From assembly GCA_001051155.2 (NCBI GenBank), contig JYIP02000007.1:3536342-3600341 (forward strand): 64,000 nt of DNA, in the 5' to 3' direction. Source of the stretch: Chrysoporthe austroafricana. Lineage: Eukaryota; Ascomycota; Sordariomycetes; Diaporthales; Cryphonectriaceae. Below are positions 1 to 64,000 of this stretch, one piece after another. A program made the translations under genes and the position numbers. How positions within the stretch are numbered: the stretch's first letter is position 1; each line of letters begins with the position of its first letter. Under the pieces are notes generated by a model. That model was given only the letters and a program-made list of their open reading frames with translations. It did not search any database and was not told where the DNA came from.

Positions 1-1620
1 GAAAAATAATAATGCTATTTAATCGGAACCAAATACTAAATTATAGTATATACGGATTACAAAAACCTAATAATATTCATAACTATAAAGGTCTTAAATA
101 AACGATAAATCAGATAAGCAAAATTCCTCTCGCAATTTGATTTAAAAATTGTCTATTGCAAAAGATCCGAAAATAGCAAAGCAAACGTATTTAGCAGACG
201 ATTAGATTACTAAGACTCAGAACCAAAAGAATTCCAAAATATCTTTCGATAAGATAAAGATAGCAATTTCGTAAATGAAATAAGAGAACTTAATACGATT
301 ATTAAAATCGATAACGGATAAAGAAAGCCAGAAGATATAATTACTAAGGAATAAGACGAATATATCAGGACTATATATAGCGCACTAATATATAGCTATT
401 AAGGAATCAGAACTACTTACGAAAGGATTAAGAAATACTAGAATTTATTAGGATTTCGATAAAGAATTGAAAACGTTTTATAGGAATGCGATAATTGCAA
501 GAAGAATAAGATTGAATATTATAAGCCCTATAAATTGCTCTAACTATTCCTTATTCCGGAAGCAGTTTAGCAATCTATTAGCTAGGATTTTATTATTAAG
601 CTATTCCTTTTACGAAAACCTTTAACTAAAATGCAATATAATAGCATTCTAATAATAGTTTGCAAATTAAGCAAATACGTTTATTTCTTACCCTATAAAG
701 AAAGCAGCATAGCGGAAGATCTCGTATATACGTTTCTCAAAGCAATTATAGCCAATTATAGTATGCTTAAAGAAATTATTTCCGATAAAGACAGAAAGTT
801 TATATCAAATTTCTAGATTTCATTTACGAAACTATTCGGAATATAATAAAAAATATCCATAGCATTTCACTTGCAAACGGATAAACAGATAGAACGAATA
901 AACCAGATTATTAAATAATATTTGCAATATTATATAAATTATAAATAAGATAACTAAGTAGAATTACTATTACTAGCATAATTCGTATATAATAATACAA
1001 ATACGAGCACGATAAAGAAATTATTATTTTACGTACTTTACGGCTATAATCCGATAGCTTACTATAACAAAATACTAGAAGCAAATACAGAAGCTGCGGA
1101 AAAACGAATTAGAAAAATCAAGAAAGTCCAAGAAGAATTTCAGAAAGAACTGAAATTTGTATAAGAGAGAATAATAAGATACGCTAATTCCAAAAGGATT
1201 GAAAGACTAATCTTACAAGAAAGAAATAAAGTCTACTTTGCTCGACAAAAGGAATATATCAAAATAACAAAACTTTCCTATTCGTTAGATTACAAAAAGT
1301 TAGGACTTTTCAAAATTCTGAAAAAGGTTTCAGATATCAATTTCGAATTTGCATTACCCTATAGAATAAGAATCCATCCGGTATTTTATATCTCATTTCT
1401 CGAACTAGTACCAAAATCGACCAAAATAGATAAGATTATTCAAATTGAAAGTAATAAACCAGAATACGAAATCGAACGAATTCTCAAATATCGCAAGCCG
1501 AATTACGATTCCGAATACTTTATCAAATGGAAAGGCTACCCGATAAGTAAAAACTTATAAGAACTTAAGTTCAACCTATAGAATATGCCCCGAGCATTAG
1601 CAGATTACTTAAATAAATAA
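1..1620 (+). pseudogene. pol remnant: RNase H end, integrase, chromodomain (element A)
   Basis: Aligns by eye with the same part of element D. Positions 1-200 match the RNase H C-terminus (YSDHKN-type segment in D). The only longer open piece, 631-816, is the integrase core entry, with a YKESSIAEDL motif followed by EIISDKDRKF. Near 1457-1560 a chromodomain is readable (YEIERILKYRK then KWKGYP), which marks the chromovirus clade. Many in-frame TAA/TAG codons interrupt it, so no protein is made. The integrase would have inserted cDNA and the chromodomain would have targeted heterochromatin. Confidence 0.85.
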
Positions 1621-1654
1621 CAAAAAAAAAAAAAAAGAGCTACGTACCAGGATT

Positions 1655-2306
1655 AAGAAAAGCAGCTAGTGCCAGTAGGACTAGCTGCTTCTCGAGGGTT
1701 AAGCTCCAAGTCCAGCTCCGGCCAGTCAGACTCGGACCTAAATTGCTATAAGGCAGCGTCCAAATCAAAACCTTTAGGAAAGGGATTTTCAGGGATTAAG
1801 ACTTCTGCAGTACGATATTCTGCTTCGGCAGCATAATGCTCTTTTTCAACCTTTTCGGCTTCTATACGTTCCAGCTTTTCTATATCTATAATACCCTAGC
1901 GAATAGCACGCATTATCTTCTCAAACTATATGCGTTTCTGTTTTCGCAAGCGCTCAACTTCCAAAGCAGCATTATGCAATCGCTCCTCGGCCGATTCAAG
2001 ATAATTTTCAAAATACTAATACTGAATGCCAATCTTCCGGATTTCGGCAGCAGAAAAGCCTTGCATATCGCAGCGAGAACGCCCTAACCGGATACATTTA
2101 GCATACCGGGAAGAATCAGAAGGCGAAATTTGGCATATCGCGATATTACGATTCTCGCAAAAAGAACAGGAGGGCATTTTTATAGCATTCCGAAGAATGA
2201 GAAATAGCAAGGAATCTTTCTTCTTGGTCCTTTCGGAACGGGGTAACGAACAGGTTTTAGTAACCTTGGGAAGCATCTTGTTTAAGAAAGCACGAGAATA
2301 TATATA
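1655..2306 (-). pseudogene. Antisense cysteine-rich ORF of element A (zinc-cluster-like)
   Basis: Encoded opposite to pol, between pol and the 3' LTR. Minus-strand reading 2276-2016 gives a cysteine cluster, PSCSFC then KCIRLGRSRCDMQGFS, resembling a small fungal protein often found in repeats: a Cys-rich head followed by a long charged coiled-coil tail. The tail (2015-1655) is broken by stops here but is open in the element D copy (15158-15418). Homologous ORFs sit at the same place in elements C and D, so it belongs to the transposon. Function unknown; DNA or RNA binding through the Cys cluster is only a guess. Confidence 0.65.
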
Positions 2307-2367
2307 GGGAATAGGGTTTACTTACAAAAAAAAATTTTCGGGACGAAAACCTATAGGAAGGAGATAA

Positions 2368-2870
2368 TATTATAAACTAGCAAGTAATTCGGACCTTATA
2401 AACGAATCGAAATAAAGAAGGACCAGATATGCCAAAAACTAATTACTATAATTATATAATTAGGGTTAGGGTTAATTTTACTAATAAGGTTAGATAACTA
2501 TGGATATAAGTTATCCAGAAGAAACGATAAGGTTGGATAATTATGGATATAAATTATCCAGAAAAAACGATAAGGTTGAATAACTATGGATATAAGTTAT
2601 TTAAAAGTATCCCTTAGAAAATATAATAACGGGAAAAGATATAAGGATAGGATATTCCCCTTTCCCGAATAGATAGATTATTAGAGAATTCTCAGTTATC
2701 AATCTAAGTATCAATTGGATCTTATTATTGATAGCCATTTCGGCTTATGAATATTGCAATATTCGGTAAAACCTGTCTTGAATCTCAAGGCCGTACTTGG
2801 CATCGCTCTTATTAGCATAAACCTTTTAATTTTACAGTATATCTTAGGATTTACTGCAGCGTTTATAATA
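2368..2870 (+). repeat. 3' LTR of element A (503 bp)
   Basis: Begins with the RIP-altered LTR start TATTATAA and ends GTTTATAATA, matching the ends of the four other LTRs in the window. It follows a purine-rich tract (GGAAGGAGATAA). It is about 50 bp longer than the 449-bp LTRs of element D, partly because of a 43-bp tandem triplication. It contains a telomere-like TTAGGGTTAGGGTT at about 2460-2474. Confidence 0.8.
2486..2614 (+). repeat. 43-bp tandem repeat, 3 copies, inside the LTR of element A
   Basis: Units 2486-2528, 2529-2571 and 2572-2614 each start AAGGTT and contain TAACTATGGATATAAGTTAT or a C/T variant. The copies differ almost only by transitions. The third copy decays in its last 12 bases. 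Confidence 0.85.
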
Positions 2871-3510
2871 ATGCTAATCTGTTTTGGCTCGATAGTATAG
2901 CTTAAATAATTAACTTTTTATTAGTAGAAATAGCATTTGCTTAGTTCGATTAGAAATTTATTATCTTATAATATTTGGAATACTTCTTATATATATTGCT
3001 TATATATTTCGAAATTTTTGGAAAAAACCAAAATATTATCAAAATAGATAATAATAATAGTATTCAGAAACTTATATAGGACGTAATTAATTATTTTTTA
3101 GAAGGATGCTAGCGCGTTTGTAAGCCCAAAAGGCATAATTACGTATTCGAAATATCCGTAACGTATTCTGAAAGCTATTTTCCAGATATCGTTTTCTTTA
3201 ATTCTAATATAATAGTATCTTTCTTTGAGATCAAGTATAGTAAACTATTTAGCTCTAATCAATCGATCCCTTATTTCGTTTGCTAGTAATAATGGGTATC
3301 AATTCTTAATAGTAATATTATTAAGCTATCGGTAATTTATATAAAGTTGTAATTTACTGTTTTTTTTGAGTACGAATAAGATAGAGTATCTTGCTAGTAA
3401 TTGCGATAATCGTATATAGCTTCGCTTTAAGTTTTCGTTAATATATTCTCTAAGCGTTTCGAATTTTGTTTCGTTAAGCCCGTAAATAAAGAAGAACTTT
3501 GGCTATATTC
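2871..3510 (-). pseudogene. Reverse transcriptase fragment (element B)
   Basis: The reverse complement aligns with the D element RT, including the stretch that in D reads [11 protein letters not shown] and the region just downstream of the YxDD box. It is truncated at the 3' end by insertion of A and contains many TAA/TAG codons, so it is not functional. Confidence 0.75.
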
Positions 3511-6500
3511 TTTCTTTTAAAGGGATTTTGTAATTATATAAGCTATGCTCTAGTAATCCCGTATCGAATTTCTTTTGCTATAATTTCTTAAATTCGTAAT
3601 ACTCTCTTAATACGTTTTCGAATATCGGTATTAGTCCTTTTTTATCTTTTGCAATTTGCAAGAATATAAAGTACTATTATGCGTATTTTTTTTCGCTAGC
3701 TTCTTGTCTTTAAGGCTTCTATACTTCTAATAGTTTCGGATATTTATTGGGTGCTGAGCCAAACTGCTTTCTAGCATATTCGTACTGTAAGAGCTATATT
3801 TCTTTATAATTCTATAATCCGTATTTTTTCGTATTATTCCGTACTTAACCGTATTTCTGTTAATCGATAGTTATTTATAATTTTAATCCGTCTCTAACTT
3901 TCGTCTGGAAGTTCAAAGTGCTTATAACCCTTTCCTGTATTATAGCTTGCTTTCTTGCTTTAAGGGTATTCGTAAGCCTATTTGAGCGCATTTCTCCTAT
4001 ATTATTTTCAGTAATTAAGTCTTTTCTTTTATTAATAATTGCAACCTTTTTAGTAAATACGGCTTATTCTTATAAAATCTGGCTAGTAGTCCAATTAATT
4101 CGAAGGTTATATTTCTTAAGCTAAAGTATTCTTAAAATTAATTTATATTATATTATATCTGTAATATCAAAAGTAATATTTGTTATAAGGCTTTGGATTG
4201 AGATAAGTAAATAATTAGTTTCCATATCGATTACGTTTAGGTTATACGCAATCGATTTTCTTTCTATAGTATTAAGCTTGTAAGAGTTTTTTTTCTATAT
4301 CTAGGGAATTCGTTCTCTATTAACAATTTTTGGCAAGATAAAATTTCTTTATATGCTACTGTCCAATAATGCGCTATATTATTACCTTTTGATATATATT
4401 TCCAGAATAATATGCTTTTCATTTTCCTTAATAGTAGCATATAAGGACCTTATAATCCTGATTGGCTATTATTTTATTATAGGCAATCTTTCCTTTTTGG
4501 GGTATTCTGAGCATTTTTCGTTATTTATTAAGCTAGCTTTTTTGTTTAAGTATAGCTTTGCTGCCGATTCTTTTCGATTTTCTGCAACCGATGCCATTCT
4601 TTGGCCTTATTCTATATATATATGAAATATGCTATTACGTAATATTATTCTTATATAGTTTTCCTGTTAATGTATATTCGTAAGTAATTATTAAATAGCT
4701 TAATATATGCGTTATTATTTTCGATATGCAAGACTTTTCTGAATCTTTTTTTTTCTTCTATAACGGGATAGATCAATTAGTTTTATTCTTTAAATGGAAA
4801 TTAATTTTATTTAACTTTCTCGTTAAAATATATTTGGCAATTATAATAAATATAGCTAATCTAAGCAAATTTATAATAATAAGAGTATAAGTAACTGATC
4901 CTTCCGTTTTCTTAAAGTAAATATTCGCTATTCTGAAATAGTATGCTTTAAAAGAATTTTCCTATTATAAGCCTATAGATAATATATTCAATTTCCGTAT
5001 ATTTGGATATCCATTTGCAATTTTAGCAATTTTTTTGCTAGAAATGGGCTAGCTTTCTTAACGGTTCTCTATTAAAGACCGGAATTAATAGGTTATCTGG
5101 CTATTTATTAGAGTATATTAATTCTTTAGCAGTATTGCTAAATATCGGTAATTCTGATTGCGTAATGCCAATTTCTTTTTCTATTATGCTATTCTATTAT
5201 CGTTCCAAATAATAATTTAAGAAATATTTCCTTAAGTCTTTTTCGTTTCGTAAAAGTCTTTTACTAGAATAGTCGGAATTGCTATTTTGGATAATAATAT
5301 TATAAAATGGGCTTTTCTTGCTTATAGCAAGCTATTATTATTTTTATAGCTTATATAAGAATTATTCTAAACTTTCTTTTTCCGAAAGGTATAATAAGCA
5401 GTAATTTTAATAATAGATTATCTAATTAAAGCTACTATAATTAGAATCCGCTATTTATTCCGGTTAGATATTTTTATTCAGTTAATTAAGTTCTTATCGC
5501 TAAGCGATATTAAGCTATTTTTCCGGAATTAATTTCCATTCTCGTTTCTTTTATTCTTATTGGCAATTGCAAGCGATATAACCTTTCTTACTGCAATTAT
5601 AATAAATAATCCTTTTGTATTATTTTCGTACGAAAATATTTAATTCTATAGGCTTAGCATATATAATACTCGAATAAGCTATACTGTTTTTGCTTTTATA
5701 CTAAAACTTGCATTTCTTAATATTTAGCTAATATTGCGGAATAATGCTATAGTTTTTCTATTATTATTACTATTATTCATATAATCAGTTATCGATACGG
5801 ATTGCCTTATTAATAAATTTATTGAATTCTTCAAATCGATTTTCTTTATAGAATTTATCCTTAATTTCCTTTTTGAATTTTGCATAATAAATATTTATAA
5901 AAGGATTGTTATTATAATCGAAATAAACGATAATTTGCCGGAATTTGGCCGTATAGTCTATAGCTAAACCGGTTTATCGAAATACCTCTAATTGCCGTAT
6001 TGCAATATATCATTTATTCGGGTTTCCAAAAGTTTTAGTAAGAGCTGATTCAAAATTAGCATAGCGCTAGAAGATGCGCTTAGTATTTTCGGAACGAAGT
6101 TCCTTATTATTATCCAAATAATTGCGAAAAGTTAATTCCTATTACTGGAAGGCCGTTCTTTCGAAGCGGCTTCTTGCGAAATCGATCTTATCGTAAATAG
6201 TTCTGAACTGAATTCCGTAATGCTTGAAATATGCCTTGAGTTGTATTAAGAAAGCTTGAAAATCTTTTCGGGTATTTTTGTAAGGGCCTGGCTTGTCGAG
6301 CTTGAAAGCTTTGGCTTGCTGGAAGGCATTAAGGCGAATAATTTCGTTCTTAATTTCTTCAAATTATTAGTACAGGGCTATATTTTGCTGCTAGAGCTGT
6401 TCGTTAGTAAGGGCAACCGGTATTTCTTCCTGAAAGGCTTAGATATTGGACGAAAATGGGATCTAGGGCGCTATTATATCTTGAGTATTGCTTAAGGGAT

Positions 6501-6536
6501 ATATACTAAACCGATTTTGAATAAGAATTGTTAAAA
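3511..6536 (-). pseudogene. gag and protease-linker remnant (element B)
   Basis: The part near 6000-6200 on the minus strand reads in step with the D gag (RNYLDNNK-type segment). The middle, 3600-5400, corresponds to the D region between the zinc knuckle and RT and holds no usable frame. The open stretches here on the + strand (for example 4353-4625 and 6256-6495) are antisense shadows. Confidence 0.65.
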
Positions 6537-6951
6537 TATTATAAATGCTGCAGCAAATCCTAAGATATACTATAGAGTTAAAGGGTTTATGCTAATAAGA
6601 ACGGTACTAAATATAGCTTTGAGATTCAGGATAAGTTTTCTGAATATCGCAATATTTATAAGCCGATATAGCTATCAATAGTAGGTCCCAATTGATATTT
6701 AGATTGATAATTGAGGAGCTATTTCTATCTATTTGGCAGATGCCTGGGTCTTATATATCTGGCTCTTTAATTGGGATAGCTAGGATAGCTTAGCTATCTT
6801 ATCGGATAGCTTGGATAGTTTAGCTATCTTACGATCCTAACCCTAACCCTTGCATATGTAAGCATTATGGGGTTTCCTTATAGAGTTTGAAAACCCTTGG
6901 CACTGAATGGGCTTGAGTGCTATACCCTGGTCTGTTCGTTAGTTTATAATA
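6537..6951 (-). repeat. 5' LTR of element B (about 415 bp)
   Basis: On the minus strand it starts TATTATAAACT, like the LTR of A, and ends GCATTTATAATA before the gag leader. It carries CCTAACCCTAACCCT on the + strand near 6836-6850, the same telomere-like motif as in LTR A. The right flank passes straight into integrase sequence of element C. Confidence 0.75.
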
Positions 6952-8551
6952 ATAATATTCTTTAGAATAATTATAGCCAATTATAATATATTTAAAGAAA
7001 TTATTTCCTATAGAAATAAAAAGTTTATATTAAATTTCTAAATCTCGCTTATAAAATTATTCGAAATATAGCAAAAGATATTTATAGCATTTTATTCGCA
7101 AACGGATAAATAAATAAAACGGACGAATTAAATCGTTAAATAATACTTATAATATTATATAAATTACGAATAAAATAACTGGGTTAACTTATTATTACTA
7201 GCATAATTCGCATATAATAGCGCAAATACGAATATAATAAAAAAGTTACTATTTTATATATTTTACGGCTATAACTTAATAGTTTACTATAATGAATTAC
7301 TAGGAATAAATATAAAAGCAGCAGAAAAACGAATCCGAAAAATTAAAAAAATCTAAGAAGAATTTCAGAAAAAACTAAAATTTATACAAGAAAAAATAAC
7401 GAAATACGCTAATTCCAAAAGAATTGAAAGACTAATCTTACAGGAAAAGGATAAAATTTATTTTATTTGCCGAAAAGAATATATCAAAATAATAAGACCT
7501 TTTCATTCGTTAGATTATAAGAAATTTGGCCTATTCAAGATTTTAAAGAAAATCTCAAATATCAATTTCGAATTCGCATTACTTTACGGAATAAAAATCT
7601 ACCCGGTATTTCACATTTCGTTCCTTAAACTAATATTCAAAACGGCCGGGATAGATAAATTAATATAAATCAAAACTAATAAACCGGAATACAGAATCGA
7701 ACAAATCTTTAAATACCGAAAATTAACTAAACATAAAGAATACTTTATTAAGTAGAAAAATATTATTCGAGCGAAAATAATTAAGAATTAATTAGCAATC
7801 TAAAAACCGTATAGCAAATACTTAAAAACTATTAAAGAAAATAATTTACTAATTAGCTAAAAGAATAATTAAGATTAAATAAGCCAGCTGCAATACTAGG
7901 CTTACCAGATAAATCGATAACGGATTAATCGATTTCGGAACCAAATTGCTGCAAAGCAGTATCCAGATCGAAATTCTCTGGAAGAAAACTTTCGGGAACC
8001 AAAGCTTCCGCAATACGGCGCTCGGCTTTGGCCTTCTAGCATTCTTCCTTAGCTTTTTCAGCCTCTATACGTTCCAACTTTTCGATAGTATCCAGATCCC
8101 GACAAACCGCTCGCGCTATCTTTTCGGCTTACAAACGACGCTATTTCCGTAAACGGAAAACCTTTATATTCGCCAATATCGCCTCTTTTTCTGTAATATC
8201 TAGCTCTGCTTTAACCTGGGAATATTGCTTAATAATTCGTTATATTTGAATAGAGGAGAGCCCCGTTATATTACAATTCTTACGCTTGCTGCGTATACAT
8301 TTTATATAACGAAAAGAGTCTTTTTCCGAAACGGCATAAAAGAGGTTGCGATTGGAATTGGCAGAATACGCGAGCATTTCAGCATAGCGAGAAAAAACTG
8401 TAAGCTAAAGAGTATTGCTTTAATCGGTCTTCTTATAAAAACGCTTTTCGACCTTGCCGGATATCCTTATTAAGAAGTTGCGATAAAGCAAAATAAATTC
8501 CGAAAAACTTACAAAAGATTGTTAAAACAATAATTAATAAGAAAGGGATAA
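6952..8551 (+). pseudogene. Element C: integrase-chromodomain remnant plus antisense Cys-rich ORF
   Basis: The sequence starts in the middle of the integrase core (IIANYNIFKEII-type), where B is inserted. The C-terminal integrase and a chromodomain trace (YRIEQIFKYRK) end near 7760. From about 8480 down to 7880 the minus strand carries the decayed antisense ORF with the charged tail seen in D. A purine tract (AAGAAAGGGATAA) precedes the LTR. Nothing here is translatable. Confidence 0.75.
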
Positions 8552-8972
8552 TATTATAACCCAATATGCAAAACCAATTTACGGGATTAGGTTCCGAAAG
8601 CTAAGCAAGGGTTACGAAATAGCAAATCTTGCACGTAAGCTTTAAGCTAAAGCTTACGTAAGCAAAAGGTTAGAGTTTGGACTAATAAGACCGCTATCGG
8701 TCCTATCAATCTTATAAAGACTAACGCGATCGGTATCGGTTTTGCCGGTCTTAACTGAAAAGCTGGATATATAAAGATAAGATATTTGCCAGATAAATTA
8801 TTATAGCTTTTCAGTTAAAAATTTAAATATTACTTGGACTTTAATTATCGTTTAAGTAATAGCCGCTTAAGCTTATAAATATTGCATTATTCTACTTAAA
8901 AGTATTTCAATATTCAAAGCTATATTTAATATCGCTTTTATTAGCATAAACCTTTTAACTTTATAGTATATT
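8552..8972 (+). repeat. 3' LTR of element C, left part, split by element D (rest at 16308-16334)
   Basis: Starts TATTATAACCCAATATG and is homologous to the other LTRs, then stops at 8972 after AGTATATT. The missing end (TTAGGATTTGCTGCAGCG...TTATAATA) is found at 16308-16334, after element D. Together the two parts make 448 bp, and the join matches the uninterrupted LTR of A (AGTATATCTTAGGA) base for base apart from one C/T. Confidence 0.88.
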
Positions 8973-9421
8973 TATTATAACTCAATATAGAAATAGCTTG
9001 CTAACGCATTAGAAAAGCGGGAAAGGCTTATAACCCATCCAGTATAATAACCCTATTAAGGAATACTTATAAGGATTACGTAATCCAGGGTTAGGAATTG
9101 GACCGACAGAATCGCTATCGGTCCCAATAGTCTTATAAGGACCGATAATATCAATAGCAGTCCTATCGGTCCAGAACTGAAAAGCTGGATATATAAAAAT
9201 AGGATAACTATTAAGTAAATTACTATAGCTTTTCAATTAAAAATCTAAATATTACTTGGACCTTATTATACTTTTAAGTAATAGCTATATTAGCTTATAA
9301 ATATTATAAATATTTGTTTTAAACGAATTTCCGGTATTTAAAGCTATATTTAGTATTGTCTTTGTTAGCATAAACCTTTGGCCTTATAATTTATCCTAGG
9401 ATTATTGCAGCATTTATAATA
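8973..9421 (+). repeat. 5' LTR of element D (449 bp)
   Basis: Ends TATTATAAC...TTATAATA fit an original TGTTATAAC...TTATAACA changed by RIP. It has a TATATAA box inside an inverted repeat (near 9177-9235) and repeated CCGAT/ATCGG motifs. It differs from the 3' LTR mainly at C/T and G/A positions. Confidence 0.9.
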
Positions 9422-9539
9422 TTTTCTCAATTCTTATTCAAGAATAGTTCAGTATATACCTTTTGAATAATACCGGAAATACGATAGCGCCTTAAACCCT
9501 ATCTTTTTCTAGCAATTAAGCTTTTCAGGAAAAAGCCCT

Positions 9540-10420
9540 AACCGTCTTTATTAACGAATAACTCTAATAGCAAAATATGGCCTTATATTAATAGCTTAAG
9601 AAAATCAAAAATAAGGTTTTCCGCTTTAATGCCTTTTAGCAGGCTAAAGCTTTCAAGCTTAATAAGCCTAGGCCTTATAAAGGCATTCGAAGAGATTTCT
9701 AAGCTTTCTTAACCCAACTTAAAGCCTATTTCAAATATTACGGCGCTCAATTCAGGATTACTTATAACAAAATCGACTTCGCAAGAAGCCGCTTTGAAAA
9801 GATAGCCTTTTAATAGTAAGAACTAACCTTTCGCAACTATCTGGATAATAACAAGGATTTCCGTTCTAAGAATACTAAGCGCATTTTTCAGCGCTATGTT
9901 AATTTCAAATTAGCTTTTACGAAAACTTTCGGAAACTCGGATAAACGATATATTGCAATATAGCAATTAGAAGCGCTATAATAAACTAGCTCGGCCGCAA
10001 ACTATACGGCCAAATTCTGACAGATTATCGCTTATCTGGATTATAAGGATAAGCCTTTTATAAATGCTTATTATATAAGATTAAAAGAAGAAATTAAAGA
10101 CGAACTTTATAAAGAAAACCGACCCGAAAAATTCAGTAAGTTTATTAATAAAGCGGTCCGTATCGATAACCGACTTTACGAGCGGCGATAATAGCAGCAG
10201 AAAAATTATAATAGCGCCCTTAAATATTAACTTAACTCAGAAAAGTACAAGTTCTAATAGAAAATTCGGAATAATATAGCCTATTCAAGTACAATATATG
10301 CTAAATTTATAAAACTAAATACTTTTATACGGGAATAATGCAAAAAGGTTATTTATTATAATTGTAGCAAAAAAGGCTATATTGTATATAATTGCTATTA
10401 GAAAAAGAAAAAACGAGATT
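9540..10420 (+). pseudogene. gag remnant with CCHC knuckle (element D)
   Basis: A capsid-like gag reading is visible: FQAFLTQLKAYFKYYG near 9690, then KFQQIIAYLDYKDKPFINAY and IDNRLYERR. Around 10335-10395 a CCHC knuckle relic is readable (C-x-x-x...YYNCSKKGYIVYNC). In-frame TAG/TAA codons interrupt it. It would have been the structural and RNA-packaging protein. Confidence 0.75.
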
Positions 10421-12449
10421 GGAAATCAATCCTAAAGAGATAAGTTAATATTGCTTAGCAATAAGAACCCAATTAGCTAAGCAATAATATCCTATCGGAA
10501 TAAGCAGCAAACTCTAAATATAATAGTATAAGCTAAATAGCTTGCTATTAAAATTATTACTTATTATACTTTTTAGCAAAAGAAAGTTTAAAATAGTTTT
10601 TATACAAACTTAAAAGATAGAAGCAATTCGCTATAAAGAGAAAAAGCCTTATTTATAATACGGCTATAAATAATAGCAATTCCGACTATTCAAATAACTT
10701 CTTTAATATTAAAGAAAAAGATTTAGGAAGGTTTTTCCTGAATTACTACCGCAAACGATAATAAAACGCAATAGTAAAAGAAATATTCGATATTCAAGAA
10801 AAGAAAATGCTTATACCCAGTATTATATTCGAAAAAATAATCTTATAAAACAGATAGCCGGATAACTTATTATCCTCTATACAAAAAGAAGAGCCCGATA
10901 TAGAAATAGCGAAAACGGCTTCTTAATATATAAAATAAAAATGACCGGAACGAAATAGCTAAATATCCAAGCATATAAAAATTAAATACCTTATTTATAA
11001 GCTTATATTATAAAAACTCTTCCAAAGCATTTCATTTCAGAATAGCGAATATAGACTTTAAGAAAATGGAAAGATTAATTACTTATACTTTCATTATTAC
11101 GAACTTATTTGGATATGCTATATTTATTACAATTGCCAGATATATTTTAACGAGAAAGTCAAATACAATTAGTTTCCAATCCGGGAATAAGACTAATTGA
11201 TCCAATCCATTATAGAATCCTAAAAAAAATATAGGAAAGTTTTGTATATTGAAAACAATAATGCTTATATTAAACTACTTGACAATTATTTATAAAAATG
11301 CATTTAAAGAAAAACGATATAAGAATAATGCTATATTATAGCATGCTCTATCTATATATAAGACAAAGCCAAAAAATAGTATCGATTGCAGAAAGCCGAG
11401 AAGGTAAGGCAATACGGCTAAAGCTAAGTACGGAAATTAGCAAGATAAGTAACGAAAAAAGCCCAGAATATTCCAAAAAGGAAGGATTGCTTATAACGAG
11501 ATAGCAGCCGATTAAAATTACGAGGTCTTTATGCGCGATTACGAAAAAGAATAAGAAATATATTATACTAAATGCATATATTAACGGGCAGCAATATAGT
11601 ATATTTTTGGATAATAGCATATAAAGAAATTTTATCTTGCTAGAAATCGTTAATAGGGAACGAATTTTCTAAATGCAAAAGAAAAATCTTTATAGATTCA
11701 ATATTATAAAAGGAAAAGCAGTTATATATAATCTTAATATAATCGATATGGAAACTGATTACTTATTTATCTCGATCCAAAACCTTATAATAAAAACTAT
11801 TTTCGATATTATAAATATAGCATAGCATAAATTAATTTTGGGAATATTTTGGCTTAAGAAATACAATCTTTATATCGATTGGATTACTAGCTAGATTTCT
11901 TAAGAATAAGCCGTACTTATTAAAAAGGTTATAATTAATAGAAAAAGGAAAGATTTAATTACTAAAAATAATATCGGGAGCATATATTCAAATAGGCTTA
12001 AATATACCTTTAAGGCAGAAAGACTTGCCAAAATATAAAGAAAGGTTACGGATATTTCAAACCTATAAATACAGGTTAAGAACGGATTAAGAATTTAAGC
12101 AACTAGCGATTAGCGGAAAGCTAATATAATGCAAAGCGTTACGAAAAAATATAAACTATAAAACTATAAAGAAATTCAGCTTCTAATACGAAAAGATTAT
12201 AAAAGAAAATTCGGGCTAATAAATAACAAATACTCGAAACCCTTAGAGATTAAATTCCGAAAATAATAATAAAAAGCAAGCAAAGCAAAATACGCTTAAC
12301 AATACTTTTTATTCTTCCAAATCTCAGAAAACGAAAAAAGACCGTTACCGGAATTCGAAAACGTACTAAAAGAATATTATAAATTCAAAAAACTATAGCA
12401 AAAGAAATTCGATACCGGTTTACTAGAATACGGCCCTTTTAATTATAAA
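10421..12449 (+). pseudogene. Protease and linker region (element D)
   Basis: By position this is the aspartic-protease part of pol. No clear D-S/T-G motif survives. The stretches 11298-11504 (+) and 11348-11620 (-) are chance open frames in AT-rich DNA. Confidence 0.45.
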
Positions 12450-13110
12450 ATTCTATTAAAAGAAAGAATAAAACTATAAAATTACTTTATTTATAAGCTC
12501 GACCAAGCAAAGCTCGAAGCATTTAGAAAATATATCGACGAAAATCTAAAGAAAGGCTATATACGGAAATCGCGATTATTCGCAAAATACTCAATCCTAT
12601 TCATATTAAAGAAGAACGGCAAATTACAATTTTATATAAATTATCGATAGCTTAACGATATTACGATTAAGAATTGCTATCCCTTACTTTTGATAGAAGA
12701 AATGCGAGATCGACTAATCGGAATAAATTAGTTTATTACGTTTAATCTTAAAAAAGGATATTATTATATCCGAATTAAAGAAAATAATATTTGGAAAATA
12801 GCATTTAGAATTCGTTACGGATATTTTGAGTATATAATCTTACCTTTTAGTCTAATTAATACGCTTGCATTTTTCCAAAAGATAATTAATAATATTTTCC
12901 GCAAATACTTGGATATTATTATTATTATTTACTTTAATAATATCTTTATTTACTCAAAAAACCTTAAATTATATAAATAATATATATAGCAAATATTTCA
13001 AACTTTATAAAATAATAAATTCTTAATCGAATTAAACAAATACTATTTTTATTAATAAAAGGTTAATTATTTCGGTTATATAATAGAATTAAGCAAGATT
13101 AGCATATAAA
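12450..13110 (+). pseudogene. Reverse transcriptase remnant (element D)
   Basis: Readable RT motifs: KGYIRKSRLFAKYSILFILKK, then LNDITIKNCYPL, then [11 protein letters not shown], and YFNNIFIYSKN at about 12927-12960, the place of the catalytic YxDD box. Both aspartates read as N, the result expected from G to A on this strand. Several in-frame stops. Confidence 0.85.
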
Positions 13111-15110
13111 AAGATAAAGTTTAAATAATAAAAGAATAGCTTATATTAGGAAAAATAAAAGAAATTAAAGCATTCTTTGGCTATATTAACTTTTACCGAT
13201 AGTTCATTCGGGATTATAACAAAATCGTATGCTTTCTTACGGATCTTACGAAAAAAAACTGGAAATTTGAATAAATATAAGAAGCATAAAAAGCATTCGA
13301 TAAAATTAAAAAACGAATTATATTAGAACCCATACTTTGCGAAGCAGATTCAAATAAGCTATTTGAAATCGAAATTAATATATCGGATTATGCATTTAGA
13401 AAATAACTTAGCTAACGAGATAACCAAGGATATTTCAAAATCGTAAGCAACTTTTCAAAAAAGTTAAATAGCCCGGAACTTAATTATAGCATTCCGGATA
13501 AGGAATTGATAGCAATTATAAAAGCATTTAAGGAATAGCAATACTATTTAATTGGAACTAAATACCAGATTATAATATATTCCGATTATAAGAATTTAAT
13601 AATATTTATAATAATAAAAGTCTTAAATAAACGATAAGTTAAATAAGCAGAATTTCTTTTATAATTCAATCTAAAAATTATTTATTGCAAAAAATCCGAA
13701 AATAATAAAGCAAATATATTTAGCAAATAGTTAGATTATTAGGATATAGAACCCAGAGAATTCCAGAATATTTTCCGATAAAACAAAAATAATAATCTTG
13801 TAAATAAAATTAAAGAATTTAATACAATCGTTAAAATCTCTAATAACGAAAAGAAACTAAAAGATATAATAACGGAAAAATAAAACGAATATATTAAAAG
13901 TATATATAGCGTATTAGCATACGGCTATTAAGGAATTAGAATTACGTACGAAAGAATTAAGAAATATTGGAATCTTTTAAGCTTTAGAAAAAGGATTGAA
14001 AATATCTTACGAGAATGCAATAGCTGCAAGAAAAACAAGATTAAATATTATAAGCCCTATAAACTATTCCAATCGCTTTTTATTTTAGAAACAATTTGGC
14101 AATCTATTAGCTAAGATTTTATTACTAAATTATTCCTTTTACGAAAACCTTTAACCAAAATGCAATATAATAGTATTTTAATAATAGTTTGTAAACTGAA
14201 TAAATATGCTTATTTCTTTCCTTATAAAGAAAGCAGTATAGCGGAAAATCTCGCATATATATTTTTCAGAATAGTTATAGCCAATTATAATATGCTTAAA
14301 GAAATTATTTCCGATAAAGATAAGAAGTTCGTATCAAATTTCTAGACTTTATTTATAAAGCTATTTGGAATATAGCAAAAAATATCTATAGCATTTTACT
14401 TATAAATAGATAAATAAATAAAACGAATAAACTAAATTATTAAATAATATTTATAGCATTATATAAATTATAAGCAAAATAATTAAATCGACTTGCTATT
14501 ATTAATATAATTTGCATATAATAGCGCAAATATAAATATAATAAAAGAATTACTATTTTATGCGCTATACGGCTATAATCCGATAGCCTATTATAACGAA
14601 TTATTAAGAGCAAATACAAAAATAACAGAAAAACAAATCCGGAAAATTAAGAAAACCCAAAAAAAGCTTCAAGAAAAACTGAAATTTATATAAACAAGAA
14701 TAACAAAATATACTAATTCCAAAAAGATTAAAAGATTAATCTTATAGGAAAAGGATAAAATTTATTTTATTTAATAAAAAAAATATATTAGAATAATAAA
14801 ACCTTCTTACTCGCTAAACTATAAGAAACTTAACCTATTCAGGATTTTAAAGAAAATTTCAGATATTAATTTCGAATTCGTATTACTTTATAGAATAAAA
14901 GTTTATTCAGTATTCCATATTTCGCTTTTCGAACTAGTATTTAACGCAACCAAAACGGACAAATTTATACAAATCGAAACCAATAAACCGGAATACGAAA
15001 TCGAACGAATCCTTAAATATCGAAAACCGACCAAATATAGAAAATATCTAATCAAATAGAAAAAATACTACTTAAACGAAAATAGCTAAAAATCAGTTAA
15101 TAACTTAAAT
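13111..15110 (+). pseudogene. RNase H, integrase and chromodomain remnant (element D)
   Basis: RNase H tail near 13540-13730; integrase core open at 14160-14345 (YKESSIAENLAYIF, then EIISDKDKKF), nearly identical to element A 631-816; chromodomain YEIERILKYRK near 14995-15030. Many stops. The order RNase H, integrase, chromodomain is that of fungal chromoviruses. Confidence 0.85.
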
Positions 15111-15157
15111 AATATACAATAAGCATTCGAAAAATATTAAAAAAGATAACTAATTAA

Positions 15158-15820
15158 TTAATTAGAAAAATAGCCAAGAGAACCCGGGATAGCTTTATAT
15201 ATTGCAATCGGATCAATAGCGGACCAATTATTGCTAGAATCAAATTGCTGCAAAATAGTATCTAAATCGAAACTCTCGGGAAGAAAGCTTTCAGGGATTA
15301 AAGCTTCCAAAATACGATATTCGGTCTTAGCCCTATAATATTCCTTTTCCGCTTCTTCTGCCTCTAACCGCTCTAACTCTTCAATAATATCCAGATCCCG
15401 ACATATTGCGCAAGCCATTTTTTCAGCTTACAAATAACGCTATTTCCGCAGCCGAAAAACTTTTGCATTAGCCAATATCGCTTCCTTTTCAGTAGCATTC
15501 AATTCCGCCTCAATTTAGGAATACTGCTTTACAATCCGCTATATCTAAACCGGAATAAGGCTTGCTATATTACAATTATTCCGCTTGCTGCGAATATATT
15601 TGGCATAACGTAAAGAATCCTCTTCCGAAACGCAATAGAAAAGATTACGATCCGAACAAGAAGAATACGCAAGCATTTCAGAATAGCGGGAAAAAACCGT
15701 AAGCCAAAGGGTATTGCTCTAATCCGTTTTCTTATAGAAACGTTTTTCGATTTTACAGGATATTCTAATCAGGAAAAGAGATATTAGAAAAAAAGGGTTG
15801 ACAGGGGCCTTACAGGAAAT
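15158..15820 (-). pseudogene. Antisense cysteine-rich ORF of element D, C-terminal part open
   Basis: The minus strand 15418-15158 is open for 86 codons and strongly charged (EELERLEAEEAEKEYYRAK), ending in an acidic serine/asparagine-rich tail. Upstream (15420-15820) the frame continues with stops and a degraded Cys cluster. It matches the ORFs at 1655-2306 and about 7880-8480. Its survival as the longest open stretch of the element may be chance or may reflect selection on the minus strand. Confidence 0.65.
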
Positions 15821-15853
15821 TGTCAGGGACAATAATTGACAAGAAAGGGATAA

Positions 15854-16302
15854 TATTATAACCCAATATAGGAATGGCCTGCTAACGTATCAGAAAAGCG
15901 GGAAGGGCTTATAACCTATCTAGTATAATAACTCTATTAAGGAATACCTATAAGGATTATATAATCCAGGGTTAGGGGTTAGATTGACAGAATCGCTATC
16001 GGTCCTAACGGTTTTGTAAGGACCGATAATATCGATAGCGGTCCTATCGGTCCAGAACTGAAAAGCTGGATATATAAGAACAGGACAACTATTAAGTAGA
16101 TTATTATAGCTTTTCAGTTGAGAATCTAAATATTACCTGGACCCTACTATACCTTTAGATAATAGCTATATTGGCTTATAAATATTGTAAATATTTGTTT
16201 TAAACGAGTTTCCGGTATTCAAAGCTATACTTAATACCGTCCTTGCTAGCATAAACCTTTAGCCTTACAGTTTATCCTAAGATTACTGCAGCGTTTATAA
16301 TA
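15854..16302 (+). repeat. 3' LTR of element D (449 bp)
   Basis: Same length and ends as the 5' LTR. Contains AGGGTTAGGGGTTAG near 15970 and a perfect 12-bp inverted repeat, AACTGAAAAGCT (16056-16067) and AGCTTTTCAGTT (16108-16119), with TATATAAG in the loop. Confidence 0.9.
16056..16119 (+). promoter_or_regulatory. LTR promoter: TATA box inside a 12-bp inverted repeat
   Basis: TATATAAG lies just after the left arm; arms are 12 bp, perfect, 40 bp apart. The same layout is seen in the 5' LTR and, less perfectly, in the split LTR of C. Likely the retrotransposon core promoter; a role of the hairpin itself is inference. Confidence 0.5.
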
Positions 16303-16334
16303 ACATTTTAGGATTTGCTGCAGCGTTTATAATA
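16303..16334 (+). repeat. Target duplication and right end of the LTR of element C
   Basis: ACATT (16303-16307) repeats ATATT at 8968-8972. TTAGGATTTGCTGCAGCG...TTATAATA completes the LTR interrupted at 8972. Confidence 0.85.
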
Positions 16335-16970
16335 TATAAATTAAAGTGCGGCATTAAAGCTATTCAAAACGGCTTACTTAATACTAAGATTTTCAGGCTT
16401 AGCTGCAAAACTAATTAAGCGCTTATATAAGGAATGGTTAAGGATAAAATCGATAAAATCGATAAAATCGATAGAATCGATAGAATCGATAATCGATTTA
16501 ATAAATTAATAAATTCGATAGTCAAACTTATTGAATTTAATTAAAAACCTGAATATATAAGAATAAAACATTTATTAAATAAATTACTATAGCTTTTTAA
16601 TTATAAATTTAAGTATTATTTCCCTTATAAAGTAATAGCCGTATAAGCTTATAAATACTTGCATTAAAAAATCCATTAATTATTTCTTTATTTATAAAAA
16701 TTGTATTTAATATTACATTTACTAATATAAACTTTTTAATATTGCAAGTATTTTAAGATATTACAATAGCATTTATAATATTTTTACAACTCTTATTTAA
16801 ATACGGTTTAGTATATACCCTTTAAGCAATAAGGAAATACAATAGCTTTTCAGACGCTTACTTTATCTAATACGGATCGCAACCTATTTCTTTAAGAAAT
16901 TATTAAAGCCTTCCAGAAATCCGTTCAGCAGCTTAAATATACGATTAGTATTAAAACTTACAACTTCAAA
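16335..16970 (+). repeat. LTR and leader fragment of a further element (E) and a 9-bp tandem repeat
   Basis: Positions 16443-16487 hold five copies of the 9-mer GATAAAATC/GATAGAATC plus a partial one. From about 16540 to 16780 an LTR fragment is readable (GAATATATAAGAATA, ending ATTTATAATA), followed by a gag leader (TTACAACTCTTATTTAA) like that after the D 5' LTR. At about 16,960 base composition changes abruptly to GC-rich, the edge of the RIP-affected block. Confidence 0.65.
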
Positions 16971-17485
16971 CTGTCTTCGCCTGCATACACCCACACAATC
17001 ATCACCGATCGCAGGCCACGAGGTCGCAGCCAGACAGCCGCAGCTATCGTAATGGCCAACCAGATGCTGCAAATCGTACGTCCAACTCTTTCCAGGCCCC
17101 CTCTCAGTTTTCGAGCTGCAAATAGGCCGGCTGTTATACGGACACCCAAGGGCGTCCTGGGAAAGGTAGAATATTGAGGCATTGCGGGCTACGCGCCGTC
17201 GGGCATGAAGACCCGCCCAACGACAGGAAGAAAAGTACCCAACTGCATAAAGAAAGGGGGCTGTGCAATGGATGCCTGAGGCAGACGTCGAGAACCAAGG
17301 TCTATAAGTACGGCGGGAGCAAGCCCGACGGATCAAGGATGGACTTGGTTCTTCAGCACTCCTTAGACCACCTTAACAGTTATTATTAAATGAAGACCCC
17401 TTCCAAGCTCAGAACTCTGCCCTTGTAACACCGGCCATCAGCGTAACTAACAGCAGCGCGACCGTCTCAGAACCGCCTCGACATC
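16971..17485. other. GC-rich stretch without a recognisable gene
   Basis: Frames on both strands (16884-17336 minus, 17174-17389 plus) are open but overlap each other and resemble no family I know. I see no promoter, RNA or repeat here. Confidence 0.4.
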
Positions 17486-18325
17486 GTGGCTACGCAGGGC
17501 GCCTATCTCGTCCCGCGCCCGCACACGCCCATCTTCGAGAACGACGCATACGATGAGACCTTCGCGGCCGCGCTCGACCAGGCGTCCAGAGTGCTCAATA
17601 TCGCGCTGATGACCAGACGCATCATGTACCGCGAGGCTGCCGACGAATGGCCCATCGTACATACGCCGCCCGAGGTGAAAGAGCGTCGCCTTGCCGAGCT
17701 GAAAGCGATGGAGGAGATGGAAGAGGCAACGTCGGACGAGGGCAGCGACAGGGACGAGAGCGAGGGTGCCGCTGCTCCCGACAGCAGGGCCCGGCCAGCT
17801 ACCGCCCCGCGGATACAGCCGCAAGCACACGGGCTTCCGACACCGCCGCTGCCTGCGCGCAGCCCCTTGTCAATGCCACGGGGAAGGAAGAGACGACATG
17901 ATAAGAAAGGAGAGACGGAAGAGGAGGAAGAGGAGGAAAAACATCCGAGGAAGGCTCGAGTCATCTCTACTGCCAGGCTGGATATTGCTGGAAGAGACAA
18001 GCCGGATAGATATATCAGAGAAAAGGTCGGAAGCGGCGGCGGACCGATAATATCGACGATGAAAAGGGGGATAGGGAGGGCCCTACTAAGGCACGAAAGA
18101 CCGCTGCCCCGAAACGGCGGAAGAGGCGCCTGCCAAAACGAGCGGAAGCTGGCTGAAATCATCGTCACATGCATTGGATGCTGCCGGCTGCTAAGGAGAA
18201 CATGGATCCCCCTTTCGAGGACGGCGCCGGAGCACTCTAGCGCAGCGACAGCGCACCAGGGCAAAAGGCTAGTCGCGATGGGTAACGGATGCGGAAAGGT
18301 GTATATGATAGCGAGCCAGGGCTGA
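17450..18325 (+). pseudogene. Hypothetical acidic/basic low-complexity protein fragment
   Basis: An open frame from the stop at 17444 to 18325 with no ATG before the coding-like part. The first about 100 residues look like real protein (PRPHTPIFENDAYDETFAAALDQ is longer than the best-conserved core, DQASRVLNIALMTRRIM). A low-complexity segment with GRKRRHDKKG and a run of glutamates follows, typical of nuclear disordered proteins. A 3' splice-like CTCAG stands just before the coding part, so this may be a second exon. The last 70 codons run into a dispersed repeat (family R1). I do not recognise the family; probably truncated. Confidence 0.4.
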
Positions 18326-18345
18326 GAATAGGGTTTACCGTTTCC
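18250..18345 (-). repeat. R1 repeat, tail fragment
   Basis: GGGTAACGGATGCGGAAAGGT followed by a GATAGCGAGCC-type stretch matches 35212-35270 (GAGTAACGAATGCGGAAAGGT) and, in reverse complement, 32130-32180. Confidence 0.55.
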
Positions 18346-18785
18346 GGCCTGCTATAGCCCGCGCAGAGCCGCTAGTACCTCAAACCGCGTCACCACTCAC
18401 CCACCACCTGTACGCTTTCAGCAGAATAATTCTTGGTAAGGAGGGAGACACCCCCCTATCTGTCCTCTTTTCTACCTCCATCCGTCGTCCTTACCACCCC
18501 TATCCGTCGCCAGCACGCCCTCGACATGTATATCTCTTCCTCTTCCGCCAGCAGCAGCAGGCCTCGATATATCTCCTTCCGACCAACCCGCAAGATATAT
18601 TTCTTCCTCTTGCACTGGCCAACAACTTCCGCCGCGTACGGGAACGAGCTTGACGGAAAGGAGGGGGGGAAGAAGGCGTTATCGGGGGAGGCGCTAGGAG
18701 GCGCGGTTAGCAGAAGAGAAGCCGGGAAGAGCTAGAACGAAAGGAGCTTACCGAATGCGTCGAGACAAGAGCTGCTAACATACAA
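18346..18785. other. No gene recognised
   Basis: Pyrimidine-rich then purine-rich sequence with short unsupported frames. No motif found. Confidence 0.4.
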
Positions 18786-19500
18786 GAGGAGCTGGGAGAA
18801 GCCAACCCAAGAGCAGCTGTACGAGCTTTCGAAGCTGTACGAGCTCTTGCAGCTCGGAGCTGTGCGAGTTATGCGAGCAGTGCGAGCAGTGGGAGGAATG
18901 CGAGCAGCTCTGGCAGCTGTGCGGGCTGTGCAAGCTCTTAGGGCTGTGCGAGCTCTCAGAGCTGTGGAATGAGAGCTGCGAGGGCTGCGAGAGCTGCGAG
19001 AGCTGCGAGAGCTGCGAGAGCTGCGAGGGGAATGAGATGAAGCTCTGGCAGCTGTGCAAGACGTGCGAGCTCTCGAAGCTGTGCGAACTGCGCAAGCTGT
19101 GGAAGCTGTGCAAGCTCTTGGAGCTGTGGGAGCTGTACGAGCTCTCGAAGCTTGGGAGCTGTGCCAGCTATGAGAGCTGCGAGAGCTGCGAGGGGAATGG
19201 GAAGAAGCTCTGGCAGCCGTGCGGGCTGTAAGAGCTGTGCAATCTGTGCAAGCTGTGCGAAGAGGAGGTCTGGGAGGAAAGCTGTGAGAAGAGTATGTCA
19301 AGAAGGTTGTGGGAAGAGAGTGTCAAGAAGGCTGTGGGAAGAAGAGCAAGAGCCTTGGGGTCTATGGCCTGTAGTCGCGCGCGGGACAGCCCTGCATGCG
19401 CGGGGCGCAAGCTGTATGACAGACAGCTGTATGTGCGCGGGCCTGGCTGGGCCTTGTATGCTGGCAGCCTTGTTCCCGCCCGCCAGCCTTGTCCCGCCCT
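18786..19500 (+). repeat. AGCT satellite element, copy 1
   Basis: From 18786 to about 19260 the DNA is an imperfect short-period repeat built on GAGCTGTGCGAGCTC / GAGAGCTGC, including a run of the 9-mer GAGAGCTGC near 18990-19025. It is followed by a less repetitive 3' part (TGGGAGGAAAGCTGTGAGAAGAG, AAGAAGGCTGTGGGAAGA). Copies with the same order occur at 24765-25065 (+) and 41775-42140 (-). The long Ser/Thr-rich frames across it are by-products of the repeat. Confidence 0.75.
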
Positions 19501-20690
19501 ATGACTCTTCTTTTGACTATTATGTATAGCAAGTATGGTATACGAGAGACGAGTTGGAAGCCCTACGAGAGTAGAAGAGAATAGTATATATACGCCCTTA
19601 CTACAGTATATGGTTAATGCCGGAAGATATGTCTGGAAAAGGCATAAATCTTGCGAGCATTTCGCTAAGCATATTACGCGATCGGTTAAGGAGCGGGTCT
19701 AGCCTGTCGCTGTCCGATATAACTAGCAACGCGTACGCTGTTGCAAGAGCGTACCTGATAGACATAACAGCTATATAGCCTTCCCATGATTATCAGAAAA
19801 ATCTGAAGCATAGCACTTTCCTTTGCCGATTGCTATAGACAAAGTTGTTTCGGCTATATCTGCCCAGCCTAAGTCCTTTGTAGTCTCTACCGCCGATACT
19901 CTTCACGCTATAAGCATGAGCAATGCTGCTATAGTAGAGATCAGCAACGAACAGCACGGCGGCTGCGTAGAACGGGGCGAGGACGTCGCCGTATAGTCTA
20001 GACGCAATCAGGGACGGGGATATGACAGCACCGTCAAGGCAGTAATTGGTATAGTGCCCAGGGCGTGGGCCCCCTAGAACTCTTTGGACATCCCTCTTCA
20101 AGTGAAGCTCGCAGTCGATTGCTACCAAGGCTCGGGACTAGCATAGCATGCGAAGACATATCGTTTCCCGCTCCGTTTCTTGATAGGGCGTCGAACGCAG
20201 GGCGAAGCTGGCGGCCAGGCACTCTCGCTTGCTCTTCCCTCCAGCGGCGAGGAGGAGCCTTGGGTACGTCTCTGCAAGGCCATTCAGATATCGGTATGCG
20301 GCGTGATGCTCTTGCAGATAAGGCCCCGGCAAGCCTGGCGCCCCTGGTCGCAAGTCGAGCCAGATGGATGGGAGGCGGGAGTCCTGGTCCCTGTTCGGCA
20401 TAACGATGCCCGTTAGGGGCGAGGACAAGGAAGGCTGCAGTGCCAAAGATGATATGGTTAGGGGTATGTGTCTTTGGGACGGCCGACAAGCACCAACTGG
20501 ACTGGCGCGGCTAGGTACTATAATAGTACCTCCGTTTCGCAAGGGTGCCTGTCTACCCTTTATCCATTACGCATTTCGTGCTTATTTAGGCCGTCAGCGC
20601 TTGCGCTGTATTGGTATTGGTATTATACAGTAAGCTTTTAAGACCAAGCTTCCTAAAATTAACTTGCCTAAAGTCGAAGCGAACCTAGGA
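19501..20690 (-). other. Unresolved stretch, possible decayed minus-strand gene
   Basis: Two minus-strand frames look partly coding: 20542-20138 (LPSIWLDLRPGAPGLPGPYL, YRYLNGLAETYPRLLLAAGG) and 20128-19793 (AIDCELHLKRDVQRVLGGP, SLIASRLYGDVLAPFYAA). They could be exons or frameshifted parts of one protein, but no family is recognised and several overlapping frames compete. Treated as unassigned. Confidence 0.3.
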
Positions 20691-21195
20691 TATGTTGGAC
20701 CCTGAGCATATATTGCCGGCGGATGGAATGGCCAATCTCAAAATTCGTCGGCGAGCATGCTGCTAGGTCTCAATTCGGCAGAGCTCTGTATCATGCCGCC
20801 GTACGCCCAATTCTTCGTTCGCGTGGTCCGTATTCCCGCAAAGAACCTCTTTTTCCTTCCGACCTCCCTTGATTTCCCAGGCGCGATACCCCGCGTCGAG
20901 AAAGTACGGGACGTCTTGAGGCTAGTTCAGGTATTTCAAGATACCGGATTTGATCCGTCCAAGCTATCGAACCAAATCTTTAGCCTTGTTACCCCTAACG
21001 AGTAGAAGAAGTTCCAGAAAGCAGCCTGCGTGTCCCCGGCGCATCTTTTGCAAACTGCCTTCACGGGCCAGATACCTCTTGTCTCGGGTGAATTTCAGGT
21101 CCTTTGCGTGGAAGGTAGGCGTCGTATCGAGGCTGCGAAGCTATCCCTCAAGGAAGATGCGTGGTGGACTATCCGGCTCTACTGTATTCCAGATG

Positions 21196-21251
21196 GTATG
21201 ACCTCTTCACCCGCTTCGACTTGTTTCTTTCCCCGGCTGACCCGTCTGTAG
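21196..21251 (+). other. 56-bp spliceosomal intron in the DUF3723 pseudogene
   Basis: Donor GTATGA, branch-like GGCTGAC, acceptor CTGTAG. Removing it joins ...YCIPDG to RIREAVMR and moves from frame 0 to frame 2, where the family-like sequence continues. Confidence 0.8.
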
Positions 21252-22715
21252 GACGTATACGTGAAGCCGTAATGCGGTCCTTCACGGCTAGCTTTTCTCA
21301 CGAAGCAGCTTACTCGGATAGAGAGATTTACCATAATCTCAGGTACTACCAGGGACGAAATGATGACCTGTCATTTCGCAGCTGGGAGACCATGCTTAGT
21401 GGGTGTAAGGCGAGAGCTTTCAACCATCTCCTGCCGAGAGAGACCATCCTGGCCGCCCTGGACAGGGTAATATCCTTCCCAGGGATGAGAAGCGGCTTTC
21501 AGCTGGGCAATATAAACAAGTATCTGGCTACCCACTGCCATAAGCTAATTGTACATTATTTGGACTATATCTCTCGGGTTTGGGACCTGATTGTCCACGA
21601 TAGCGGAATGGATTGACAAGCGGTCGATAACAGTACAGTACGGCTCTTTCAGTTCCGGGCTTCGTCGGCCAGCCGAACCGACTAAAGCTTCATCTCTTCA
21701 GCTATGGACGACGGTCACCTCTTCTTCGCCATAAGCGAGCGGGATGCCCGGAAGAGGATCTGCCATACGCTCTTATCCTTCGATATCGTGATTCCGAGCC
21801 TCGAAATATTTCATGAAAACGTGAAATATATTACAATCGGAACGAAGATTCTCGAGAGATACCTGGACATCTTGCCAGAGCGGACCGCATGCCAGACTCG
21901 GGATACGACGCTGTACCGGCCACTTACGTCTTACTGGAACCCTGCCTGCCCGTCCGTAATAGAAGTTAGTGAGGGAACCTTCAAGCACCTGCAAGGCCCG
22001 CCTTCACCGCTCCTTGCCTTCAAGCAGCTTTTCATTTTAATCCTCAGACAGTTCCCGTTTCTCTCGACAGAGATTGCGCTGCGTAACTTTCGGTCGGAAG
22101 CGATGCCGGCGTATACGGACCGATACCGTCTGCACAGGCTGTTGAGACGGGCTCTGGCGCTTGGCTACGATAATTCCAAGATACGCGAAGGCTTGGAAAA
22201 GGCGGGGCGCCTTATCGACCTTGTCAAGACTCCATTAGATGCTGAGCTGCCGGCTCCTGTGGCCGATTGGCATGGGGGTAAACCTTTCGTCCGTACCCTC
22301 CTCACGCTGGCGAGAAGTTCATTCCTGCCGACGCTCGAACAGGCTAACGGCAGCGGAGGTGTGACGGCTGAATTTTTCCAGAATGATCTTGTGACGGCAT
22401 TTTTCGGCAAATTGTCGTATCAGATCGACATATCCAAGCAGGGCGTCTCTATCCTGGACGACGTTGATACGTAACGAAACGCCCCCGAAAGTGATATTAT
22501 GGATTTCGGTTCACACGTTAGTGCTACCGGTGGCACGGAAAGTCCTGATCATCCCAGGCCTCGTCTAAAGTCAACGCCATCGAGAGCAGGCAAACGTGCC
22601 GCGGGAGACAAGAGCAAGCTGGATCATCTTTCAGCCAGAAGGGCACGGAAAGGACGCCAGGCCAAGCCCAACCTTCGACTCCGTTCTCAACGTCTTCCTC
22701 AAAACCGGTCGCGAG

Positions 22716-23080
22716 TCAGAGCAATCCAAGATACCGCGCCTACACCGTATCCTATAATCCCACAACGAGACGATTCTCGTCCTGCGTTGCAAATGTCATC
22801 GCCTATCGCAAACGCTGCAGAGCCAACCTCTGTAGTTCCAGCAACGGGCGAGAGTCGACAGCCTGAACATATTGAAGAGCATTATAGCGGATCTGAGACA
22901 GTGCAAGATACCACGCCTACACCGTATCCTCTGATCCCACAATGAGACGATTCTCGTCCTGCGTTGCAAGTGCCATCGCCTGTCGGAAACGCTGCAGAGC
23001 CAAGCTCTATAGTTCCGGAAGCGAGCAGGAGTCGACAGCCTGAGGATGTTGAAAAGAATTATAGCGGATCGTTTAAACAT
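22716..23080 (+). repeat. Internal duplication of about 190 bp in the DUF3723 C-terminus
   Basis: Two copies of a unit starting QDTAPTPYP (first) and QDTTPTPYP (second), each followed by DDSRPALQ, a NAAEP segment and a glutamate-rich end. The second copy carries TGA where the first has CGA. Confidence 0.8.
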
Positions 23081-23603
23081 GCAAGATCATCCGAGGTGCA
23101 CGAGAGTCCGTCAGAGTCGGACGAAGAGATCGTGATACGAGGCGAGGCCCCATTATATCTGAATGCCGAGGTCGGACGCCCCGTCTCGTCAGAACCAATA
23201 AGTCCTGCACGATCCGTGCTCCAGATCCATGCAGGAGAAGATGATGGTCAACTGGGCTCTGCAGATCAACCTTCCTAGCATCGCTCCAGGCAGCAGATGG
23301 ACGCTGACGACGGAACAAGAGGACTAAAGCTCAAGAAGAGGGCCCGGATAGTAGACCCAGCTTTGACTGTGGAAATTCGGAACATATCACCATTCCCAGG
23401 CACACTATCTAAGAGACTAAGATATTCTGGGACCTTGGAGTCTGGGGAAGCCCAATTCCAAGAGGTGCTGCTAAGCCCCCCGGACGTCTCCGTTCCTCGC
23501 ACTCCTATACCTATTTTTGACGAGTACGAAGACGAGCTCTGACCATCTCCGCGTTTAGCTTCGCTTCCTTAACATATTCGGGGAATCCGCCGCGGCCGCA
23601 TCT

Positions 23604-23891
23604 GTATTCCGGCATCACCGAGCCGCCTTGCCTTGCGGCGCCGTCGCTGCTCTAAGCCGCGCCAGCCTCATTTTCGGCGCCAGACAGACCAGATACCACA
23701 CCAGACCAGAAACCAGACCAGAAACCAGACCAGATACCAGACCATACCAGACCATACCAGACCATACCAGACCAGACCAGGCCACACCAGACTGCTCAAT
23801 CACATGCCATTCACATGATAAATCCCCCCCGATGTAATTCTAGAGCAGCGACGGCGCCGCAAGGCTAGAAGGCTAGACCGCGCCGGAATAC
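23604..23891. mobile_element. Fold-back (MITE-like) element around a CCAGA satellite
   Basis: Outer 10-bp inverted ends GTATTCCGGC (23604-23613) and GCCGGAATAC (23882-23891), and a perfect inner 25-bp inverted repeat (23630-23654 and 23841-23865, containing GCGGCGCCGTCGCTGCTC). Between them lies a CCAGACCAGAAACCAGACCA-type satellite (23690-23785). No ORF. A related CCAGAACAGG cluster is at 33157-33190. Confidence 0.6.
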
Positions 23892-24096
23892 GGATACGGG
23901 AAAGTGCATCGGGGCTGAAGGCGCCGCCGGTATTGTCATGCCGTCACTACTTTACGCTACGGAGCCGCCAGTATTATCATGCGTTACCACTTTTACGCTT
24001 CTTCCTTTTCATTCCCTTTTTCTCCGTCCTCTCCCTTTCTCCTTCGTCCTCTTCCTTTCTACCATTACCACTACTACTACTACCACAAAACAAACA

Positions 24097-24675
24097 ATGC
24101 CGTCAGCAGCCACCACCCCGCCCCCTACCTCGTCGCCAGGAAGCAGCAGCAATAACAACCAGGACGAGACAAGAGCTACCGTCCCCCTTACACGCGCCGA
24201 GTACAACCGCGCAAAAGACCGGATCGATATAGCATTCTCCCGCGAGCTAGCGCGCAGCGGCGGTCACCCCTACTGCCGGCAGGCCGCCCACGCCGCCGCC
24301 CACGCCCGGAATGCGGCGCTAGTCGGTATACAGTTCGGCAAGGCAGCCCAGTTCCGAAACCCCCGGCGCCCCCCCTTCCAGCGCGCGCTTAACAATCAGA
24401 ACAACGGGGCCGGGGCCGGCCGCTGCCGCAGCGCCGCTCTGCCTCGGCTGCTGCTCCGCGAGGTGGGGGCGGCCTACACCGCACAGCGGCGCGAGCTGGA
24501 GGACCTGCGGGCCGCGGAAGCGGCGCGGCGCGAGGAGCTGGAAGCGCTACGAGCTATATTGGCTGCGCAGCGCGAGGAGCTGGGGGACCTGCGGGCCATA
24601 TTGGCTGCGCGGCACGGGGAGCTGGGCGAGCTGCGCCGCAAGGTCGGGGCGCTGCGCCGCGTGCTGGGGGAATAA
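24097..24675 (+). CDS. Small coiled-coil protein (192 aa), unknown function
   Basis: I chose the ATG at 24097, after a CA-rich leader (CCACAAAACAAACA), over the in-frame ATG at 23938 whose extra 53 residues look like translated pyrimidine-rich leader. Residues 1-30 are Ser/Thr/Pro/Asn-rich; about 30-110 hold an Arg/Ala/His-rich part (FSRELARSGGHPYCRQAAH); the last 60 residues are a coiled coil with a 14-residue internal repeat (REELEALRAILAAQ). It ends TAA and is uninterrupted. High GC at third positions differs from the RIP-affected genes. Role unknown; oligomerisation through the C-terminus is likely. An AGCT satellite follows. Confidence 0.55.
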   Translation: MPSAATTPPPTSSPGSSSNNNQDETRATVPLTRAEYNRAKDRIDIAFSRELARSGGHPYCRQAAHAAAHARNAALVGIQFGKAAQFRNPRRPPFQRALNNQNNGAGAGRCRSAALPRLLLREVGAAYTAQRRELEDLRAAEAARREELEALRAILAAQREELGDLRAILAARHGELGELRRKVGALRRVLGE

Positions 24676-24719
24676 GTAGTACGCGGGAAGAATAAAGGAT
24701 GGGGTGGTATTTATTATGA

Positions 24720-25065
24720 TATGGCATAGAGAGAGAGAGAGAGAGATGTCCGTTCGACAATGGAGCGGGTAGGAGCTGTGCAAGCTGTGCGAGCTGTGCG
24801 AGCTGCGCGAGCAGGCTAGGAGATCTGATAGCTGTAAGAGCTGTGGAATGTAAATGCGAGCCGTGCAAGCTGTACAAGGTACGCGAGCTCCGGAAGCTGT
24901 GGAATGCGAGCTGCAAGAGCTGCGAGAGGGATACGAAGAGGAGGTCTGGGAGGAGCTGTAAGAGGAGAGTATTAAAAAGGCTGTAAGAGGAAGAGAGAGG
25001 GACGAAAAGCTGTCGCAAGAAGGGATATAAAGTATATATGCCTGTTCTGGCCTTGCCGGCCAGCA
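24720..25065 (+). repeat. AGCT satellite element, copy 2
   Basis: A (GA)n tract at 24729-24746, then GAGCTGTGCAAGCTGTGCGAGCTG-type repeats, then the conserved 3' part (TGGGAGGAGCTGTAAGAGGAG, GGCTGTAAGAGGAAGAGAG, TATGCCTGTTCTGGCCTTGC) that also ends copies 1 and 3. Confidence 0.7.
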
Positions 25066-25224
25066 GATAGGCGCCATGTCGCCACATTCCAGTGTGTTAA
25101 CAGGCATGGCAGCTTCAGCAATACGAGTACAAACATCCATAAGGCCGATAACCGGGTATAGTATTCCTAATACAAAGCTGGGGACTCTTTATCCAAAATC
25201 GGTAGTGCGCGTCGAAATCCTGCG

Positions 25225-25596
25225 ATGTTACCGCCAAGTTATCCACGTATGCCGAGCATGTGTTTCCTGTCAGAGGATTATATCCCAAGACCGATTCTTG
25301 ACCTGGGGACGGGTCAGAAGGGTCGTACGGTGGATTTGAATGTCTTGAGAGAAGTCATTGATTTCGCGAGAAAGGACGGAGAACCCATTACCGAGTACCT
25401 GAAACGAGCGGACAAGTTGCAAAGACGTATAGTGGACCCTCATTACCGACATTTCGTGATAAACCAGTTGCTCTCCAAGATCGCTGACAGTAAGAAAGAC
25501 CTTAACTTGTTATTCACTCAGGGAAAGACGTTCCCTGGTCGAGCGGGCGTCAAGGAAGGATGCATTTTTGAAGAGGTGCGGCCGATATGGCTATAA
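25225..25596 (+). CDS. Hypothetical protein fragment
   Basis: An open frame whose middle looks coding: VLREVIDFARKDGEPITEYL, LQRRIVDPHYRHFVINQLL, then SKKDLNLLFTQGKTF. The layout faintly recalls a gag-like helical region but no diagnostic motif is present. No solid start: the first ATG-like start lies in another overlapping frame (25076). Could be one exon of a larger gene or a relic. Confidence 0.3.
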   Translation: MLPPSYPRMPSMCFLSEDYIPRPILDLGTGQKGRTVDLNVLREVIDFARKDGEPITEYLKRADKLQRRIVDPHYRHFVINQLLSKIADSKKDLNLLFTQGKTFPGRAGVKEGCIFEEVRPIWL

Positions 25597-25990
25597 CGGC
25601 CTCATGATGTCTATGGGTCTTGGTGTCGTGCTGTCCTTGGCTTGAGGGCGTACTGTTTCGTGAAATTTTTTGGCGAGCTTTGCTGACCTTTCCTGTGCTC
25701 GGCTGAAAGTTTTCTCTAGCGTCTATCGTCTTTTTCGTTATCTTAGTCTTGGCCTCGAATGTCCTCGCTCTATCCTTATTTGTCGTACTGATAGGTATCA
25801 GGTGGCCGCAGCTTGCCTCGGCAGTTCCCATATTGTCCTCTTCTGGCTTCCTAACAGCTCTTTGGATAATCCTTGCCTGCTTCTTCTTTTCCGCAAGAAC
25901 CCTCAGTACCTTCATCTCTCTTAGTACTGGGCCTACAAAGTCAGGATGCCTGAAATGAGTGAACGACTTATGGTAGTTGTCAAGCTAGCC
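25550..25990 (-). pseudogene. Hypothetical basic protein, minus strand, fragment
   Basis: The frame begins near 25990 as MPESFVNIQ, meets a stop, then continues as SFTHFRHPDFVGPVLREMKV and VLAEKKKQARIIQRAV, rich in Lys/Arg. The start MPESxVNIQ recurs on the minus strand at 55857, beside the second copy of repeat R3. Family unknown. Confidence 0.35.
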
Positions 25991-26310
25991 TCAGATATGT
26001 TGAATATTGACAAAGCTCTCAGGCACCCCCTCTCTAGCACCCTGGCCTGCTAATTTCCAGATCGCTATTACGGTTTCCTATTCAGGAAACCGCGCTGGCC
26101 TCTGAAAAGGAACGATCGATGCCCAACAAACTCTATCGGTCGAAAGGAAAGGCAAATGGGCCAGGGGAAAGATAAGCTGTATTTCCAGACCCTCAGAGGG
26201 CTAGAGGGCCCTCTATATAAGTGCGGCTTTCCTCCCTTCTAGATTGTTCAGCTCGCTAAGCTTCAATATACACTCGTTCGCTTCCTACAAAAATAACAAG
26301 ATGTTCTATC
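25985..26310 (+). promoter_or_regulatory. Repeat R3 copy 1: promoter-like segment with TATA box
   Basis: Shares with 55826-56130 the segments TTGAATATTGACAA, GGGGAAAGATAAGCTGTATT, GGGCCCTCTATATAAG, GGCTTTCCTCCCTTC and AAGCTTCAATATACACTCGT, in the same order and orientation. TATATAA is at 26214-26220 and the first ATG (26301) lies about 85 bp downstream. On the minus side it abuts a MPESxVNIQ start in both copies. Confidence 0.6.
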
Positions 26311-26645
26311 TCAAACGAGGCTGCCCGCCCTCTCTGGATAGGCGATCTTGATACCTGGATAGACGAATCTTTCGTAAAGTCTCTCTTCCAGAACAAGACC
26401 GGCGACATCGTCAACGTAAAGATCATTCATAATCGCAACTCTGGCATTATACTGGGAGACATAGCCGACATGGACGACAAAAGACATCAAGTCAGATTGC
26501 TGGCATATACATACCGAGATTGTTTCATTTCAATCCTCGAAAGACAACATCATTACGGATATATGCGATCATCCTATCGAGCTCAGCCCGAACATCCGAC
26601 CCTACCGACACTGTCAGTTCAGATATATTCACTAATATGTTGATT
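26290..26645 (+). pseudogene. RRM RNA-binding protein fragment (NAM8/Csx1-like first RRM)
   Basis: The frame after the R3 promoter reads LWIGDLDTWIDESFVKSLF, then NVKIIHNRNSG. This has RNP2-like LWIGDL and the spacing of the first RRM of NAM8/TIA1-type RNA-binding proteins. The ATG at 26301 is out of frame with it, and the sequence stops resembling an RRM before the RNP1 octamer would be expected. It therefore looks like a truncated, frameshifted copy. Confidence 0.5.
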
Positions 26646-26985
26646 ACTCTAGGGTGCCCTTTCCCTCGATAGAGAACGCTGGGATCTGTCGCCGTATTAT
26701 GGACAAAAGAGAATGGGCAGCCAATACTATCTTCAGGCCCAAACCCAGCGGTAAACTGAGGACCGCCGTAAATTCTACGCGCCTCAACACTATGTAGATG
26801 CGACAAAAGGCATTAGAAGGGATTTCGATAGGCCGATTACGCTATAGGAGGAGGCGGAGGATTGCTGCCGAAATTACCACCAAAGTAGTGAGGCCTATAA
26901 GGACCAAGGGGGCCCTTACCATAGTGGGAGGGAGGGGGAGCAGGACGGTATGAAGTACCCACGCTAGAGTTGTTCTGGGAACATC
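26525..26985 (-). pseudogene. Hypothetical protein, two exons, 5' end missing
   Basis: Minus strand: exon 26985-26841 reads SSVGTSYRPAPPPSHYGKG and a Pro/Gly/Tyr-rich stretch (YFGGNFGSNPPPPPIA). A 51-bp intron (26840-26790, GTAATC...CTAAT...CATAG) leads to exon 26789-26525 (VEARRIYGGPQFTAGFG, INILVNISELTVSVGSD), ending TGA. No start codon upstream. It could be the tail of the RNA-binding type gene whose RRM fragment lies beside it in inverse orientation; that is a guess. Confidence 0.45.
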
Positions 26986-27400
26986 CCCAAGACAGACTAG
27001 TTGCTGCCCGTTACCCGATAGGCAGGCAGCCAGGCAGGCAGCCAGGAAGGGAGGGAGCGCCCGTAAGGTATAATGCTTTGCACGCAGCTAGCTACGAGGA
27101 AGAGGGGGCATCCCCGCGCCTCGCGACGTATCTCTATCGTAAAGTATCCGCGCCCTCCTTTAGCGCCTCGCCTTTCGGGGGGTAATAGTAATATGGTTAT
27201 ATAGGTTTACTAACCTAGCACAAAGCTGCTAACCCCGCCCTTTTGATTCCAGACTCGTTACTAAAGGTATATCTTTTCCCTTCCTACTTTCCAGCTCTTA
27301 TCGGTATACAGAACCTATAGCATCGCAAGTTTACTATTACATACGCCGGCTTAAGGCTGGAATAATCCAGAAAGTAATAAATACTTTAAGGAATAGCGAT
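26986..27400. other. No gene recognised; short CAGGCAGC repeat
   Basis: A GGCAGGCAGCCAGG cluster at 27020-27045; otherwise nothing I can name. Confidence 0.4.
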
Positions 27401-27468
27401 TTTATACCGACTATGCGGACCTCGATACGAGCCGGAATTTTCTGAGTTTCCGAATAGCATGCCCCGAA

Positions 27469-27759
27469 TTGCATGCCTTATGCTTCTCTCTTAAGCAAGC
27501 TGCGACAAACAGATCGGCAAACTCTTCTACTAATATAGCTTCCGCGAGTAGCCGGCCTGCTAGCTGGATTCGGCTCTTGAAGCAAGGATTCGGGGATAGC
27601 CTCGGGGAGAGGGCTGCCGGCAGGTGCCTTCGCGGCGCTCCTGGTTCATCTTCCGCCAAGGCCAAAAACAGAGCCTCCTCATCCAATGGCATCGATATGG
27701 ACGAGTCCTCGGACAACGAGAGCTACGGTAATAGTAGCTCAGATACTAGAGACGTCTAG
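27469..27759 (+). CDS. Hypothetical Ser/Asn-rich protein fragment (96 aa)
   Basis: An open frame that extends upstream without a stop to about 27395. The body is polar (FSLKQAATNRSANSSTN, WIRLLKQGFGDSLGE) and the tail acidic serine-rich (MDESSDNESYGNSSSD), ending TAG. No family recognised. The minus frame 27716-27411 overlaps it and is less protein-like. Confidence 0.3.
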   Translation: MHALCFSLKQAATNRSANSSTNIASASSRPASWIRLLKQGFGDSLGERAAGRCLRGAPGSSSAKAKNRASSSNGIDMDESSDNESYGNSSSDTRDV

Positions 27760-28290
27760 GAATACTTAGGGATGCCTAATAAGGCCCGAAGAGGGTCGGG
27801 AAGGACCTCTAGTAAATAAGGCCAGCAGGTAATTAATATATTGAGAATATTGATCTAGAGATAATACCTTTCTAGCTTGCAAGAAATCAATAAATTGTAA
27901 CAGGCAATAGGGCGGAATCGGCGCAGTAGGCCCTCAGCTTGTCCATTTGGGCCTTATCGAGCCTCCTTTGTTAACAACTTCTACGAATGCCTGTACGCCT
28001 ATGTGTTTAGGACTACTTTACAAAGCTTAATAAAGACCTGCTGCTCTATTTCTGGGGCTGGCAGCGACCCTACTATAAGCTCCTATACGGGACTGAGGTA
28101 ATAATACGAATACGGCATACTATCGTCCTGCCAAGACGCTTTGGGTTGGTAAGAAGGAAGACGGCTCGCGAGAATAGAGAGTGCTCTGCTAATATATTGT
28201 GGCTATACTAGAGACTCGCGCCTGCCCCCCGCACCCTACAGCACCGAAGGCTGGCACTATCAAGAACAACCAGGCAAATGTAGATATCAT
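27760..28290. other. No gene recognised
   Basis: Several stops in all frames; no repeat or RNA signature seen. Confidence 0.4.
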
Positions 28291-28295
28291 CGCCA

Positions 28296-28630
28296 GCTGC
28301 ACCCGACCCTGTCAGGATAACTGGTACACGATACGTCCTCGCAAGCGCTCGCCCTGCAGCCTGCGCAGCGGCGGGCGAGTAGGAACGTTACTGGCTGCAC
28401 CCGACCCTGTCAGGATAACCAGCATACGCCCCGGCTCGCACCCGACTGACTGCCCAGGGACCAAGATAGCACCGTAGCATGCCGTCGCCGGCTGCACCCA
28501 ACCCTGTCGGGATAACCGGTACACGCAAGCCTTGCCGGCGATCGTCTTATCCTCCCCGGCCTCTCCTGCAACGGCGGGGCGGAAGAGCGTCACTGGCTGC
28601 ACCCGACCCTGTCAGGATAACCAGCACACG
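28296..28630 (+). repeat. Four spaced copies of a 30-bp motif, period about 100 bp
   Basis: GCTGCACCCGACCCTGTC followed by a GGATAACCxGxAxACG stretch starts at 28296, 28394, 28491 and 28596. Spacers differ in sequence and length (97, 98, 105), so this is a decayed tandem repeat rather than a CRISPR. Confidence 0.7.
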
Positions 28631-28682
28631 CCACCTCGCATCTTGTACAGCTCCCATGCGACCTCTCTCTCTCTGCAAAGCC

Positions 28683-28795
28683 CTATGTCCCTCTTGCAGA
28701 GCCTCATGTCCCTCCTGCAGAGCCTCATGTCCCTCCTGCAGAGCCTCATGTCCCTCCTGCAGAGCCTTATGTCCTTCCTGCAAAGCCTCTCTTCC
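28683..28795 (+). repeat. 21-bp minisatellite, about five copies
   Basis: Unit CATGTCCCTCCTGCAGAGCCT repeated head to tail with few changes; it lies just beyond the 3' end of the minus-strand gene at 28814. Confidence 0.8.
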
Positions 28796-28813
28796 TGTAA
28801 CCTCTCTCGGCCT

Positions 28814-29040
28814 TTATCTTGCCCGTAGCTGACGTCTTCCTTTGGTACTCGTAGTGGTTGTAGTGTTGCCAGCCTCGGCTCTAGTGCTCGTCCTAGGGCC
28901 CGTCTTGCCGCCCGTCTTGCCGCCCGTCTTAGTGCCCGTCTTGCCGCCCGCCCTGGCCTTGCCGCCCGTGTTGGTGGTGCTGTTGCCTGCCTTGGTGCTA
29001 GCAGGCCGTGGTTTCGACCTGTCGTCTGCAGCGTCCGGAG

Positions 29041-29072
<32 letters not shown>

Positions 29073-29956
29073 ACGTCGGCCTGGCCGTGCTTCCCGAGCT
29101 GCAGGAGCTGGGCATCCGCACCCGAGAGCTGCCGGCGCCGGGCGCGTGTGAGCCGGGCGCATGATGACGGCGGTGGCATTGCTGTCTCCTCAGCCGTCTT
29201 CCTCTTCCTGGCTGGTGTTCCCTTCCGTCCTGGCTGGGCCGCCTGCCCCCAGTGGGAGCCGTGCTCGGGCCCCCATCTCCTCTTGCTGCGGGATGCCGCG
29301 CCGGCCGCTGGGAGTGGTGGTAGTGGCGGCGCATGTGTGTCTGTCCTCCTCTTCTTGGTGGAGGGGCCTGCCTGCATCTCGTTCTCGGGCTGCTCCTCGT
29401 CCCGGGCCCTCTTGTTGCCTCTGCGGCGTGGTGTGTCTGTCCTCCTCTTCTTGGCGGAGGAGCCTGCCTGCGCCTCGTCCTCGGGCTGCTCCTCGTCCCG
29501 GCCCCTCTTGTTGCCTCTGCGGCGCGACACCTCGTGGCCGGCGTCCTCGGCAGCAACCTGGTCCCTCGCCAGCAGGTAGGCGGGGAACATCGACTCCTCT
29601 TCGTAGGGCACTGGGATGTCGCTATAAGGCCCTGGCTCGTGCGGATCAATCTCGCTCAGGGACTTGCCGGGGGGGCCGGGAGGCATCCGAGGCCACTCGA
29701 CGGGGTTGGCAAAGTCGTCTATCGTTGCAAGCCCTGCATCGATCAGTATATCTTGTTCGACTAGCCTGACTTCGTGCGCCATATCATCATCGTCTGGAGA
29801 GCTCTCGCTATGGGGCGACGGCAGCCCCGCCGCCTTCCTTGCATAGTAGTTGTCGAGGAACGTCTGCCGCCGTTGGTCTCGGGCGGCCGTCCATCTCTCG
29901 TCGTACTCGGCCTCCGTCTCGTCCGGGCGCCTGGGAGAACAATATCCTAGAGGCAT
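28814..29956 (-). CDS. Basic/acidic low-complexity protein (380 aa), unknown
   Basis: ATG at 29956 (MPLGYCSPRRPDETEAEYDE); upstream the frame is open but without ATG. Residues 1-150 look folded or conserved (RWTAARDQRRQTFLDNYYAR, then DDFANPVEWPRMPPGPPG and YLLARDQVAAEDAGHEV). Two tandem copies of a nuclear-signal-like unit (RRRGNKR-RDEEQPE-AKKRRTDT) follow, then a polyglutamine tract (CTG/CAG repeat at 29043-29072) and a Lys/Gly/Thr-rich tail (GGKTGTKTGGKTGGKTG). Uninterrupted, GC-rich and divergent from the FHA-kinase gene with about 310 bp between starts. Probably nuclear; no known domain. Confidence 0.6.
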
Positions 29957-30268
29957 TATTGTGCTTGCTGGTGCTGGTGCTGGTGATGATGGCAATGTGG
30001 GTGTGATGATGTTGGGAGACAATGTAGTTGGTGTGTCGTCGTCGGAAGGGAAGAAGAAAGAAGAGGAGGTGGTGGACCCGCCGCCTGGAAAAGCGAGTCA
30101 CCATTGCCGGCCGGCAGCTTAGCGCCACTGACAAAGCAATTGTGACAACGTCCAAGTCTCGACAGCGACAGCGCTTGCATTCCCGCTATTATCAATCATC
30201 ATCATTAGCACATCACTAGCACATCACTAGCACATCACTAGCACATCACCAGCACATCATATCACACG
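29957..30268. promoter_or_regulatory. Divergent intergenic region with an 11-bp tandem repeat
   Basis: Between the divergent genes at 29956 and 30269. Five 11-bp units A(C/T)(T/C)AGCACATC occupy 30204-30258, ending 10 bp before the kinase ATG, so they lie in its leader. No clear TATA box. Confidence 0.5.
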
Positions 30269-32032
30269 ATGTCATTGTCGTCTTTCCGCTTTGCAACGCT
30301 GACCCCGGAGAACAAGGCCGCCCAGCAATGCCTAGCAACCCTTGTCGACCGCCAGCCACCCGAATCTCCTGTCCACCTCGTCGCCGTCGCCCAGGCCGAA
30401 AGCCCTACCCAGACAAAGCCCACCGTCCGCGCCGCACGCTCCAAATACCAGCTTGTGCTCTCGCTCGGCAACCCAGGCTCCGGTCATGAGAATGGCTGGG
30501 TGATCGGGAGGCTGGGCAAGGCATCTACAGTCGATCTGCCGATCTGCTCGTCTAGGTCGCGCTGTCTGAAGGGATTGCGGTTCTGCAGCATCGTCATCCA
30601 TCCGCAGTCCGGGGCCTTCGTCCTGTGGAATATGAGCGAACACCACTCGATCTTATACTTGCAGGCTGATAATAACGCCGATGTAGAGCTGCGGTATAAT
30701 GACAGGCATGTCCTTCATATGCGGACCAACCGTTTCCGTATCGGCCTGCTGGACTTTGTGCTCGAGTTTTCCGCCGAGGACGAGATTGCATATTCAGCCC
30801 ATCTCGAGAGCTATATGCAGAAGCGCTATCAGGGCTGGGATCATTACTGCCGTATGCGGGAATACAGCTGTCTCGATATGCTGCCCGGGCCCGCACAGCT
30901 CGATATGCGGAATGTCATTATCCATCATGCCATCTCCAAGGGGGCCTTTGGCGTGGTCCGGGCCGGCGTAGAAAAGCGGTCCGGAAACGTAGTGGCCTGC
31001 AAGACGATTCATTGTCATTCTTCCGAGATTCTGTTTGTCCGGAACGAGGTCGAGATTGCGAAACAGATCCCTTGCGGGACTGTCGGCATTATCCCCTGCC
31101 TCGCAACATGGTGCGAACACGGCGACCCGTGGCCCTGTTCGCGGGCCAAGCTCGAGGACGTGCACCTCCTCATGCCGTATGCGCCCTTCTCGTTCGCTAC
31201 GGCGCCGTGGCAGGACATCGACCTGCCTACGCGGCTGGCCCTCTTCCGCCAGGTATTCGAGGGCCTCAGGAACCTGCACGCCATGGGTATCATGCACCGC
31301 GATATCAGCCCCAGGAACCTGCTGGTCTTCTCGTGCCGGGCCCCCGCCTCGGCCGCCGCGGCTATCTGCGACTTCGGCAAGGCCAAGGTGGGCAGGACGG
31401 GCGCCCAGGCGTCCCTCGGGCCCGCAGGCTTTACGGCGCCGGAGGTCGGGCGCGACGGGGGGTACGATAATGCTATCGATATCTTCAGCCTGGGGCTCTC
31501 CATATTGGCCACCCTCACGACGTGGGACAGCACAGGGCCCATGTCCAGGGACAACCATACGATGATCCTTGAGCGTCTTGCCGGCCTCCAGGGCCGCATC
31601 CCCGACAGTCTCAGCGCCCTCCTCCGTTCCATGCTGGCGTGGGACCCTTCCGCCCGCCCGACGGCCGAAGAAGCTCTGGCCGGCCGGGCCTGGGAGCAGG
31701 TCGCGGTGGTGGCGGCGGTGGCGGCATCTGAACCCGAGGAGGACGAGGACGAGGACGAGGACCAGAGCAGCGGCGAGGCCTCTGGGCCTGGCTCCGGCGG
31801 CAGCAGGACGCGGGTAGAGAGGAGGTCGAGACCGCGGCGGTCGGGCGGCCCCTCTCTCTCGAGCGTACGGGCGATGGACAGGAGGTTGCGAGCGGATGCC
31901 CCGCCGGCTGGGTCCGGGAGCCGGTCAGGAGCTGCAGACAAGAGACCGAGCTCTTACGCGTCCGGCCCGGAAGAGGCAAGCAGCCGTTCCCTACTTCCAT
32001 CCTCCTTTTCCCATCACCGCGAGCACCGATAG
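30269..32032 (+). CDS. FHA-like and serine/threonine protein kinase (587 aa)
   Basis: Single uninterrupted ORF with ATG at 30269. Residues about 75-150 resemble an FHA domain (GWVIGRLGKAS, then an Arg/Cys-rich turn and FVLWNMSEHHSILYL). The kinase domain runs from about 220: glycine loop SKGAFGVVRAG, lysine in VACKTI (about 243), HRDISPRNLL (HRD at 343-345), DFGKAK (368), TAPEV in the APE position (about 390). All key residues are present, so it could be active. The tail is disordered with an acidic run (EEDEDEDEDQ) and Arg/Ser-rich ends. The order FHA then kinase is that of Rad53/Chk2-type kinases, but similarity outside motifs is weak; it looks like an accessory fungal kinase. Kinase debris at 34.7-34.9 kb may be related. 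Confidence 0.75.
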   Translation: MSLSSFRFATLTPENKAAQQCLATLVDRQPPESPVHLVAVAQAESPTQTKPTVRAARSKYQLVLSLGNPGSGHENGWVIGRLGKASTVDLPICSSRSRCLKGLRFCSIVIHPQSGAFVLWNMSEHHSILYLQADNNADVELRYNDRHVLHMRTNRFRIGLLDFVLEFSAEDEIAYSAHLESYMQKRYQGWDHYCRMREYSCLDMLPGPAQLDMRNVIIHHAISKGAFGVVRAGVEKRSGNVVACKTIHCHSSEILFVRNEVEIAKQIPCGTVGIIPCLATWCEHGDPWPCSRAKLEDVHLLMPYAPFSFATAPWQDIDLPTRLALFRQVFEGLRNLHAMGIMHRDISPRNLLVFSCRAPASAAAAICDFGKAKVGRTGAQASLGPAGFTAPEVGRDGGYDNAIDIFSLGLSILATLTTWDSTGPMSRDNHTMILERLAGLQGRIPDSLSALLRSMLAWDPSARPTAEEALAGRAWEQVAVVAAVAASEPEEDEDEDEDQSSGEASGPGSGGSRTRVERRSRPRRSGGPSLSSVRAMDRRLRADAPPAGSGSRSGAADKRPSSYASGPEEASSRSLLPSSFSHHREHR

Positions 32033-32215
32033 CAGGACAACCGACGCGATCGCTAGTGCTGACCTCTCTCCCCCAGGTGCTAACCTCTCTTCCCCAGGCG
32101 CTGTAACTCTCTCCCCCAGACAGCTCATCGCTCGTTACCACACCCTTCCGCATCCGTCAACCCAGTACGACCCAGCCTTCTGTTCTGGTTATAGGCACTT
32201 AACGAGGAGAAGGAT
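32033..32215 (+). repeat. R1 repeat, 3' half
   Basis: GACGCGATCGCTAGTGCTGACCTCTCT through CAGTACGACCCAGCCTTCTG and GGCACTTAACGAGGA matches the reverse complement of 35165-35295 almost throughout. Confidence 0.65.
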
Positions 32216-32960
32216 GACGGGAGGCAGGTCTAGGCTCTACCCTTCTCTCCTTAACAGATACAACGTTCCGCTATATTACAAAATTCGTTCGATTGCCAAA
32301 TCATTTGAAATTCACTTACATTACGCTTTTTCTGAGCAACCTAATACAAGCTCCGCGGCGGGCAATGATGGCATGGCTATTGTACGTGCACGCGCCCGGA
32401 GCTATCGGAGCCCGACCGGTAGAAATGCCTTATCTGCTTCCGGGACGCGCGACCCGGCAGCCTGTACGTCGACAGCTTCCTGGAGGGCGTGTGCCGGCAG
32501 CTGGCGGCGCGGGACAAGCTGGACGCCAAGTATGACCCCTCTGTGCTGTTATATTTCGCAGGCCGGGTGCCAAAATGGCTGTTTGAGCTGCCCCGAAACC
32601 CGGGCTCGTGCAGAGCACCCCAGAGACAAAGATCACCCTCGGATTGGCACAGAGATGGCTCAAAACCGCTCGGACAAGGTCAAATCTGGACTGCGCAACT
32701 TGGTTGATCCCATCCCCGGGGCTTTTACAAGCTCGGCACCCCTCTACGGCGCGCTATGGCCCTCGGACGAGCCCCTGTCGGGCTGGTTTTGAGCTGCCCG
32801 GACTGCAGATTACTAGAGATCAGACTTACAGCTCTCGAACAGACAGATCAGCCTCGGATTGCACAAATACAAGTCAAAACTGTTCGGACAAGGTCAAATA
32901 TGTGACCCCGAAGCGGGGGATCTATCATGTGAGTGCATGTGATTGAAAATGACGGGGACG
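32216..32960 (+). other. Coding relic and a short duplication
   Basis: At about 32437-32605 one frame looks coding (CFRDARPGSLYVDSFLEG, then LDAKYDPSVLLYFAGRVPK), without a start and soon stopped. The segment CTCGGATTGGCACA...CGGACAAGGTCAAAT at 32637-32690 recurs at about 32852-32900, an imperfect direct duplication. No family recognised. Confidence 0.35.
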
Positions 32961-33785
32961 AAGGCGGTCTAAAGGCTATATATAGCGGCGCCGCAAGTAT
33001 AGTACGCGGCGGTCTGGTCTGATGTTTGGTCTGTATAGTCTGTATCTGTCTGGCGAGAATAAGAGGGCTGTCTGGCAGACCCGCGGCGCGGGGGGCAGAC
33101 GCGAGCTGCGGGTTCTGCGGCCGAAAGCCCTTTTCTTTCTAGCGGGCAGATGATATACCAGAACAGGCCAGAACAGGCCAGAACAGACCAAGACTGCTAC
33201 GCACTACTGCTATCCCCGCCCCCCCCCCCGGCCCGGTCTTGCATAAACGTACTGGGAAATGTATTCTACCGCGTGTCTAATACGATACATATCTGCTGTT
33301 ACCAAGACATGGACGATCACGGCCGTCGTGCTCTCGGTCATGGTCGGTGTCTTGATCTGGTAGTGCGCCCATGTAGAGCGGCGTCGTTGCCCGCAGCAAT
33401 AACAGCCGCGGCCACGAGCTTCGGACTCTTGCCGCGCCCCGGACAACCCCCCCCCAGTTTCTCCCGGTCCTGGACTGATGGCAGGCAAAAGCCCTGAGCG
33501 GGCCTCAATCATGCCGAGCCCAGCAGCGAGCAGCGTATTGCCGACCTGGACCGGGTTGGCGGAAAGGGCGCCACGCCTTCTTGGGGCTCCCTATGGCCGG
33601 TATCTGGCTTTCCTGGGCACTGCTGAGCCACATATCCTTCTGCCCTTTGGAGCTCCTCGGCCTGCTTCTTCTTCCTCGAGCTCTCTCGCACCGAAGCCTT
33701 ATCGCATAACGTCTTTTTTCTTTCTTTATCGTCGTGCCCGCAGCAACAGCCGCGGCCTACGTGGAGAGCGTCGTGCCCGCAGCAA
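32961..33785. other. Repeat-rich stretch without a gene
   Basis: Contains CTATATATAGCGGCGCCGC, a CCAGAACAGG cluster (33157-33190), and 33420-33475, a copy of the R1 start (CCCCAGTTTCTCCCGGTCCTGG). CGTCGTTGCCCGCAGCAA and similar recur three times (33382, 33733, 33770). No ORF supported. Confidence 0.4.
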
Positions 33786-33789
33786 CAAG

Positions 33790-33945
33790 CCGCGGCCACG
33801 AGCTTCGCACTCTCTGCCCCGGACCCTCCCCCAGTTTCTCCCGGTCCTGGTACCCGCCTCGATATCTTTTTTTTTTTTCCTTTTTTTTTCTTATGGGAGA
33901 GGGTAGTCTTCGCTACTGTCGACATTTCTCAAGGGCGCCCGAATA
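33790..33945 (+). repeat. R1 repeat, 5' half
   Basis: CCAGTTTCTCCCGGTCCTGG, a poly-T tract, TTATGGGAGAGGGTAGTC and CTTCGCTACTGTCGACATTT match the reverse complement of 35300-35430. The two copies flank the CCAG satellite as an inverted pair. Confidence 0.65.
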
Positions 33946-34682
33946 ATCGCCGAGCCCAGTAGACGATAGGAAGCTGTGATGTGATTGACGGGCAGCTGGC
34001 CAGCCAGCCAGCGAGCGGGCCAGCCACGGGCCAGCCAGCCAGCAATCCAGTCAGAGAGCCAGTCGGTAAGCCAGCTGATCAAAGGCAGTCTGGTTAGAAA
34101 ATTGCGGCATCGTCATAGCTTGGGAAGCTAGCAAGCCAGCTAGCGAGCCAGCCAGCTAGCTTATTAGCTAGCTACGAGCCAGCCGGCCAGCTAGCCAGCA
34201 ATCTGGCAATATATTGGAATATAGCATTGCTAGCAGCTGGCTAGCCGGCCAGGTCGCTGGCCATTTACGGGCCAGCCAGCCAGCAATCCAGTTAAAGAGC
34301 CAGTCGGTAAGCCAGCTGATCAAAGGCAGTCTGGTTGGAAAATTGCGGCGTTGCCATGGCTTGGGGAGCCAGCAAGCCAGCTAGCGAGCCAGCCAGCCAG
34401 CTTGTCAGCTAGCCACGGGCCAGCTGGCCAGCCAGCCAGCGATAGCAGGGATAATGTGACTGTCCTAATGCTCGACCCATCTAGCGGCGGGGCGTTCGGG
34501 GGAGGTGATGGGTCGGCGTGCGGAGTGATCGTGGTTGGTATGCATTTCTTGATGCCGCCTGGTAGCTTGACGAACGATAGCGGGCTCCCGTCGTCTTGGT
34601 TTACAGACAAGTAAATACCCGACCACTCGAGTCTTCCGGCCTAGCTGGCCAGCCAACCAGCGATCTGGCCAGCCAGCCAGCC

Positions 34683-34760
34683 GCCGCCACAGAGCGTAGT
34701 AGTCAACGACTCCTCGCCGATAATCTTCGCAAGGCCGAAGTCAGCAAGCTTGAGCCAGCG
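34683..34760 (-). pseudogene. Protein kinase activation-segment fragment, copy 1
   Basis: The minus strand reads LKLADFGLAKIIGEES followed by TTTLCG. This is the DFG motif and start of the activation loop of a Ser/Thr kinase, bordered on both sides by satellite repeats. Confidence 0.6.
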
Positions 34761-34849
34761 ATCTGGCTAGCCGGCGAGCCAGCGATAGTGGGGATGGTGC
34801 GATTGAGCTGTGCTGGCAGCTGGCCAGCCAGCCAGCCGGTGCCACAGAG

Positions 34850-34918
34850 CGTAGTAGTGAACGACTCCTCGCCGATAATCTTCGCGAGGCCGAAGTCAGC
34901 GAGCTTGAGCCAGCGATC
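34850..34918 (-). pseudogene. Protein kinase activation-segment fragment, copy 2
   Basis: Same reading as copy 1 (LKLADFGLAKIIGEESFTTT) about 170 bp further on; the two differ at a few bases. Confidence 0.6.
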
Positions 34919-35164
34919 TGGCTAGCCACGGGCCAGTCAGCCAGCCAGCGATCTGGCCAGCCAGCCACGGGCCAGCCAGCCAGCTTGCTAGCTAGCCATG
35001 GGCCAGCCGGCCAGTCCTTAACCTGTCTGGCCTGGCCTTTCTTGGTACGCAACGCTTCGAACCCTTCCTGCGCCGGCGCTCCCGCCTCCGCCGAACCAGC
35101 CTCTCCCCATTGCGAATTACCAACAGCAGGGCGCCCTAAGAATCGCCGAAGCCTCCCGTTATTT

Positions 35165-35430
35165 CTCCTCGCTAAGTGCTTGCAACCAGAGCAGAAAGCT
35201 GGGTCGTACTGAGTAACGAATGCGGAAAGGTATGATAATAAGCCGACAAGCCGCCTGGGAAAGAGAGGTTAGCAATAGCAATCGCGTCGCTTGTCCTTGA
35301 GAAATATCGACAGTAGCGAAGGCTACCCTCTCCCGTAAGAAAAAAAAAAGAGATCGGGGCCGGTGCTAGGACCGGGAGAAATTGGGTAGAGGGTTCGGGG
35401 CACGGCGAAGGTCCGAAGCTCGTACCAACC
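35165..35430 (-). repeat. R1 repeat, most complete copy
   Basis: Minus strand from 35430: CTTCGGACCTTCGCCGTGCC, TTTCTCCCGGTCCTAG, poly-T, TTACGGGAGAGGGTAGCC, then GACGCGATTGCTATTGC, CAGTACGACCCAGCTTTCTG and CACTTAGCGAGGA. It joins the two halves seen separately at 33790-33945 and 32033-32215. No ORF or terminal repeat recognised. Confidence 0.65.
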
Positions 35431-36280
35431 ACCACTTGGCCCTCGGTCATTGCTGGGGTCTCACATACCTTTCTTGTCTTGGACGATTATAATTAGCAAG
35501 ATTTTTCTGCTGGGGTCGCAGTCTCTCTCTCTGCCTTGGCTCAGAACTTCCAGGATGCGCTGTTTGCGACCCATACGCTCGGCTTTCGTACGAGCGCAAT
35601 AGTATCAGGTAGTACTGATCGCGATGCCTTATCCGAAACAAGAGTCTTAAGCTCCCGAGGCGGTGGCGGCGGTGGTGGCGGAGGCGGAGGCGGCGGCGGA
35701 GGCGGAGGCGGGGGTGGCGGCGGCGGCATCCTCTTTCCGTCTTCCTTTGCCCCAGGCTCGAAGTTTATACCTCGCACCCTTTATGGGAACCGGGTCCAGA
35801 AAAAAGGCGCCGAATGAGAAGAGAAAATTGTCCGTACAATAGGATCACTCCGCTTTCCCTCTTCCTTTGCCCCAGGCTCGAAAGTTTATATCTCGCGCCC
35901 TTTTCCAAAAGATTTTCTAGCTTATTCCTAACCTTTTCAAGGCGACCTTAATCTGTAATAATCTTTTGGCTAACTTAATGCCATTAGGGGATCTTTATAA
36001 CGTGCCTGTTAGCTTGCCTGCCATACTTAGCGGGGGACCTCTGCCATGACTGTACATACTACGAGAGCTAGTACAGAACGGCGATTGCTAACAAAGGCGA
36101 AACTCGGTAAGACGTGATTTGAGATAGCGGCGGAAGCGTCTCGCTTCAGCAGGCCGGAGCGGTTTGTGGCTAACGTCTGGGCGGCCTCGCCTCGTCTAGG
36201 AGGACCGCAGGCAGATCAGTGCCTTGAGGGTACCCAACGACGCTAACGAACTCCCGTCCTCCATCTTGTTCGTCAAACAG
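35431..36280. repeat. Repeat stretch with (GGC/GGA)n, no gene
   Basis: A GGCGGTGGCGGAGGCGGAGG-type trinucleotide tract at 35659-35729. CTTTCCGTCTTCCTTTGCCC and CAGGCTCGAAGTTTATA recur at 35735 and 35850, a local duplication of about 115 bp. Polyglycine and polyproline frames are by-products. Confidence 0.6.
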
Positions 36281-36740
36281 CGGCGGTGGAAGCGGCGAAG
36301 GCGGCGGCCTCCATCTGTTATCAAATAGCGGCGGAGGCGGAGGCGGAGGCGGAGGTGGTGGCATCCTCTATCTGGCAGCAACAGCGGCAGAGGCGGCGGA
36401 GGCGGAAGCGGCGGAGGCGGCGGCGGCGGCGGCGGCAGCGAGGTATGGATAACGATATGCTGATCCACCGTACGAAGATGTTGCCACCACGATTGCCGTG
36501 AGCATAGTGAAAAAACAGGATACCAGCCGCGATGGTGATGATACTGCGCCACGATCGCCGTGAGCATGGTGAACAGGACGCCAGCCGCGGTAGTGATAAT
36601 ACTGCGCTACGGCAGTGGCCGTAGTGAAAGAAAGGCTGAGCAGCGTCGCGGCTATTCGCATATTAAAGCTGGTCGGGTAATAAGAGAGGTTTGGAAGGTA
36701 GAGCGGGGAGGAGAATTCGTCCGGCCTTATTCAGTTTATA
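36281..36740. repeat. (GGCGGA)n tracts and duplicated flanks
   Basis: GGCGGAGGCGGAGGCGG-type runs at 36328-36360 and 36385-36440. CAGCGGCGG preceded by TCTGTTATCAAA / TTGTTCGTCAAA recurs here and at 37045. The ATCGCCGTGAGCATGGTGA-type phrase occurs twice (36493, 36552). No gene. Confidence 0.6.
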
Positions 36741-36758
36741 AAGGGGCAAAGGAAAAAG

Positions 36759-36990
36759 GTGGGGGGACGAGGTCGGGCGGGAAGAAGGGCGGAGAATAGG
36801 GAGGAAAAAGGGAGAACGGGGAGGAAAAAGGGAGAACGGGGAGGAAAAAGGGAGAACGGGGAGGAAAAAGGGAGAACGGGGAGGAAAAAGGGAGAACGGG
36901 GAGGCAAAAGAGAGAGAAAAGGAGAGAACTGGAAAGAAAGTGAGAGAACGGGAAAGAAAAGGAGAGAACAGGAAGAAAGGGCAAGATCGC
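36759..36990 (+). repeat. Polypurine tract with a 20-bp tandem repeat
   Basis: Five exact copies of GAGGAAAAAGGGAGAACGGG at 36801-36900, inside about 230 nt that is nearly all purine on this strand. Frames through it (both strands) are repeat artefacts. Confidence 0.9.
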
Positions 36991-37430
36991 GATGCCTTCC
37001 CAAACTCCCGAAGCGGCGGCGGAGGCAGAGGCGGCGGCCTCTATCTGTTCGTCAAACACAGCGGCGGAGGCGGCAGAGCAGCAAGATATTTCCTTCCCAA
37101 ACAAATCCGACCTTTTTCAGACCTTGAGGGGCAAGGTTTAACATACTATGAAGTCGGAACGATACTGCCGGTAGAGTCTTGGGCTCAGATGCCGCAGCAT
37201 CCTCACTACTACTAGTTTCAAAAGCGACATTCAGAAGCTTTGGCGCAGAACTCATAATCTAACCGCAACGAACTCTTTATTCTAGCTGTATTTCTGGACC
37301 CGGTAGTCCTCCCATATTGACTGTCGGCGTGAAGCAGATACTATGGCGCTAACAGCCATCCAGCTCTCGACCAGTCGTGGCGCTGCCTTCTCAGGACGAT
37401 CCCGTCCTTTCTGTAACTAAGACAGTCTTT
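36991..37430. other. No gene recognised
   Basis: Contains another GGCGGAGGCAG tract (37015-37080). No supported ORF. Confidence 0.4.
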
Positions 37431-37444
37431 CCAAGCGGCATTAC

Positions 37445-37775
37445 GCCTCGAAAGCAGTTCCCACTCACGCTTCGAAAGCAGTTCCCACTCACGCTTCGAA
37501 AGCAGTTCCCACTCACCCCATCTTATGCAAATGACAAGAAGCAGGAGGTTGTTTTCATTCCTATCAATCAGAGTAATAGCTCGCAAGATGGAAGCCGCTG
37601 CCTCCGCCGCCGCCGCCGCCAATTGTTGGGGGGCTGGGGGGCGGGGCGGGGCACCAGACGATCGATTGTCTGGCCTAGCAGGTGCAATCTCTCCAAGCGG
37701 CATCACGACTCGAAAGCAATTCCCACTTACCCTATCTTATACAAACAATAAGAAGCAGGAAGTTATTTTGCGTTA
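37445..37775 (+). repeat. 24-bp tandem repeat and its 250-bp duplication
   Basis: CGCTTCGAAAGCAGTTCCCACTCA in three copies at 37445-37516. The third copy plus CATCTTATGCAAATGACAAG and AAGCAGGAGG recurs at 37700-37765 with transitions. Confidence 0.75.
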
Positions 37776-37960
37776 ATATAAAAGCCCGCTATTCCAGACT
37801 ATAATAACGGAATGCAATTATCCGTAAGCTCTTATCAGAGCGAGCATAGCAAGCATATCTAGCTATAAGCTACTATTCAGGTAGCTAACGATAGCAGCGG
37901 CAGCGGCATTCGTGAACACCCCGTGCGGGGTTTACAATACTCTCGTGGCCGCATCCAAAC
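37776..37960. other. Short AT-richer spacer
   Basis: No feature seen. Confidence 0.3.
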
Positions 37961-37964
37961 AGGC

Positions 37965-38930
37965 TTAGCATCCATGGCGAGTCCCGGAATGGCACCTTGT
38001 GAGCTCGGCCCCGCCTCGAATATCTTGAAGAGCTTCAACAGCCATCACGATTTGCCCAGAGACCCTTCTTAACTTCAATCCAGCAATTGCGTGCTTCTCA
38101 CAGGCGTGATTCATAAGGCGGAAGCAACTTCCAATCTCCGAAAAGTCAATCTGGCAGACGCCTAAGTCGGCAGCCATGTTGTGTTCGCATGTTCCCAAGG
38201 GCACAAGGTTTTCCAGCCAGGAAGCCCAAAAGGGCGCCTTGCTTGTGCGCAATAGCCCCAGATTGTAGAGAGATGGCCTGGAGGCCCAGACCTTTAGACT
38301 CATCTCTCTTGATGCGAGGTTTGACTCGCGGTACCTGCGTATAGATGCAGTTGCATTCATGCTTCTCACAAAAGTCACATCGCTTTGGAGATGCTGCTGG
38401 TATGATGGTCGGATCAGAGGTAAATTCCAAGAAGGCCCCGTCGTGATATGAATTATGCATCCGTCCTGGGGTTGGTTGCAGATGAACTAACATATCCTTC
38501 TCTGGAAGCTTGCAAATGGCGATTGGGTTTGGCCCCTCCCATTTGAAATGAACATCGTCATATCCGAGAGAGTCCTGGAAGGCCCTGCCGGCAGAACAGA
38601 TGGAGGATGTATACTGATCTTTGAGAAGTCCATGAAAGATTTGAAGCTCATCCTCATCCATATCGAGATAGTTGACTGGCGAAATTTCCCAAGGATTATA
38701 TCGATGCGGGACAATAAAGCATAGAAGCCTGTCGAAATCACCACAGATCCTCATCCATCTTTGACCTTTCTTCAGATAATGATCGTATTTGTTCTTCGTT
38801 AGCCCGGTCATCTGTAAGATCTTCTTTACCAGACTACTATTCATTCGCTCATCAGCGCCCCTGAGCATATGACATGCTTTGGCAACAAGATATTGATTAA
38901 TGCGACAGGGTACGGAGCACATACGTTGGC
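37965..38930 (-). pseudogene. SET-domain protein, frameshifted
   Basis: Minus strand. ORF 38922-38146 starts within a coding context (MCSVPCRINQYLVAKACHML) and contains CDFCEKHECNCIY, a pre-SET-like Cys cluster, followed by GLGLQAISL, the start of a SET domain. Near 38210 the frame must change. The second frame (38378-37965) continues with LVPLGTCEHNMAADLG, CFRLMNHACEKHAIAG and VMAVEALQDIRGGAELT, matching the SET NHxCxxN region (the Asn is replaced by His) and the VxAxxDIxxGEELT end. SET proteins transfer methyl groups from S-adenosylmethionine to protein lysines. The frameshift and lost Asn argue for an inactive copy. Confidence 0.65.
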
Positions 38931-39575
38931 CTAGACCTTCCGCATTAATATCGCAGAATACTTTTCCTTTCGCGTGAGGAATAGCAGACGGTTGGCAGCA
39001 TTTAGCGCGAGAAGCTCAGAGCTCTGATCGGACGGTATGTCTGGAAGATCCGCTGACACCTCATAAGAGATGTCCTCCTGGACTGGTTCTCTTCTCGAGT
39101 TGACCAACTCGCAAAACTGCTGAATGGGGTATCTGGTTCGAATTGCGGCCATCCTCTCCACCCCTTATCGCCGAAGAGCGGATCGCCGCCTTCCGTGCAC
39201 CTCTTGAAGATGGCTTCCGACGCTGTCGCCAGACTGGCCACCCGTCCAAAGTATGTTTCACGGAACTGAGGAAGATCGACATACATAGTACCGAGCTCTG
39301 ATTTCAGCATATCGTCGACATGCTTGCGATATTCGGACGTATCTGCCAAGCTGCTCGTACTGTGCTTCCCAGGGGTTTGTTGGAGGGAAAGAGGCTGTCT
39401 GACGCGGAGGCGGGGTGGATTCGGTAACAGCGTTATAGACTTGGCCCCTGGTGGAAGAATCGTCGGGCTTATCGGAAAGCGCTCCTTGCAAGAGGGGCTT
39501 GGCGCGGTCGAGGTCGAAATCGTCGGCGTTGATAGAGGAAATCACTCGCACAAGAATTCTCCCGCGGCCCCTCGA
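38931..39575 (-). pseudogene. FunK1-type fungal kinase, N-terminal region only
   Basis: Minus strand, two frames. 39551-39260 reads DDFDLDRAKPLLQGAL, then VYNAVTESTPPP; 39349-39150 reads SEYRKHVDDMLKSELG, VDLPQFRETYFG, SEAIFKRCTEGGDPLFG and GWRGWP. This is the typical N-terminal region that precedes the kinase domain in FunK1 (Pkinase_fungal) proteins. No glycine loop, HRD or DFG follows: after a further frame change (39161-38931, LVNSRREPVQEDISYEV) the sequence runs into the SET gene. There is no ATG at the 5' end, where it joins the duplicated segment at 39576. Truncated chimera. Confidence 0.6.
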
Positions 39576-40225
39576 GCAAGCGGTGGCCTAGATAGGCGCC
39601 GACGACCATGAAGGTCATGTCGGTGATTAACCGACGCGCCTCGGCCGTGAGCACCCCGCCGATCTGCGCCCCGCCCCAGCGCCCAAAGTCGATGCGGATG
39701 CCCTGTTGGAAGGCGTCAAGGCCGAAAGCTAGATTGTTTTAATAATGGATCTTGTTAGCTCTCAGATCTGTATTTGCGCAGCAAGCGTATGAGCAGGAAA
39801 TAAACTGCTTGCTTACTTGCTTTTGAAGCGTTATTCATTATGGCGTTTTTGTTAACGCCATATGCCGCTATAAGCCTGATACTGCATATTGCGCAGGAAT
39901 ATGCTGGTTACCAGAGCCAGGACTGCCCGAAACTCCGTCTTGGCGCCAGCAAGCGGTGGCCTAGATAGGTGGTGGCGGCCATGAAGGCCACGCCAGTAAT
40001 TAGCTGGCGCGCCTCGGGCGTCAGCACGCCGCTGATCTGCGCCCCGCCCCAACGCCCAAAGTCGATGCGAACGCCCTGTGGGAAGGCGTCAAGGGCGAAA
40101 GCTAGATTGTTTCAATAATGGATCGCGTTAGCTTTCAGGTCTGTATTGCGCAGCAGCGAGCGTACGAGCAGGAAATAATAGATTGCTTGCTTACCTGAGC
40201 CTGAAACATTATTCATTGTCGATCT
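39576..40225 (-). repeat. Tandem duplication (about 370 bp) carrying an exon with RIDFGRWGGAQ
   Basis: Minus-strand copy 1 (40105-39852) reads GVRIDFGRWGGAQISGVLTP, then TYLGHRLLAG and ends in a stop; copy 2 (39735-39570) reads GIRIDFGRWGGAQIGGVLTA then AYLGHRLLEG. Upstream of each lies a matching intron-like stretch (donor CAG/GTAAGC about 40,187, acceptor CCCACAG about 40,080 for copy 1). Protein family not recognised. Confidence 0.6.
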
Positions 40226-41120
40226 TAATAGCGGGCGTTATTGCTACTTTGAATAGCGGAACCATAACGAGAACCCGGAATACTTCTGGCAAAACTGCTA
40301 ACCGCAAAGCTTGTAAAGATTATGCGCGGTAGGACATCCCAAGAAGCCATCAGAGCGCGGCCATCGTCTTCCATAGTGGAGATGTTATATAGGCCGGCCG
40401 GCAGCTGCATATCGAAAGCTATACCTGTGAAAATGGTACAAGTCCTCGCAGGCCTAGGGAGAAGTATACGCCAGCACGGCTGCATGGACGCCGAGGTAAG
40501 GCAGTTCGTTCTGCCGGTAGGGTATGTTGATATAGCAGTCGTAAGGGATTGGAAGGCTGTATAGACGCCCAGGTGAAATACTTCGTTCTGCCGGTAGGGT
40601 GTGTTTGTATGGCAGTCGGAAGGGACGGGAGGGTTGTCGCTGAAGAAGTCGCTATCAAGTACCCAGGCGGTTAGTGTTGTCGTAACGGTTGGCCAGGGGG
40701 GCATAACTCACATATTTTCGATGTCTTCCTGCGTTGCGCCCGGAAACATAGCGCCCACGCGGCCGGTCCCAGAGGCTCTCGCGCTGCTGGGCGTACTAGC
40801 CAGGCCTGCTGGGCCTCGGGGCAGGTGGGGTGGTGTGTGGGCTGCTCCATAGCGGGTTGGCGAAAGCTTCGCGGTATGGTTGGGCCGAGAAAGTTCCGCC
40901 TGAGGAAGAAACTTTCGCGGCATCGTCTTCTATAGTAGAGACGTTATAGGCCGGCAGCTGTATAGCAGGTAGCTGCATATTCCGTCTTCTGCTACGGCGA
41001 GGGTATGAAGAGCGATAGAAAGGGGTAAATGCGTGTCGAGATAAATATCTGTCCAAGATCGTAAAGGAGAAGAAAAATGGCTGGCTATAGAATGCTCCGC
41101 TATATATATGAAAAAGCATA
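40226..41120 (-). pseudogene. Unrecognised duplicated coding relics
   Basis: Minus-strand frame 40704-40225 contains MQLPAGLYNISTMEDDGRAL and YGSAIQSSNNARY. The frame 41119-40796 contains AIQLPAYNVSTIEDD, clearly the same protein segment, so the unit is duplicated. A repeated TTCTGCCGGTAGGG-type phrase lies at 40510 and 40584. I cannot name the family; several phrases recall a fungal membrane or surface protein but no domain is diagnostic. Confidence 0.35.
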
Positions 41121-41770
41121 GAACTATCAGGGTTAGGGTGCTGGCTGCCCCCCTTTTCTACAGTATGCTCTCGTTAAATTCTGTGGGGTAGTGTCTTTTC
41201 CCCTCGCCTGCTGTCGCAGTCCAGCACGTTCTGCAGCGCTGCACGGCGCCGGCCGCCCTTATGTCCCCTCGGGATCGCATCAGCCAGGCGTCACGGTGCA
41301 TTTCTACGTACGTCTGAATGGTTCCGGGCAGGGAAGGGGGGCATATCACAATACTGATCATCGCACAGGCCGGCTTCTGCGCCGGCTCGCAGCGTGCCGA
41401 TCTCGCCAGGCCCGGCGTCTCGCCTGGCCGGGAGGGACCTCGGGACGGTCCTCTGCGGTCCTGTCGGCCGGCCACACACCCGCGCGCGCACGGAAGGGGG
41501 GGGGGGGCTGAACCCACATGCTCACGCGCACTGGTGCTGACATACGCGCTCCTCTCCCCTGTGCAGACCAGTCCGTGCGTTCCCCCTTGTGTGCAGAACT
41601 AGAGCCAGCCAGCTACATCTTCCTCCTCCTCCGTCGAGACCAGACATCGCTCCTCATTTGTCGCTACTAGCCGGCTGCCTGGACAGCATCACCCTGTCAC
41701 TGTTCCCTCCTCCCTCGTAGCCAGCGGCCGCGTGCAGAGCATTACACACCCCGCGGGCGCTGCGGGCTGT
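41121..41770 (+). other. Repeat fragment resembling the region upstream of the SPOK-like gene
   Basis: Around 41258-41310 the + strand reads SPRDRISQASRCI, similar to TSRDRIKQATQCIP at 57290-57340. AGGGTTAGGGTGC occurs at 41128. The rest holds no supported gene; the 41158-41517 frames are overlapping shadows. Confidence 0.4.
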
Positions 41771-41774
41771 CTGC

Positions 41775-42140
41775 CTGTATGCCGGCCGGCCAGGCCAGAG
41801 CAGGCATGAACACCTTGTATCCTCTCGCGCCCTGCCATAGCTCCTCGTCCTACGGCTTCTCTCTTCTTACAGCCTTCTTGACATTCTCTTCCCATAGCTC
41901 CTCCCAGACCTCCTCTTCGCACAGCTCTTACAGCTTGCACAGCTCCAGACCTCTTCTTCCCACTCCCCTTGCAGCTCTCGCGGCTTGCATTCCATAGCTC
42001 CGAGAGCTCGTACAGCTGCCGTAGCTCTTAGAGCTTGCACAGCTCGCACGGCTGCCAGAGCTGCTCATACTCCTCCCACAGCTCGCATTGCTCGTACAGC
42101 TCGCACAGCTTCCTCTCGCCTTGGCTCCTCCTAGCGCTTC
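41775..42140 (-). repeat. AGCT satellite element, copy 3 (inverted)
   Basis: In reverse complement it has the same order as copies 1 and 2: GAGCTGTACGAGCTC-type array, TCTGGGAGGAGCTATGGGAAG, AATGTCAAGAAGGCTGTAAG, and the end CATGCCTGCTCTGGCCTGGC. Three copies with common 3' ends indicate a mobile or segmentally duplicated unit. Confidence 0.7.
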
Positions 42141-42197
42141 TCCCCCTCCCCACCTGCCATATCGTCGCCGTCTTCCCTCTCCCTGTCGAGCTTCCCC

Positions 42198-42318
42198 CCC
42201 CCCCCCCCCGCTTTCGCCCCCCCCCCCCCCCCGCTNCCCCTGGCCCTCCCCCCCCCCCCCCCCGCCTTTCTCTCGCCCCCCCCCCCCTCCCTCCCGAGCT
42301 CCCCCCCCCCCCCCCGAG
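42198..42318 (+). repeat. Poly-C tracts with an undetermined base
   Basis: At least five runs of 13-17 C, with N at 42236. The base is unresolved and run lengths are likely unreliable. Frames through it are polyproline or polyglycine artefacts. Confidence 0.9.
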
Positions 42319-43483
42319 TTTTGGTCCCCGCGCCCTGCGACGTATCCCCAGGCTGCCGCCAAGTATCTGCGTACCTTTTCAGCGTCCCCTGGGCGGTCGT
42401 GGCGGGCTGGTGATATCGCGGGGTCTTCTGTGGATGTGTCTTGACGCTGCGCGCGCGGCCAGTCAGTCGCCCTGCGCGTCCCGCCCGCCCCTTTCCCTCT
42501 TGATATATGGCTCGTATGTTTCGTTTGCAGGCAGGTTTGGTTCGGTATGGCAGCTTTGTCGGAATGTCTTTGCGGTGGAGGGTGTCGGTGGTGCTATGGC
42601 AGTGGGTCCCTGTTGCTAGCCCTGTTCTGCGGAGAGCAGGGTCAAGCAGAGATCTGTCACAGCCTTACTGTAGTGCCTGTTTACAAGGGATGTAGCAAGG
42701 GTTTCTCTGCTCCTCTCGTCTTTATGCATCAGAGATACCACCAGTAAGTCTAGACCTTCGGTATAGTGGGGAGATCTGTGGTCTGAGTATCATATGTCCA
42801 TACCCAAGATCATCTCTACCAAAGTGCACGCTGCGCCGTCGCCCGCAACCATAGCGCACCAGAACGCGCTCACCCTGCCCTGGTCACCGGCTCCCTCTCC
42901 TAGTGGTGCTCGCCGTGGCCTCCACGGGCGAGGGAACTGGAGCTCGGAATCGCTTTCGTCCCACCGTGGCTCTCTGGCCAGCAACGGTCGCATGAAGCGA
43001 CATCTCACAACGTACCGGTCCCCATCCAGCGTACCACGGGACGTAGTAATCATGCCATACCCGACCAACCGCCATGACCAGAGTTTAACAGCATTCATGC
43101 CGATTTCGAGAGCGGGACAGGCGCTGGCTCTGTGCTGCCGCAGGACAGTGCTCGTTGCTCGGTCGAGGCAATGCGTCGCCTACGTGCAGCGCAGAGAGGA
43201 GCAAGGATCGAAACCGAATCTGGCATTAGGTATTTTTGCCAGTGATGAGCTCTTTAAATAAATCTCGCTCAGGCGCAAGCGAGCAGCCGGGTATATAAGG
43301 GGGATCAAACTGTCTCCAGGTCCAGCCCGCGTTCATCAGCATCTATTGGCACAACTGTTTTCACTCTCATAGGAATAGGACTGGCTCCCTTCCTGCAAGT
43401 GCCGTTATTCATCTCCAGTCATTCAGTGTCCGGCCGAGGGTTATACACAGAACAAACAAACAGCTTACGCACTTTCACAAATT
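42319..43483. other. No gene firmly recognised
   Basis: Overlapping frames at 42790-43098 (minus; LVGYGMITTSRGTLDGDRYV) and 42794-43261 (plus) are both open. The minus one looks somewhat more protein-like but has no family. At 43270-43420 (GTATATAAGGGGGATCAAAC, then CA-rich leader) a promoter for the following secreted-protein relic is plausible. Confidence 0.35.
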
Positions 43484-44056
43484 ATGCATTTCAGCACTAT
43501 CCTTATCACCATCTTCTTCGTGGGCCTTGTTGTCGCCAGTCCTGTCCAGCCTCTCCTTCCGCGAGCTAGCGTTGCGTCGAACGACCCGAATACCTACAAG
43601 AACGATCCAGGAAAGAAGGCCAACTACCAGTAGAAGGCCTGTGACGCTCTATACCGTGATGGATGCAATGGCTGTAGGATCATGGGTGGCGAGCCTAAGT
43701 CGAATAGCGACCCGAACTATTATATAATAGTGCAGCCTGACGGCAAAAAGGCCGACGGTTCCGACGGGGGCTTGAAGATGATAGTGCACGTCTACCCCAT
43801 GATACTGCCTTTAATGGCAAGGGAGGCAAGACCATTCATTTCCGCGACGATGAGGCGCTTAGCATGTTGGAGTACACTGCATGTACCAGTCTTACTCAAC
43901 CTCCCGTCTGATGTCGCCGGCCACAATGATTTCGCCTGTCACATTTTCAAGCTTGCTGGAATTTGAGACCCAACGCGATTCAGAACCATATCCGGGACGT
44001 TCAGGTCGCTAAAGTAGCTTCGAAAGTTCATCGCCGTGATAAGACAACTACTAATG
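43484..44056 (+). pseudogene. Small secreted cysteine protein, decayed
   Basis: ATG 43484 after a CAAATT leader, with a TATATAAG about 180 bp upstream. A signal peptide is clear (MHFSTILITIFFVGLVVAS). After LPRASVASNDPNTYKNDPG an in-frame TAG (43631, CAG by one C to T) precedes KACDALYRDGCNGCRIMGG. A frameshift near 43780 moves coding-like sequence to another frame (GKGGKTIHFRDDEALSMLEY), then back (SDVAGHNDFACHIFKLAG). It resembles small secreted, effector-like fungal proteins; no named family. Non-functional as it stands. Confidence 0.5.
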
Positions 44057-44884
44057 CCTGACTGTACCAATTCCTCCCTTTGACTGCGTCCCCCGCCGGA
44101 CTCTATAATTCTGTGCTGTCCGGCCCTTCTACTACTCCCTTCTCTAAATCTGCATTATTAGTTCTTAATATCAATTATCTTCACTGACATATGTTCTCGT
44201 AGTCGACCTATCATTATCAATGCCTACAGTCTCAATCTGTCGCGCTCGCAACCCTCAATTGCGGCGATTTCAGAATACTATGTAAGGTCTGCTTTAGCTG
44301 ATGATACGCATGAGCTCGTACGGTGAGCTGGCAGGTGCGACTAATTAAATTGTTTCCTTCTCGTAACACCTTTGTATCTTCGATATATATTGATAGTCTA
44401 CTACTCTTCAATCTTCCCATTATCGGTCATTCCAGGCACTAAACCCTTGTGCCGCAGTCTGTCATTTTCATCTCGACTTCATCTCCGTACTCTCCCAGCC
44501 GTGCATTTATTTCTCGTTCGCACAGCAGCGTGGAGCTACACCCTCAACCGGTTATTCGCTCGCTCTCTGCCACCTTAGTTCTCTGTTATCCCGACTGCTC
44601 CCAATTGTTAACATATAGTATCTGTTATGTAATCAGCTACACCACATTCTAGCGTATCACGACATGATGCGAACTTCTACACGGATTAAATAAGATGAAT
44701 AATGCAGATTACAAGTATATTAAAGACTGAAAATCCTATTACACTATCATTAGAACTAGCTTATTCCGATAACCTTCACTATTCGTTGATTCATAATAAC
44801 TTTCAAGAGATAATATCTTAAGTCATTACATACAAACACTTGATGTGCTCAATTTGGTTAGTAGATAGGGAATTGAATAGAGTT
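44057..44884. other. AT-richer spacer, nothing recognised
   Basis: Short frames only. It may hold the 3' regions of the convergent relics on either side. Confidence 0.4.
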
Positions 44885-46205
44885 CATGACGGGCACCCAG
44901 GTGCTGAAGGTTGAGTTGTCGCTAACGCATTCCCCATCCGTACTGTTGTTACCTTGCTACATTGACATCCGTAATCGTACCGTCTAGTACGGTCGAATTT
45001 AGCTTCTCGGGAATTTCTCCGTTTTCGACCTAGTCGATTAGGCTGCCAAGGGCCGTCTAAGGCCACGACCCGTTTGGTTGCTCTGGACTTAGAGCGCAGT
45101 GGGCAGCGCCAGGTATCAGGAACAGCCGGTTCCATTCCTGCATAGCATTGCAGTCATCGTCGAAACTCAAATTCGAATACACAGTCTTGCGCACAGAGTC
45201 GTGGTATAAAGTAGACGAGATAGTCGGGATCGAGTTATTGCTTTCTCCATGGTAATGGATGATCTTGCTGCCGCTAGCTTCAAACCTGGACAAATCAGTC
45301 CAGGTGGCCTGAAGGCTGTCCTGGAATTTCTGTATCCCCCAGATCATATAATCCCGCATCTGGTCATAGGTCCAGCTCTCCAGATCAATATCGAAGTCGG
45401 TCTCGCTCGTCACAAGCTCTTGGAGAAAGGGTTTGATCCACTGGACGCCAAAGTATTCAGCCTCCAGAGGTGCTGACCCATACGACCCAGAGGAGTATAA
45501 GATAGCGTCCGCAAACGTTGCGGATGGCTGGTACGAGACGTATGCTCTTCTGCCCTGGGAATCGAAAAGCCCGTCGATGATTAGTTGGGCAACCTTCGCC
45601 CCAGCGGCACTGACAGTGCCGTTCGAGCCGTCACTTGGGCATGAGTACGGGTTACCGATAGATGCACTTGTGTTATATTGCAGGCGGCAAAGATCGGTTC
45701 TGGCCACAACTCCGTCAACACGGCCATCAAGAGCATCGCATGCGGCAATTCTGTCGTTGTTGATCTGGTCAAGCTCTCAATTGGGTGGATAATAACCTTC
45801 GGTATACGCGACGACTGGGCTGGAGAGATGATTGACCTGCTAAAACCCGTACCGGATTGCTGGAGCACCGATAGCAAGTCCGTCAAACTGATCAGCGTAT
45901 CTCTGCGCCTGAGTCCACCCGTCTCTTCCGCCCTCGGAGCACCCCTGGTAGTAGCTGTATACGCGGTCGCTGGTCGCGTTGGAATCTATATCGTAAAAGC
46001 TCCCGGTGAGCGCCTTGCCGAGTTCGGTCATCTCGTGGATGGCCTTGTATCCGAACCCATAGACGAGATCCCAATTGAGCGCCCCGTTGGCGGCGACGAC
46101 TACTTACACATACTCAACGGTACAGACATCATCCAGAGTTAGACTTAGGACAGGATCAAGCATAGCCGCAGCCGTAGCGCAGACCACGATCACGCTGGAC
46201 TGCAT
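44885..46205 (-). pseudogene. Tannase / feruloyl esterase family enzyme (PF07519), pseudogene
   Basis: Secreted serine esterase that would cleave ester bonds of tannins or feruloylated polymers. The ATG at 46205 starts a signal peptide (MQSSVIVVCATAAAMLDPV) and TLDDVCTVEYV. A large in-frame deletion follows, starting at a GTAAGT donor-like site, and the frame resumes at NGALNWDLVYGFGYKAIHEM. The nucleophile motif GCSEGGRDG and the catalytic His region LIPGAAHC are present. One frame runs from start to end, broken by TAA (46104), TAG (45840), TGA (45777), TAG (45057) and more stops in the last 50 codons, where the family ending (VENGEIPEKLNSTVLDG) is still readable. Inactive. Confidence 0.8.
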
Positions 46206-46328
46206 GGTGGGATGAAATCCGCTGCTGAGAACAGACAAGAAAGGAACGAAATCGAGAATGGAGCGAGAGCGATGAAGATTAGTGTATATCTTCATTAAAC
46301 GTGCTACATTGGAAGCACGTCACGAAAT

Positions 46329-46741
46329 TTATACGTTAAGTAGCAAAGGGCTAGTCACCAACAAGCTCGTATCTCGAAACCTAACAAACAAGTCGATTGC
46401 GCGGCATGGAACGTGGTAAAATGATTGATTATTGAATTCAACACCACCGGCACCACGGGCTCCCAGCTGAGCGATATCGTCGGCAACATAGCTCCCATCG
46501 ACACTTGCATCGGGCAACCTGTGAGTAGTGGTTAGCAACGAATTGAAGAGCAAAAGGCAAACACGGTTTGTCCATTGACTTACCAATACCTATATCTTGG
46601 CCGTTGAGCTACTGCAGGATCGCTGAAAGTACCCGCAGTCGAAACACCTCGTTCTACCACATTATCACGGCCTCCGAGATGCAATAAGGCAAGAACGCGA
46701 CCCAACAGGCAGCTCAATCGAAAAGATACCCGCGGCCGCAT
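46329..46741 (-). pseudogene. Secreted glycosidase-like protein, N-terminal stub with intron
   Basis: ATG 46741 (MRPRVSFRLSCLLGRVLALL, signal-like). Exon 1 ends at 46584 with QRPRYRYW; a 65-bp intron (46583-46519, GTAAGT...CTAACC...CACAG) joins to LPDASVDGSYVADDIAQLG and GAGGVEF, ending at a stop near 46329. The PRYRYWLPDASV start followed by AGAGGVE is typical of large fungal secreted glycosidase-like proteins (GH106-like or related). The rest, normally many hundreds of residues, is missing after GGVEF, where the reading becomes unrelated. Truncated copy. Confidence 0.55.
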
Positions 46742-47810
46742 CTTCCACCAGAACGATCTATAGCTGGAGTGTAATTTTCCTTGCCCAGGTATTGCTTGCC
46801 AGATTAAAGAAAGAAACTGCTTTCAGGATATAGCAAAGCTAGGCGGATGAATGTATCAATAGGCTGTAGCTAGCACCCATTCTACACGTATGCTTACCCC
46901 CATGATAGCGATAATTAGCGTCGGGTCAGTCCCGGACCCCCGACTCTACCGGCAGTCAGATATGCCATACTCCCGAGTCCTACCGCTGAGGCAAGTGCGG
47001 GGCTACTATTTCGACCGTTATAAGAAGACGGTACACACCATGGAGCAACGCATGTCAGCCAGCCCCGCCCCTAATACCCGGATCTAACCTACTCGGAAAG
47101 CATTGCTCCGTCTCCGGGGTCCCTCCCGAAATTGCGACGTGCGTATCGACAAACAAGGTCTGGCGAATTTGTAGTCCACATGTAGATCACACCCTGCATC
47201 TTCGCCATAAGTTTACCCCGAGGTGTGATTGGAGGATTGTGCCCCGCGCCCCGAAGAAGCAACTCCCTATCTCGACAGTGCGAAATGTGGAGTCATACGC
47301 GATTTCTCGAGGTATACGCGTATACAAACACATGTGGCTGCAAGGAGGCAGCCACACTATCAACGCACAGTTTGCCTTGCGCATCTGTGCGATCGGACGC
47401 GTGTACAAATAACACAACATCACCCGAGCGCTAGGCAGACGACCCACGAAGTTTTGATGTTCAAAATGGCAAGTGCTTTGAGAATGTCTCGGATCAAGGT
47501 TGCAATCGAGATATTGCAGCTCACGGTCCTGCTTGCTACTGTACTTGAAGAAGAAACTATTTGTAGGAGGGCGACGGGTGCTGTTCCTGGGCGGAACGAG
47601 TGAAGGGCGGAGCGAGTGAAGGGTGGAACGCGCTTCACAACTTAAAAATGGGGTCGAGCGAGGGCACCAGGGCCGAAAACCACCCCCTGTCATCAGGAAA
47701 AGAGGCGCTGTGGGGTGCTATAGGCAGGCGCGAGTCGTGAATTTTGCGGGCAAAAAGCATGAGGGGGGCACGAGGGGCCAAAGCGCCGCGCAGGGAAGTG
47801 CTATGCCCTC
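46742..47810. other. No gene recognised
   Basis: The open minus frame 47693-47187 (168 codons) overlaps other frames and shows no family or signal. GGAACGAGTGAAGGGCGGAG repeats twice near 47590-47625. Confidence 0.4.
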
Positions 47811-47814
47811 GAGA

Positions 47815-48025
47815 TCCCCTTGCGATAGCTGCAGACAGGCCGTGCAGTGCTTATCCAGGTGGTTTCGGGCCGTGCAGGCCTGCGTGGCGAGTGTTGTGCC
47901 GTTTGGGCCGGTTTTCGGGGTGGTCTTTGGGGCGGGTGGGCAGGCAGCGCAGGGCGAGGGGCACACGTCTTTTGCGCAGCGGGCCCGCGCCAGAGTAGAT
48001 AGACCACATGTACCACGCACCACCC
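47815..48025 (+). repeat. R2 repeat, copy 1
   Basis: GCAGACAGGCCGTGCAGTGC, GGTGGTTTCGGGCCGTGCAG, TTTTCGGGGTGGTCTT, GGGCAGGCAGCGCAGGGCGA and TAGACCACA match 52815-53000 in the same order and orientation. Confidence 0.7.
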
Positions 48026-48044
48026 GTCCGCTAAGCCATGCTCC

Positions 48045-48935
48045 TCAAAGAACAGGGGTCTCCCAGCTTGCAAATAAACCTTGTTTACGGCTGGCAGAGG
48101 TAGCATCTCGTCTGCCTTTTTGGGCTTGTTGAGTGAGGTCGAGCACCCGGTCATCCTTGTTGTCGAGCGACCATTGAGGAACATAGTGTTGTCTCCTCTG
48201 CTCGGCCCGGATCTCGCCTACCTGCACACGATGGGTCAGCTTCCTTGCTACTCAGTCTCCCTGCAGAATGAACGCGATACTTGTGACTTACAATACCTCT
48301 TCGCTCTAGCATAGACCTCATCTCTCTTCTCTTCGGGGATGAAGTGCCTCACTTGGTCATGCCAGTACAACAGCACCTCTTCAGGATATCTTTCCACCAT
48401 GCCCCTCGAGTTTGGCATTGCAGAACCAGATTTCTCGCTCGTCCTGTTGCTGTCGCCACTGTCCATCTTTCCCGACAAATACCAGCCCACTCCAGTCGGG
48501 CGTTAACGCGGGCATGTTCAGGTCGTTCTCGCGGTAGTCCATGCCATTCAGCCCTGCGACCTGCCGCGCTTCCTCGACGGCTCGGTCGTAGTCGCTGCCC
48601 AGGAGCACCGCCAAGAGCTGGACGCGCCGCGCCTGGATGGCTAGCTAGCCCCCACCTGAGGTCGTCCTTGTGGTATATGACGAATAATTTGTCCGGGGTT
48701 CTTGTACTTATGGTTGAAGTGGCGCTTCCTCTTGCCGCCTGGCGTGGCGTACATGGGCGCCTTCTCGGGCTGGGCGCGGTGGATTCCGTACGGCGAAGAC
48801 CGGCCCTGCGTCCGCCGTGAGCGAACCAGCGCGAGACACTTCTTCTCGCGTATCTGGTCGTCCTGTCATGCCGGCAGAATGACGGGCATTTCAAGCTGGC
48901 TGTTGCCCGAGATGCTGTAGTGGGCTAGTGTTGTG
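48045..48935 (-). pseudogene. Unrecognised protein, frameshifted relic
   Basis: Minus strand in successive frames: 48920-48660 (KKCLALVRSRRTQGRSSPYG, KRKRHFNHKYKNPGQIIRHI); 48614-48381 (AVLLGSDYDRAVEEARQVAG, LTPDWSGLVFVGKDGQW, EIWFCNAKLEGHGG); 48440-48310 (EEVLLYWHDQVRHFIPEEK); then, after GTAAGT at about 48292, 48227-48045 (RRQHYVPQWSLDNKDDRVLD). Phrases follow one another plausibly, so this seems one gene with at least two frameshifts and one intron. No family recognised. Confidence 0.4.
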
Positions 48936-49533
48936 ACGGGGGTACAGAAGCACACATATGGACATTGCTACATACAATTGCAAGAACGGAATCCCAAGAA
49001 CGAAAATCCAAAATACCCTACATTTTTGCGCCCCTTCCTTCTAACACCCCCCTCCCCCCCGGCCTATTTTAACCTGTATGGTCTGGGGTGCACTATATAT
49101 ACGGTTGGAAGGGATATTCAAATAGTGTTGGCTGGGCTGTACGTACATACGTAAGGGGTCAATATCGTATATTTTATTATTGTCTAAGGAACGAACAGCT
49201 ATCTGTCGTAGCCCAGAAGAGAGAATGCAATATGGCCTATATTGCACGGGCCATATACTGTTACGTGCCATGCCATCCGGCAGGCTTACTTAACAATAGA
49301 GCAAACTCACAAATAGAGAGCTCGAATATGAGCTGGCCTTTTGATCTATGGCGCCGTGGTACCTTCCCAACACTGATCGTTACACCTGATACAAGGGCTC
49401 TTATTGAGGGCTTGGAGGGTCTGGTCTCATTCAACGATCATTGCTCAACGGCGCGTAACTCGCAATGCTCTCGTGTAACAACAACCGCCCTCTCATTCCA
49501 CCAAACCCCCCCCCCCTCGGCGCGGCCTTTCAT
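48936..49533. other. No gene recognised
   Basis: The + frame 49088-49957 is open but is mostly antisense to the nuclease-like gene. An imperfect palindrome around ATGGCC...GGCCAT (49231-49252) is visible. Confidence 0.4.
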
Positions 49534-52155
49534 TCACCCCATCGACTCGTCCCGCCGTTTCTGGTCTGCGGCGACGGCCGCCTGCCTCCGAGCCCGGCCG
49601 GCAGAAGAAGGCCCGGCCGTGGTGCCCGGTTTCGGGTCGGGGAAGTCTGCATCCGCCCGCTCCCCCTTCCTCGCTTCGGCATCTTCTCGCCGCTGCACGT
49701 GTGCCTCGTCTTCCGGGCTGAGCTCCTCCACGGGTGATGAGCTGAGCAGCCCATCTTCGAAATCCCCAGACCAGTGCCGTGGATGCTGCAGATCGTCGTT
49801 TTCTTCTGCTGCGGTCTGTTCTTCGGCGCTGATGATGGCTTCGTGGAGCCGCTCGAAAGGAATCCGAATCATCGGCTCGCTTTTATCTGCAATGCGATCT
49901 ACCGTCGGGTTATCGAAATCTTGCAGTTGTAGTTCGAGGGCACCAGGCAGGACCTGACCGAACGTGTCTCGAATCATCTGTAGATATATATTAGTTAAAG
50001 ATTCAGCTGGAAGGCAAGGCAAATAAATAGACGTACTGTTTTTCGCTTCTCGATTCTGAAACGCGTCCGATCATGGATATCCCCACCCCTAGGATTTCCG
50101 GCGTCAATCCTTTCCCGGCACCGGAATTCCAAAAGCCAAGTCTCAAGGCTTCCGGGTTTATTATCGATTCCGAGAAGTACTTGCACATATAACGCATTGG
50201 GTTTAAGCAAATAGTCGTTGGCAAGACGGTTCAGATCTTTTTGCTTTTGCGACCAGGATATTTCGAGTATTACAGCCGGATATTTCTCACCACTGAGACA
50301 CCACGAGCCGTCAGGCTCATGCTGGGACTCGCCATAGCGCCGCCGCGTTGATCCCGAAGCACGAATACGAGTAGCCAAGCGTACGGCTTCGGCAGAGCCG
50401 CAAGAACGGATCCTCGTCAGCTCATCGCGAATCAATCCTTTCACTTCCTCGGATAAGTTGTCGTGGAAAGTGCCAGGCATCCGAAATACGACTTGCTGTG
50501 TATCGGGAAAATAATCGTAACGGAGCTTGTCCTGGACGTACGACCATAGGCGAGGCTCCAGATGCTCCGCCTGCGCGATCGCTTCCTGCAGCGCCGCCCA
50601 GTCGCAAACAGATAGCGGGACTGGGAACCAAGGGTCGGCGGAGATGGCAAAGCCCTCGCTGCGCTGTCGGATGAGGCCGAGCACTAACCTTGCCCCTGGA
50701 GAGAGGTGAGCGGTGTAGTCCGCGTCCGGGCCTGGTGCTGATGCAGGTGCAGATGCGAGAAAGGATCCGCCGGCGGCCTTGGTGGTGGTGGTCGTGGGGG
50801 TGCTGCTGTCGCTGCTGCTTGGCTGCGCCGATGACCCGCCCGGTACAGAAGCGTGCTCGTGCTGGTGGTGCTCGAGCGCGTGCACGCTGTCTGCATCCGC
50901 CCGCTCCCCCTTCCTCGCTTCGGCATCTTCTCGCCGCTGCACCTCTGCCTCGTCTTCCGCGCTGAGCTGCTCCACGGGTGACGAAGGGGGCTGCGGCACT
51001 CCGGGGTCCTCGGACCAACATGTTGGGTCTTCTGGATCTTCGGCTCCCGCTGCGTCTTCTTCTATCGCGACATCGGTTTCGGCGTAGCGAATTGCTTTAT
51101 GGAGCCGGTCAAAGGGGATGCGAACCGGCTCGGTTCGATATGTAATGCCTTCAACGGCCGCATTGCCGAAATCCCGAAGCTGCAGCTCGAAATTGCCAGG
51201 CAGGAACTGACCGTATTCGTTTCGAATAATCTATAAATATACATTAGCTAAGATATAGCTAAAAGGGGAAAGCAAATATATATACATACCTTTTTTTGCA
51301 TGTCGAGCTCGAAATCCATCGGGTTATCGCTAGTCTTTTGCCGGCGCCGATATTCAATAAGCTGGATCTCAAGGCCTTCAGGGTCAATATCAATTCCGAG
51401 AACGACCTGAATTCGTGGTCCACCGGCTCCGAACAGATAATCGTGGGCAAGACGGTTCAGATCCTTTCGCTTTTGTGACCAGGATACCTCGAGTATAACA
51501 GTCGGATATCTCTGGTATTTTGCTTCTTTGCTGGTAGGATCCCCGCTACCGACTTTCCACGAACTATCGGGCTCATGTTGGACCAGTATATAGCCGTTGC
51601 CATTTCTGGGAACCTTAAAGGTCCACCGTTTTGATCTCGACATATAAATCCGATTAGCCAAGCAAATAGCTTCAGCAGAGCCGTAAGAACAGATCTTAGC
51701 TAGCTCATCGTTAATCAGTTTTTCAGTTACCCCGCATAAAGCCTCGTGGATAGTGCCAGGCATGCGAAAGACGACCTCCTGTACGTCAGGGAAATAGTCG
51801 TAACGGAGCTTGTCCTGGACATACGACCATAGGCGGGGCTCCAGATGTTCCGCCTGCACGATCGCTTCTTGCAGCGCCGCCCAGTCGCAAATAGATAGCG
51901 GCACTCGGAGCCAAGGGTCATCGGTGCCAAGGCCCTCGCTGCGCTGTCGGATGAGGCTGAGCACCGACCTTGCCCCTGGAGAGAGATGAGCGGCGTAGTC
52001 CGGGTCCGGGCCTGGTGCTGATGCTGATGCTGATGCAGATGCAGATGCAGATGCAGATGCAGATGCAAGAAAGGATCCGCCGGCGGCAGTAGTGGTAGTA
52101 GGGGAGCTGCTGTCGCTGCTGCTTGGCTGCGCCGATAACCCGCCCGGTACAGAAG

Positions 52156-52191
<36 letters not shown>

Positions 52192-52276
52192 GGTGGTGCT
52201 CGAGCGCGTGCACGCTGTCTGTAGGCTCGGGCGGGGAGCTCGACTTGAAATCGGTACGCGGCAGGCTGGATTCCAT
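49534..52276 (-). CDS. Tandem-fused nuclease-like protein, two copies in one frame (874 aa, three exons)
   Basis: Exons 52276-51290, 51230-50037 and 49977-49534. Both introns are 59 bp (GTATGT...TATAG and GTACGT...TACAG) at the same place in each copy. Unit 1 (MESSLPRTDFKSSSPPEPTD, HEHEHEHE and ASASAS repeats) has SICDWAALQEAIVQAEHLEP, DKLRYDYFPD, VVFRMPGTIHEAL and YPTVILEVSWSQKRKDL (E about 263). Unit 2 has the same blocks (YPAVILEISWSQKQKDL). The ILE(V/I)SWSQK block with a following hydrophobic strand (IQVVLGIDID) resembles the core of PD-(D/E)XK-type enzymes of the Uma2 or related kind; this assignment is tentative. Exon 2 runs from the tail of unit 1 (AEVQRREDAEARKGERADAD) straight into SVHALEHHQHEH of unit 2 without start or stop. 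Confidence 0.65.
49978..50036 (-). other. 59-bp intron, unit 2 of the fused gene
   Basis: Minus strand GTACGTCTA...TAACTAATATA...CTACAG; joins IEKRKT to MIRDTFGQVLPG in frame. Confidence 0.75.
51231..51289 (-). other. 59-bp intron, unit 1 of the fused gene
   Basis: Minus strand GTATGTATAT...TTAGCTAATGT...TTTATAG; joins DMQKK to IIRNEYGQFLPG in frame. Confidence 0.75.
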
Positions 52277-52376
52277 GGTCTGTTGCGGGTGAAGCGTGTG
52301 AAGTGAATGGTAGAAGTGAAGCGAGTGAAGGGGAAGCTTGCTGTGTGTGATGTAAAGTGACACGATGTGTGTGATG

Positions 52377-52814
52377 GAAAGTGACGCTGCGGGACGGCGA
52401 CCGCCAAACCGGATCTAGCTAGTACACAGGCAACTATCTTGGATGCGCTGTAGTGATTCCGAACTGCGAACCTCACTTGCTAATTACCTCTGTTCTCTAT
52501 GAAGTACCTAAATGCATCAGGTAGCGCGATCCAGCTGAGCAAACGGCTGGCTATTTGTAACCGCACGGACTCTTACCAAGCGGCCAAGTATCATTACCCG
52601 CATCCTAAAAGCCCTTACTGCACGGATTATTCGATAACTAAGAACCATTCAGAATAGTCACCCTAAAGGAGATTATATTATATACAAGTAGTCTTATGGA
52701 TACGCATTATCCTAGCTTTGTTCTGGCTCTAGTTACTGTCGGGGATACCTGAAAGGACCCGGTGACGTCTGACGGCTTTGCGGTGCTGTAGGGTGCTGCG
52801 CTCCTTGCCACCTC
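52377..52814. other. Upstream region of the fused gene, nothing else recognised
   Basis: GTGTGATGxAAAGTGAC occurs twice (52347, 52370) just upstream of the start, likely promoter or leader. No other gene. Confidence 0.35.
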
Positions 52815-53060
52815 TCGTAATCGCAGCAGACAGGCCGTATAGTGCGTTTCCGGGTGGTTTTGGGGCCGTGCAGGCCTGCACAGCAGGTACTGTGGCGTTC
52901 GGACTGGTCTTCGGGGTGGTCTTCGGGCGGGCAGGCAGCACACACAGAGGGCGAGGGCGAGGGCGCGCGGGCTAAAGTAGACCACACACACACACACACA
53001 CACGCCCCCCCCCCCATAACACCACACCACACCACACCACACCACCCACACCCTGCACCG
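52815..53060 (+). repeat. R2 repeat, copy 2, with (AC)n, poly-C and ACCAC arrays
   Basis: Homologous to 47815-48025; then (AC) dinucleotides at about 52981-53002, 12 C near 53006, and ACCAC repeats at 53020-53050, which replace the flank of copy 1. Confidence 0.7.
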
Positions 53061-53668
53061 CAGAGACATACCGCGTACGACGAAACTGCTGTGCCCAAAG
53101 CCTGCCGTCAATCCATTACCAAGCTACAGGATTCGTACATATCGAGAGCAAGGCAGCCGCTGTGCAGTGCTGTGGCAGGCTTGCTGACAGACGCGAAAAT
53201 TCTGTGTCCAGACACAGAATTCGTGTGCTCGGACCGCTGTGTGGCTCGTGCACGGCCAGAACGCCCCCTTACCTAAATTTGTTTCGCCAGCCAAGCTGGC
53301 CAGACAGCGTTTCTGTGCTGGCCTCGCTTAGAGCCCCCTTCCACGTCGACCATATCCACGATGTGCCCGTCGACGGTCCTCCGGAACAACCTGGGGACCA
53401 CCACTATCATGCGGCGGAGAAGGTTCCACAACAAGTTGTCGTCATCGCTCCATTCGCGAAAATATTTGAAGGATCTTGCAGTCCACGTCTGGCTCTATTG
53501 TCGTAGCTCGTTTGGGGGCGCATAGACTCCCACCTTCTAGGAGTTGCGGAGGGTCGGGAGTGTTATACATCAGCTCCATAATGATGATATAAGGAGTACT
53601 GCTTGCAAATTGGTTGCTACGAATTGGTCTTCAGCTTTGCATAACCGAGCCCGGCAGGAGCCGCTATT
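53061..53668 (-). other. Unassigned; possible decayed minus-strand gene and an 11-bp palindrome
   Basis: Minus-strand frame near 53490-53275 reads SFKYFREWSDDDNLLWNLLR then VVVPRLFRRTVDGHIVDMV and stops; family unknown. AATTCTGTGTC / GACACAGAATT form perfect arms around 2 bases at about 53198-53221. Confidence 0.3.
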
Positions 53669-54722
53669 ATGAGGGCAACGCATGACGACCTGATCATTGG
53701 AATGGTTGGGGGGGGGGGAGTGTTTCCCTCGCAGCATCTGGAGATGTTCCCCTGCCGAAATATGAAGATATGCAGGGACGTATTGCTATACGACATGCTC
53801 TTTAGTGGTCCAAAAAACCGTATCTTGTCGAGAGTCCACCTCTATAGCGGCACGTCCATCTCGGTAAAGCAGCTTGGTTTACTTCCCCCCCCACAAAAAA
53901 AAAGTAAAAGGGCGCGCAGAAAGAGTTGAACAATATATCCAAGTTCAGCGGCGAGACCTATGAGGGTGTGCTCGATATGCTCGAGATCTAGTGCTAGCAT
54001 ACTGCGCCGCCGTATCGACTAGGAACGAAGTGTCAGGTCAGGAGCGGCGAGGAAGATATATTCTACTCCAGGGCGGTGCACGAGGTCGACTTCAGTTGTT
54101 CGACCTGGCTGGGACTGGACGTCGAGACCCAATTGAGGTACTGCTACCAGACGCCAGTAGGGCTGGGCGGAAATCCATGGAAAAGGGACAATACATGGCA
54201 GAATTCGCGCATAAGCCTTGGTACTCCTGCCAAATACACAAGCAAAGGGTCCCGGGCGCCGGTCACCACAGTCGCCCGATGAGAGCAGTAGTACCCAACT
54301 TGACCCGGGTGGAGAACGGTCCCCATAGATCGGGCAGGCCTCCCGGCGGTGCTACGTCACGGTTCGCACCCGACGTTTGGACGAGCTCTAGCAAGTGACC
54401 TTGGACCTACAAGGCAGACATATGGGGCCTGGCCGTCTGCTGGCTAAGCAGGTTCAAACCAATTCCTGCAAATATGAAGTTGGACCGGTGGGGGTGGGAG
54501 GAACTTCGGAAGACACTGGATACTCCCAGAGATGAGATATCGGAGGACTTTTACGATCTTCCGTTGGTGATGCTGGGATGGGAATCTGGCGCCCAGCTGA
54601 GTTCTGAAGAGGCCCTCGCCCATCGCGTGTGGGGACTTTTATATGTAAATAAGCTGGACAATAATCACAGGATACAGGGGTCCAAGAGGGTGCGGTTTAT
54701 ATCGAACTATGAGCAAGGTTGA
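53669..54722 (+). pseudogene. Unrecognised relic in several frames
   Basis: Frame 53669-53929 (MRATHDDLIIGMVGGGG, a G-run, then CRDVLLYDMLFSGPKNRILS); frame 54076-54282 (HEVDFSCSTWLGLDVETQLR); frame 54474-54722 (MKLDRWGWEELRKTLDTPRD, LPLVMLGWESGAQLSSEEAL, ending TGA). They could be exons or frameshifted parts of one gene. No family recognised. Confidence 0.3.
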
Positions 54723-55599
54723 GATGGAGTTGTATTGCTCTTCGTATCAGTCTCGAGGCATAAGAGCTCAATAGCTCGAGGAATACATCACATCAGACTT
54801 GACAGATTGTTTCACTAAAAGCATCGGTAGGTTATCTAGCCTAGATCGAAAAAGATATAGTCTCTACTTAGATATCTAGAACATCTCCGTGCTTGGAAAG
54901 TGTTGTATCGGCTAGCTAGGCGGCCGTCGCATCCTCTCAGCCGCAGCCTTAACGCAAAGCTGAGCGAGCCCTTGGGGCCCACAGGTACCGGCATGTGAAG
55001 GGACGTTCATTACTACCGATGGTAGACTACATATCTATGCCTAAGGGGTAGACCCGAACCTCTTACAAAAACTTCAAGACCTCGGTCGCGATTAAGACCT
55101 ACCTATGGTTATCACAACAAAACCTTGGTCGACAAGCGCTCCTAAAAGTCTATCATCGTAAGCACATAAACTAATAACAATCTTTTATAATTATTTAAGA
55201 TTTGAATCCTCAATTAGCTTCAATCTACATTTTGTACTACTCATACGCTGTAGGCGGCTCAGCTGTCCCCAAAAACGTCACACATCCTCCCTATATAGTT
55301 CGCAAGACTAAACGGGGAGGCGAGCGAGGATGGAGCTTTCCGAATAGAGGGTCAAGAAAAACAAGGCAGTAGGACAACAGATACAATGAAAAGAGCTCGG
55401 AGCCATCCCTATTGTCTGATCAGAACAAAACGGGCAGAACTGGGCCTGCGCGAAGACTGGCAAGGTAGAGAATAGAAGGGTTGCGGACCAGGATTTTGAT
55501 AGAAGGGCATATTGATTTATGTCCGACCATGCTTCTCTTCCATCCTCTGGAAAGGACGAGGAAGGGGCATAGCCTTCATCCCTCTATTATAGTCCCTAA
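54723..55599. other. No gene recognised
   Basis: No open frame of note, no repeat seen. Confidence 0.4.
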
Positions 55600-55857
55600 T
55601 TAGAGTCTGAAAAATGGCACGGATGTTGAATTAGGCCAGGGGTTAGAACTAGAATCCCTGCCCCCCCCCCCTCCGCGACAACGCTGAAAATCCTTCAATG
55701 CTCGAGCGTTCTTCATCTTTGTAGCAGAATGGCCTTTACAATGACTCAACATTAGTATACCAATCACACTCCCAAAAGGTACTGATGTCTTCAGCGCCCT
55801 AAGAAACAGACCGGTAACGGCGATTACTTGTTGAATATTGACAAGGCTCTCAGGCAC
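55600..55857 (-). pseudogene. Hypothetical protein start, MPESxVNIQ type
   Basis: Minus-strand frame of 85 codons from 55857 (MPESLVNIQQVIAVTGLFLR), with a polyglycine run and a stop. Only the first nine residues match the start at about 25990. Probably a relic. Confidence 0.3.
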
Positions 55858-56130
55858 CCTCTCTGGCTCCCTGGCCTGATAATCTTGTCTAGCGGTAGTG
55901 CCAAAGGATAAATCCTTTGGCGCGACCGGAGACTTTTCCTTGCTAACTACGGGTTGCTTGAGATAGCCAGCTTTCCTTTCCGTTTGCCCGGAGGGGAAAG
56001 ATAAGCTGTATTTCCAGACCCCTAGGGGGCCAGAGGGCCCTCTATATAAGGGCGGCTTTCCTCCCTTCCAGATAGTTCAGCTCAAAAAGCTTCAATATAC
56101 ACTCGTTCGTTCCCTATAAAAAACAACATT
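55826..56130 (+). promoter_or_regulatory. Repeat R3 copy 2: promoter-like segment with TATA box
   Basis: Homologous to 25985-26310. TATATAA at 56043-56049, then GGCGGCTTTCCTCCCTTCC, AAGCTTCAATATACACTCGT and an A-rich leader. The first ATG downstream (about 56161) opens no long frame, unlike copy 1, which precedes an RRM fragment. Confidence 0.6.
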
Positions 56131-57116
56131 ACTGAGCACGGATACAGTATTCACAAGAACCATGAGTTAATGCTGAGATTGATTATTGGACAGACTGTAG
56201 TCTTATACTATGAAATCTGGCTAGTGTTCGCCCCATAGCGACTGTTCTGAACTCCTTGATCAGCTGGGGTATTATTCGGCTGACCCTGATCATTATGATC
56301 TTTTCATGCTGTTTATTCTTAATCTAACTGACCTGGGTGTTGGTGTTGGTTTGCGATTCCGCCTTATTGGGCGCCCGAGGTTCCTGACGTTCTCTCAAGC
56401 TTCCGTAAAACTAGTTTCTCTCCTAATGTCTTCCTAAGAACATAGTGTACCGCTTGTGGGACGCTCCCTTCGCCGTTGAAGTGTTGTGTCAGTTTGAAAT
56501 TCATATTTTGGACGAGGGTTGTCGTGGACAGTGTTTGACTTCCGATATCATCGAAAGTTTAGCTGGGGGAGTCTAGCAGCCTACTTGAAAAGTATGAACT
56601 GAAGATGAAGAATTGCTCATTGATGAAAGACAAGACGCTCATAAAATCCGAGGGGCATCTTGTGTATGTGGAAGCTAGAATATAATCTTGGCAGTCGTAT
56701 GATTCTGGTATGCAGCTGACCCAATAATGTCACCCTCCACTATGCATGTGAGAGCCGTTCAGGAAATGAAGTCCATTTGGTTGGAGCGGCATTCCATATT
56801 ATACGAACAGGGCTAGTGAGGAAATAAAAGCTGGTAATTCGCAGTTCTATTGGATATTGGTAATGATGTAGTAATATGCTGTAATCCTCGACATAAGCGT
56901 ATGAACTTGTTCAGCTAATGAAACGGGTTGGAGAAGTTCAACGTGCATGATGCATTTGAGGGCGCCGCCGGGGAGTGAGGCAGGGGATGGATGAGTAGCA
57001 TTGTGTCTATCTAGGCATCTGGATCAAGTAATCGTCTAGCTTCTGACAGGCCTGGAATAAAGCATCGTATTCGCACCTTGTACGCGTCCCCCGGACTGCG
57101 CTAGCTTCTGGAGAGC
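56131..57116. other. No gene recognised
   Basis: A short coding-like phrase near 56265-56350 (YYSADPDHYDLFMLFILNL) without continuation; the rest has stops in all frames. Confidence 0.35.
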
Positions 57117-57124
57117 ATGACCCA

Positions 57125-57361
57125 TTGCGTCCTCCTTCGAAGCCAATGCCTGGAGACCATTACCGCTTCTGGGCTGATGAAGTGTTCCCTTCTCTTTTTG
57201 CTGAGGCCTGGCTTACGCGCGCGGCACGACGGCCGCGTCCTATCGCATCGCTGCGCTACGGGAGTAGGTACTGCGCCCTTGCTACCTCTCGGGATCGCAT
57301 CAAACAGGCGACGCAGTGCATTCCGGCTGATGCAAACTTGCGCGTGGTGAGCGTGGCGTAA
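57125..57361 (+). other. Possible upstream exon or relic before the SPOK-like gene
   Basis: Frame reads PGDHYRFWADEVFPSLFAEA and YGSRYCALATSRDRIKQATQ, protein-like, with GTGAGCGTGGCG just after, a possible donor. A TCTTGCAG acceptor stands at 57560-57568, 16 bp before the SPOK-like ATG. Joining them is not proven: a similar segment at 41258-41310 has no SPOK-like gene next to it. Confidence 0.35.
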
Positions 57362-57583
57362 GCGTGAATGCTGAAGACAGCCTTCCAAAGATATGCAAGA
57401 AAAGATGAGATGGGGTGGGCCGAATCGGTCCCGAGACCGTCCGTGCGCGTTGCCCTGCCAACTGCTGGGGGCCTGATTGGCGCTTATCCCAGGCGCCGAT
57501 AAACCAGCCGCGTCGGCTCGTTCCCCTGCCGCGACAACGTCAACATAGCATTCCTCTCTGTCTTGCAGGCGCCCAGTCGTCGC

Positions 57584-59851
57584 ATGACAACCATCACACT
57601 CGATATGGACGATGAGATCGTGAAACTTCGGCAGGCCCTTGCTGAGGCCGAGGCTCGCGCATCGAATGAGCAGCGCTGGCGCGAGGAGGAGCAACGCCGG
57701 CGCGAGGAGGCGGAACACGTCGCAAGGCCAACACAGCTACAGTCCTATCTCGAGGCCTGCCACTCCCTCAGCCTTGCTATCCGGGTGGTCACCGATCGTT
57801 CTCTGACCACACAAGGCGGCGTGACGAACCCCGTCGGCCGGATCTACCCCCGTCGGATCGTGCCATGGGACGATTTCCCAGCGAGACAGGAGGAGATCTG
57901 GGACCAGCTCTCTGAGCCATCGTTCGCCTCGCAGCGGCAGTTCCCATCCCGGCACCAGCTGGACTACGTGCTGTCTGTCATCGGCCCCATCAGCAGCGAG
58001 AACGGGCTGCGCTACTTCGAGCGCGACACCGTCGAGAATGCGGTGCAGAAGTTGGTCGGCGCGGTCCACGACCATCCGCTGCTGCGCGACCGCCTCGGCC
58101 TGCGCGGGGCCGTGTCCTTCGAGAGCCACACGAACCTTGGCGACAGCGACGGCAACGGCGACGGCAATCTCCTGTCTCAGTCTCTGGAACAGATGTCCCT
58201 GAGCCCGCGTGATGCCGGTACCGCCTCAGCGGCAGCGACGACCTCTAAGGGCCGGAAGACACTCAAGGGGATAGGGAAGGGCAACCGCGCGGACCAGTTC
58301 TGCATCTACAATACGCTGGACGGCGAGAACATCCCCAAGACGGCGATCGAATACAAGGCGCCGCACAAGCTAACGCAGGACGAGGTCACTACGGGCCTGG
58401 TTTCCGAGATCCAACCGGACCGCGACGTCATTAACAAGGACGCCAACGACTTCGCGGCTATGTCGAGGGAGCTCGCCGCTGCCGTTGTCACCCAGCTCTT
58501 CTCTTACATGGTCGGCAAGGGCATCCAGTACGGCTATGTCTCTACGGGCCAGGCCTTCGTCTTCCTGCACATCCCGAACGATCCTACTGTCGTGTATTAT
58601 TTTGTCAGTGTGCCCAACCTGGATGTTGCTGCGGACGATGAGAACAGGCTGCACCGCACGGCCGTAGCGCAGGTGTTCGCCTTTGTGCTGCAGTCCCTTC
58701 GCGCAGAACCGCCTCCACAGTCGTGGCGCGACGCGGCCGCCGTGCTTGACACGTGGGCCGTGGAGTACGACGATGTGCTGAGCAGGATCCCCGAGACGGT
58801 TCGGAAGGGCAAGGAGCCTCGCGCTTCCCCTTATAAGGCACAGCGCTGGCGTGGCTTCAAGCGCTCGCCGATTAGGACTCGGTCGAGCTGCCAGCCAGCC
58901 GGCGTCGAGCCTGGCACCCGAGACGATAGTGAAGACGACGAGGCCGGCCCGCCCTCACCAGCTGCGGAACGGTCGAGACGCCTAGGCAAGACGGCAACCA
59001 GTTCAGGAGCAGGGTCCGGGTCCGGGTCCAGCGGGCAGCGGGGACGGCGAGGGAGAGGAGGGCGGGAACAAGGAGACCCGGGCCGGAAGCGGATACAGGA
59101 ACGCCCATACTGCAGCCATCGCTGTCTTCTCGGCCTGGCCCGCGGCGGGCTGATGGACCCGAGCTGCCCCAACGCCGCGAGCCACGGCGCTGCTCACATC
59201 AGCCAGGCCGAGTTCCTGCGCCTCCTCCGCGCCCAGCTGGCCGAGGACCGCGGCCCCGACGCGGACGCCGTCCCTCTCTACCTGTCCGGCGCTGTCGGGG
59301 CGCTCTTCAAAGTTCGGCTGTCCACCCACGGCTACACGCTCGTCGCCAAGGGCGTGCAGAGACCCCACCTGGAGCGTCTCCGGCACGAGGAGCAGGTGTA
59401 CGACCGCCTCCGCCCGATCCAGGGGAAGCACGCGCCCGTGTGTCTCGGCCTGCTCGACCTGGTCCTGCCGTACTACTACGACTGTCGGGCCTTTCGGCAC
59501 TTCCTCCTGCTCAGCTGGGCCGGGAAGCCGCTACCCGGCTGCGCCGGCCTGCTCGACAAGGCGCAGGTCGTCGGCGCCGTACAGGCGGCCTTCGCAAGCC
59601 TGCACCGGCTCCGGGTCCTCCACGGTGACGCCGAGGCGCGCAACCTCACCTACGACAAGAGCATCATGATCGTCGACTTCGAGAGGGCGACGTTCTATGC
59701 CCGCCAGCCCCTCGGCCCGGTCGCCGTGAACAGCTGCACCGCCACTCGGAAGAGGAGGCGCAGCGCATCGCAAAAGCAAGAGACTTCTTGTTTCGGGAGG
59801 GAGCTGCAGTCGGCTGTGAACAGCGTGTTGAGGCATTGGAGCATACGGTGA
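57584..59851 (+). CDS. SPOK-like protein: coiled coil, PD-(D/E)XK nuclease, Cys cluster, kinase-like domain (755 aa)
   Basis: ATG 57584; the frame extends upstream to 57563 without another ATG. Residues 5-50 form a charged coiled coil (QRWREEEQRRREEAE). A PD-(D/E)XK core is visible: D237 in RADQFC, then E256-x-K258 in TAIEYKAPHKL. A disordered, basic linker (about 410-505) leads to a Cys cluster C510-x3-C514-x13-C528 with a nearby His. The kinase-like part has K589 (LVAKGV), HGDAEARN (H680, D682, N687) and DFE (698-700) in place of DFG. This order and length match SPOK spore-killer proteins of Podospora, single-gene meiotic drivers acting as both poison and antidote. All key residues are present and the frame is unbroken, so it may be functional. 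Similarity is by architecture and motifs; no alignment was possible. Confidence 0.8.
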   Translation: MTTITLDMDDEIVKLRQALAEAEARASNEQRWREEEQRRREEAEHVARPTQLQSYLEACHSLSLAIRVVTDRSLTTQGGVTNPVGRIYPRRIVPWDDFPARQEEIWDQLSEPSFASQRQFPSRHQLDYVLSVIGPISSENGLRYFERDTVENAVQKLVGAVHDHPLLRDRLGLRGAVSFESHTNLGDSDGNGDGNLLSQSLEQMSLSPRDAGTASAAATTSKGRKTLKGIGKGNRADQFCIYNTLDGENIPKTAIEYKAPHKLTQDEVTTGLVSEIQPDRDVINKDANDFAAMSRELAAAVVTQLFSYMVGKGIQYGYVSTGQAFVFLHIPNDPTVVYYFVSVPNLDVAADDENRLHRTAVAQVFAFVLQSLRAEPPPQSWRDAAAVLDTWAVEYDDVLSRIPETVRKGKEPRASPYKAQRWRGFKRSPIRTRSSCQPAGVEPGTRDDSEDDEAGPPSPAAERSRRLGKTATSSGAGSGSGSSGQRGRRGRGGREQGDPGRKRIQERPYCSHRCLLGLARGGLMDPSCPNAASHGAAHISQAEFLRLLRAQLAEDRGPDADAVPLYLSGAVGALFKVRLSTHGYTLVAKGVQRPHLERLRHEEQVYDRLRPIQGKHAPVCLGLLDLVLPYYYDCRAFRHFLLLSWAGKPLPGCAGLLDKAQVVGAVQAAFASLHRLRVLHGDAEARNLTYDKSIMIVDFERATFYARQPLGPVAVNSCTATRKRRRSASQKQETSCFGRELQSAVNSVLRHWSIR

Positions 59852-60365
59852 AAAAAGGGGTCGTTCCTCATGTATTACAGCTCGTGAACTGGCAGAAACG
59901 GGGCCATACAAAGAGGTTTCATCGTCCTTCCTGATCTTCTTGATGAAAATCTTACCACCGACCTTCGTCAAAGGCTCTGGCGTAGTGCGCTGGATGGCAA
60001 AGCCGAGCGCAACGAAGTCAACTTCGAATACCGGGTCCAAAAGCCTTGGTACTCCCCAAGCTATCAAGCTCGGAATGTCAAATTTCCCTCTCTGTTCTTC
60101 GGCTTGCCCTTTTCCCCAAGCTCTAGGTCCTCCTTTTGCTTGGAATACAAGGTCTTTAGCTGCTTCCTCTTCTCTAGACTTTGACCGTGAAGTTTGAATC
60201 CCTATTCTCGGATTCTGTCTCATGACTTTGTAGAGAATTGACTCCGCCTTTGCGGTTTGTTTGCTGTACACTTCTATTGCATGCCTGTTGCACTTCTCTT
60301 CCTCGCCGACTATCTTCAGCCTCCGGATTATTTCGACGTGATTGCGCAGATCCTGTCCTGTTCAA
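59852..60365 (-). other. Unassigned minus-strand frame downstream of the SPOK-like gene
   Basis: Frame from about 60271 to 59870 reads AKDLVFQAKGGPRAWGKGQ, FDIPSLIAWGVPRLLDPVFE and GKIFIKKIRKDDETSLYG, which looks coding, then continues antisense to the SPOK-like gene. No ATG start (GTG at 60271) and no family recognised. Possibly an exon of a decayed gene. Confidence 0.35.
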
Positions 60366-60479
60366 AGCCTGCGACGTCCAGCGTGTGCCGCGGGTGCTTT
60401 TCAGGGCCCTTTAGCTCAGAAGTGCGTATTAGCAGTACTCGTAGAGCACAAGACATGGGCGTCGGGGATTTGTCTCACC

Positions 60480-62300
60480 ATTTACGTGTGTACAGGTGAA
60501 GCACTCTGAGTTGGTGAAGGTTAGCCAGGCCGTGGCTCCCGGCCCAGCTTCTCAGCATAGCGGTGCTTCCTGTCGTGTAGAGCCAAGCCTCCGCTGCTTT
60601 TGGTGCGCCGGTAATGATAACGTTTGCGCAAAAGTTTGGTTTGTTCCAATCAAGATGGCGAATATAAAAGTCTTTTCAACATGCCTTGATGAACTCATTG
60701 CTGCATAGAGCTTGTTGGTTATCCTGCACCTCCAGTCTCAGTATCCGCTTGGCGTTCTTCTTCTTGAGCATGACAAACACGTTGGACAATGCAGTCCTAG
60801 CACCTTCGAGAAGTAGCGGATTCATCTCCACCGGAATGCCCTGAATCTTGCGATCCATCGAGCCCATGGGATCGATACTCACATCGACCTGTGCAAGCGT
60901 AATTCCGCATTTGAAGAAGGAGTACGTCTAATCGCCGTGTAGTCTGGTCAACCGGCGCTCTATGCTGAAAATGGTGTGTAACCCATGAGAAGCTGGGTGA
61001 GGGTAGAAGTCAGCATCAGAGCTGATATGCAATTGATCACCGAGGAAGCTTACGGTTCGATTTCACGAAAAAGGACTGGTATGCATCCTCGAACCCCCCC
61101 CTCCCCCGAGAGCAAACGAACTTTCTACCGGATATTTCTTGATGTCTTTATCAAGGGCATCTGATAGGATCGGCTTATATGGGGAGGCATTATTGCTCCG
61201 GGCGCTCAAAATCGCTCTATCCTTGTCTACCATAGAAGTCGCAGGTTAGGGAACCGTTCCGTCCTTATCCTTTGCGACAACCTTCGGTTTGTTGGGGCCC
61301 ACGGGTTGTCGAGCTGTTTGCTTGCGTGATTGTTAGTGAAGGAGGTACGGAGATTGATCTTGACCGTTTTTCTCCATCAAGGCCTTCGGTTGTTTCGTAA
61401 TCAGCGCGGCAACAACCCCAACAATATGCCGAGAGTTTCTTGTCATTATTTGGGTCTCAATTGCGCAAGAATTGCAAATATCTGAGGAGGCGTCCTTTCG
61501 TTACACTTTTGCTCTGTTTAGTACAGGAGGGTTGGGTCCACGGCGTCACGGAGAGATGTGTTTCCTCCATCTCTGGCTGCTCGCACTGTCTCGGCTGGTG
61601 AGATCCGAATCAGCTCCTCGGTGATGTCCAATCGCTTCTTTACTTCAACATGTAAGCAGTTCTTGCCTTCCTTATTCTGGGACGAAATGGCTTTGAATAC
61701 ATGACTGCTGCCTCCGGAGAGAGGCTGTTGTTCGGCGGCGCTGCACATCTAAGTATAATGTCTTCGACTCCACTGCGTGTCGGATACGCATATGCTGCGA
61801 AGAGATTGCATCTGCTATATGTGTCCTGTATCGAAAATATAGTAGGTCCCATGGACGCCACTATCATAACTAATAATTTTGGGGTTATGAATGTTTGGTC
61901 TGTTACTTAGATGCTGTCGAGCTTGATTTTCTTTGCCCGTTAGTGTAAAATGGTGGGGTCCTCGTCCCCAGTCTTGCACTGCATGATCTCCTCTAAGAAC
62001 TTTGCTTCATTTTGTTTTTTTAGTGTCCTCGGAGTTAGCCTCGTGCTTAGCCTGAGAATGAGGGTGTCTTGAACCTTTTTCGGGAGATTTCGACGGAACT
62101 GAGTGAGTGATGACCAAGACTCCTGCTGCCCCAGCAGTCAGAAGCTGTCACTGAGGTCATTATCATCGAAGGTGTAGTAAAGGTAACCGGAGCCGTTGAG
62201 CGTGACTCTGAGTGGAGTTGCTAAGCGATAGATGAAGGAACTTGGAGTGATGCAGGCCTGGTATTGACGAGTGATGTTCCTGCCACTGCGTCGGTGAAGT
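60480..62300 (-). pseudogene. Ankyrin-containing multidomain protein of the fungal S8-associated type, decayed
   Basis: Minus-strand pieces in order: 62290-61910 (NGSGYLYYTFDDNDLSDSF, stop, LLGQQESWSSLTQFRRNLP, CKTGDEDPTILH, stop, RAKKIKLDSI); 61748-61518, an ankyrin-like unit (GKNCLHVEVKKRLDITEELI); 60882-60480 (MDRKIQGIPVEMNPLLLEGA, VFVMLKKKNAKRILRLEVQD, stop, KDFYIRHLDWNKPNFC, WLYTTGSTAMLRSWAG). The LDW(N/R/Q)K block followed by a Leu-rich, SxNAVLRxW-like phrase is what I recall from large fungal proteins that carry ankyrin-like repeats before a subtilisin (S8) domain; no S8 triad is seen here. Multiple stops and frame changes: non-functional. Confidence 0.5.
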
Positions 62301-64000
62301 CAGCACACAATGGACAAAGTGCAGGCATCTGCTGTGGGCAGTAGCAGTCTAGAGCAGACACTGTCCGATAAATGCGCTTTATCAGCAGCTGTTGTAACAC
62401 CTCCCCAACCTCCAACCTGCATTTTGTCAATGGCCTGGAGAGGCACGGTAGGGCAGCCAGGATACGGGATCATGGACTAGGGCTAAGTGGGGGTTGTCGA
62501 AGTCTATCGTGGCGCTGACTGAGTGAATATATCTTGGAATTCCACGAGTCGGTGCATGCTGAAGCCAGGCTCTGGGCTGCATCCATCTCCTCGGAAACCA
62601 GGCTCTGTACGTACGACGCCGCATGGAGCGGGGATCGCGGCCATGATAACATCCTGGGCTACACTGAGAACGCGGCGTTGTCTTTAGATTCCCAATAGTG
62701 GTCTAGGGAGGGTCGGCGAGGACGCCCTCCTGGTTGGCTGTCCTGGCCAACTTGATGTGTCATTGTAAGTACGAGTCTAGTCACTCGACCGGTGGCCGCG
62801 TCGACATCCCCTCGATGTTCCCTTAGCCTTTGACATGTCATGCCGACTACCCCCCGACACCCTGTTTCCTTATCTTCGTCGCCGAAAATCTCGATCATTA
62901 GTCTTGCGGACCCGTAGGTGATGGAGGCGCTAGTGCTTGTGCTGTCCTTCGGCACGAGCCCCGGAGTAGGATTTTGGGGGCGCCAGACCGAGTTGCCACA
63001 GTCCGTGGTACTTCTCTACGGGCCGCAGTCCTAGCACTGCGACGAGGCGATTGGGTGAATGTCGAAAATCGAGGTGTATTTCTTGTGCTTTTCCTTAGCT
63101 GCAGATGATCTGTAGGGTGCCTGCTCCCCTTCTAATTTGGTCCGTTTGTGGTCCTCACTGCACATTCATCGCCATCTGGTCTTCCAACCTCAGTAGTTGT
63201 AGACTCCTGTGAGTCCACAGTCGATTCTGTATCGGCACTGTTGGACATCTCACTGCGAAAGCCCAGATCGTCACCGCCACGTCTAAACCGCTTGGAAGGC
63301 GGTCTATCGTCGGCAGCATCGTCGCGGCTACGCTTTAGTTTTGCTCCTTGATCACCGGGACCGTCCTTATTGTCCGACGTCGGGCCAGGCTTACCAGCAT
63401 CCCGCTTCTGCTTGATGATTCGATCTCACGTGGCCTCATCATCGCTATTACATCTGGATATCCTTCTTGTGCCACGTACGACGTTCGGACCGTCTCAGTC
63501 ACGCTGGATCCGCTTAACTCGGCCTCAATGAGCGGTGACTTGCTGCAGGGTCTTTCAGATACCTTGTGGTTTCACACCGCTACGTCGAGAGGACGACTGC
63601 CGTCTGAAATGCTTCTGCATCCTTATCTTCGTGGCCGGAAATCCCGACTATTGGTCTTGCGACCCCGTAAGTGATAGAGGCGCTGATGCCTGTACCATCC
63701 TTCGGCGCGAGCGTCGGGGAGGGCTTTTGCGGCGCCGGATCAAGTCATAACAATCTGTATCTCCTCCTGATGGCCGGCGATCCGAACACTGCGACGAAGC
63801 GGTTGGCTGGTCGTCGAAGACTAAGGTGCATTTCTTTTATCGTCAACTGTGTCGTGGCTGTATTCACCCGGAGCGTTCCGCCTCTGCCTCTTGGGACTTC
63901 GATCTCCTATGATCTCGTCTTGGCCGCGTTCGAGCCTCCTCTTCCTCCCTTTCCGGCCATCCGAGCTACTTTCGGCGATCTCGGTTTGCTTCAACTCGAG
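62301..64000 (-). pseudogene. Basic disordered region, probable 5' part of the same gene, duplicated
   Basis: Minus strand near 64000-63740 reads SSDGRKGRKRRLERGQDEII, GDRSPKRQRRNAPGEY and SQPLRRSVRIAGHQEE. In another frame, about 63400-62900, it reads KRSRDDAADDRPPSKRFRRG, RKSTRNTPRFSTFTQSPRRS and ARTAARREVPRTVATRSG. GAGGCGCT...CCTACGGG-type phrases recur at 62920 and 63670, so a segment of about 750 bp is tandemly repeated. Then 62652-62427 gives partial readings on two frames. Probably an N-terminal nuclear-type disordered region; the gene continues beyond the window. Confidence 0.4.

What the first reader, a model, noticed from the sequence alone, without database searches (positions are those of the whole stretch)
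57125..59851. Intact SPOK-type spore-killer homologue in an accessory region
Seen: one unbroken 755-codon frame with an N-terminal charged coiled coil, a D237...E256-x-K258 nuclease core (AIEYKAPHKL), a C-x3-C-x13-C cluster and a kinase-like HGD...N / DFE pair. Known: SPOK proteins of Podospora have this order and about this length, act as single-gene poison-antidote meiotic drivers, and travel on Starship elements. Inferred: this copy could be an active or recently active driver, as most neighbours are riddled with stops while it is not. DFE in place of DFG is worth noting.
Basis: partly seen in the sequence, partly recalled or inferred. Interest (0 to 1): 0.88.

Follow-up and report, generated by a model that had tools for sequence, protein, structure and literature searches.

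The report
SPOK-like poison-antidote gene near mating-type locus
This fungal gene looks like an undamaged relative of the SPOK spore-killer genes; such relatives are common in fungi, but here most of those found crowd into one stretch around the mating-type locus, where two copies carry changes in the poison core while the antidote core looks intact.

Summary
In detail: window 57584-59851 (+) is an unbroken ATG-started 755-codon frame with the stated nuclease, cysteine and kinase residues. It belongs to the broad SPOK family; the best of 618 database matches is Cryphonectria parasitica, 71% identical, and the host is a near relative of that fungus. DFE is the family norm. The gene's subfamily is about 35% identical to the one holding Fusarium, Beauveria and Polytolypa relatives; I saw no test of killing for it. 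No Starship captain match lies within 149 kb.

The setting is more interesting. 11 of 17 SPOK-family loci found in this genome lie in 2.23 Mb (4.6%) of contig C20 that holds SLA2 and a MAT1-2-1-like gene but none of 129 loci of three housekeeping families (interval drawn after seeing the gap). In C. parasitica the MAT region is reported as non-recombining and transposon-rich. Two open copies there have altered nuclease cores and excess divergence of that half, with kinase residues intact: candidate antidote-only copies. Whether any copy drives is unknown. The gene itself is a new member of a known kind.

The parts
57584..59851 (+). SPOK-family gene, 755 aa, single unbroken frame including stop
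   Evidence: 618 matches
57596..57721 (+). N-terminal coiled coil (residues 5-46)
   Evidence: AF2 model helix 5-46, block pLDDT 69 for residues 1-10 and 92-95 for 11-50
57731..58123 (+). N-terminal folded domain of unknown function (residues 50-180)
   Evidence: AF2 model; corresponds in position to SPOK3 domain 1 (PMC6660238 section 17)
58274..58858 (+). PD-(D/E)XK-type nuclease domain (residues 231-425)
58292..58357 (+). nuclease catalytic residues D237 and E256-x-K258
58493..58507 (+). QxxxY motif (Q304-Y308)
   Evidence: motif described for SPOK3 in PMC6660238
59111..59197 (+). Cys-His cluster C510-x3-C514-x13-C528-x5-H534-x3-H538
59204..59848 (+). kinase-fold domain (residues 541-755), proposed antidote half
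59621..59644 (+). catalytic loop HGDAEARN (H680-N687)
59675..59683 (+). DFE (residues 698-700), the family's counterpart of DFG
   Evidence: E in 115 of the 120 listed homologues
57347..57568 (+). possible 5' UTR intron (GTGAGC or GTAAGC to TTGCAG, 15 nt before the ATG); inference only
   Evidence: Podospora Spoks share a 5' UTR intron (PMC6660238 sections 9 and 16)
20967..22198 (+). DUF3723 gene with in-frame stops (context; a Starship-associated family, recalled)

Best explanation
The gene encodes a one-protein poison-antidote factor of the broad SPOK family. Proposed working: the N-terminal coiled coil mediates assembly; the PD-(D/E)XK domain damages DNA (poison); the Cys cluster plus kinase-like domain neutralises it in cells that carry the gene (antidote). 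In a cross between carrier and non-carrier strains, spores lacking the gene would die. It is one of 17 family loci found in a Cryphonectria-like fungus, most of them in the probable mating-type region, where copies appear to turn over: some keep both halves, some have a changed poison core with the antidote core kept, some are broken. Shown here: family, intact frame, residues, kinase fold, location, paralogue states. Inferred from SPOK biology: poison and antidote roles, drive. Not shown: any activity, expression, polymorphism or linkage.
Against: The subfamily is about 35% identical to relatives of tested FuSpoks and I saw no test of it. Four of six Fusarium homologues showed no effect in yeast although the paper reports conserved catalytic residues (PMC12693581 section 17), so intact residues do not prove activity. 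The nuclease-half fold match is below the tool's usual confidence line, unrelated folds share ranks 2-8, and Foldseek gave no match at E<=0.001. The second His of the Cys-His cluster and the K-to-Q spacing differ from SPOK3. No second strain, cross or expression data. The pairing of window gene and C. parasitica relative (support 100/100) fits vertical descent and long retention, which could also mean a domesticated gene.
Confidence: 0.55

Rival explanations
1. A SPOK-family gene kept for another job (for example genome defence or a vegetative or heterokaryon function), fixed in the species and not driving.
For: Closest relative is in C. parasitica with 100/100 support; P. anserina itself has three further Spok-like genes, each at the same locus in strains S and T (PMC4022471 section 14); four of six tested FuSpoks gave no yeast phenotype.
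Against: Copy number and mixed intact/decayed states in one genome look selfish; relatives nearest to the window clade come from distant fungal classes, e.g. Trematosphaeria and Geoglossum.
Confidence: 0.25
2. Former driver: intact by sequence but already fixed or matched by antidotes, so no killing occurs now; decay has simply not begun.
For: Drivers stop driving once fixed (known biology); three of the seven open full-length copies have a changed nuclease core while kinase K589, D682 and N687 stay in 7 of 7.
Against: No relaxed constraint is seen in the window copy.
Confidence: 0.25
3. The MAT-region clustering is passive: SPOK copies, like transposons, pile up wherever recombination and selection are weak, with no link to mating type.
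For: The interval has none of 129 core-family loci and its repeats recur widely; FuSpoks were enriched in accessory regions in 16 of 24 genomes (PMC12693581 section 15); the C. parasitica relative is listed on a 1.0 Mb contig, shorter than the MAT scaffold position of 2.08 Mb, so probably not MAT-linked there if the same assembly is meant (not checked).
Against: Other long gaps between core-family loci (C19 1.72 Mb, C21 1.52 Mb) hold none of the 17 loci.
Confidence: 0.6
4. An unrelated nuclease-kinase family with no SPOK members.
For: Podospora SPOK1-4 are not named among the listed matches of the two SPOK-family searches (120 of 618 and 120 of 408).
Against: A source names P0038, 60% identical, 'putative spok spore killer'; nearly all published SPOK3 landmark residues are present; the listed members of both subfamilies carry one Pfam family, PF27653.
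Confidence: 0.03

Closest known systems
Podospora SPOK1-SPOK4
   Same: Order coiled coil, unknown domain, PD-(D/E)XK, Cys cluster, kinase; length; catalytic residues as described in PMC6660238
   Different: SPOK3 K240 to Q294 is 54 residues, here 46; the SPOK cluster is given as H-x7-H, here H-x3-H. Killing proven for SPOKs, untested here. Spok3/4 ride the Starship Enterprise (PMC12941216 passages); none found here
FuSpok1/FuSpok2 (Fusarium poae) and the Fusarium/Beauveria/Metarhizium/Polytolypa subfamily
   Same: Listed relatives share the Pfam family and the residues; accessory or core-gene-poor location; many copies per genome
   Different: About 35% identical; different subfamily in the tree. 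The host's own C8 and C20:3962k copies group with that subfamily (100/100). FuSpok1/2 themselves were not identified among the listed hits, only F. poae FPOA_13328
Cryphonectria parasitica EP155 M406DRAFT_269932 (P0002)
   Same: 71% identical over 99%, sister in the tree
   Different: I saw no study of it; listed on a 1.0 Mb contig, probably not the MAT scaffold (not checked)
Antidote-only wtf genes of Schizosaccharomyces and Spok2 of P. anserina strain A
   Same: Antidote retained while poison lost (PMC12941216 and PMC12693581 passages; strain A), the state suggested for C20:4212k and C20:2707k
   Different: wtf is an unrelated family (recalled); strain A Spok2 is an allele, the copies here are separate loci, and their state is inferred from sequence alone
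Restriction endonuclease BpuSI / HsdR nuclease domains
   Same: BpuSI is the best structural second-look match of the nuclease half; HsdR of EcoR124I is also listed

Membership tests
SPOK family (broad) | Three ordered domains (coiled coil + domain 1, nuclease, Cys cluster + kinase) separated by unstructured linkers | tested here: met
   755 aa; AF2 model pLDDT 82, pTM 0.79 with low-confidence linkers 182-229 and 429-497; SPOK3 layout
SPOK family (broad) | PD-(D/E)XK catalytic residues and QxxxY | tested here: met
   D237, E256, K258, Q304, Y308 present
SPOK family (broad) | Restriction-endonuclease-like fold of the nuclease half | tested here: inconclusive
SPOK family (broad) | Cys-His cluster C-x3-C-x13-C-x5-H-x7-H before the kinase | tested here: inconclusive
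   C-x3-C-x13-C-x5-H exact, second His spaced x3 not x7; the spacing of the second His varies widely in the other subfamily too
SPOK family (broad) | Kinase-like domain with catalytic Asp | tested here: met
SPOK clades I/II of Vogan 2019 | Groups in a tree with Podospora SPOKs rather than with distant homologues | tested here: inconclusive
   SPOK1-4 and SpokN sequences not retrieved; window falls outside the subfamily holding proteins of Polytolypa, F. oxysporum, Beauveria and M. rileyi, species named in that paper's tree
SPOK family (broad) | Shared 5' UTR intron | tested here: inconclusive
   Intron-like signals only, no RNA data
Single-gene meiotic driver | Killing of non-carrier spores and resistance of carriers | not testable with these tools
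   needs crosses
Single-gene meiotic driver | Presence/absence polymorphism among strains | not testable with these tools
   only one genome of the species was at hand; it has no relatives in the genome search
Starship cargo | Lies in an element headed by a DUF3435 captain | tested here: inconclusive
   0 of 23 DUF3435 matches in the window; nearest C20 matches 157 kb and 149 kb from the gene; element borders not sought

The most novel reading that the evidence does not exclude
The mating-type region of this Cryphonectria-like fungus is a stack of linked poison-antidote genes: several complete SPOK-family killers (one only 20.5 kb from the MAT1-2-1-like gene, the window gene 614 kb away) together with antidote-only derivatives. 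A killer fully linked to one mating type is heterozygous in every cross, so it would erase the other mating type unless the opposite haplotype carries a matching antidote. The region would then be held together, and recombination across it selected against, partly because separating killers from antidotes is lethal.
Probability: 0.12. Interest if true: 0.88.

Novelty: new member of a known kind. Interest (0 to 1): 0.52.

Why it matters
The gene alone adds one more intact SPOK relative to hundreds known. Its setting makes an open question testable: do spore killers contribute to recombination suppression around fungal mating-type loci? PMC7898863 mentions spore killer/antidote systems among possible causes (passages), and C. 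parasitica is named as the exception among heterothallic ascomycetes with such a region (PMC9949647 passages). My searches listed no paper whose title or abstract start reports SPOK genes in a MAT region or in Cryphonectria. Of the five papers holding both 'Spok' and 'Cryphonectria' I opened one for passages (PMC9949647), where Spok occurs only in repository names and references; PMC9262711 and PMC6185902, which hold Spok or spore-killer and mating-type-chromosome terms, were not opened. Subscription papers and preprints outside the library were not searched. Candidate antidote-only copies at separate loci would be the first I know of for SPOKs (recalled).

Tried and rejected
Rejected: DFE as an unusual feature (family norm). 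Rejected: own_2612k as a copy without a nuclease half. That was an artefact of my starting the frame at its first Met; the full 653-aa frame holds a D and an E-A-K at the matching place. It is not counted as antidote-only, and its values should be disregarded. Not used for the antidote-only claim: C20:2598k, whose kinase residue D698 is also changed and whose alignment around D237 is unsure. Tried without result: placing SPOK1-4 in the tree (not named among the listed hits; published residue spacings match subfamily A at some points and B at others); MAT1-1 alpha box (no match and no control rang, so not evidence of absence); APN2 through its zinc ribbon (matches on C18 and C12, none on C20, identity not settled); PDB sequence search for the nuclease half (two weak matches, the 60 rows shown all match the kinase half); Rfam on the window (0 matches); Pfam on the window gene (one sub-threshold Pkinase). 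Foldseek on the full model lists kinases in its 50 rows, which says nothing about the nuclease half. Limits of the comparison: the 120 homologues are the top of 618 and so lean towards well-preserved copies. Trees: one search used 127 of 129 rows (own_2612k and own_2897k left out); one search used 51 of 249 rows, chosen by me. The structure alignments A1 and A2 used 92 rows each, chosen by me for diversity.

Full report
What is there. The window is C20:3536342-3600341 of a 48.15 Mb, 22-contig genome. The frame at window 57584-59851 (+) is open from ATG to stop, 755 codons.

Whose genome. The conserved gene TSR1 of this genome is 92% identical to that of Cryphonectria parasitica, with unnamed sequences next at 88% and below, and Discula, Cytospora and Diaporthe at 78-79% (120 of 1867 matches listed). 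The host is thus a Cryphonectria or close relative, not C. parasitica itself. The species is not known to me.

Family. 618 proteins match at E<=0.001; the best 120 are listed, all with precomputed Pfam PF27653. The source names shown are mostly 'hypothetical protein' or kinase labels, with one 'Reticulocyte-binding protein 2-like' and one 'putative spok spore killer' from Podospora aff. communis. The best is C. parasitica M406DRAFT_269932 (71%). My own Pfam scan of the window protein gave only a sub-threshold kinase match. Of the published SPOK3 landmarks (PMC6660238, sections 9, 16, 17 and 19 read, passages elsewhere), the nuclease residues, QxxxY, the first four Cys/His residues and the kinase catalytic Asp are met. 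The second His is spaced x3 rather than x7, and K-to-Q is 46 rather than 54. Across the 120 listed homologues, K258 and the three Cys are unchanged in 120 of 120 and DFE has its E in 115 of 120.

Two subfamilies. A search with the host's own C8 copy (408 matches, 120 listed) brings up proteins of Fusarium oxysporum, Beauveria bassiana, Metarhizium rileyi and Polytolypa hystricis, species named in the published SPOK tree, and of F. poae, the source of FuSpok1/2. That the same species appear does not prove the same genes. The window gene is 34.1-35.5% identical to six named members and at most 36.4% to any of the 120 (median 34.9%), against a median of 61% to its own subfamily. A 51-row tree separates the two with support 98/100 and 100/98 and pairs the window gene with the C. 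parasitica protein at 100/100. SpokN from Nectria, which kills in Podospora, is itself only 33-34% identical to Spok1/2 (PMC4022471 passages), so distance alone does not exclude function. I could not place SpokN or SPOK1-4.

Surroundings. Of the 30 matches of the window protein in its genome, grouped into 17 loci, 12 lie on C20 and 11 of these between 2.254 and 4.483 Mb. That interval, 4.6% of the genome, contains none of 129 loci of three core families (DEAD helicases 34, mitochondrial carriers 38, RRM proteins 57; expected 6.0). It is the longest gap between such loci among the ten contigs with two or more of them; contig ends and contigs with fewer loci were not measured (inputs). For DEAD only 36 of 74 candidates were scored by the tool, so that list is partial. 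The interval was drawn after seeing the gap, so its probabilities (0.002 for the absence of core loci, 2e-11 for the clustering) are descriptive only, and tandem duplicates are not independent. It is not free of core genes: SLA2, a usual neighbour of MAT, is inside at 2.662 Mb. A 338-aa frame with an intron-split HMG box at 2979067-2980083 is, by its recalled motif, MAT1-2-1. In C. parasitica a region of 0.18-2.08 Mb on scaffold 2 is associated with mating type, rich in transposons and called non-recombining (PMC7935491 passages). The two regions probably correspond, which is inference. Against a fixed link, the C. parasitica relative of the window gene is listed on a 1.0 Mb contig.

Mobility. 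None of 23 captain (DUF3435) matches lies in the window. The window does hold a DUF3723 gene with stops and an AT-rich 17 kb block matching other degraded loci. The SPOK gene's upstream flank carries a dispersed repeat of about 300 bp found at 23 other places among the 40 of 66 candidates scored. No Starship is shown.

State of the copies. Seven loci hold a full-length single open frame: the window gene, C20:3001k, C20:4212k, C20:2707k, C20:3962k, C20:2598k and C8:121k. K589, D682 and N687 are kept in 7 of 7. Nuclease residues D237, E256 and K258 are all kept in 4 of 7 and changed in 3 of 7: K258R in 4212k, D237S (with Q304H, Y308H) in 2707k, and E256A with K258E in 2598k, where kinase D698 is also changed. 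The ratio of nuclease to kinase divergence is 0.68 +/- 0.07 in the 120 relatives (maximum 0.89). It is 0.67 for the window gene, 0.68 for 3001k, 0.95 for 4212k and 1.08 for 2707k, with 0 of 120 relatives as high as the last two. Against the other subfamily (mean 0.82, maximum 1.25) the intact C8 copy is also high (1.04, 3 of 120 as high), 3962k is not (0.90, 17 of 120) and 2598k is (1.25, 1 of 120). So the measure is suggestive only, and the relatives compared are the best-preserved part of the hits. The other ten loci are fragments, copies with stops, frames matching one half, or copies split over two frames.

Mechanism. By analogy with SPOK3, where the nuclease lysine is needed for killing and the Cys cluster and kinase for resistance, and with SPOK1, which damages DNA in bacteria and yeast (PMC6660238 passages, PMC9972908 discussion), I propose a nuclease poison held in check by its own kinase-like half. 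I put a working poison-antidote protein at about even odds and current drive lower, since 4 of 6 tested Fusarium homologues had no effect in yeast (PMC12693581, sections 15 and 17).

Verdict. The gene is a new member of a known kind. The clustering in the probable MAT region, one apparently complete copy 20.5 kb from the MAT1-2-1-like gene, and two candidate antidote-only copies are the parts worth a follow-up.

Noticed in passing
G000 C20:3000542-3002803 (L011 1722-4085, -): SPOK-family copy with all checked nuclease and kinase residues intact, 20.5 kb from the MAT1-2-1-like frame.
   Followed up: partly
G000 C20:4212k (L009) and C20:2707k (L010): Open SPOK-family copies with altered nuclease core and intact kinase core; candidate antidote-only genes.
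   Followed up: partly
G000 C2, C16, C17, C18, C19, C21: DUF3435 and DUF3723 matches full of stops lie about 12 kb apart on C2, C16, C17, C18 (two pairs) and C19, and about 22 kb apart on C21, suggesting a family of decayed Starship-like elements.
   Followed up: no
window 1-17000: AT-rich block (GC 22-35%) with internal repeats, the longer pairs about 68-88% identical, matching stretches of degraded DUF3435 loci elsewhere.
   Followed up: no
window 49995-52414 (-): Two neighbouring frames, 411 and 388 aa, about 71% identical at DNA level; only a weak Uma2-type restriction endonuclease match for one (E 0.15).
   Followed up: partly
window 30251-32029 (+): Open frame of 593 aa with a protein kinase domain (E 2.2e-27), just after several tandem repeats at 28673-30266.
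   Followed up: no
window 55829-56129: Dispersed repeat of about 300 bp, about 1.5 kb upstream of the SPOK gene, matched at 23 other places of this genome.
   Followed up: no
G000 C20:2662356 and C20:2979067: SLA2 and the MAT1-2-1-like HMG frame are about 316 kb apart, far more than is usual in Sordariomycetes (recalled).
   Followed up: no
G000 C12:3387524 (L021) and C16:1666433 (L023): Frames matching only the Cys-cluster and kinase half of the family.
   Followed up: partly
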